This document shows positions 1 through 51,886 of a stretch of DNA of 51,886 nucleotides, in pieces; position 1 is the stretch's first letter, and every line of letters starts with the position of its first letter. Made by a program: the position numbers and the translations under genes. This DNA comes from Saccoglossus kowalevskii (lineage: Eukaryota > Hemichordata > Enteropneusta > Harrimaniidae): the NCBI RefSeq assembly GCF_000003605.2, contig NW_003122912.1, positions 524,765 through 576,650 of the forward strand, read 5' to 3'. The notes beneath the pieces are model-generated. The model saw only the letters and a list, made by a program, of their open reading frames with translations. It did no database searches and was not told the DNA's origin.

Positions 1-26
1 CTATATATAACATTTTTATATCTAAT

Positions 27-31
<5 letters not shown>

Positions 32-93
<62 letters not shown>
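32..93. repeat. (TA)n microsatellite
   Basis: About 31 uninterrupted TA dinucleotides. Simple sequence repeat; no gene association seen. Confidence 0.97.
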
Positions 94-95
<2 letters not shown>

Positions 96-2269
96 TTTCT
101 TGATTCAAATGTTACATACGATATAAAAGATCTGAATTAATGTTCATTGAACAACAACAAATCAAGGCCGATCGAAAGCTTGGTCTATATGTGCGCAGCT
201 CATTCACGTTTTTCACTATTAACATATGCATACTGATGATATCTTGAAAGGCACAATTCTAATTTATTATTTAGATTTATTCCCAGATACAAATACAGTT
301 TCTCCCCTCAGCTGATTTCCATGCTCCAGCGACCCAACACATCTTATTATATGTTGTTAGAGTGAGGAACTTCTTTTCCGTGTACATAATTCTATTGCAT
401 ATAAATACGTTAACGCCAGTGACCTCGAAATGTAACACACTTTAGAATATATTATCGGATTATAGTGGACATTTGACGCCTCTAACATCTCTCTTTTTTG
501 GGGCGGGGGTATACTTTTATATTGAAGTCAAATTAAAACTGTATTTAACTTCACGTATGTCGTTGGCAAGCGTGACCGCTTAACGTCAGGGAGATTGTGA
601 GATTTCCGTGGTGGGTTCAGAAAAAAGTAAGCATACTGTTCAATTGTCAGGCTCGTGTCTTTCATAGTTGAGAGATTAGCGTTCAGTCAGTGGGGAAGTA
701 AACATTATATATGTAATTCTATGCCAATCCTGCAATTACATCATTCTTGTAATTGTGTTATCGCATGAGACTTTGACGATTTTGTTCCCGTCACTAGAGC
801 AAATGATCAGATTCATACTGTAAAATGACTATTGTTCACTGGGTTTAAATTTCGCTGATTTACCATTTCAGGCATATTCAGTAGATTTTCAATTCACGGT
901 TTTATCATTCAGATAATGTGTTCTATGCTAAATTTGACATATTCACTTTCAATTTAGCGAGTTTTCCAGTCAGCGAAATAAGCAAACTTAAACCTTTTAC
1001 AGTAATATGGATATAATGTACTTGTTGTATTTTCAACAAATCACTAATATACCTCCTATTTATATGATGTGACGTGGGACATGATCTGCTGTAACATGTA
1101 TTAAGACACAATTCTTTTGGGAACATCTTATCCATGGAATCATCTAAGGCTATCAGAGATTCATTAAAACTCTTGTGCAGATTTTTATGAATTGCTTCGT
1201 ATTACATGTACTGACAAGGAGAATATTGCCAAGCTTCGAATAATTTATCTTTATTTTTCCCACTTACATATCATATTACTGAATAATTATACACGTAATG
1301 CTAAAACAAATTCTACAACATATTTAATCTCGACTTTTAATTTTGGTGAGATTGAGATTGATGGGAACAAAAGTCAAAATCGAGAGTCAAAATTCGAGAA
1401 TACAAGACTTAAATTCCAGATTATGAGATCAGAAGTTATATATTTATATATTATATATTTTGAACATTGGTGTAATATGATTCTAGTCATGTAAAGCCAC
1501 ATTTCACTTCGTTTAGAATATGTTTACATTTCACTCGTAACACGATTACCTAATGTGAGTGGCATGCGAATGTATTCTATCAGCGAAGTAAACAATCATC
1601 GAATTAAATCACTAACTATTAATTCATTAAGTTATACAATCTAGACATACTATTCAGTTTGCGGTAGTTTAAATCAAAATAATACTTAAACAATGGTCAT
1701 TCTACCGGAGAACGTCAATGTTACATAAATACAATTTTAAGATAACGAGCTGACTTGATTGCAGACATATATTCCATTAGCATGTGATTGAGAAAACTCG
1801 GGCTGGTGGTTTATCGTCATATATAATTTTTTTTAATTCTATAATTTTAAAAGGTTCCAAATTATTATGTGGTAACTCTGATAATGTCACTGAGGGGTGT
1901 CGGCAAGTAAAATGAGCAGTATGGAATTTGAATTAAATCTTTTATGAATTTAGACCGCTGAAAATGACAATGTAGATGTACACAGCTGTCGACACTGGCT
2001 CGTCGCCATTTATCACACATTTTGTAAAGAAGTAACAATATCACCATACCTTCAATTTGATTTAGGGTAATTTCCGGTGATGTTGTTTTAACGACCATGC
2101 CACATATCCACATGCTTCTAATAGTATAATCCAAATTTAGTTCTGAAGTGTGTTTTTTGAGTTTTTGAGAAATGTTTAAATCGCATTTGTTTTAACCATC
2201 ATAAAACACTATTTACATAATAAGGTAATGTCATGCCATCTCATTATGCGTTGAATTTCATTTCAACTT

Positions 2270-2336
2270 CAGTGGTCAATAGTATAATACTATAATGCTT
2301 CCATGCGAGTCTACAGTTCGAGCCTCAGAATATAGT
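2270..2336 (+). repeat. Possible tRNA-derived (SINE-like) relic
   Basis: The stretch resembles a degraded tRNA: a D-arm-like TCAATAGTATAATACT (compare the TTAGTATAGTGG of tRNA-Asp), followed about 25 bases later by a B-box-like CAGTTCGAGCCTC. Arms do not pair well enough for a working tRNA, so a pseudogene or SINE head is more likely. Weak call. Confidence 0.25.
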
Positions 2337-2337
2337 T

Positions 2338-2600
2338 TAATTTCTTTTCACTGAATAAACACTTTATTGAAATATTTATGTTTCCGTAAAACACTCAGTG
2401 TTTTTGTGTGTTACAATGCTTTTCATTTTCATCAAACAGTGTTTCAATTACGCCAACAAACACTTTTCAAAATAAATACTTAAATACTGTTTTTTTTTAT
2501 AGAAAATACACATGTTTTATAATATAGTACATATGTTTTTAATTTAAACAACGTGCTTCCAATTAAAACAGTATGTTTTCGTAGAATTTCATGACAATCA
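2338..2600. repeat. Decayed AAACACTTTT-type tandem repeat, block 1
   Basis: The words AAACACTTT, AAACAGTGTTT and their complements recur every 25-40 bases with heavy divergence. Similar texture recurs at 5270-5560 and 6710-7440, so this looks like an old satellite or expanded repeat decayed beyond a fixed unit. Confidence 0.5.
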
Positions 2601-5269
2601 CCCTTTCCTTAAAACTTATTCACCAGATCTTTGCGAATAACAATTTCATTACAGCCATGATATCATAGAACCGAAACCTGTTTGTCACCTACATATCCAG
2701 TGGTCACTGGCATGTCAGGTGGGTTAGTTCATTAACATGAGACAAGTAGCATGTGGCAACACTGCAGGGTCACACAATCAATGGCAATTTAATTTAAATT
2801 ACTGTTTTAGATGAGAATGTGCATTTAGTACTGTAGCAATCAATGACTGATTACTTGGACGCGGAAATCCCTGGATAGCGATGCTTGGTAGCTTTATATA
2901 CTATGCACTCTGGACTTGGCAAAATTCCCAGCCTTATTACAGCCATAGAAATTCTTTGGGTCTTGTTTTTATTGTTTTGTTCTATCAGATTTATCTCGTG
3001 AATTTGTCCAAGGAATGTAGAGCTAAACCTTGGAATTAACAAACTGCCATGTCTGCCAATTCCCTTTCTTTGGGAAAACAGCTTTGTGAGGATCATATTT
3101 TTCAATTCTTCAAAGTTTTGTGTAATACCAGTCATATCCGTCCATCGAGTAAATTAGTTCTCTAACAAGACAGCAAACTAGATTGCAGCTTCATATTTAT
3201 CTTGTTTCACAGTACAACATTTATTCCGGAACCCATCCTCTGTCATAATCCTTTAAAATCTTGAACTGTCTACCGACAATAAACATTAAGTGCATCCCCG
3301 GTAAGACTGACACAAACTAATTGCCCAATCTCTCTTCTTCAAACCCACAGACAGTGGTTACATTTCAAATGAATAGAAGAATTCAGATCATCTTTATCAT
3401 CACGAAACATGCTTTGAATACCTATCTGACCTTCACTATCCTCAACCTCGCTGACGTCCCCACTCTAACTCTGAACACTCAAGCCTAATATTTTTTTTCT
3501 TGACTCACCAATGTTCCCCGCTGTTTCAACTCTGTCTCTTACCTTCTCAATACTAACATTTCAGCATGATCATTCCCGCTCCCTCTTTTTCACCAAAGAT
3601 AAAGAACCTTCACCAAATAACCTTACCTATTTCCCTAAGTCGAGCCACTTTTCAATAGTGAGAACAGGTATTGCTTACCTTGAGGTTTGTGCAGCGTCTA
3701 GAAAACAGCACGTAATAAAAAGCCATGGTGTGATTTTGTCTCTCTCGTCTCGTCCTAACAGAGACCAGCGCTCCAAAACCAATGCTGCCCCAAACACCCA
3801 AAATTACAATATAATTTATTTGGCACCTTCTATTACAGCAACTGAGTAAAGTTGAGAACAGAAACAGTGTTCTTATGTATGCTTACACAAGCCGGTTACT
3901 GCAATAATTTGCGTACCACAAAGACAACGGGACTGACTAACCACACTTCCAGTCCACAGCAACATGCCACATCACAATATATTTCCAATACGTTATGGCT
4001 TGTTGAATATGAGTGAGACTAAATAAACCAAGAAAAATGCAACACTCAAAATAGCTGGGTTTCAAATTTTCTGCTAACATAACAATGGAAACAATTATCA
4101 AAGTACACAAAGTGTTATTGGCCATTTCACAGCCTTATCACTACCACAAAAATGCTGATGTGAAATTTTGCAAGTATAATTGTGAACCTAACAGGCGAAT
4201 GTGATAATATATAGATTTGACTAAAAAATGTAATCATCATTTATGTAAAATAGTGGGTTTACTATTGGACTATGTTTTGGAAGGTGGCAGACATTTGTAA
4301 TTGCGGTAAAAGGGTGAATGCCTGCTGCATTAACATACCGTATATGAACAGAAACAAATGTACTTTGAGTGAACCTGTAAAGGCTTGAGAAATTACTACA
4401 CTCTATTGAGATTTAAATTTACAATTATTTTCAGAGCCATCACTACGGTTTCGTTGATTGGCGTCTCAAATACCGCACAGGCGTTTTAGTCGACATCTGA
4501 AACTATCAGAGATATTTGAATTAATATAATTTTTAATGACAATTCAAACAAATAATATCTTGATGTATTGCATTGTTTGTGTGATACTCATAATGATAAA
4601 AATGTAATCTGCTTGCACGGACCAATCAGATTACCGGGATAATATATAGTATGGAGATATACCAAGTGATTACACTGCTTTATTACACCGAACTGTCATG
4701 ATGTATGGGATAAACGTATTTATCAGATGCGTGTTCCCTTCTATTGTTGCCTCTCACTCTACGCATATGACTCGACTGAATTAATATTTCAAATGTGATC
4801 GACTATTTTCGGCGTGTGAACTATCTGTCAGATGAATTCGCCACTGCGAAGAACGTTCAAAAACGCGCAAGATTGTGGGGGTATGAAACAAATGTGGATA
4901 ATCCTTAGTTTATCGATTTGTATCGGAAATGTCCGCTTGTTCACCGGAAGTGCCAAATCGTTCGTTTCCTCATATGACCACGTGTACAATTCGCGGAGCG
5001 ACCGTGATAGCCAACTTTGACCCCACGTCCAAATGCACAGTAAACATATGAACCTTATAAGACTTGCGTTGCAATGCTTACGAATAAATTCGACACATTT
5101 ATATTTGAACTTAAAATTGTTACTGTATGTATCGAGTCATGTGTCTATGCATCTGATACTGGTATTCCGAACATATGTGACGTCATCGCAGACGTTTGAA
5201 TTCTCGTGTAGCCTCTTGTCTCTCCGATCTACAGTCATGAACACGCTGTTCTCGTAACATGTATCTGCA

Positions 5270-5560
5270 CTTTAAATCTTGGAAGCACTTTTCATGTTTT
5301 TCATTGAAACACACCGTTTTAATTGAAAACACACTGTTGTAATTAAAAACTTGTGTATTACATAATACAGCACCTGCATTTTCTATCAAAACAGTAGTGT
5401 TTTAGTATTTTGGAAAACGTGTTTTACGAAGTTATTAAAAACATTTTTTGATGAAAATTAAGCACATTGTAAACACACAGAAATAAACTTTTTCAAAATT
5501 ATTGATTGGTTTTCAAAGACACTGATTGGTTTACGGGGACATGTATGTGTAATTGAAGTG
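5270..5560. repeat. Decayed AAACACTTTT-type tandem repeat, block 2
   Basis: Recurring words such as GAAACACACCGTTTTAATT and GAAAACACACTGTTGTAATT at roughly 30-base spacing, then decayed further copies. Same texture as the blocks at 2338 and 6710. Confidence 0.5.
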
Positions 5561-6709
5561 TTTATGGATAGGACATTTATGGACTAGTGCATCCAACTTT
5601 ATGCAAGCAGCGTCAACAAAATTGAGTAAAAAGTCTGGCGACTCGTAAATAAACATTAGGGTATCTATGCCAACCAGACATTACCTTCAGAAAATAATTG
5701 TATATGCAGTCTACGGTACGCATCTATAATAGACACATTACTTATTATCGGGAAATGCTAATATGTGTCACCATTGTCAGCAGACATGCGTGCATGTAGC
5801 GATATATTTATTGATTTTAGCATATTCAATAATAAACTGCTATATATATTCATGTATTTTGCGAGTGTGCATACCATGTAACTGTCGCAAGTTTAATGAC
5901 CGATGGAATTAAACATGCGCGGTGTTGTTATCAATGCTCGAGTTAGTATTAAGCTGGATGACAAAGCGCTAGACAGGCGTAAATTCCATGTGATCTAATA
6001 ATTAGATTCATTTACTTTACATCTAATATTCTATTGGCGGAGCCTCAGTGTTGAATTCCATTAAGATGATTACCACATAACTATTTTATATTTTTTTACC
6101 ACATAACCATTTTACTCTTATTTAGAAATGTCATTAATACAATAAGTACAATATGATAATTTATATTGAACATTAATTTAGTTTGCTACTTCTTTGCAAA
6201 CATTTTGATATACATTTCGTAAACGACGGTGTTCATGATGAACACTATTACATTTTGCGTGTTCAAGTAGCTGGTAACTTGTGTCGTGAGCACGCTCATT
6301 CATGATTGAATTATACTATCGGGAGTGTGTGGACAGATGGCATATTTGTTAATGAAGGAACAACTTGGACCGAATTATGCCATTTTCCATTTTCTGAGGA
6401 AAGAAAGGAAACGGACGTTATCCTAAACAAACGATGATGATATTGTTATTCTGTTACGAAACGAGTGGAAAGTGTAATTGATAGAGACAGATTCGAAGAC
6501 TGTTTGTGTATAGGATGGCAATAAATAAAAATTAATGATTTTTAATTTGTTCCACTATTTTCCCCAGGAATTTGATGTGCCCGGAGAGACTGCATTCGAG
6601 ACAACAGTACCACATGGGAAGAGATTGAGCACTTTCATTTATGTCATTGAAGAAAGGGTTCAAAGATGTTATTGTTCGTTTCAGTTCATTACTCATCTGT
6701 TTTGAATGT

Positions 6710-7440
6710 CAGTAAACACACTTATTCAGCTGCTTGATCATGAAACGCATCATTTTATACGTTTTGTTTTTCAAAATGATAATGTTAATTTTTACAATGT
6801 TATCAGTGTAAATACATTTGTCAATATTCAGTTTGTGTTTTTTATGAAAGCTCTTTTCAAAGTGTTGCGATGATAAACACTTTTTAATACACATTTCTGG
6901 TGGAAACTCTTTTCAAAATGCGTGTTAGTGAAATCACTTTTCAAAGACTTGTGATAGTAAACACTTCATTAAAACATGTCTTTAGTTGAGACACTTTTCT
7001 ACGTGTCGTTATAAAAAACACTTTACAATATGTGTGTCAAGTAAAAGCATTTTAAACGTGTTGTGATAATAATAAGCACTTTTTATACATGTCCCTGGTG
7101 AAAATACTTTTGAAAAATGTGTGTCTGGTAAAAACACTTTCAAAAGTGATAATAAGCATTGTATTCATGTTTCTAGTGGAAACACTTTACATAATGTGTT
7201 ATGTGTAAAACATCCCTGAAATGTTTCAATAAAAAAACTAACTGCAAGTGTTTTCATAATATACACTTCTGTCAATTATGCAGATTATTTTAAAGTGGGG
7301 ACAAGCTTATAAAAACTTTAAATGTTTTATCACATAATAGTAAAATGTTTTTATTTTAAAACAGTAATCTTGTAAAATAATGTGTTTATGTATGAAACAC
7401 TTAAAGTGATTTTAATCAAACTAAATGCACATTGGTAGTT
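6710..7440. repeat. Decayed AAACACTTTT-type tandem repeat, block 3
   Basis: The longest and clearest block: GTGGAAACTCTTTTCAAAAT, GTGAAATCACTTTTCAAAGA, GTAAACACTTCATTAAAACA and further variants follow each other at about 35-45 base spacing, alternating with TGTGTTGTGATAATAA-like words. It gives rise to spurious short open frames on the minus strand. Confidence 0.6.
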
Positions 7441-9572
7441 AGAGTATAAAGTTTGAAAGGCCATTATTAAAACACATGTCAGACGAACAAAACAGACCGA
7501 CAAACTCAACACTTTTCGTAACCGTATTTCTTGAGCGAGTCAGTATACATCAACCATATTGACACATTCCACCGCTTGATTCTTATCTGTGGCACGCATG
7601 AATAAGGGATGTTAGCATATCCGCAAAAACTTGGGAAAAATGTATTCTTTCAATAGGTTGACTTTGCTCAAATACAAGAAAAATCGTTGCTTCTCAGCCT
7701 GATAAAAGGTGCGCTCAATTGCTTGTTTGTTTTATGTTCGCTCTATCGCTGTTGCATTTCCCAAACTAATGCGAAAATGAAATGTGTTTTATTGAAAAAT
7801 AGAAGGGGATTCAATTTAAAAATCGGTAGAAGTGTGTCATTTTTTTTCATTTTTCAGATCGCTCGTATGTCCTACTAGTACCTACATTTCAAATAGCTCC
7901 AGGAGGTACATTCGTATTTGTATCGTTGTTTCTGAACCTCTCGACCATTTCACTTGCATACACCAATGCTGAAACGTTTTTTTATCATTAGCATTATACA
8001 TACTAGACATTTTTAATTAATTTTTGCGTACGTGGCATGGAAATAAATGATTTGTCTACGTCATAATATCCGTATTCTGATGTAATCTTCTACGAATGTA
8101 TTTCTTAGTTTATTATTTCCATTCGAAAACATTGTATTTCACAGTTATGTGGTCACTAAAGGTTCCCCTTTTCACAGTACAATGGTTTAATATATCAGAA
8201 TCCCTAGTAATCCGATGGGGGTACTGATTAGTCGAAGACAAAACTTGAAAAAGAAGCCTTACGCACCCTGTATTTAATCGTGGTCGCCAAAGATATTATA
8301 GAAATTACTCGAGTAAACAGCTACCCGCAAACGTCGATCGTCACGTGACAACATCGTGTTTGATGTATTTATCGTTTCTAATACACGTGGATAAAAAGGA
8401 AACAACCAACCAGCCTACCGGCCATCCGGCCAACCAGCAAACCAACCAACCTGCTTCTATGGGATATTAACCGTTTGTACGTAACGTCTGTAATGTGTTT
8501 ATTTGTAATTGTTACATGTTTTACTTGTGTAATTATTAACATTGTTCTCCATGACTATGAACGTGTGTTTAGAGTGACCCTTGTGGTTGCATATAGTATA
8601 ATTAAAGATTTAAAGACTAATGCTACACGAAATCGAAGTAAAAATGCAATTATTGCACTTGTTAATGAAATCTTGTAACATCAATGCTTTGCATACGTAC
8701 CATATCGCCATTACTAGTCAACGTATTTCCTTCTTATTCGTCATTACCACCAAACGTCATTAATTAGACTCCCATGAATTCGTGACGCAAGACCATTTTT
8801 GTCCCAGTGTTCTCATACATTCATATTGTATTCGACAATATGAACATTGGTCACGTGTTCATATCTATACACCCGCAGGTTATTTCTAATAAAATATGAT
8901 TATTAAATGTAATGTTATCAGTTAAAATTAAAAGAAAAGACTGACGTAAATCAAAATTTGTTCGTGTGTTTGATGTGATTATTACTTATTTAATTAGTTT
9001 TTTTTAGGCAGAATTGATTAATTGATTCATTGGTTATCAATATCAGTAATTCCCGTCATAACGATAACACGAATTGCAATTAGGTAGGCAGAGGGTAATC
9101 ATTGTTTCACATACACAACGGATGTTTAACTGTTTAATGTTAACTGACGAACTTTCCCGTTGTTGCCATTCGAACAACGTCATTCCGTTCGAAACATTTG
9201 AATTAAACATGAAATGACGGAAATTATAGCCTTAAACATATTCTGACGTGACTACCCCGGGAAAAAATAAGATATGATTTGATAATAGAGCTCCGGATAT
9301 AATCTTTTAATTCCGTCTCACGAGAATGCAACACTTGGGACAATTGTGAGTTTTTTTTACAATTTGTGGGTTGGTGGTGAAAGAAAATAAATTATTACAG
9401 CGAGTGAGATTGTATCTGTTCACAGGCTTCGTCTTGTTCACTATCGTTTTTAATTTCTCCCGCTTAAGGAAGTCACAGCAATATATCGTTGTGGTGGATA
9501 TTAAAACCATCCACGCCGCCCACCGTTTTGTTCGTTTTAATTAGTTTTACAATAATATCGATCTTTTTAAGG

Positions 9573-9582
9573 TATTTAAAGG
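9573..9582 (+). promoter_or_regulatory. Candidate TATA-like element of the peptide precursor gene
   Basis: TATTTAAAGG lies 90 bases upstream of the predicted ATG at 9663. If it acts as a TATA box, transcription would begin near 9605 and leave a 5' UTR of about 60 bases. Position and composition are the only support. Confidence 0.3.
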
Positions 9583-9662
9583 TCTGATATAAGTTTGATA
9601 GTTTTGCTTTTGGCGACGCATAAATCTCCGATCCACACAGCTGAACATCGCTTAAGACGAAG

Positions 9663-12397
9663 ATGGAGTGTGGCTTACAGTTCTCGCTTTTGTTGCTCGC
9701 TATCTATGCAGTATGTGCCTATGACAACCAACAAGCGGTACAACATGATAACCAGCAGGTAATTATAACTATAATACACATTTGTTCATTCATTTTTTGG
9801 TGCGGTTAATGTTTGTTTTCCGATTTGAAATCAGGGCAGTTATCGCGACAGCGGTTCAAATAACGGGAAAATGCAAGATTCACCTTGTTATATCGATGTT
9901 GTTCGGCAAAAGTTTCTGATATTGTATTGGATTGTACGTGTGTTCGCTGTTTATTGATTTTATCGAAATGCAGATATAGTTTGATATGCCAAACCAAATT
10001 TTAATTATCACATATTGGTTTCTCAATTAACGCTTAGTTCTATGCTTGAAATATGTCATATCGGTGTAAAATTTGGGATATGTGCTTGAGTATTATAAAA
10101 TTATAATATTACGCCAAAAGTTGAACATGGTTCGATGGAAAAGCATTCATTCAATGAGTATTACTATAGTTAAAGATAGGGGTATGCAACTTCGGGATAT
10201 GCGGCCAAGATGCAAATTGCGAGATGGTTACAACATCGTATTTACATTTCTAGACTTGCTAATGCATTTGAGTGAGCAAAGGTGGTTACTGTTCGTCTTA
10301 AGATGTGTCTATGTGTGATCTTGCATATTTGTGGGGCGTATATTGTGTGGTGTTTTTACGTAGAGCGATTATCTGGCTTATTTATGCTTCTACAATCAAA
10401 CCTTTCCAAGTGCATTGTGTTTATTGATTTTATAGTCGGTTAGAATACGCTCAATTCACGCGCATGAGGAACTACCACCATCATTCTTGCTACCTGGTGT
10501 ATATGTTTGACTGCATAGACGAACGTAAAACGTGGCCATTGTGTTCCTCGTTGACCGCATTGCTTGTAACATGTGATACCTATATGGATTAGTACTTCCA
10601 GTTTTGTCATTTTAAACTCAGTAATTTAAAATATCAACTTATCACCGATTCAAGTGCTCTCTTAATGGTGATCGTATTGAAATGAACCCTTTGGGCATTG
10701 TGTCATTTTTGCATGAGACCGAAATGCCGATTGTAAATTAAATATATGATCCGTCAGAAGCTTTTAAGTCGCGTGAGTCTTAAGAGGCGCAATTCCTCGG
10801 CACATATAAATTGCTTCTGGTGCCAATGAAATTAATCTAAACTGAATACTAACTCGCCCACAGCCATCAATCGCTTTATTGACATGTTTCAATAGTTGTA
10901 TTCCCTTCTAAGTCTAGCTGAAAATGGATTTTTAAATGTGGTTGGTCATTGAAAGATGTATCTATAATCGCGTCCTCCGGTTTTTCTTTTTTTGCTATAA
11001 TTATTACGCAATTTAGAGTTATTTTCTCGCATCAAAAATTCACAATGTGCGATATTTGATAGGTGTTTAGACTCACAGCTACCCGAGAATACAACATGAA
11101 ATGTTTTGAATAATGTTTGAAAACATGTGTCAGTATGCTTTCTTTTGAGGAATAGTCCTTAACATTTGGTTTAAAGTTTAGGTTGATGATGTATGTTCCT
11201 TAGTACTCTAGTTCTAATTCTATTCTATTGAATTTAGGGTTATCCAATTAAAATAAAATGAATTTAATTAAAAACGTCAATTAAATTGAATTAAATGTAA
11301 TTTAACTTTACTTGAGATAATGACTCCACTATTAATAATACACAAGTATAATTGAGTATGTGATTATTTCAGGCTGTTATCAAGGTGAACTGTGTATGTT
11401 ATTGGAACTGTATGTGAAAACATATTTTGAAGCTTGATTACCGTAAAAAGGGGATAGTTTGACGGATTTGCTGGAATGATTTGAAACATCTAGAATAGTA
11501 TTGCAAAAAAATAATTATTTCTTTTATATTTACGTACAGTTTGCACAAACCCGAGGAGAAAGAGAAAGTCGGCCGGTTTTCATGGGGTTACCTGCGTATA
11601 GCATACGGCGTGACGAAAGATCGCCAAATGCTCGGCCAGTCTATATGGGTCTTCCTATGTATAACAGAAATACCGATGACACAAGGCATAACAAAGAAAC
11701 CCGGTCAGAGGAACGAGAAGCATCTCCCAGCAAACCTGTGTTCATGGGCGTGCCTCTATTTAGCAGACGTTCGAATCAAGACGGCGAAGCACCAAGTGGT
11801 TCAAGCGCTAGTAGTCTTGGGCGTCGTATTTTCTTAGGAATGCCGATATTTAATCGACGTAGGCGTTCTGCTACAAACGAAGACGGAGATATTGATTTGG
11901 AGCGGTTCGCTCGATCCGCAGATGAACAAAAAGATTACATTTTGTCTGGAAAAAGCCAAGAAGATGTATTCGAAAATGAAATCAGTGACGACGAGGAGAG
12001 CGACAACAGCGTTAGATCTAGCGAACCTGGGAAACAAGTATTCGTTGGCCTACCGACCTTCCGTAAAAAGTCAGATGAACTCTCTCGTTCAGCCTTCGCG
12101 GGGAAAGCTGTTTACATGGGGTTCCCAGATTTCGGGAAGAGACCGGACGATATGTCACGTTCCGCCGACCCGGGAAAGTCTGTTTTCGTCGGAATGCCGA
12201 CATTCGGTAAAAAATCCGGTGAAGCCGATGCGGGAAAATCTGTCTTTATGGGTATGCCAGATTTCGGGAGAAGATCGGACGAAACGTCACGCTCGGCCGA
12301 TCCAGGCAAGTCTGTTTTCATGGGAATGCCACTGTTGTCGGGGAAAAAGCGAGGAAACCCTGTGTATGTAGGTGTACCTGTCATTGGAAAACGCTAA
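9663..12397 (+). CDS. Multicopy neuropeptide precursor, ten [VI][FY]xGxP peptides
   Basis: Two-exon secreted precursor of 317 residues. Exon 1 (9663-9758) encodes a signal peptide, MECGLQFSLLLLAIYAVCA, and ends CAG|GTAATT in phase 0. Exon 2 (11540-12397) follows TTTACGTACAG, also phase 0, and runs to TAA. Ten related peptides are separated by basic cleavage sites and acidic spacers: PVFMGLPAY, PVYMGLPMY, PVFMGVPLF, IFLGMPIF, QVFVGLPTF, AVYMGFPDFG, SVFVGMPTFG, SVFMGMPDFG, SVFMGMPLLSG and PVYVGVPVIG. The last five carry glycine before KR, KK or RR, so amidated C-termini are expected; the first five lack it. Copy 2 lacks a clean dibasic site after it. An acidic linker separates the first four copies from the rest. 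The near-identical spacers of copies 6-9 (SRSADPGKS) indicate recent internal duplication. Products would enter the secretory pathway and act as neuropeptides. I do not recognise a named family, so receptor and function are unknown. Confidence 0.9.
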
Positions 12398-12687
12398 TGA
12401 CGATGGACCACAGAAAACGAACATATTTACCAACACCAAGTACACCATTAATTACTACAATTGAACACACACAACAAAATATTGATAGCTTAGTTAATTA
12501 TATTATTTGTCTTCTAGGAATAACATTCCGTCATAATAGATGTAGTGGAATTATTAAATGGAAATACGATATTTAATTATTCCAGTTGGAATCGCTCAAC
12601 CAGACAAAGAGCTGCCCGTAATGGGGAAACCGTCTTTACAGTCATTTTGAATTGATGTATGAACAAATATTTGGAAAGAGATTGCAT

Positions 12688-12693
12688 AATAAA
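12688..12693 (+). terminator. Candidate polyadenylation signal of the peptide precursor
   Basis: AATAAA about 290 bases after the stop codon at 12395-12397, in AT-rich sequence. It is the first canonical hexamer on this strand that I noticed downstream of the gene. Confidence 0.45.
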
Positions 12694-12699
12694 CTATTG

Positions 12700-15600
12700 A
12701 GAAACTAATTATATCTCGTCTAACTTTTTAACACTTAAACCAATTATAGCTTGTGTTACAGTTGACCAATTAGAACTCGCGTAGTAGCTACTAATAAACA
12801 CATGTTTAAAAGTACTAAACAGTTAATTACATTTGATGGACATTATAACCATTGCTTTTAGAAAGAGTTTTAAAACGTGAATTGTGAGTGCTATTGGGCA
12901 GCATGCAATTTACCGTACTTTGTGAAAATATTTATTATAAAACTACCTACAAAGTATCGAATATAATACTCCTAAAACATTATTGTACTGATTACTGTAG
13001 CTAACAAATAAGGAATTGACAATTTGGGAGGATAAGTTAAATTTATAACAGTACATACAGCCGATTGGTCCACAGACACGATTTTATACACGATCTGCGT
13101 ACAGATTAGATAGTTACTAATACTAATGTTAAATTAGTGTCCTTTGCAAATGTTGTTTATGCCGAACAAACGTATATTACCGTTTATAATCACACACACG
13201 CGCGCGCAAAAAAAAACGTGTTTACTGACCACGCATCACATTTATCCGTGGTTTTGCAAGGGAAACAATCATCATTACGAAAAACAACGGCAGGTTAGAA
13301 TTTATGCTGTCAACTGTGAACCTAAAACAAAAACACTGCTTCCATGAGCTCATTTCATTTTATTATAGGCGTATCAAGAATGCTTTGTTGCATTTTGCTC
13401 ACGTTTCCTTTCACTCTTAACGGAATAATTATATCAATAGTGCTCCTTCGTATACAATGTACCTTGTTCTTTATACAATCATATGGTAAACCAAATTTTA
13501 TTCGTAGATCCGGTCAAGGTAAATCAACAATACGTCTCATGACACATGGAGTTGATTGATTCGCTTAAAACTTTTATCATATCGTATCGTATTACAAAAA
13601 CTGTCTTGGTACATTGTATTATTTTGTTCTAATTCCGTATACTGGTTGATCACGCATACGTTCCTGACGAATGCCGCACAATGTCACGACTGTGAGTAAT
13701 ATGTTCCATGCTCATAAATTACAGGCAAAGTATTCTCGTGACGTTCGATTAGAATAATAAAAAACGCCGTATGATCGACCGAGCTAACAAAGTTAGTCGT
13801 GACGATAAGAACACAAATTCGTCTATTCATATTCAGCAGTCATGGAAAAACATTTCAACCTTCATGTTATTTTTCGTTTTTGCACACAGTGAGTTTCACT
13901 TTATTATATTCACACTGTTTTGTCGTACAGACAGACAATGATCTTTGTTCTACAGCTCACGATTTCATTATTCGGCGTACTGCTGCAAATTTTCAGAAAG
14001 AACGTAGAATGGTTTATAATGTAATCGTTAAACACGTCTTTATAGAATCTCTGACAAAGAACACCGACATTTAGAATCAATCATTACTAATCTTTGGCAG
14101 TGTAGAATTGTCAACGGTGATTGATTTGATTACCTATTTTGATTATAACTCACGTGACATCGAAATGGGTATTATAATTACAAAAAATATATTATGGCCA
14201 TTAATGTAACTTTAACATATACAGATTGAACGTTACATTAACATAACTGTACAGTCGATTTCATGCAATGTTTTGTATACATCAATTAACATGTATTCCA
14301 TTGCCGCATTATAACCTTTATACAGACTCACAGCGTAGACGCTGATGTTGTCAAACACGTTTGACAGAAATCGTGCCCTTAGTACACTGTAAATTCATCT
14401 CTCGATATTAATGTAAAACACACTTTTCATATATATATATATATATATACACGACAGACTTAATTATTAAATCGACATTTCATCCTTTTATGTGGTTAAT
14501 TTCGCTCACAGAATCATAGATATTTGTTAATATTGACGTTAATTATGTCATGCTCGTTAATGGCTTAGCTCGTCGTGTAAATGATTCAAATGAGGTACCG
14601 TGACATTCTAATTTGGTCGTATTGATGACATTTTTTCAAACTATATAAAGTTTGATAATTTACCGAGGACAAATCTATTCCTCTGATGGTTTTGTCATTC
14701 TCACTTTCAGTGCTTTCCCTTTTCTGATACTGTATTCACGTTCAATCTTGAATAAATAAACGTTGACGCATTTTGATTCATTACGTGTAAACGTCATACC
14801 CATATTTGTCATACTTATCTTATATGTACACCTGTGTCGTGGTATTTGAATCCCTCTCTACACATTTCTAACATGACGTACCACATTGCTGTGGGATATT
14901 GGATCGTTTGAAAAACACTTGCTTAGCTGCCTTCAATTTAAAGCTTATCATTGATACTACAATGAATTATTATTCATAAGTGCCCTCCGTGACAGTTAAA
15001 AGGTACCCGTACCCACGTGCGAGTCTTGCTTCGAGGTAGTATGTTATAGTCGTCGTTTCAGTGTTGCCGTTATTCGATGTATTTAAAGTACATGAGTTGA
15101 GACACCCACACACAATTCACAGTCATAATCCACTGTGCCAACAACACAAAATACTATAGATATACACGCAGAATATTTGATTCAGTTAAGTTGATAACAC
15201 AGAGTATATTATGGACTAAAATTAATATTTCTTGCTTCAAAATTGAGAATATTATTTTTGGCACAATAGCAATATTAATTTATTGTATGGGCTTCACAAA
15301 TCAATCATTTCGTTGACAGTATTTTTTCTAAGATTCTTTAGGACGTTGTACCGTCACATTTCATTTGATATTCTAACAAAGTGAGTTGTGTCGATCTGAA
15401 TTCCCGTTGAGAACGATATATTACTAAGGTTTTTTTAAGTTAAATTTGCTGTGAATTAATCTATCTTGCCATACGTCGCGGATACCATACATCAAGCAGG
15501 TGGTTACTAATTCCTAGAGTTATTTAGTGAATATTAAATAAAATAAAAAAAAAAAAACATTTTATCTGCACAACGCAATACAGTACATGGTTGCAATGAG

Positions 15601-16248
15601 ACCATACATTACGAATGACGCTGGGCAACTAACACGACATGCATATTTACATTGCTATATTTCGGCGTTTTTAAATGTATCTATGTAACTAGATCTAACA
15701 AGTTGTTTTCATCTGATATCAACATCAGTATCGATGACAATGATTAAATCTTGGATGACATTCCTTATAATTGGAAGAGGAAACTCTCAATTTCAAACAT
15801 TTTTTTATAGCAAGATTTAACACTTTGATAAGATACAGTGTTTGTAATGTCGTCATTGGCATCATCGTCATTTGACCAAAGTCATAAAAAAAATTCATTA
15901 TTCACCAAATGTATTAATTTCAATACAAGCCACAATAGGGAAAGCCAAAGACTGTCTTGTTCTGATAATGCCAAGCATGCTACTATTATACATCTGTCAC
16001 CGTAACGCCATAAGTTACAGCGTGCCGTAATTTTGCGGTATTTTACGGGGTATTTTCATACTACCATATTAAGAAATGCAAATTCCAAATATGGAATGAT
16101 TAGGCGCGTAAGCGTTCTCAATAATAAAAACAAACATGGCTGCCACCAAGGTTTGACTGTACTTAATACAAAAAAGTTCGCTGATTCTGTTCTAAACATT
16201 TTGAATTGCGGTAGTCCCATGATGTATCCTTGAAGGAAAAGATGTATA
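12700..16248. other. No gene seen; AT-rich intergenic DNA
   Basis: No open frame here shows a recognisable domain or matched splice sites. It contains a short (AT)n tract at 14429-14449 and CA/CG-rich simple sequence near 13190-13210. Otherwise nothing stands out. Confidence 0.6.
14429..14449. repeat. (AT)n microsatellite
   Basis: About ten AT dinucleotides in a row. Confidence 0.9.
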
Positions 16249-16390
16249 ATAATAAGGTTATTACGAAGATACCTCAAAGTATGCACTCAGACAGTACGCT
16301 GTCGCATCGACCTCCGCTGCGCGTCCGTCGATACTGCCGCTGTACTGTCTTCGTGCATACTTTGAGGTATCATCGTAATAACCTTATAAT
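16249..16390. mobile_element. Palindromic short inverted-repeat element (MITE-like)
   Basis: A 142-base near-perfect palindrome. The left arm begins AATAAGGTTATTACGAAGAT and continues with ACCTCAAAGTATGCAC. The right arm ends with GTGCATACTTTGAGGT and then ATCATCGTAATAACCTTATA. Pairing continues inward through the GACAGTAC words to a centre near 16318, so nearly the whole element can fold into one long hairpin. There is no coding capacity. It ends about 110 bases before the assembly gap. Fold-back MITE is the best description; family and target-site duplication are unclear. Confidence 0.75.
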
Positions 16391-16504
16391 ATTCAAGTGT
16401 ATTGTTATCTGGCACTTTTTCGAATGACTAGAACTTTTTATAAAATACAGTTTCTTGGGCTGAAAAGCTAAAGTGGGCTAAATCAGATTGAACCTACTAA
16501 CTAT

Positions 16505-17278
16505 NNNNNNNNNNNNNNNNNNNNNNNNNNNNNNNNNNNNNNNNNNNNNNNNNNNNNNNNNNNNNNNNNNNNNNNNNNNNNNNNNNNNNNNNNNNNNNNN
16601 NNNNNNNNNNNNNNNNNNNNNNNNNNNNNNNNNNNNNNNNNNNNNNNNNNNNNNNNNNNNNNNNNNNNNNNNNNNNNNNNNNNNNNNNNNNNNNNNNNNN
16701 NNNNNNNNNNNNNNNNNNNNNNNNNNNNNNNNNNNNNNNNNNNNNNNNNNNNNNNNNNNNNNNNNNNNNNNNNNNNNNNNNNNNNNNNNNNNNNNNNNNN
16801 NNNNNNNNNNNNNNNNNNNNNNNNNNNNNNNNNNNNNNNNNNNNNNNNNNNNNNNNNNNNNNNNNNNNNNNNNNNNNNNNNNNNNNNNNNNNNNNNNNNN
16901 NNNNNNNNNNNNNNNNNNNNNNNNNNNNNNNNNNNNNNNNNNNNNNNNNNNNNNNNNNNNNNNNNNNNNNNNNNNNNNNNNNNNNNNNNNNNNNNNNNNN
17001 NNNNNNNNNNNNNNNNNNNNNNNNNNNNNNNNNNNNNNNNNNNNNNNNNNNNNNNNNNNNNNNNNNNNNNNNNNNNNNNNNNNNNNNNNNNNNNNNNNNN
17101 NNNNNNNNNNNNNNNNNNNNNNNNNNNNNNNNNNNNNNNNNNNNNNNNNNNNNNNNNNNNNNNNNNNNNNNNNNNNNNNNNNNNNNNNNNNNNNNNNNNN
17201 NNNNNNNNNNNNNNNNNNNNNNNNNNNNNNNNNNNNNNNNNNNNNNNNNNNNNNNNNNNNNNNNNNNNNNNNNNNNNN
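16505..17278. other. Assembly gap (N run)
   Basis: 774 unknown bases. Any open frame across this stretch is an artefact. The gap begins about 110 bases after a palindromic element, which may be why assembly failed here. Confidence 1.
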
Positions 17279-20102
17279 AAAAACGACGACACAAGTATAT
17301 TATTAATAATTGCGACAGAAACGTTTTGAGAGGCTTCGGAAATACGAGGCCGACCAAACAAGATAAATCTGACAAATGTGGAAATCACTTGATGGAATCA
17401 ATGAGAAGAAACATTATCAGCTATGAGATGGGATAGCTAAGAGATAGTATGTTTACAAAGAGGTGTGTAATATGTGGGTGTGAGATTAGACTGACGGAGA
17501 TTTTATTTGGAGAACGTGTCATGTACCTGAATGTAGAGAATCATGACAAATTACAGTGTTATATCAACAGGAAGTCGTGTAAAAAAAAAATTATGGAGAT
17601 GCAGAATACGATGTGATGACAAGGAAATAACACTGCGTCATTCCCAAAATGATCTGAATCATGTTAAATTTGGAATGTTTGAAACATTTTCATCCAATGA
17701 CGATATAGCCGCATCGAATGTATAGGGGTGTGAGAAGCCGCCCATTTATGACCTGGGTTGTCATAGGTACACATGATGACGGATTCGTCAATATACTTGG
17801 TAAAAAGGTTTTACTCTTTCATGAATTTTATTAGAATCGTATCCATGTTAGGAATTTAATATCGAACACAGTAGAAGTAAGCACAAACATGACAAGAGAG
17901 AGTTTTAACCAATATGAAATATTAAGCACGCACTACGTATTTTGTAAATGTTTTGATAAATTTAAATATGTTGATGCACACAATAGATTACGATTTCTCG
18001 TGAACTAAACGATATTATTTTCAACATATACAATAGGATTTGTTCGATGTAAAACGCTAAAACATAAGTTTATCGGGTGTTATTGTACACGGCAGTGTTT
18101 CACAGTTTACCGAATGATTAAATAAAATGAATTTAATTATGTAATATCTTCTATCCAATAACTACTGTTTGACATTAGGTAAATATTGATTTAATAAAGT
18201 GGCCAGTGATAATAGTAATCGTCATGTTAAAAATATCTTTTCCTGTGATTGACTTGTATATACATCACAATTGTTCTATCTTACAGTGATTGTCTAAAAA
18301 AAACAATTGATTTATTTTAATTTTTTGGCTCAAAAATTAAGAAATATCCATAAAACCTGTGGAAATGTTGTAACACATTTTTGTAGGCAATTACGTGACA
18401 TTCAAAGGATTATAATGTGTTCATCTGATATTTGCACCAATTTAAATTAAAATAACAAAAGTTGAGATTTTAATGAATATGTGCATATATATTTTGCTTT
18501 ACTTGGAAACCATGTGGTAAAAAGGAGACAACGAAACCACAGACAAAGGGTAAACATTGAGACGCCTATACAGAAAGCAGCGCAGTCAACTTGTTTGTAT
18601 CATGTGACCTTTTACCTCTCCTCGTGAATTATGGGAACACTATTATATTTACATTATACTGACGCCATAAAAAGTTGAAGCTGATTGGATAAAAATGTTT
18701 TCATTTATTCGTAACCACAGCAATGTAACTGCAGTGACAACGAAAACATAGATAGAATTCTCTCATATACAATATTTTCCTTTCCATTTCATTCAAGGCA
18801 AGGTAAAACAGCTATTTGAACAAGGACTGACTGAGTATTTACATATTGTCTGATGTTTCATGAATATATTCACCGCACATATCTAAATGAGAAGAAAATT
18901 GTGTAAAATTTCCTTAAAACAACATAATTTTCTACTTTATTTCATAATCCGCTCGCATGGATTCGTATCTATTCATTTCTCTCTCTCTATCAACCCGTTT
19001 GGTAATTCTATTCAGAAGCGTGTACGTTTGAGGTCGTATCTGATTGGGTGTGATAGCATAGTTATCGACCAATCAAATTAGATGTTACTAATATTAAAAT
19101 ATTAAATATGGCGTTGTTGAGGACAGTTACGGTCGGGTGAGCAGTTAATGATTATAAACATCCACCGTTTAATTTATTCAAATGTCTTTCCAGCCTATGC
19201 ATTCACCATCCTCGAAAGTGTAGTAGGGGAAAAGTTTCAGGATATTACGTATAATTATGTCTGTCACAAATACGTTGTGTTCAATCTACACAGACGAGGA
19301 CTATCGCCCCACAATCACTGCGGTAAGTTTCAGGGATTATAGAGAGAAGCTAAATTGAAAAAGATACTTGTCGCCGATATAATCGCCGCCAGCACTCTAT
19401 AAAATAAGTGGCGACGGCGACTGGCATACCCCCTTCCTTTAGCTCAAGACCTGTTCATTATCCCAGAAATTTACCAGGCGCCTTTGGTTGCAATCACTAG
19501 ATGTACGGCGATCGTATCTTGGCGATTTCGTAGTGATTTCTACTTGGTGTTCATCTCCAGGGGATGAGTGCATACTTTCTTTGGTAACTGCTGTGAATGT
19601 GATTAAGTTTCAATGGGGTGGCTAGGCACTGGCAGAGTTCTGGGCAGAATCTTGATTTACTGTATCGATCGAAGCGACGACGTGCAATTGCTGTCGTCAA
19701 ACGGGTATGTGTACATTCATGCCTTCATCCACGACACAACGTTGATATCAAGTATCGGTAGCTGTATTCTGACACACGTATATAATTTATACAGTTGTTT
19801 TGGTTTGTAATATATATGGAAGAGAAAGGTAAACAATGACTGACAAATTAACAGGCACTGCATGTATTTTTATACAGTATCTTTTAATTAATATCTAAGA
19901 CAATCACTACAGAACGCCGAAAAAAAATCCAACATAATAGTTTACTATCGCATACACCATGGAGGTAAAAGATGCATATTTATGTATATTCCCTGTACCA
20001 GATAAAGGAGCAATTTGATTGGTTTCACCTTTCTCAATTTCAACTGTGGTGGCGCAACTTACACGTTTTAAGCTCCGCTGTCATTGTAGATGTCAGAGAT
20101 GT
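17279..20102. other. No gene seen
   Basis: AT-rich DNA without a supported exon, structured RNA or clear repeat. Open frames are short and look random. Confidence 0.55.
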
Positions 20103-20535
20103 GGTTGTCCGTCGTCGTCCGTCCGTCGTCCGTCAATAATTGCATCTTCGACTTCTTCTTGTAAACTACCAACTCATTTGCTTTGATACTTGGTATGTAC
20201 ATACCTTGGATAGACCTCTCACATTTGTTCATTTCGTGACGATATTTTCAATTTTCTATTTTTGGCGAATATTTTTGTCATTTTTGGTAGAAAAATTAAT
20301 TGGTAGAAAAAAATATTTTCGACTTCATTTTTGAAAACTACCAGCTCAATTGGTTTGATACTTGTTGTGTAGATACCTTGGGAAGACCTCTGTGAGATTT
20401 TCCCCATTTTGTGACAATGTCATCAATTCTCTATTTTTGGCGACTATTTTTCTCATTTTTGGTAAAAAAAAAACAATTTACGACTTCTTCTCTTGAAAAC
20501 TAACAGCTCAATTTCTTTGATACAATGTTCTCGTG
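20103..20535 (+). repeat. Dispersed repeat with internal tandem units (GTCCGTCGTCCGTC family)
   Basis: Begins with GTCCGTCGTCCGTCAATAAT, then repeats a ~175-base unit about two and a half times. Each unit contains CGACTTC, AAAACTACCAGCTCAATT (or a variant), CTTTGATACTTG and CTATTTTTGGCGA. Related copies lie at 26270-26880 and 50030-50450. From memory, this family is abundant in bivalve genomes; that recollection needs a search. No protein is encoded. Confidence 0.7.
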
Positions 20536-23500
20536 GAGGCAGTAAACTGTAATATTAGACATTGAACATTCAAGATGTTTTATTTGAACACAATGTTGAT
20601 AAAATTAGACTGTCTCAATGTGAATACGACGTTAACTTAGCTTGTATTTCATTAGTGCATTGTATCCTTTTACATCCGGCAAGAATAATAAAATAAAATA
20701 TTGATACGGTAGATTAATAATTGCACTTATAATGGCATAGTGACAAAAACGTATACAGCCGTAGATCATTAAGCAAAAATAGGGAAATGAGTACAATGCG
20801 ACTACAACAAACGTGCACATACAATACATTACAGAATTAATCAACAACCACAGCCGGCTCCTTGGCAATTTCGTTTCTAAGAATCTAAGATGAAATAAGA
20901 CACACTTACTGAGATATGTGTAATACCATTTGAACAATGTTAGTAGTTTACCAAATAAATTGTTCAAATGTACTTTCTATACAAGGTTGTGCAAGGGAAT
21001 ATCGGATACCAAATCACAATACATTCTCTGCATATATCTCTCATATGTTGTATTTCTTTCGATGAAACATACCGTCCAAATACATTTAATTATTGTAACT
21101 TTTATTTGTTTACAATATGCGTGCATATTTGTTATTGTATGTTTCTCGATATCCTCCAACTTTAAAAAGGTAGACCGACTGTTGGTCAGCATGCCTGAAA
21201 CGAATCACACCTCGAACACTTAATAAGAAAAATCAAATATTCATACGTTTATTTAAATTTAAATTACTATGTGATTAAATTTTAAAATCAATCATGCGGT
21301 TGTGCTAAGCATTCATGTATTTCTGTAGTTACAAAGCCAACGACACTGATTTTGTCAAAAGCACTATGAGCGCATTGACACCGACCTGAGATGATTGATG
21401 AATACAGAAATTAACATCCTTATCAAGAATTCGTCGACTGTTTTCTGGTAACTCGGTGATTGGATGTAGCACCACCAATATATCCAATGTGTCGACATGC
21501 AAATGAGGGGCGTAGAGCAATGTTCTGGTAAATAAACTACACGAATTTTGACAAAATAATTTGTTGTTACTACTCCGCGAAATATCTATTGTCGTCTTGT
21601 GCGAGTGCATTAGAGTAGTTGAATTATAGAGTCCTTTATGCAAGCTGGTGAATAAGACGGATATCTCATAGCTAAACATTGCAGTTGAATTGAAGCCTAT
21701 AGACAAGGCAGAATTCGATATGCAAACAAACTACTCTCTGTTATGTGTCATGGCTGGGTACCCAAGGATTTCAGAAATCTATGGGTTAAATGGTGATGGT
21801 TCCACGTCAGTTTGAATATTAGTCAGTGTAAAGAAACAACTAAGAAGAAGAAAGATACATATTTGTCAGTTTATCCGCGTTCAGAATGGAAGTGATTCAT
21901 GACGTGACGTCATGTGTGATTATGAGAAATCTTTAATCATGGGGTTAACACTTGGGGTGGACTTCTGTTGGCACATTTTGTAGACAAATTTTGCTTACAC
22001 ATTTTGTTAACACGTTCATTCAGATGAGAATTATTATTGCATTAAATTATTACTATATTATTTGTGTTACATGAACTCAATGTTAATTAGGATGAGCATT
22101 TATTTGTTTACTCATATTATGAATCGCTTTTTTTGTATTGATACTTGCGCACGCACGGGAATTGAATCCCAAGTGACGATAACAACACACGCTAAAAACG
22201 CAAAGGCTCATGGGTAGACGCTTGTATGTAAACAATAACACGCTATGGCCATCTGCCGCATGCGCAGGTGACGACTCCCCTGCTTTAAACAGAAGCTGAT
22301 TTCAGGTTTTCATATTATCAGAAAACAAATTAATTAATTAAACAACAAAAATGTTTTAAATGACTATTCATTACTCAAAAAGTTCGCAATGGATTTTCTT
22401 GATTTTCTAGGAGGGGTTGGCCGATTACTAGATTTCAAGAGACATCTGTATCCTGCTGCTATGACGATATTACGTTTCCTTCTTTTCTTCAGAACAATCT
22501 AAAACCGTATTTACGTAAAAGGTCAGATTTTTGCCGAACAGTTTAAACGTTTATACTCATTTTGAACGATCTTCAAACGGTGTACAAATGAAGAAAATAT
22601 TGCAAACACAATAGCATGAATGCGACTGGAAGGCGATCTGACAAGGTATCTCAGGTGTGAGAATCTTGTAGCGCCACCAACGATCAACTGACCCAAAATG
22701 CAAAAATAAAACAGAAGCAGCAGATATTGATCTGCACAGACGTGATATAATATGAGTGTACCAAGTCTAATCCAGCTAGTGACTCTTTGACACAGACATG
22801 TACACAGACAGAATGACAGAAAGACATCGGTGCTCTGCACACATGGGAGCCAAAATGATCTAGTCCTCGAAGCGCGATAATTGCCTCATCGAGTTTTAAA
22901 TCATCACAGATAAGCGTTCTCAACCCACAAACTATATCGATGTTGCTGTATTCTCACAGGAGCATTCTCTACTAGTATCCAATTTGCATATATTATTGTG
23001 TCACAGTCCTTCTACCATGGGACTTGTTATTATATGCATTACATCATAGTGTACAGTGTATATGTGTATAAGGGGCATTGAAACTGATGTTTATTAGTAA
23101 ACGTAATTATTGATACGGGTCATTGATAAGCGGGGCATTCCATTCTGTAATTAGGGGGAGAAGGATATTGACCATTATACATGACTATTATATTTTGCAA
23201 ATTGTTTTTATTAACATATTTTTCCTAGATTGTTATCAGGGTTACAATATCTGGATAGTACACTTGTAGTCACTGGGAGCGTTATAATTTTGTTACTGCG
23301 CACGGTCTCCTGAAATGAGTCTGTGGACTACTGGTACATATGTCATTTCAATTCCAGTGTTAAACAGCGCCCTCCATTTCGAAATACACAACATTGCTCC
23401 CTGATCTGTGTAAGTTTGGTAGTTTATTACGATTACATTCGTACGTAGATGAGTGCAGTATATGTACCAGTGCAATATGTACCGACTGTGAGACATCTAG

Positions 23501-23582
23501 ACCGGCCTGTTGCTAATTCAATATAAAGTAAATGTCGCATAAATCTTTATATTTAAAGAGCGGTAATCAACGAGTACGAACC
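20536..23582. other. No supported gene
   Basis: Two minus-strand open frames here are somewhat long for such AT-rich DNA (20632-20967, hydrophobic; 21329-21706), but neither has a recognisable domain or convincing splice signals, so no gene is called. No clear repeat seen. Confidence 0.5.
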
Positions 23583-23768
23583 GATCAACGAGTGCGAACT
23601 GAAACGTTTCCAAGCTTAAATTAAGTAATTTTCATGTTATTGGAAGATATCGAAGGAGTCACCAGCGGTAATCAGTGCAAGTCACGCCCATACTTGTGAT
23701 TTCCATTTGAAGAGCGCATTGGATTGTGGGAAAATCAATGTTTATCAACACAAATGTGGCACATGCGC
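23583..23768 (+). repeat. Dispersed repeat, copy A
   Basis: Aligns in the same orientation with 29752-29941. Shared words include GATCAACSAGT, AAGCTTWAATTAAGT, GAAGGAGYCACC, AGTGCAAGTC, TGATTTCCATT and AATCAAC. The copies differ at perhaps a quarter of positions, so both are old. There is no coding capacity; a SINE- or MITE-type element is likely, but termini are not clear. Confidence 0.65.
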
Positions 23769-26269
23769 ATGTTCAAATACGGTGTAACGTACAATGTATT
23801 TTACGTGCATTGTATACGTTGCTATGGGTATAGCTGTATCGAAGATGACATACAATCACCCTTTTGAATGATTATGGTTACCATGGTTATAGCAAATATG
23901 ATCATCCTGTGTGCATATATGTACAAGCGTATATGATATGATGACATCGCAGAGGGGCAGATCGTTGGATCAAGGGCTAATTGGCACAAATTAGGAAAAA
24001 AAATCATCGACATACTTTCTGCAACTAGGAAAAATAAATACCAAAAGATCACAAATTACTAACCTTTTAATTAGAAATGAATCAGTGATTCCTTCTCCAA
24101 AAATCAAAAAAACAAATCAAAGTTCCAAACCAACAAATCAAATCAATCCTGGAATCAACTAAAATTGATATCAACATTCAATCCTATTTTTGTCAAAACC
24201 CCAAAACAAATTCTGGTGAATGGTTTCAAGTAGGTGAGTACAGATGCTACATTCGTGGGCACTTGGGAGTGTGGTGAAAAATTAATGACGGACAATTACC
24301 CCTGTCTAACACATCAAGTTGTTGGAGGAATGGGTAGGGATTCCGTAAAACTTGGCGTCCCATTTAACCCCTCAACACCGACTACAAAATCGGAACGAAG
24401 TGTTTGGCCAAATATCTAAAAATACTCCCAAATTAGATGCATAATACTAAATCAGCCTTTGTTAAAAAAAACATGTTTGACTATATATGTGAGGGGAATA
24501 ATTCAGGGTTATTGTTAAAAATAACAATATAGTCTTTTTACTGAGTAGAATGGTCATTTTTATTTATAACACTTAAAAATTGAGCTTTGTACCTACATTT
24601 AAGTGGACGAAAACTCAAACTTTCTCAACTGTGTTACGAGTAGGGATACTAGTCCTGGATATTTTTCCTTAGCTTGGAAAATGGCGGTTGGTGGAGTAGG
24701 GGGAGGTGGGATGGGCATGCACGATAGTTTTGCTGTCGCTAATTGGTTGAGGTGTTACTATGACAACAATTCCCCTCCATGGAAATCTTTTTACATAGAA
24801 GATTGCACACACTATTGGTAGAGTCGAAACATTGTTTAGAGACAACATATCTATTGTACTTATATTTAAGGGTCTTAATTTTAGAATGATGTAAGCCTGC
24901 AGGGTGCAAAATACAAATGCAGAGAATATGGAAGGAATCTAAATATTCTAAGAGTGTGAAATTGTGCACTTTTGGATATATATGGCGTGCTTAGTATGCA
25001 AACAAATAATGTTCTTCACAGATAAGGTATTTTTCCTGACAACAGACTGAAAATTGTTTAATTCTGAATTCGTGTTCCAGTAGTATTGAGCAGTAGCGAC
25101 AGCAGAGCCGTGCGTGGCGCCATCTTGAATCGCGATCAGCGAAGGTATTAAATTTTACCTCCACCGCAGTCCTTCTGTGATGTTACCTCAGTTGTATTTT
25201 AAATAAATCAATGAACTTCTCAAATAAGCTCGTTCGTCAGGCATTGTCTGTTACATATTATGTTACGTTATTGTAAGTGTTCTGTGGGATGGTTTAAACA
25301 CGGTTACTAAAAAAGTAACCGTGGTTTGAATGACTATGGAAGGTACTACCGTTAGTACCTTCCATGAAATGACTAACCTGGTTTATCCTATGTCAGCGGC
25401 AGCCATGTTGAATAGAGCATTCCGGGAAAACGATCCACAAAACATTCAACACCTAAGCATAGGTGGCGCTATAACTCAATTGCCAGTAAGCAGGATGGGG
25501 GGCGGCAAGGGTTATTTTCATTCAACGTAATTGCAATATATTTTTGTTCGTACTACGTAAATTGAAAAAATAAATTCCGTAATTTTGTAATCACAGGCTA
25601 GACGTACAACGTAATCGATCAAATAGTATTTTCGTACACTGTAAAAATGTGTCATTTTTCTCGGTACGTACAAGGATTTACATCCAAATAAAAAAATCGT
25701 AAATAATAATCCAGGGAAATTACATTATAGAAACTGTAAAACGACTAGATGACACAATTCACTACAAAATTGAATGTCAAGACGTAAAAGGCCCTCTAAC
25801 CGAATGAAGAGCATTACGAGGGTAATATGCGCGTGCATCTCTACACACGGCGCAGCAATGGCGGAGAGCTCTTCGGACCATTCAATGTTCATTTTTTTTA
25901 ACACTGTAAACTGTAAAAACGTCTTTTTTTCCTTGTAAATTGTAAAAAAAAAAACTTTTTATTTCCCGTAAAACCGTACCAGCTACCCCCCTTGCCTCCC
26001 CCTCAGGATGTGACATTCAGCAAAGCCACGATAGTTACTAGTAGGTTGTCCTTTAATTCAAAAACCTTGTGTTCTGTGAACCAAATTAAATCAAATATCG
26101 CTTCCATCATTAAGATATATAAAATAATATACAGACGGGGTACTAACGTTCAGATAATGAACGAGTAAAAGTAAATATTTTCTATAAAGATGGGAAGGGG
26201 ATTTCTCGAAACCCATTACTTTTTGCATTGGGAGTATTTGTAGTTAGTATGTCCGTCTGTTCCACTGAT
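23769..26269. other. No gene seen outside the hairpin pair
   Basis: No supported exon. The stretch 25400-25990 has the patchwork look of decayed repeats, with A-rich words such as CTGTAAAAACGTC and TGTAAATTGTAAAAA, but no unit could be defined. Confidence 0.5.
25296..25365. other. Pair of adjacent perfect hairpins
   Basis: Two strong stem-loops 12 bases apart. The first is CACGGTTACT / AGTAACCGTG around five A residues (25299-25323). The second is ATGGAAGGTACTA / TAGTACCTTCCAT around a four-base loop (25336-25365). Neither is followed by a gene. They may be the heart of a decayed inverted-repeat element or a structured RNA. Confidence 0.6.
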
Positions 26270-26880
26270 ATCTGTTTCACCAGTTTGTGATTTGATTGGG
26301 TTTTGGGTTAAATCCATGCATATAATTTGCATGATAATTACCTAATTTTTCATCCGTCAACAATTACATTTCCATCACCTTTATGAAAACTACCATTTCA
26401 ATTACTTTGATACTTGTTATATAGGTATATTGGGTGAACGTCTGTCAGATTGTTTTCTATTTTTAGCAACCATATTTGATTAAAAATGTTATTGTTGATT
26501 TCATTAAAACCGCTACTCCAATTACTTTGATACCTGACATATTTGTACCTTGGATGAACCGCTATTAGATTAGTTTCTTTTGTGCAGTGGAGCTATTTTG
26601 ACCATCAGGTCACTTGTTTCAATGAATCTTAGTACGTAAATACACTATGGAATGCAAATAATTAGTTTTGGGTTTATATACATCCATCATAATTACCTTC
26701 CATCGATTTTTTTTTAAGCTAATCATCATATAATAAAAACTTTGTAAATATGTGCCAAGGAAAAATACACCGACCTAATTAGTTTGGGGTTAAAAACTAA
26801 GCATAATAATTACTTAATTTGCATAATAATTGCCCATTTGTTTTTAAAAAACCAAGTGAACTTGTGGCAGAGGTGCTATA
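26270..26880 (+). repeat. Dispersed repeat (GTCCGTC family), second copy
   Basis: Contains ATGAAAACTACCATTTCAAT, TACTTTGATACTTGTTATAT and TACCTTGGATGAACC, matching the unit at 20103-20535, and ends its first part with GTGGAGCTATTTTGACCATC. Flanking words of the type TTTTGGGTTAAATCCATGCA recur three times between 26290 and 26820. Confidence 0.6.
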
Positions 26881-28898
26881 ATAAATTACACTGAAAACCA
26901 CAGATGTAAAATTAAATATATATTCTGTAAGTATTATAAACTTCAATGATGTGGATCAGATTGTTTTTCACGTTGTACATCTCAAATATTAGACAGATAT
27001 TACCGGTAGTTGCCAAGCTTCTTGTGTGGAAAGCTAAATCATTTTTAATACGTTTTAAAACGATTTTTTGAGAACCGCGATTCTTCTAAATTATTCAACG
27101 TTATTCGTGATAGCGATGCCCTCCTTGACCTATGAAAATGCACCCCCATTTTCCGTGAATAGTGAAAAATAAACTTTCACGAGCCAACTTATTGTCTTTA
27201 CTTTGTACTTTGTCAAAGAGCCATTCCAGCCGAAATTACAGTACGAGGTGTATTTGCCTAAATGTTCATAGCAAAGTAAATAACAACCTTTGGAATGTTG
27301 GTTACGTGACGTGGGTGTATATCCAATTATTGGAAAGCAGCAGCGTGATCTGATCTATTCGTAGATGTCCCACGAGTACATCCGTTTAGATATCATGAAG
27401 TGTTATGTCACAGGGGAGTTGTTATACTTATCTACGTTGTATTAATCACCAAGTGTTATTATTAAAAAAGGTTTATTTCAAGAATATATACACTGTGTTA
27501 TTTTTTAAAAATGCATAGAATCAACAACAGACTATCCAATCCTCGTAAAAGCGTCGCATCCCCTATCCATCCTCCTTGCCCCTCCTTCATTATCAAGTGA
27601 CGGAAACTAGTGTTTCCTCGTTTTTTATTTGGCGGGGTGCTTGCTCAATAAAGTATAATCCCCCGGACTGAAACAATTCCTTTTGAGAAGCTGACTTTAT
27701 CAATGAGCAACGGAGATGGGTGTTTGAATATTGAATACATAATTAATATTGTCGCGCTTGTGAATAGATCTATAGAAGAAAGCAAATGAAGCTACCACAG
27801 TTGAATACATATTATAGATTTCCAGGTGGAGTAAATCTATTGATAAAACAGCCGTCACAACCTCCCCACTAGACATTTAGCGTATACGTGATAAAAATAA
27901 ACATAGCTTGAGAAATCCTACACTAAATGTCATAATAAATGTTTTCACTTAAGATTCCCAAGTGATAATACTGGCAAGAAAGAAGCATATATGATTATAA
28001 CAACAAACAATATAACAAAATAAATAAAAACAAATTCGAATAAAATTGCATCTATGTGACAGTTGTCATATTCTTGTAAAAGTATCTGTGTCTCTAAAAG
28101 TCCCTGCGAATACACGAATGAGTGATATTGTTCTAGAGTGCGCCCTCACACATCATCCCAGGACGGATAACGAAAAGAAAGATTGTGGGTGTCCCGCCAT
28201 CGCGAGAATATGTACTTTTCAGTCAGGAAACGATGACTTTCTTTGGGATGACTTTCACTTTTGTTAAATAGTCCGCATTCAGAATACAAAGTCGGATCAA
28301 AGTAATGGTACGGTATATCTGGATCATTGCGATGCCGCCTGCCAAAAAAAACATAGTTAAAACATAGCAAGCTTACTCTGGTCATTGGTACCTTGTATTA
28401 ATACTAGTATATACAATTAACTTGTAGAATTTAGAGATGAATATTTTGTTAAAAGCTAAATAATATCATTCAGCCTACTCATATAACACACGTTGTGAAT
28501 TTGTCGGAAACCAAACAATCTATCACACACACAAATATGTAATTAATAGAACAGTTTTACACAGTCTGTGACATATAACAAAATTTCCTTACTTGCAGTA
28601 TTCGTAATCCGACAAGCCATACACCGTTACGCTATCACACGCCCTCAACGCAAATATCATGGTGTACCAGCCTGTCGATAACCACGTCTTTGTTTCAAAT
28701 CTACGATTGTGAAAAAATATATATTCGAGTCATTGGATATATAATATAGATATAAAATAAGTAGCATTTTGACAAAATGAGGTGTAGGTGTCAACTTTCT
28801 TGTACACTGTTTCACCGTAAAATGAGTTTCTGAATGAACCATTGTTTTATTAGCATTTATGTTAGGAACAAATGAATGGTTAGAACTATAACATAACA
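26881..28898. other. No gene seen
   Basis: No supported exon. A weak tRNA-like patch around 28590-28650 is too degenerate to call. Confidence 0.5.
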
Positions 28899-29505
28899 TC
28901 GGTAGTTATAGACCCAGTGCGCGTACAACGGCAGTTATAGACCCAGTGCGCGTACATCGGCAGTTATAGACCTAGTGCACGTACACCGGCAGTTATAGAC
29001 CCAGTGCGCGTACAATGGCAGTTATAGACCCAGTGCGCGTACGTCGGCAGTTATAGACCCAGTGCGCGTACGTCGGCAGTTATAGACCCAGTGCGCGTAC
29101 ATCGGCAGTTATAGACCCAGTGCGCGTACATCAGCAGTTATACACCCAGTGCGCGTACATCGGCAGTTATAGACCCAGTGCGCGTACATCGGCAGTTATA
29201 TCCCCAGTGCGCTTACATCGGCAGTTATAGACCCAGTGCGCGTACATTGGCAGTTATAGACCCAGTGCGCGTACATCGGCAGTTATAGACCCAGTGCGCG
29301 TACATCGACAGTTATACACCCAGTGTGCGTACATCGGCAGTTATAGACCCAGTACGCGTACATCGACAGTTAGAGACCCAGTGCGCGTACATCGGCAGTT
29401 ATAGACCCAGTACGCGTACATTGGCAGTTATAGACCCAGTTTGCGTATATCGGCAGTTATAGACCCAGTGCGCGTACATCAGCAGTTATAGACCCAGTGC
29501 GCGTT
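28899..29505 (+). repeat. 29-bp minisatellite, about 21 units
   Basis: Tandem copies of a 29-base unit containing GGCAGTTATAGACCCAGTGC followed by GCGTACATC. Most copies differ at zero to three positions, so the array is young or homogenised. It lacks CRISPR architecture, since there are no unique spacers between the copies. It lies about 1.15 kb to the left of the palindrome array at 30654. Confidence 0.97.
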
Positions 29506-29751
29506 ATAGCATGTTTCAAGATATTGCCAGGAACTATTACGACCTCACTATGTGTATGCGTCACTACAATCCTTTCGCAGACGTGGACACTACTTTTTCA
29601 TTACTGGGCATACAGTGCATCATCAAAAAACTTCTCATTGTATGTAATAATGGGGAAAAGATTATCACCTGATCACTGAATGCCAATTGTTTTAATGTTT
29701 TAAAGGGCGGTGGTCGTCGCGCCACGCATACATATGTGTCTCATATACACA

Positions 29752-29941
29752 GATCAACCAGTACAAACCGGAACGTTACTAAGCTTTAATTAAGTGATTC
29801 TCTAGGTGGTTGGTATGTATTGAAGGAGCCACCGGCGGTAGTTAGTGCAAGTCGCGCCAAGGTAAAAATTTATTTTTTATGATTTCCATTAGTAGAGCGC
29901 GTTGTGGGACAATCAATCAACACAAGTGTCGCACAATGCGC
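29752..29941 (+). repeat. Dispersed repeat, copy B
   Basis: Second copy of the family at 23583-23768, same orientation, with a small A/T-rich insertion after GTCGCGCCAAGG. Confidence 0.65.
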
Positions 29942-30653
29942 GGCACGACGACTGTGGCTTTTTAACATTTTTTTACCGAAAAATTGGGGTGTGGAGAAAT
30001 TATTTGTTCAAAAAAACTAGTGCAAAGGTAAATTTTGCCATACTCTATGACATTATCCGGCAACCCTTAACAGGACGAGAAACAGTTCCCAGTTTTCGAA
30101 AAACATGGTTTTTACATTTTTTGATCAGAAAATTTAACAAAATGTATTGGAAATGAAGATAATTTTACTTTTTATGATGATCGAATATAGAAAAGTATTA
30201 TTGTATGTCACAAGTGTGCCTAAAGTGCCTGTGAAATAGTCCACGACTACAAAAACCATCAATGTATACGTTACTATATATCACTTGAAAAAAAATTCTT
30301 TGATCTTAGTATGGCAGCAACAGTAAGAAATTGTTTATTTCATTAAAAATATATATACATAAAAAAGATATTTCACAGAACACTTTTGTACAACAAAAAT
30401 GAATGATATGAGACAAACAGTATAGTTTTATGGACAGAAAATATGTTATGAAACTTTCTAACCTACAAATATCCAGTTTACCATATGTAATTTCACTATA
30501 ATTAACAGATGCATATTGAAATAGAAAATATTTGGGTAAAATATACCATCGTTTGGATAGTCGAGAAACTTTAGATTTTGATCCTCATATTACAATTCAA
30601 TATCAGCAACTGCTAAGCTCTCAGAAGTGCCAAAGGGCTCTCCAGACAAAGAG
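29942..30653. other. AT-rich DNA outside the left palindrome array
   Basis: No gene seen. The outer end of the proposed 20-kb unit might lie here. A weak similarity exists between AGAAACAGTTCC near 30080 and the reverse complement of sequence near 51167, but it is too short to be called a terminal repeat. Confidence 0.4.
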
Positions 30654-30972
30654 TGTCAGAAATTTCCGACAACACTGCTATATTGAGATGTCAGAAATTT
30701 CCGACAACACTGTTATAATGAGATGTCAGAAATTTCCGACAACAGTACCAATGTGAAATGTCAGAAATTTCTGACAACACTGTTATATTGAGATGTCAGA
30801 AATTTCCGACAACAGTACCAATGTAAAATGTCAGAAATTTCCGACAACACTGTTATGTTGAGATGTCAGAAATTTCCGAAAACAGTACCAATGTGAAATG
30901 TCAGAAATTTCCGACAACACTGTTGAGATGTCAGAAATTTTCGACAACAGTACTAAATTTCTGATAACACTG
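30654..30972. repeat. Left tandem array, 35-bp units with palindromic core
   Basis: Nine full and one partial unit. Each holds TGTCAGAAATTTCCGACA, an 18-base inverted repeat with one mismatched pair; the fourth copy, ending TTTCTGACA, is perfectly palindromic. Two spacer types largely alternate, ACACTGTTATATTGAGA and ACAGTACCAATGTGAAA, giving a 70-base higher-order period. The array starts about 570 bases beyond the stop codon of the minus-strand DUF7869 gene. It may be a dimer-binding site cluster or part of that gene's 3' UTR. Confidence 0.95.
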
Positions 30973-31081
30973 AGAATGACCATGACAAAATCTTGGTAAG
31001 AACTGTCCTCACTTCTATTAAAATGTGCATTTTAGTGCAAACAAATAAATGTTTTCTACATGTAGCAACTAAAAAAAAAAG

Positions 31082-31087
31082 TTTAAT
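31082..31087 (-). terminator. Possible polyadenylation signal of the DUF7869 gene
   Basis: ATTAAA on the minus strand, about 460 bases beyond the stop codon and before the left palindrome array. A canonical AATAAA on this strand lies only at 30339-30334, beyond the array, so the 3' end may be at either site. Confidence 0.25.
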
Positions 31088-31542
31088 ACCTCTATCCAAT
31101 TTACAGAAAATGATAATGAAATTTGTCAAGAGAAAATTAGCAAATTAAAATATTTCTCAAGAACATTACAGTCGACACTGTATGAAGATGGGCCACATCC
31201 AATGAAGATTTAAACATTTACTACAATACAACAAGTTCGATAACAGACCCAAAAATTCTACACAGATTCACAAGGATATGCCGTTCGACTCCAACCATAA
31301 CTGTCATTACAGTACACATTTTTTGGGTTTCAATTTAGATCATACAGAGTTGCATTCAGTTCAAGTTTAAAACTCTGGTTTACCAGCATTTTGACTTGCA
31401 ATTAGTTGTGGGTAAATGCTAACACAAATTAGCCACTTTCACTACTGTCAACTTAAAATAAAAGAACCTATCAAAGATAATGTCACCCACTGAATAACCT
31501 TAAGAAGTCCCGTCTCAGATTTCTGCACATATTTTCATTACT

Positions 31543-34500
31543 TCAGTCACTGTCACTGTTGAGAAAAAAGTAAACGATAAACAAAAAAGGAATTGCATTT
31601 AAAAGACTAATTTGATAATCATTTCTCAAAAGCTGAAAAATCGCTTTATTTAATTACCTATTATGATAGAACACAGTTCATTCCAAAACTGAAACCACAA
31701 ACTTTTTACAATGCAACTGTGCAAAACAGCCTACATTTTACATTACTGTTTATACCAGAATATTTTTGTGTGTTTTCTTATATTGCAAGAAATTGACACA
31801 AATTGCCTTATTTCTAGATAACTATATTGATATTTTAAATATACTGAATACAGTTAGTAAAAATATTGCCTGTATTAATATACGATTAATATAAAAACTA
31901 ACCTGGCATTGAATTTGTCCAGCTCAGCATACTTTTTCTTAAGATTTTCTGAAGTGCCTTTCTTTAATTTGTTTGATTTAGTGAACGCAAAATCCCATAA
32001 AATACAAGACTCTACTTCAACTTCATCCTCCCATGCATTTCTATTTGCTCCAACCCCATGGTATGCTGATTTCCAAACACCTGTGTATGTCCCAACAAAC
32101 CAATGTATTTTCAGTTTGCTGTCTGTCCTTGCAATGACTTGAGCTATCTGTGGCCTAGCATCATTATCAGGTGCCCAAACAGCAACCAGCATACCATCTT
32201 TAACTGAAATGAAGTCATCCATCTCCTGTACTTCAGGAACAACCTTCTTTCCTTGATTTCCAATAATGATCTAAATACGGTATACAAAAATAAAATTTTT
32301 GTCATTTTTTAAAAAGTAACCAACATCCACTCTAATAAAGGGATGTAACAAGTGAAAATAATAGATATTTGACTTTTCAAACTTAATGTGATTCTATGTA
32401 CCATCAGTATGGCACTTACTGGATTACATGCACGGTTCAGATTCTGTTCAATTCTTCGTATATTTTCAGGCATTGCATCCAAATCTTCAGAATTTTGCCT
32501 TAACTGTTGTTTGGCCTCTGCTGCCTCTACTAAATCATGAAGCTGCCACCTTTCAGGAACATCTACGGGAGTCTGAAAATGACAGTCACAATAAAAAAAC
32601 TTGCAAGTTATGAAAAATCAAACATTATAATGTTTAATAGTAAATTAACAATTAAAAATAGGCACATGGGCCTGTCACTCATCGGTGATTATAACTTTAC
32701 CGTCTTGGGAAGTTAATTTTACCCCCAGGTGCAAATGTTTCTAAACTTTTTTGGGAGCAAGATGCTAGTAAAATAAGCAAATTTACAATAAACTTTGATT
32801 GTTTATGTTTTTATTAGCGCATTATTGCAATGTAACTATATATTTATGTTGATTTTGTTTTCACATTAACTTTACACACATTATCTATGATGTCAATCAT
32901 ACATTATTATGACCAATGCATTTGCTAAATTAGACTGTTCATGTTTTTTTCACACTGTCATCCAATTTTGTTTCGTCGTCACGACCGAGTGTCCAAGCGT
33001 CATGGTACAGTGTCGTTTCAGAGGCCTGGAAAGAACACTTTGCTAAAAACTGTAATTAGTGACTGACCAGATGTATAAATGCACATAGTTTGGTCAAAAG
33101 TCCAAGTATGTAAAACTCCCTTTTACACAAACGTTCCAGTGCGACCATGGATCCATAGAGAGAACATATAGGATTGTGGGTGTCAAGTGTTGCAATGCAG
33201 TGTACATGCGCGATGTCAAGTACAAATGGAACACCCGGTACTTACTTTTTCTAAATCCTTTATATTACTCATGAAATCTTTCCAAGATTGTACAGCATGA
33301 GATGGCATTCTGTGAACAAAACCATTTGGAATGGATCTTTCCAGGGCTTCAACATCTAATTTCATTAAACTTGGTACTACCCATTCTGGGGGGTCATCTA
33401 TACATGGAGTACTCTAATATGAAAACATACACAGAAAGAACATTAGCTTTGCTAAATAAAGTTTAAAATTTTGTAACTGGGACTCATCTTGCAGTCACGC
33501 TAGTGCAAACCCTGAGCTTATCACAATCACACCTACACCTCCCAAACCTCCAATAATATGTGCCAACACATTTCTGTAGGTGTGACTGTGTTAAAATTAA
33601 AAAAAAAATGCAGGTAACAGCACCTGGTGTTCTCGCCAGAAACAGGACACTGTGTAATCAATAAATTACTTATCAGTCTGATGGACTGAGGAGATAAAAA
33701 TAAATTATTTCTAACTTACTTTGAAACATATTAGGCCTGGAACATCATCTTCACTAGTACACTGAGGTTCCCATGGGTCTGATGACCATAATCTATAATG
33801 CATGTATGTTTTCTGGTCAACTTTTCTGAATCGAAAGTTATGTGGCTTTGAATGTCCATTAAAATTACCATATAGATGTGGTATCAGCCATTCTTTTATA
33901 TTTAGAAGTGGCCCCAATACCGCCACATTGATGGCAGGTGTATAGGCATTCTTGATAATACTTATCAAATCTGTAAATATACAATAATATTAGCATTACA
34001 TGGATAACACACATTTACAGTCACAAATGAAACAGAAGAAGCAATCTGTTGGGATTTAACAAATAATAAAGACATTAGCAAACACTGTTCATTACAATCT
34101 AAATATGTAAAGTTTTTCAAAATGAATGTGTACCTAGATTTTACTATCAGTACATATGTTTTTGAATATTTTTTATCTACATGTATTGCTTGCACAACGT
34201 ACCTTCAACTGTATATGCATTATCTTTCCTGAGGCCTGTTGATATTTTAGAAAACATCTGATCAACATTTTCATGGGTATGACCAACCGGTAAAAAGTTG
34301 ACATACACCTTCAGAAGAAAAACAGTAAATTGGAACTGTAACAATCATGTTTTATGTGCTGCATAGTTTTTATCTGATCTGATACAATTACAAATCTCAA
34401 AGATAAGTACAATACCAGAGATACTAGTAATTGAATTATGTGCTGTTCCTGTCTTGATAACTTAGAACCGCTTTCTAGGCTTCAAGCTAATGTAATATCA

Positions 34501-37500
34501 GCACTCTCCCAATATTCAGGAACTTACACGTTAAAATATTAACAACAGAAAAATAGTAATGTAACGGGGAGATCAAGCTATTTATTCAGAGTCCATGGTA
34601 AGTGCAAATCATAACCTACAATACTAAATATGCGAATAGGAAGTGAAGAAACATTGTATTTACCCATTTACTTCATCATAAAATATGAAAAAGATCAGGG
34701 TCCCTATAAAATATCACATGGTTTGTAGATGTTGTTCTACTGGTTGAAATAGGATATCTTTTCAGTAATAACTTGAATAAATACTTACCTCTTCAAATAT
34801 ATCTAGTTCCACTAATAATGACATGAAGCTGAGAACATAACGGTTTTTGTTTTCACGGAAACAGTTATCTAGTTGGAGATACAGTACTTTGGCAAGATGA
34901 TTTTTGGCAGCAACTAGCACTTCTAACAGAACATTTAATGTTAAGTTGGAGTCATGTGGCACTTGATTAAAGTCAATATATACATATGGCAACTTCCCAG
35001 ATGTCACACCTGTATGCACAATATTTCCTTGATGTTTGGGGTAAAAAAAACATTAAATGTTAGTACTAACATAGATATTCGCAAGATAAACTTGTAATGT
35101 AGTTCCTCTTACTCAATGGAAGTAGTATTTTAACTACTGTAAATATTGTACTCTACTCTTTAGTGAATGTTATGTCTCCACAAGTTATTTCAGTAAAATT
35201 TATAGTTCATCGAATGTTATGCAGGAGTACTGTAACTGATTATCTGTACAATTATATTTCCCAATCACAGCAGCTAAACAGTCAGTACAAAACAAACAAT
35301 ACCTGTAACATGTGACCTAAGTCTATGTAAATTAGAGGTTCCCTTGTCTTCTTTAATCAGATGTGGTAAATCAGTTTTATTTTGATCCATGCCATCTTGT
35401 ATAATAGTCAGTATTTCGTCTGGCTCCTTCTCGGCTTTCTCTCTATGGTAATGGAATCGTTTACGCTCTTTTCTAGAAAGCATAAAGAGGATAAAGTAAG
35501 TGACTAACTTGAACTAAACCAACTCCACAATATGACAAAAAATGTGAATTAAAAAAACAACATCGATTCATAAAAATAAGTGCAGTCCCGATGATGCATT
35601 GTCAAACAGTCTGCCTTCTGCACATGCATACTTGCTAGACTCTCATAACATATTGAAGTTGTATTTTAATTTTTGTTAAAAACTAATCATTTTTTCTTTT
35701 CAAAAACATATGTATATATATTTTACTATACTTCATACAGTACAACGCGTGAAAACAGTAAATTTTAAAAAAGAGTTCTCGGCTACTTAGGGAGTCCCAA
35801 ATAAACATGGTAAATCCAGACGACTACATACAGCCAAAACAAAGTCAGCTTGGACTTTCAGTTGTGGGACACGACAAAATAAACGCTGCCGATGATACAT
35901 TTCGAGAATAAACGCAATCAAAGGCGCCGACCACGCACGTTGGAAATAAATAATAATTTTATTCAACACGAAAATCCACTACAGAGAATAATTTTATGGT
36001 TGTAAAACAAATAACAGAAATAACACTTCACGCAACTAATATCACAAATAACACAGTTTATTTTTCAAATTTTGACAAATTTCACTTTTTAATTTTTTAT
36101 GGCATTGTATGAACATCTGTATTCTGTAAAAATTTGAAATTAAAATTATTAGTGGAACTCTGTTAAATTTGCATCAAAAAATTAATAAGTGAATGCATGT
36201 GGCAGTGTTGTTGTTTTAATTGGCTCATTTGCATAAATAGACATAACCGGTTGCCTATCTACAGTTGACTGACAGGGCATATGCAAATTACTGATCAGGG
36301 GTCAAACTCATCTAATACCATAAGCTAATGTTATTGTTTAGGACAAAGCAAAATTGAAGTACAGTTCACTCCAAGAGAACACGTTGCGACATGAAGTAAC
36401 ACCTGCCTTTTCACTCTGCAAACGCACACACAAGCACTATTTCCGTATATTGAATACGTTGGCAAAGAAAAAATACCAAAAGGAACAAGTTTAAATCATG
36501 TTTGTATTAACACAACACGAAAGCAGTTTCACAGTGAATACGAGTAATTACATTACGTGAGCATGATTACTAAAAACTGTGGCGTGATTGAAGGAGGCTG
36601 ATGTTCTATTTATTTCCAATACATGTGGTTGGCGACTTTGATTGCGTTTATTTTTTAAATGTATCATAGGCTGAGTTTGTTTTGTTCTGTCTTGCAACTG
36701 AAAGTCCAAGCTAACTTTGTTTTGGCTGTAATGTGCTTTTGCCAAGTTTTTTCTGTCTTACCACACCATTTTTTGTTAGTTAATGCTTTAAATGTGCAAC
36801 CAGACTCCCCAGGCCAATGTTAGTGAGCTACTCACTGTTGCATCTTGGGATTTAATTTGAACTAAGTCAAATAACTTAGCCATTTTTCAGGCAAAACCCA
36901 CAGATGATTTCCTGGATTTCTCACAAATTGTGCACATGTTGGATTTAAGTTAAGGGTCAAATTAACCTACATAAGTTTACAAAAAGGTTTCAACTAAATA
37001 TAAAACATAATAAGCCACAAAAAAAATCACCAAAAATTCAACGTCTGTCATAACATTGAAAATAAAGTTTTTATTTATGCGACAACCACTATGCTACCAG
37101 TGACTGGTAATTCTTTGATCCTGATCTGTGTGATTGACATGCCTATTGTCTGTACATGTGCGACTAATTTCTCTAAAAGGTGTAGTCTTTAATGTATAGG
37201 GTGAACATTTTAAGCGATAACATTTTGAATACCTACAAAGCGAATGTGAAAGCAACTGCTTCAAAGAAGAAGTCAGAAAATTAGAAATAAACAAATCCTC
37301 ATCTTTATTGTTTTTTACCTACCATACCTTTATACAAATCTACCAATCCAGCAATAAAGGAATACAAATACTTACTCAACTTGATGGTTATGTAGAATTA
37401 CCAATGCTCTAATTCTGTTTCTCTCCACAGCTGACTTTGCCTTCTGATACTGTTCATCTAATTGTACACATGTGCTACACGCTACAAACTCATTACCCTA

Positions 37501-40009
37501 CACAAAGAAAAATCAATGCATATAACAAATCAAATTACCGGTACCAATTAAGAAAATATGTAATTTAACTCTGGAAAAATATCATGTATAAATTTATTAT
37601 GTATAATTTATGTACATATTAAGGTGAACCACTTGAAGAAACGGGTCCAACTACATGTACAAAACTGTGTTAATGTGTTTTTATGGTGAATAAAAAAAAT
37701 AAACATGTACGTACAGGGTGACAAATAGCTACCCACATACACACACATTCTCACTGAATAACGTAAAAATGACTAATTTCCACTGGGTTTTGGAAAATTT
37801 ACCAGTCTGGTAAAATTTGTGGTTTGTTCAGTTAAACATTAAAGAATTCTTCACACAGTTTTATTTAATTAAGGTATAGATGCAGGCTCTATTATTATCC
37901 AAACAGTCTTGGCTATAGACTGTTAAAATTTTACATCAATGTGAATAGTGGAACATACTCAAAAAAAACAATTTTAAAATATAGAAAACAGGTACAAACA
38001 TTCTCTCTTTTGAATGCTTAGCAAGATTTAGCAAGGCTGTACATAAATAATAAAAAAGAAACATGGCGAAAGAAAAAGTAATGACAGGATCTTCATATTA
38101 TGTATTATTTAACTTTTTACAAAACAATAATAGGTTTAAACACAGTCCCTCTGGTTTAAGTTTGGAACTGTTACAGCCATTTTAATTATGAGCATGAACA
38201 AACTTCTTACTGAGCGAATGTTTATGCAGATTAGCCATTATCTCTACTTGTGTTTTTCAGTTTACCATGGAAGTTCAAATATAAATACATGTAGCTCTCA
38301 CAATTCTTGTTTATTCCAAGTGAAACCTTAACACAACGTTTATTAGTTCAGGTGTATAGATAGTATGTTTTGTTTTCATATTACAAAGTTGTCAAGCAGG
38401 ATGTGTGCCGTATATGTTCAATCCCGGTCAGTATTTCACACTTCGAATGTCATTGTCCGATAATACAAAGCTTTTAAAAATAAGCCCAGACGTCCTTTTG
38501 TTTGTAAATACATCGTCGAATAGTGTGTCAATTTTGCAATCAGTCAAATGTAGCAGGCAAAATTAACCAACATCGAATGAAAGGCTATGAAAAAAAATCT
38601 CAGATAACCAACTCTAAGAAAACCATTTGGATTGGTTGTATGGGGCACCGCCAGCTGGCATCGCTGTCGCTGGGTGCATATGATAGAGGGAAGTTGTGCA
38701 ACCAAATTTGCCAAGTTCGCAGTTTTTCGCCGATAACAAAATAACTAAGGCAAAAACTCACGGTTTTCAGCATTTTTGTAATAAAGACATTATTCTCTAT
38801 TAATAATCCGCCCAAAACAGTAAAATTTATATTAATTCTTGTGTTTTTTCGACGTTTTTCGAAAAACCTGCGATTAGGCTGCGAAAGTAAACAATCCGGA
38901 GGGGGTGAAACGGAAGAGCATTACCAGGCGACGGACGCTGGGCTCTTTGGCAACGACCGCAAACGTATCGTGTCCAGTCATTGGTTAGTCACATAGAGGT
39001 CAAAATACGCGTTCTATTTTTACGCATTAAATTTGGCTCTTCTCTCTATCATATACACCCAGCGATACCGATACCAGCTGACTGTGGAACATAAATACCC
39101 AAAGATAATAAATACCTTGCCAATGGTGAATTCTGACAAATGTGTTGTCCACATCCTGCAGAAATAATCATAGCAAATGGTGTCTTGTCTGCAAAAACCT
39201 CTCTGCTCGAATTCATTGATCATTCTTTCATACACCATAATTTTTGTCCAGGAACATGGTAAAACAACTTTGGTGTTGTGTGGCATGTAGTCGCCCATTC
39301 TCTCAAAATAAAAGCGCATCCATGCAATTGATGTTGAAGTTTTGTCACGCATGCCACCCCTGTATAAATTGCCGTGCTTCACAGTAATAATATCTCGGCG
39401 GAACAGCTTTTGGCACTCTCTGAATCTGTAGCGTGAGACATTGAACACCATGCACCAACAAAAAATACATACATCCTTTCCATAAATTCGCAAATTAGTT
39501 TCTGCATAAACTTTGCCTTTGATGTATCTTTTGAATGACGAATCTCGAATGACCTTCAAAATGAATTGTTTTTGCTTAGACTCGTTTAAATTTTTCATTT
39601 CCCGCTCGCACTGAAGCACGTCGTTCACGGTTAGATCTCGAATACAATAGTCATTGCAACATGTCTCACATAACACATCAACTGGGTTACGTATTGGCTG
39701 ACTTAGTCGACGGCGCTTCGTGCTATAAGTTTTGTTTGGCGTAGAACTTGCTGCTGGTTCGGTCTGCGGGGAGTTGACAGCAACACCGCGTTCGCTGAAA
39801 GAGTCAATGCTCCTGCTACTGGTGCTTTCATCGAACTGTGTTCTTATACTTGTATCAGAAATAGAACTATCAAATACAGTGTGTATGGATGAGCGAGTAT
39901 TCTCACCTTCAAGTGAATCGTCGAACAAAGTAACCACACTGTTAACAGATTCGTCGAATAATGTTGTAAACGAACACTCGTGGACACTCTCCATGATTCG
40001 ACCATTCAT
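31543..40009 (-). CDS. DUF7869-type protein, DDE/RNase-H-like pattern with SH3/Tudor-like tail, 821 aa
   Basis: Ten exons with GT-AG sites and consistent phases: 40009-39116, 37497-37376, 35472-35303, 35009-34789, 34308-34203, 33970-33720, 33413-33246, 32572-32420, 32270-31903, 31555-31543. The frame is open throughout and ends SDSD-stop. Residues 1-120 are acidic with repeated T-x-FD-x-S words. Residues about 120-298 hold cysteine pairs (CETCCNDYC, VCIFCWC) and an HGN motif. The core carries IIQDGMDQNK (363-372), VYIDFNQVPHDSN, YLQLDNCFRENKNRYV (439-454) and VGHTHENVDQMFSKIS (477-492). I recognise this combination from the DUF7869 family of uncharacterised eukaryotic proteins. D365/D368, D443 and E482/D485 are spaced like a DDE transposase or integrase triad, which is inference. 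Residues about 710-800 resemble an SH3/Tudor-like chromatin-reader module. The start at 40009 has A at -3; an upstream in-frame ATG at 40051 is possible. Confidence 0.85.
35820..35960 (+). repeat. Intronic inverted repeat, left copy
   Basis: Contains CAGCCAAAACAAAGTCAGCT, TGGACTTTCAGTTG, GATGATACATTT, AATAAACGCAATCAAAG and TTGGAAATAAATA. The reverse complement of 36590-36740 matches over about 130 bases at roughly 80 percent by eye. It lies in the second intron of the minus-strand DUF7869 gene. Confidence 0.7.
36590..36740 (-). repeat. Intronic inverted repeat, right copy
   Basis: Partner of 35820-35960 in the opposite orientation, with about 630 bases between. Together they could be the ends of a ~0.9-kb non-coding element or two independent insertions of one repeat family. 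Confidence 0.7.
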
Positions 40010-40658
40010 AGTATTATTGGTGGTGTAAATTAACAATGACACGGGACACACATCAACTATAAAATCGTTGTAACTTTATAATCGGTATATTGGGAGAAAA
40101 ACACCTACACACCAATTTTCCGGTCTACCGATTGCGCGTGTCATGTCAAGCGCCTAACTGGGCGAAAAGATTTTCACGAGGGGTTTTTATGTAGAATGTA
40201 TAAAAATAGGTCAGGTAATTCTGACATGCAATGGGTCATGGATAAATATTTTCAGTGTTTCATTATATATTTATTAATACAAACATACCGATCACAACTG
40301 AATGACCACAAATCACATAATATGATACAACTTTTAACAAAACATCCCCCACACCAGTAAGTGAAACTGTCTTGAAATGTTGGCTCCCAGAATCCTCTAT
40401 GAAGATGAGCAATACAGCTGGTTTAATTCCCGAGATCAAGATCCTGTAATCACACCTTCACTTTTGAACTGTAATTCTACACAGCGGAACTCACAGCTTG
40501 GGTGATTACCTCTTTTGTTTTAAAATGATTAATACCAACCAGCTCTCAGTGTTGGAGTCAGTCAGTTGCTTATCGTGCTTCTTGGTGTTTACGCTCAAGC
40601 GCTCGTACATACGGAACGTTACCAAATTACGCAGTCAACAAACGTGTTTATTTTCAAA
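40010..40658. promoter_or_regulatory. Shared divergent promoter interval
   Basis: The two start codons are 650 bases apart and the genes point away from each other, so this interval must hold both 5' UTRs and promoters. TATAAAAAT at 40199-40207 is a possible TATA box for the plus strand, 450 bases before its ATG. No clear CCAAT or initiator pair was seen. Confidence 0.5.
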
Positions 40659-43600
40659 ATGGGAAGAAGGAGTTGGTGGTTAGAAGAGGACGGACCTAAA
40701 ATATACGTTTATGTGAATGAAGGAAAGAAGAAAGACAGGCTCACCGATAGAAAGACTGGCGTCCCTTATCCTCATGTTGAAAATGTTGAAGTTTATCCAA
40801 AGAAAACCGACGCTGTGAAGGTATTTGTTTCATTAATTTATTTGTCTGTTTTACTTTCACGATCATGATGCAGTTTACCCAATTCCTGTACCGAAATTTA
40901 TCGATGCTGGCATTGCATTATGCCTCGTAATGTCAGCATCAATAAATATCGGCGTAGGAGCTGTGTTAACTGTATCGTGCTTTATGACTGCGTCGAACTT
41001 AAAACTGTGAATAACCCAGAAATTACAGTTACTAGTAGTACCCATTTTGTATGCATGAGTGTAGGATTCATTACTGAAAATATTATACTGGTCCCCTCAA
41101 AAGAGAATGGGAAACTAAACTACACGTATGTAAAAAAAAAAAAAAATACTAGTAGTTGGATCACTATGTTTTCCCCGTCCTTGAGGCATAGTTTAATCCA
41201 AATCCAAACAAATACATTTCAGCCATGAAACTGTGGCAAAGACCCAAAAGTATACCCCTCAAAACCTATGCAAACTTTCTTTATTCTCTGTATTGCTTAG
41301 TCAAAATTATAACTGAAATATCAGATTTTGTGTTGCTGTTGTTGTATATCATAGATGGTTCAGATAAAAGAGAATTTTTTCTATAAGACAGACCGGAAAT
41401 GGAAACAAGACAAAAACAAAAGATTTTTCAAGTTAGCATGGGGGAAATATTGTTGCTAAGTATTATCGTCAGGGAAAGCTATTGTTTAAGCTAGTCTGTG
41501 ATTGGTTGCTGTGATGTAGGCTTGACTTGGGGAATTCCTGGTAACAGACGAAAATAACCATTTTGCTTTGAATTCATGGTTTTTGTACTTTGTCCAATGC
41601 ATTGCATCGCACTATAACGTTTGCATCTGCCGAAATGTCGGTCATTGTTTTTTTTACATTTGCTGCGTACAAGTTTTATTTATGACAGTACCCGATGCCT
41701 GTCTCGTGTGAACTAGAATGATCCAGCATGGCTTTCGATTAAATATTTAGAACATCCTCTTTATGATAATCTCTTCTACACATCTCGTGAATAGTGCAGT
41801 TGGGTTTAGTTAATGGATCAAATTAACCACTTTTGTCAAGAGCTTTTAAGAAAATATAACAGGCAATATAACTTTAAAGTGTTCCAGTTGAAAGTTCACA
41901 TTGGCTGAGCTGGAATGATGCATATAGTCGGTGGATCAGATGTTGTCATGGATTTTATGTAATATACTGTGGAATACTTTATTTTCACTGGAATTAATTT
42001 TCGCTGAAAAGGCTTTTTGGGCGTTTTTTGGAATTTATTTTCACTGATTTTTGATGATATTCTATATTCGCTGGATTTTATTTTCACGGAATCATCCCTT
42101 CAGCGAAAATAGCGAAAATAAATTCCAAGCGAAAATAAAGTATTCTACAGTACCAGAATAATATTATAAAAGTTAGTATTACCAGTAGCTAATATATCAG
42201 CATGCAAACACATAATTTTTATTATTATAAATAAAAAAACAAACATTTTAATAAAACCTGTGGAAGTAATGTTGCATTTACATTGTATGTAGTGTTGTGT
42301 AACTTAATTGTGTCTTAATTACATATAAAAAAGTTTATAAACAATGAAAAAAATGCCTCTTAACATGTAACAAATTGAAATTAAATGTAGAGAGTTGTTT
42401 AATTTCACCTAGAGTACGGCTATAATAGTGTCAATATGTTCTTTTTTTTTGCAGTTTTTTTTTCATTCAGATTCTGGATCTTCCATTACTTGCCCATATG
42501 TATTGGAACGTACATACTTTGAATGGAATAAGTCACAGTATAGCAAAAAGTTTAAAGAAACAAGTAATGTAAGAGAGTTTGTTTCTTTGTTCAGTGAAAT
42601 GCTTTCTACAAATACTGAACGAAATACTGCTCCAGGAAATTCCAGTGACTCTTGTAGTGATGTTGAAGATATGTCTTTATCGAGTGACAGTGCTTCATGT
42701 AGTGAGAGCAGTGATAAGTCATTTGAGAAAGCGTGAGTATTGAATTATTTTCATACCACCATATTTATTCTGTTATCAGTCCCATTATCGTTTACCACGC
42801 CCTTTTGTGACGGCTACTCGGCCTTCCTACAAAAACCATGGTGAATATCATGCAGTTTTCCCATATGTACAAAATCCTGCAAACAACCAATCAAAAAGTC
42901 CCCTTCTAAATGAAGGGACCCAATCACAGAGAGTATTTCTTGTAAATGTTCTTGTTCATGATAGTTCAATGAAATGTTTCTGATGTGCTTTTTACCTTGC
43001 CTGTAGTATATATAGAAGGTAAGGTATGGTAGTGGAAAGATTTTGTCATTTTCCTAATCATTTTATAATTTATATATGTTACAAACAAACATGCAAGGAT
43101 AACCAAATTTGATATTGGAGTACTGCAATGCATAATTAATGAGATATGGTTGCTGATTGGTTTTTCTTCCAGGTGCCATAACTTCAGTGATTTTTATCTG
43201 ATGTCTTTAAAAATTTACTTGACTATGCAGGCATAATTAATAAAATACAGTATAAAGCTTCTCCATTAACAATACATTAAAATATTTATTTCTACTTTTA
43301 ATTTAAGCAATTATATTTCTGGTGTCTATCTGTATCAAGGATTTTGTCAGAATATCAATGGTCTCACCAATTTTTTCATTTAAAACAAATTTTCCATGTT
43401 ATGGTGATTTTTTTTTTATGTGTGTATATAACCATGGTGGTAAAAAAAGACCTCCATGATATAACATACTAAATTTGTGTGTTTATAACATACTAAATTT
43501 TCACCCAAATCTGTGAATAATATGCTAACAGACATTTCATTTTTATAAATTTCTCATTTTTAGGGTCAGAAAGGCCAAACGTCGTATCAGTGACAGTACA

Positions 43601-46600
43601 AAAGATGTTAGTGTGGTGTCACTCAAACGTCAAAAATATAACACAGATATAGAAGAATGCAAACAAGATACACAATCAACTGTTCAACATGCTTTTTGTG
43701 GTATGTGCATATATTTTTATCATTGTAGACCATTGCACTTTAACTACATATCTTTTTCCAGGTAGAGGTGCCTGGTTCTAAATCAAATCTTAAAAAATTC
43801 ATGATCTTTTTTGATTTAATTACACACTCAAAAACAGCATATTTTAAGATATCTTTTCACATAAAAGATCAACTCTGTGCTTACATAATATCAACATAAA
43901 TAAATAAATGCCTCCAACACGATGACATGTCCAATTTTCACAGAGAGTGTTATTTCAGTGAAAGATCTTTATACTCTCTGGTGATCATCACTGCAGTTAC
44001 AACTTACAAATAACATGCTACCTGTTTCATCTTTCTAGTGATTGTCTTAGAATGGCATAAGTAACTGTCTGGTGATATTGATTTAGAATAATAACCTTAT
44101 TTCTACCTTTTTTGCCATTATGTTTTGTAGGTCATTTCCTTATATCTGTCAGAGCACTACAAGGTGGCCAACAAATCAGAGTACCAGATAAAGTATTTTT
44201 AGACAAATTAGTGAAATCCATGGAAAAATACAAAGATGAGTCCTATCAGCCGCTGTGTTTATTGGTAAAAGATGTTTCCTCTGCTGAACAGTTTGATGGA
44301 GCTAAGGTATTATATTTATTGTTGTTGTTTTTTTGAGTGTGTGGAAATACTGATAATATTGTTTCTTTAGATAGTCAAGCCTATATCCGAAAAATACACA
44401 TTAAGACAGACGGGTTTAAACCCCAACTAAATGTATGCAAATTAGTCATCCAACCTCATTCACTGCAACAGGAAACAAAAAGACGAAGGAATGAACCACA
44501 AGCGTTTGTTAGAAATGGCTTTGTTTTGATTACAAAAGTTACTTTTCACTTAGTAGTAGCCCAATTTATCGATATACTTTTTGTAAATAGATAAAACTTA
44601 GTTGCTATGTCATCAAATTTGTTTTTCACCATTCCCAGATCATGATCCCCTCAAACACTAGTTAATGTACTCGTTAATGTACGGGTCTTACCAATTCATA
44701 GAATGAAGATGAACATACGGCCTAGCTGATCGAATTGTGTGGGTTTAGGCATGGAGCTGTAAAAAGACAGCTTCCTGGTTAGGTTGCCTATACTAGCCCA
44801 CATTTAGGTATGCTATAAGCGGACACACATTTTGCTTTGTGAATGTGCCAAAGTTTTTAATTCTGTTTACTCAGTAAACAAAACATTTAGGTAGGCCTAA
44901 GTGAAATGCATGTGTGAAGCTAGCAATACCATTAGGACAGATCTTCTATTGGTTGAAATTTCTTTTTTCAGTTGTTTTAAAAATAAAAAATTAGAGATAT
45001 AAAATAAGATATAAGATCCTAATTTCTGTTATCCTCTCTGGCAGGGCATATCTTATGATCTAGTTTTTGGACTATCATATTTTTATAACTGGTATGAGTG
45101 CAGTATTTGGAAATCTAGGTTGGCTAAGTGGGGAAATCATTAGTGACCTGCATGTTTACTTATATCTTAGCAGATTGATTTTAATACAATGCTCTGCTCT
45201 GCCTTCATAATCTTATTTTTTTTGTTTCCCTACCAATTAGAGAAATGGTTACCAATATGATGTCATAGGTGGACAACACACATTATTGGCAATTCAGGAG
45301 TTAGCCAGAAAATTCCCACAGGATGAAAAGCTCAAAACTGTAAACTGTGTTGTTTATGCTGGCCTCAATAATGAGGAAAGAAAGTGGTTGGGGGTGAGAC
45401 ACAACAAGACAGGAGAATTTCGTCATGCACTTTCTCTGAAAGAAAAGGTAAATTGACAACTATTCCACATTAAGTAATCAAATTGACTTAAATTGGTTCT
45501 CCATTTCTAATAGATGACTGTCTTCTCATCTCATCAAATTCACACACAAAAACTAAAACACTTAGAGGAGGGTTACAAAAAAGCAGGTCATGAACAAATG
45601 TGTGATATTTTGTTGTGCCCACATTACTACCACAATATAATTACAGTTTATACCTAAAAATAACTATGACAGAATTTGGTTTAATGGTAGCACAGTTGAG
45701 ATGAATATGATAGCTTTGAAATTTTGTTAATGGATCATGAAACCAGAGATAAAAGAGAATTAAAATGGGGGGGGGTCTAAAAAATGTTGTGCCACCAACC
45801 TGAGGATTTTTATAGATCGGTGGGCCCACTTACAGATCCAAAAAATAAAACAGATGTTACAATAACACAACATTCTGATTTTGAGGTGGAACCCATGTAT
45901 GCAGGTAACAAATAAGCCTAGCCGCTTCACGGCCTGGTATTGAACCCAGGTCGCAGAGATGCAAAGCGAGTAAGTGTGTCACTGCGCCAACCTACATCCC
46001 CACTTTATAGTAGATAATTATTATTATTTATTATAATTTTTTCAACTTTTGTGGAAATCATTACTTTTGACATTTTCTCTCAAATCTTCATTCGGGCTCC
46101 TTTTATGTATAATATGAAGATAACCTAAAAAAATTATGTTACGGTAGTTTGCTACCACCACTAAGGTTCAGAATTCCATCACAATATTTTATTTATATAT
46201 AATTACTCATTAGAGCAAAAGTGATCAATAAATTACTTTTTTTGTTCAAAGAAAAACTGTCTTGTAATATGCAAAAATGGTATATTTTACAAATATCTCC
46301 ATAGAAAACAGGGGTGAAGCTCTATTTATAATAAAAAAAAAATTTATGTCAGATTTTAGATATGAATTTTTCACCCCATGTCGCCATGCAAAAGGATCCA
46401 ATGGTAGAATGCTCAACATCTGTCATTTTTATAGATTTTTGTAGTAAACTATTTTAACACTTCATGATTTCCACCTTCCTATAGGTTATGATATGTTATG
46501 GAAGAAGAAAAGAAATGCCCAAAGATACAAAAACAACATTGTGGAAAGAGTCGTGCAAAGTTATACTGAATGAGGTATTGTTGCTCTTATGTATATGTAT

Positions 46601-49600
46601 CTTGTGTTTTCACTTACTGACACAAAGTAATTGTTTGTCTTTTGCCGATTTGCGGTGCATTCAATGTTCTGTGGGGTGGCATATTTGTACAGAGCAATTC
46701 TGACTACTGAGTTCAGTATGAAAAAAGCTAAAATATGAAAATGTTGCATCTGTTCACTTAATTTATCCCATTTTCTAAACTGAGTTAGAATTCATAGGTC
46801 TCCTTGAAGCCTATGTCACAACTTTGAAATAAAGGTGCCATAATTTGCCCAGGGGTCTAACTCAAAAAACTGGTCTGGTATGCATGTCTGTTGAAAAGGG
46901 CGTTAAAAAGGCATGTGATACCACAAACCTGGACAAAACAATTACCACTCAATGCATTTAGGGTATGTATTTTACCCATTGTAACAAGGAAAATGGTATG
47001 GAATTTTTTACTTATTTAGGGTCATTTATGAAACCTCGTTCACAGACATGGGTTTCAGGTGCTCCCACCCGACAGAATAATTTGCTTTATTTTACCAAAT
47101 AACCAACTGTGCATTGTAAGTTGAGCTGTTTTTTTTCAGTTAAGTGTTCACTTTGATATATTAACTATTCATTTGTTTCAGGATAAGAACAGCCAAACTT
47201 TAGACGTTGCATGTGCTTTGGCATCTTATGATGGTTTACTCTATAACAAAATTATGGAACTGTTTGAAAAATATGAAGATGGAGATCTCAAAGAACAAAG
47301 AATTAAAAAGAAAGACCAAGGACACAAGCCAGATATAAAGCCATACAAGTTTAAATACTTAAAGAGTTTAGATGCAGACACAGTGCTGGCATTGGTGTCA
47401 GATGTTGTAGACAAAAACCTGTCATTGACAGCATTTGAAAAAGAGAGCCAAATTCTGACTAAGCTCTCATTAATACAAAGAGCATTCATACAAATGATGG
47501 GAGTAGAAACGTGGAAGGAAGCCATGGAGTTGTTTCCAAAAGAGACACAAAGAGAGAACTTGAGCAGGTTCACAAAGTTACCTTTCAGACCAAATATTCC
47601 TGATACCTTTGTCAGATACTGTCAAAGTATTAGAAAAAGAAATGATAAGGACTCGAATACAGTTCAAGAGTGCCTATATGGTATAGATGGTTCAAAAGGT
47701 ATTGTTTTGCACCATGATGTACTGAAGCTGTCACCTAAGACTTTAAAAGAGAATGGTGTTAAATCAAATGGTTTTGACTGTGTAATAGTGGATGTACCTG
47801 ATGTAAGTATTAATAGTTATCATAAGTTGTTTAAAAATAATACAATGATAGTTTAGATTCATTGAAGTTGTATTGCTTTTTATTTTTGTTAAAAACCGAT
47901 CACTTCCACTTTTCCAAAATTTTATACTACATGCACTGTCACTCATAAAAATAATTTAAAATTATCAGAAGTTCGGGTGCCTCAAAGAGTGTTGTACCGA
48001 GGCTGCAACCTTGCGCTATTACCCCAAACTCAGCTGAAAGGGCATTTTAGTACACTAATTTTTCCAGTAATGTATTGTCTGAGAGGGGTTGTGTTTACAA
48101 GTCAATGTGCGCCACATCAAACAATGCTGGTCATAATTTATTGCTATTACCGAAAAAAAACAAAACATAAAAGATGAGCTGTCCAACATGTACCAGTTTT
48201 TGTTTTTGTTAGCATCTGGAAAGCCCAGGCGTTGAGACAGAGCTCTGTGCCCAGGCAGTTGCTCTTCGCAGAGCTGTGAAAAAAATAAGTAAATGCATGT
48301 GCGGGGGGAGATTAAAATACTGTAAAACATGTCTTTTTAGCTAACATGTTATTTTAGCTAATTTATAATTCAGGTAATTCAAGATGTTGCTAATTTAGAA
48401 TAAAGTACAATATATATCCTAACAATAAGATTGTTGGCAGTTTAGATTCAGTTAATTCATGCATGGAGTCAAATTCGCTAAAATGCATGTAGCTACATTT
48501 GTATTTAAACGTGTTTCAAAGCAGTTAGTAAAATCTGTCTTGTTGTTTCTTATTCAGCCATTGTCAGTTATTACACTTCATTTTTTTCCAGGAATGGCTA
48601 ACCGAGGAAATAAAAGAGTTGGTAATAACTGTAAAAACAATCAACACCAGCATTGACAATTATAGACTTGTCCTGTTATGTGACACCAGTCTGATGACTA
48701 GAATAAAAGGAGAACTTATAAAAACAAATACTTTTACTAAAGTGGAGGAAATATTTTATTATGTAGAAAATACAAGGAAAGGTGAGCCATATATGTTTTA
48801 CCTAATTTGTAAATGAATCCTTCTGTCTATTCTCAGGTCGTATTAAATAATATAGTATTAATGGACTACTTAGATTGTCACCTTGGGGCTGGGGCAAATA
48901 AATATAGTTGTTACTTATAGTTGTTACATTTTCTCTGCAGAACCAACATCAATATTAACAGAGTCTGTCCATGGGGTGGTGATTGCGTACTATGCAGAAA
49001 AATGGAGTCATCACACTTGAACCAGGTCCATGTGGATGAGCCACAACACAATTTTTGGATTGTAAAAGCAGAGTCAGTCATAAAAGATGGCGAGGGGGAT
49101 GTTGTTTCGAAGAAGCAAAAGCCGCAGCAGCTGTACGAAAAAGTCATCAAACTTTGCAGTAGCAAATCAGCATGGATTTTAGATGGGACATGTGGAGCAG
49201 GTGATTAGAAATAAGAAATTACTGTAGAATACTTTATTTTCACTTGAAATTTATTTTCGCTGAAGAGATGATTCCGTGAAAATAAAATCCAGCGAATATA
49301 TTATAATTTCCTGTATTTCACATTCAACTCATCAAAAAATCAATGAAAATAAATTCCATAAAGAACGCCCAAAAAGCCTTTTCAGCAAAAATTAATTCCA
49401 GCGAAAATGAAGTATTTCACAGTATTATAAATTATAAACCACCTTTCAATACAACAAAACGTCTTCCACTTTACTGAAATGATTAGGTGTTTCTGTTGTG
49501 AATAGCCAAAATAACTTACCATTGAGCATGTTTTCCAAAGAGAAGCTCAAATTATCCTTATAGACTGTTTTAGGAGGCATTCCTGGTGACCTTTTTGGTG

Positions 49601-49970
49601 GCTTAAAAGATGAAGCTTTAGCGGAGAATGTTCTAAAGTTGCATGACCAATGTCATCAGACTTGTTCTTATTCGTGTGATTGCATGTGATTGGGTGTTCT
49701 CAGTGCCTGTGGTAACACTGTTATGGTATTCTTTTAAATATTGGATTTTAGATGTGCATTTCAAAAAGTGTGTGCAGTGAAAATTTTAAAAGTTTAAAAT
49801 TTGTCTCATTCTATTATGTAACAGGAACTGGTATAATGGTGGGGCTTCTGCACAGTAGAAATGTTGTTGGAGTCGATATCAACGAAAAATGTGTAAACTA
49901 CTGTAAAGTAAGATGTGATGGAGTTGCAGACTTCCTTGAAGATGACACAGAACAGGACCCACATAATTAG
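40659..49970 (+). CDS. ParB-like domain fused to a degenerate beta-class DNA methyltransferase, ~755 aa
   Basis: Ten exons in matching phases: 40659-40820, 42455-42732, 43564-43700, 44131-44306, 45241-45447, 46485-46574, 47182-47802, 48592-48781, 48941-49200, 49825-49970. Exon 1 starts MGRRSWWLEEDGPKIYVY. Exons 2-3 encode a Ser/Asp-rich stretch with a basic cluster RKAKRR, a possible nuclear signal. Residues about 195-305 match the ParB/sulfiredoxin fold: VPDKVFLDKLVKSMEKY, PLCLLVKD, then YDVIGGQHTLLAIQEL where ParB has GERR or GxHR. The C-terminal half has beta-class methylase order: FDCVIVDVPDEW at the motif IV position (554-557), KPQQLYEKVIKL (motif X-like), then WILDGTCGAGTG and VGVDIN (motifs I and II). 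The catalytic DPPY is DVPD, so catalysis is doubtful. Exon 9 is one base out of phase at the A-run 48998-49002; with one more A the coding total is exactly 756 codons, so an assembly error is likely. Confidence 0.85.
41965..42152 (+). mobile_element. MITE with CTGTGGAATAC termini and TA target sites, copy 1
   Basis: About 188 bases lying in the first intron of the ParB-methylase gene. Ends are imperfect inverted repeats, TACTGTGGAATACTTTATTT and its complement ending GTATTCTACAGTA, flanked by TA. The inner sequence is rich in CACTGGAATT, TTTTCGCTG and complementary words, so it can also fold on itself. The TA flanks suggest a Tc1/mariner-type origin. Confidence 0.8.
45770..46003 (-). repeat. 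tRNA-derived SINE
   Basis: Read on the minus strand it starts GGGGATGTAGGTTGGCGCAG, has an A-box-like TTGGCGCAGTGACAC and a B-box GGGTTCAATACC about 45 bases later, then a non-tRNA body. The order and spacing match RNA polymerase III promoters of tRNA-derived SINEs. It sits in the fifth intron of the ParB-methylase gene in the opposite orientation. The 3' end is approximate. Confidence 0.7.
49220..49424 (-). mobile_element. MITE with CTGTGGAATAC termini and TA target sites, copy 2
   Basis: Reverse-orientation copy of the element at 41965-42152, matching along its length (for example AAAAGGCTTTTTGGGCGTT and GATTTTATTTTCACGGAATC on its own strand) with one internal insertion. It lies in the last intron of the same gene, just after exon 9, and again is flanked by TA. 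Confidence 0.8.
49574..49689 (+). other. Possible alternative last exon of the ParB-methylase gene
   Basis: After TGTTTTAG an open frame in the phase set by exon 9 (one base carried over) reads GIPGDLFGGLKDEALAENVL and then KLHDQCHQTCSYSCDCM before a TGA. Using it would replace the end of motif I, so this isoform could not bind S-adenosylmethionine in the usual way. Composition looks protein-like, but a chance frame or a relic is equally possible. Confidence 0.3.
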
Positions 49971-50029
49971 TGTCATTAACTTGCGTATTGTTATAGACAA
50001 TGCATGTGTCATTTCATGTCAAGATTTTA

Positions 50030-50450
50030 AATTCTCAATTCTTTGTGAATATTTTCGTCATTTCCAACTTCTTGTAAAAAACGCAAGTTTGATTGCTTTG
50101 ATATTAATTTTGATGAATATTTTTGTAAGTTTTAGTAAAAAGTAACATTTTCAACTTCTTGTTGCAAATCGCAAGTCTGATTGCTTTGATATTTAATACA
50201 TATATAGGTACTACTTGTGGATTTTTCTCATTGTTTATTTTGTGATGATATCTTTAATTCTCTTATTTTAGTGAATATTTTTGTAATTTTTGGTTTATTT
50301 TTGATTAAGTTATATTTTTGTTGAAAACAGCAAGTCCCATTGCTTGATACTATACATATTGTTCATTTTCTAATGATATCTTCAGTTCTTTAATTGAAAA
50401 TTATGTACATTGATAACAGCTGAACTATCTCAGCCTACAGGCTGCTTGTA
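50030..50450 (+). repeat. Dispersed repeat (GTCCGTC family), third copy
   Basis: Carries CAACTTCTTGTTGCAAATCG, GATTGCTTTGATATT, TGTGATGATATCTTTAATTC and ends GAACTATCTCAGCCTACAGG. Related to 20103-20535 and 26270-26880. It fills the space between the stop codon of the ParB-methylase gene and the right palindrome array. Confidence 0.6.
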
Positions 50451-50559
50451 ATTGTATTTTCTATTCCCTGTGTTATGGTGATATATTTTACACAGAATGT
50501 TCACTTACATAGACCTGTATTTGATTACAATTGCTTTTTTCAATTTAGTACTAATATTT

Positions 50560-50565
50560 AATAAA
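50560..50565 (+). terminator. Candidate polyadenylation signal of the ParB-methylase gene
   Basis: AATAAA about 590 bases after the stop codon at 49970 and 60 bases before the right palindrome array. Confidence 0.35.
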
Positions 50566-50623
50566 TTGAAATACTTCCTAACGAGAACTAGGTGGTGTGG
50601 TCTTTTTTACTTTCTGAATATGA

Positions 50624-50845
50624 ATGTCAGAAATTTCTGGCAACCTTGGCCTAGATCACAGATGTCAGAAATTGTTGACAACTTTCGGCCAGAGCGCAGA
50701 TGTCAGAAATTGTTGACAGCCTTCGGCCAGAGCACAGGTGTCGGGAAATTTTTGACAACCTTCGGCCAGAGTACAGATGTCAGAAATTTTTTTGACAACC
50801 TTTGGCCAGAACAAAGATGTCAAAAATTTCTTGCAAACTCCCTCA
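50624..50845. repeat. Right tandem array, 38-bp units with the same palindromic core
   Basis: Six diverged units of about 38 bases. Cores read TGTCAGAAATTTCTGGCA, TGTCAGAAATTGTTGACA (twice), TGTCGGGAAATTTTTGACA, TGTCAGAAATTTTTTTGACA and TGTCAAAAATTTCTTGCA. The spacers (for example CCTTCGGCCAGAGCACA) differ from those of the left array. It begins about 650 bases after the stop codon of the ParB-methylase gene. Confidence 0.93.
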
Positions 50846-51287
50846 CACAAAGACTGCAGTAGCATGATAAGTGGTCTTACAAAATTTGTCAGGAGTTCGG
50901 CTTTTGGTGAGCTGTCATTTCACATAGTTTAATTTTGAATTTTATCTTGGCAAATAATCAAAAATTATAAGGTATGATTACAATATTGTGAAAAAGACAC
51001 AAAATTATCGTAAATGTATACAAGTTGGGGCACATTTTATGAAAACTGTTTATTATTGCTAAAATGTTGCAAATATGTGAAAGTTCTCAAAATGTTGTTT
51101 TTTTTTTATTAAAAATAAAGCAAAATGCGCATTTTTCGGAAACTTGAAAATGTTTCTCGGACTGTTTCTACTTTAAATAATTATGTCTCACCGAATTAAC
51201 TTCAAAATGGATTATAGTGGTTTAGGTCACGTAATGTTGTATCACGATTGCTACAGACACAAATATGTTTTTTTTTTATTTTTACAG
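50846..51287. other. Intron or intergenic DNA before the homeobox exons
   Basis: AT-rich, with no exon seen. It ends in a polypyrimidine tract and TTTACAG, the acceptor of the next exon. The outer right end of the proposed 20-kb unit should lie here if that unit is real. Confidence 0.4.
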
Positions 51288-51886
51288 GTAGTTATGTTGG
51301 CAGGAAATCAAGTCGCTATATCTACAGCGAGACACAGTCGGTTTTATTAGAAGTAATATTTACAACTACTACGGAGTATCTAAATCGCGACATGCGCAAG
51401 CGTATCGCCATAATTACCAACTTATCGGAAAAGTCAATTATGGTAAGTGAGAGCATTATGTATGCACCAAAGTATGTTATAATGTAAGCGAACAGTTTCT
51501 TGTTGTTCATTATACAATAATCTATTTTATTCACTTTTCAGAAGTGGTTTCAGAATCGTCGGAGTCAAAAACGGAGGCAAGAACGGAAAAGAGATGCCGT
51601 GTTATATGCTAAGCACCATCAAGCACCAATACAAAAGTTGAAAGAATCGACGACGCGTTTTCCGTCCGTGCGAAGTCGAGGAAAATCAGTGGACACTCGA
51701 CTTGATGTCCTACCAGCAACGCCTTCCCTCCGGGAATATATTGGTGTTCCACAAACCAGTAGTACACCAAGGCATTGTAGTGATACGAAAATACAAAATT
51801 GCAGTACACATTCCAGTGGTATCCTGACAGACGTCTGTCAAAGTAAAATAGAAATATGTAGTACACCTTGTAAAGACGTGTCATCA
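51288..51886 (+). CDS. Divergent homeobox gene, two exons, partial at both ends
   Basis: Exon A 51288-51442 (after TTTACAG, starts in phase 1, ends ATG|GTAAGT) and exon B 51542 to the window edge (after TTTTCAG). Together they encode a homeodomain: RKSSRYIYSETQSVLLEVIF (helix 1), EYLNRDMRKRIAIITNL (helix 2) and SEKSIMKWFQNRRSQKRRQ (helix 3), with canonical W48, F49, Q50, N51 and R53. The loop between helices 1 and 2 is one residue longer than in the standard 60-residue fold, and position 47 is lysine, which is unusual. The intron falls between homeodomain positions 46 and 47, a known site in several homeobox classes. A Ser/Thr-rich tail follows and continues past the window. The protein should bind DNA in the nucleus as a transcription factor; I cannot assign a class. 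Upstream exons are not visible and may lie to the left. Confidence 0.85.

Follow-up and report, generated by a model that had tools for sequence, protein, structure and literature searches.

A two-gene DNA transposon of Saccoglossus kowalevskii with a DUF7869 gene, a ParB-like/methylase-like gene and palindrome arrays inside both ends

The window, the whole 51,886-nt stretch analysed here, comes from Saccoglossus kowalevskii (GCF_000003605.2, contig NW_003122912.1, positions 524,765–576,650, forward strand). Two divergent genes, each modelled by hand with ten exons, lie in its right half: a DUF7869 gene with its start codon at 40009 (minus strand) and a gene for a ParB-like and methylase-like protein with its start codon at 40659 (plus strand), leaving 649 bp between them. 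Beyond their stop codons, at distances of 586 and 653 bp for the two genes, stand tandem arrays of one palindrome, TGTCRGAAATTTCYGACA (the window-type palindrome, also given as TGTCAGAAATTTCTGACA). The preliminary description had placed these arrays about 0.6 kb past each stop and given them different units of 35 and 38 bp, as confirmed here. The block is a DNA transposon bounded by positions 30069 and 51166 (Table 1). It had been described as a single unit of about 20 kb, mobile or domesticated; it is one mobile unit, but its limits lie beyond the arrays, at terminal inverted repeats, and domestication is not supported for the window copy. The only run of N in the window is at 16505–17278, and the element is gap-free.

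Table 1. Features of the element and its target in the window
Feature	Position	Strand	Basis or remark
Whole transposon, 21,098 bp	30069..51166		Inverted repeats at both ends, shared ends, uninterrupted right-end target
Left terminal inverted repeat, starts AACAGGACGAG	30069..30104	+	29/36 against right end, 35/36 against C3160 copy
Left subterminal array (array 1), 9 copies of TGTCRGAAATTTCYGACA, period 35	30654..30956		Starts 585 bp from left end
DUF7869 gene, 10 exons, 821 aa, putative transposase	31543..40009	-	Hand-built open model; Pfam DUF7869 E 1.7e-66
DUF7869 exons	39116-40009, 37376-37497, 35303-35472, 34789-35009, 34203-34308, 33720-33970, 33246-33413, 32420-32572, 31903-32270, 31543-31555	-	
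Exon for C-terminal domain homologous to human NIPBL C-terminus	31903..32270	-	E 2.2e-10 to 6wge_E 1538-1638
ParB-like/beta-class amino-methylase-like gene, 10 exons	40659..49970	+	Hand-built model; Pfam N6_N4_Mtase; ParB-like PHROGs, weak
Methylase-gene exons	40659-40820, 42455-42732, 43564-43700, 44131-44306, 45241-45447, 46485-46574, 47182-47802, 48592-48781, 48941-49200, 49825-49970	+	
Methylase exon 9, apparent frame change near 49000-49030	48941..49200	+	Two relatives read the homologous stretch in a single frame
Secondary insertion within element (inverted-repeat element)	49218..49421		Missing from C167 copy; inverted partner at about 41957-42152
Right subterminal array (array 2), same palindrome, 5-6 degenerate copies, period 38	50624..50835		Repeat search gives 50624-50829; motif search
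Right terminal inverted repeat, starts AACAGTCCGAG (minus strand)	51131..51166	-	26/36 against C2261 element right end
Target: homeobox gene unit of large tandem array	51167..51886	+	Homeodomain E 5.8e-11

The terminal inverted repeats are 36 bp long, match each other at 29 positions and begin 5′-AACA. In genome-wide searches of the 572-Mb assembly, the right end of the window element was found again on contigs C3947 and C167, with the same boundary on all three contigs, and the left end at one other site, on C3160, which supplies the shared outer termini that the preliminary description had looked to as support. The exact right boundary is established because the target sequence is known in its uninterrupted state: the homeobox unit occurs at at least 39 other places at 98–99% identity, and the uninterrupted target was read at two of those listed. 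Empty sites, which the preliminary description had proposed to look for in related individuals, exist at other homeobox units in the assembly. A 744-bp match on C3947 was considered as a self-contained small element and rejected, its left limit being merely an assembly gap (C3947:120222–124036).

A search of the assembly for the inverted-repeat motif gave 18 matches, against 3 for the control; of the 16 places that were read, four do not have AACA at the terminus and could be chance hits. One locus, C2261:2996162–2999254, is a 3.1-kb deletion derivative with both inverted repeats (32/36 identical) and with ATTG on both sides, a 4-bp target duplication. It keeps the left array but lacks both the right array and the methylase gene. 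Target duplication is thus seen in one of the two copies with both ends readable, and the expectation of such duplications is borne out on this relative but not for the window copy, which has none at its two ends.

The left flank of the window copy also differs from what stands ahead of the target in both of the uninterrupted units that were read, and an empty allele for this flank, which contains a dispersed repeat, was looked for and not found. The absence of a duplication together with the unexpected left flank means that the window copy is rearranged or the contig chimeric. That the assembly has joined the ends of two very similar elements is a serious possibility, although we lean against it. 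Such a chimera would fit a right flank of homeobox-array sequence beside a left flank that is not, the missing target duplication and a contig that ends inside the homeobox array; however, the element runs without gaps from 30069 to 51166, and both of its arrays have one palindrome whose exact form occurs nowhere else.

The DUF7869 gene is open and intron-rich, as had been noted of both genes. In comparisons of its exons among relatives, pS is 0.67–0.91 versus a pN of 0.08–0.24; the corresponding values for the methylase gene are 0.70–0.83 and 0.22–0.40, a pattern indicating that the compared exons of both genes are under purifying selection. Residues D, D and H-E-x-V-D are invariant in three of three DUF7869 copies compared and, judged by eye, we infer a resemblance to a DDD/E core. 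A profile search of solved structures (PDB) returned one weak match, to a phage baseplate protein, and gave no support for a DDD/E fold. No DUF7869 relatives were confirmed in the viral contigs or bacterial and archaeal genomes searched, and DUF7869 is unnamed in any paper of the literature searched. Roughly 100 residues in the C-terminal domain of the protein are homologous to the C-terminal end of isoform A of human NIPBL, the cohesin loader (exon 47), with 29% identity for the relative on C2261. NIPBL is a non-mobile host gene, unlike the DUF7869 gene of the element, and the similarity suggests one domain common to both. This resemblance raises the possibility that a transposon contributed to the human cohesin loader, within the tail by which its two main isoforms differ.

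The second gene shares the divergence and the introns, but the reading of both genes as open fails at its exon 9, where there is an apparent frame change. Pfam N6_N4_Mtase is found in all three copies of its protein (best E 3e-14), and profile matches among structures are to MboIIA (1g60), RsrI (1eg2) and CcrM (6pbd), with motif IV before motif I. AdoMet motif I is kept in the three aligned copies (DGTCGAGTG, DACCGTG). By contrast, the catalytic (D/N/S)PP(Y/F/W) motif is altered in all three, reading DVPD, DTPQ and DTPQ in place of DPPY; the protein is therefore probably not an active methylase of the beta class, and we regard it as probably catalytically disabled. The ParB-like part matches PHROGs ParB and ParB-methylase families weakly (best three E 0.0011–0.0035). 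Pfam ParB has no match to the protein, a PDB profile search with the ParB part gave chance-level matches only, and tblastn against phage sequences gave E of at least 0.4 for the best 20 of 64 records. No relatives of the methylase were confirmed in the viral contigs searched.

Within the window, TGTCRGAAATTTCYGACA at three or fewer mismatches has 13 matches, nine in array 1 and four in array 2, against 0.11 expected from shuffles; none lies outside the two arrays, in agreement with the preliminary description. Exact copies occur at seven places in the assembly, all in array 1. At one mismatch or fewer there are 11 places: nine in array 1, one in array 2 and one on C3947, within a second copy of array 2. 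At two or fewer, 48 places compare with 25 for the control, and the looser motif is therefore about half background. Array 2 is degenerate, with five copies carrying one to four mismatches and a sixth seen by eye.

The divergent gene pair is also present on C3194 and C1340, where the compared parts are 36–68% identical. Each of these pairs is flanked on both sides by arrays of a different palindrome, TCGACAATTGTCGA; all 26 of its exact assembly-wide occurrences are either inside such arrays or next to a third DUF7869 relic (control, 7). Gene pair and arrays thus co-occur at three non-orthologous places, as had been predicted, and the outcome named as refuting, a palindrome spread through the genome without the genes, is absent: all seven exact window palindromes and all 26 of TCGACAATTGTCGA stand beside these genes.

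Taken together, we are fairly confident that the window element belongs to a family of 21–26-kb two-gene DNA transposons with a DUF7869 transposase and an accessory palindrome-binding protein. In this mechanism, the DUF7869 protein would cut at the inverted repeats, giving DUF7869, in a transposon with defined ends, a probable role. The ParB-like domain and the methylase domain, its AdoMet site kept and its catalytic motif lost, would form an accessory DNA-binding protein. This protein (or DUF7869) would bind the palindrome arrays that lie a short way in from each end, which might pair the element ends, protect the element from silencing, or both. Arrays and binding protein would drift together, so that each lineage has its own palindrome.

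In the same transposon, the DUF7869 transposase might itself bind the arrays during transpososome assembly, with the ParB-methylase protein acting in anti-silencing or as cargo without contacting the palindrome. We hold this to be possible, if doubtful. Many loci carry DUF7869 without a detected methylase (among 11 further contigs that match the DUF7869 protein, a partner was detected at 2), and the C2261 derivative keeps its left array in the absence of the methylase gene and the right array. Against this, the window, C3194 and C1340, the three array loci whose two sides were both read, all have both genes, C2261 being the DUF7869-only locus checked for arrays.

The accessory-protein reading must also be weighed against an origin of the arrays as ordinary 3′-UTR or subterminal minisatellites that no protein recognizes, their palindromic unit arising by hairpin-driven slippage with end-to-end copying in one element. 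Mobile elements commonly carry short subterminal tandem arrays. Moreover, among the five measurable arrays, palindromes are clearly better conserved than spacers in one, slightly better in two and not better in two. In the C3194 left array conservation is about equal for spacers and palindromes, and in the C1340 left array it is higher for the spacers. This explanation nevertheless seems unlikely, given that both arrays in each of three elements have a common palindrome whereas their spacers look unrelated by eye, that most spacings are 31–40 bp (exceptions being 25, 30 and 45–77 bp) and that similarity in the left array of the window is 96% among palindromes and 70% among spacers.

A bolder version of the transposon reading, which we consider improbable, posits a new superfamily of animal DNA transposons. 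A ParB-methylase fusion, captured from bacteria or phages and devoid of methylase chemistry, would serve as a ParB-type loading protein on clusters of parS-like palindromes near the two ends. The DUF7869 transposase would share a domain with NIPBL, ends would be marked or paired through ParB-like spreading or cohesin, and the tail of NIPBL isoform A would have been domesticated from such an element. Finally, a host gene pair from segmental duplication, or a domesticated locus, would fit the few complete copies, intron-rich genes and purifying selection, but it is highly improbable, and host segmental duplication was rejected, in view of the inverted repeats, limits that agree exactly between unrelated sites, the deletion derivative with its target duplication and the uninterrupted target.

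Among known systems, Kolobok and piggyBac elements duplicate TTAA, whereas the sole duplication found here is ATTG. Polinton/Maverick elements have long inverted repeats; these and viral elements were set aside, the present repeats being about 36 bp and the two proteins having no Pfam match to a family B polymerase or retroviral-type integrase. Academ elements combine an Academ-type transposase with a helicase or XPG nuclease, and the two proteins have no helicase or nuclease Pfam match. The second protein resembles the beta-class amino DNA methylases MboIIA, RsrI and CcrM in its N6_N4_Mtase domain, structure-profile matches and motif order, but the three aligned copies have lost the catalytic motif. 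As in bacterial ParB–parS, a ParB-like domain is encoded next to clustered palindromic sites; here, however, the match is a weak one to phage ParB (best E 0.0011) without Pfam ParB, the gene is eukaryotic, intron-rich and fused to a methylase-like domain, and neither gene is ParA.

In an anti-silencing system of the VANC kind, the protein of the element binds the array motif and removes methylation. The VANDAL elements of Arabidopsis, which encode VANC, are of the Mutator type. They share with the present family short tandem motifs, specific to each family, that change together with the element protein VANC, whose targets are tandem repeats varying between related elements (PMC5735166). Unlike the window palindrome, the VANDAL motif has nine bases, is non-palindromic and occupies introns as well as upstream regions, and the available part of that paper names no ParB or methylase domain (PMC5735166). 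CACTA/En-Spm elements (maize En/Spm and the 20.5-kb soybean Tgmt*) are similarly large; they have short inverted repeats and deletion derivatives, encode a second DNA-binding protein besides the transposase, and carry subterminal repeats, bound by TnpA, whose motifs vary from one related element to another (PMC2613891). The window element shows the CACTA trait of subterminal repeats at both ends. However, its family has AACA rather than CACTA termini, neither protein has a Tnp2/Transposase_21 Pfam match up to E 1, the one duplication seen is 4 bp rather than the 3 bp of Tgmt*, the repeated motif is palindromic and regularly arrayed in tandem, and the second protein is ParB-like and methylase-like; the differing termini and transposase domain rule out CACTA membership. 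The fast-evolving arrays are likely recognized by a protein of the element, possibly the ParB pseudo-methylase, much as TnpA and VANC act in plants. The recurrent pairing of DUF7869 with a conserved pseudo-methylase and with lineage-specific palindrome arrays would be an animal counterpart of the TnpA/VANC strategy of plants, whereby the element evolves a private address for its own protein to read.

Two divergent 10-exon genes, 649 bp apart, lie between the tandem arrays of the window. The minus gene is open and encodes 821 amino acids with a Pfam DUF7869 domain (E = 1.7e-66). The product of the plus gene is weakly ParB-like in its middle and methylase-like at its C-terminus (Pfam N6_N4_Mtase, E = 7.6e-9), and exon 9 appears to change frame; the preliminary description of both as essentially open therefore holds for the minus gene, the plus gene being not fully open. 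Inverted short repeat elements, 89–95% complementary, occupy two introns of the methylase gene (window 41957–42152 and 49218–49432), the second being missing in the copy on contig C167 of the same assembly. Both arrays contain the palindrome TGTCRGAAATTTCYGACA, which at up to three mismatches has 13 matches in the window (0.11 expected), nine in array 1 and four in array 2, and none outside them, as had been noticed by inspection. In the whole assembly (572 Mb, 4,830 contigs; the window is C1554:524765–576650, at the end of its contig), the exact palindrome occurs at seven places, all in array 1. Allowing two mismatches gives 48 places versus 25 for the control, and specificity is therefore confined to near-exact TGTCRGAAATTTCYGACA.

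Palindrome arrays of the window element and its two relatives
Feature	Position	Unit × copies	Relation to genes
Array 1 (left tandem array)	window 30654–30956		
Array 2 (right tandem array)	window 50624–50829		
C3194 arrays		36 bp × 15.8; 33 bp × 15.7	bracket gene pair
C1340 arrays		35 bp × 20.3; 36 bp × 8.6	bracket gene pair

The termini of the element recur elsewhere with the same boundaries, as expected of the single mobile unit proposed earlier. Window 50423–51166 is 99.7% identical to C3947:124037–124779, a match cut off by an assembly gap on its left side but stopping of itself at window 51166 on the right, and a diverged copy on C167 ends at that same base. The reverse complement of this right end matches at window 30069 (29 of 36 bases), in the top-scoring 200-base tile apart from the right end itself, and the left end (30069–30272) recurs at 99% identity on C3160, with flanks that diverge directly outside 30069. 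Together, these matches define the element as window 30069–51166, with its arrays 585 and 337 bp inward of the ends. The C3160 piece (204 bp, 1307466–1307669) is flanked, by eye, by apparent exons of a short-chain dehydrogenase gene. Just outside the window element, a 29-bp minisatellite (21 copies, 28896–29504) lies in a stretch of higher G+C than its surroundings. An open frame at 11480–12397 contains several GKSVFMGMPxF-like units as well as dibasic sites and resembles a neuropeptide precursor; Pfam gave it no match at E ≤ 0.1.

A homeobox-gene unit (Homeodomain, E = 5.8e-11) forms the right flank (51167–51886); it is found at 98–99% identity in at least 39 other places, a lower bound from 40 of 69 candidates scored (40 rows including the window). 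Two such units examined carry an uninterrupted target across exactly 51166|51167. The left flank differs from this target sequence, no second full copy of it was found in the genome, and no target duplication was seen around the element; either this copy has been rearranged or its contig is a chimera. The homeobox gene forms a large tandem array, with copies often 2.3–2.6 kb apart (C3970, C1193, C3844, C3211, C2584 and C4681), and the window's contig terminates beside or within it.

Protein searches of the genome returned 45 DUF7869 exon matches on 12 contigs and 23 methylase exon matches on six, the window's contig counted in each. Beyond the window, both genes occur on C3194 and C1340, again divergent and bracketed by arrays, which bears out the expectation that genes and arrays recur together. 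The palindrome there is a different one, TCGACAATTGTCGA; on C1340 both arrays continue into assembly gaps, and the element ends are therefore unread. Exact TCGACAATTGTCGA occurs at 26 places (20 on C3194, five on C1340 and one on C2261, ~0.5 kb from a DUF7869 exon; control, 7), all within or beside gene-pair or DUF7869 loci, so that neither palindrome, in its exact form, is spread through the genome without the genes. C167, C1496 and C419 have methylase matches without DUF7869 matches. Searching with a DUF7869 profile returned 30 exon matches here, against none across 14 control genomes; only a minority of the DUF7869 loci thus have a detected methylase partner.

A motif built from the termini of the window element and the C3194 element was found at 18 places genome-wide versus 3 for the control. 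Among the 16 examined, 11 begin with AACA, one (C3194 right) is one base short at the contig end, and four without this start (C2, C2303, C4122 and C2976) may be chance matches. Contig C3194 both starts and finishes with these repeats. C2261:2996162–2999254 derives from the C3194 type by deletion. Its left part matches C3194:3–2400 at 87–91%, array included, and continues into a DUF7869 3′ exon, and its last 194 bp are 98% identical to the C3194 right end. ATTG stands on both sides: the anticipated target-site duplication is present at this derivative, and none is seen around the window copy. Single copies of related ends with 5′-AACA termini on C1515, C2722, C593, C3902 and C3249, where protein searches gave no DUF7869 or methylase match, may represent additional families or non-autonomous copies.

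For the methylase part, a profile search of solved structures returned MboIIA, RsrI and CcrM, and N6_N4_Mtase is recognized in all three copies. AdoMet motif I is retained, but the catalytic motif reads DVPD, DTPQ and DTPQ in the three aligned copies. The ParB part has weak matches to ParB and ParB–methylase families of phages (best E = 0.0011), with no Pfam ParB match; a phage tblastn search (E up to 10) gave 64 records, and the 20 listed are all annotated as ParB or methylase, with E of at least 0.4. Six comparisons covered DUF7869 exons 3, 4 and 6 and methylase exon 7, and in each of them synonymous differences are more frequent than those that change amino acids (pS 0.67–0.91, pN 0.08–0.40). 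Selection has therefore retained both genes, including the pseudo-methylase, among copies.

Compared with the DUF7869 core of the window, that of C3194 shows 68% identity and that of C1340 65%, and I-D-x-N-Q, L-Q-L-D-N and V-G-H-T-H-E-N-V-D are invariant in all three; by eye, these residues may form a DDD/E core. Solved structures gave one weak profile match to the protein, a baseplate protein (E = 0.029). Its C-terminal 100 residues (exon 31903–32270) match human NIPBL (6wge chain E 1538–1638/1642, E = 2.2e-10), and a second relative agrees with this (29%). If chain E ends at NIPBL residue 2804, as we assume, the matched stretch is ~2700–2800. It would then lie inside the isoform-A-specific tail, which follows residue 2683 according to PMC5372497. 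Judged from sequence, the C-terminal domain of the DUF7869 protein and the tail of human NIPBL isoform A are homologous, and two directions are possible: the tail came from a transposon, or a transposon captured it.

DUF7869 is named in no paper of the literature searched, and among the titles and abstract openings listed for transposons with ParB, methylases or subterminal palindromes, none was recognizable as this element; a named entry may exist, for example in Repbase. The element is possibly a new superfamily, as judged from this assembly and the literature searched. The data establish its termini, its mobility, the recurrent architecture and selection on the genes; by inference, the DUF7869 protein would cut and join DNA, and the arrays would be read by an element protein. 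Within each element the palindrome is common to both arrays, whose spacers show no resemblance by eye, and most array spacings are 31–40 bp. Only in the window left array does the palindrome clearly surpass the spacer in conservation (0.96 versus 0.70), which counts against a simple selection story; it is slightly better conserved in C3194-right and C1340-right and no better in C3194-left and C1340-left, and two further arrays contributed only one spacer pair each. The closest working parallels are TnpA of CACTA elements, an element protein that binds subterminal repeats variable between elements (PMC2613891), and VANC, whose targets are tandem repeats that vary between related elements (PMC5735166).
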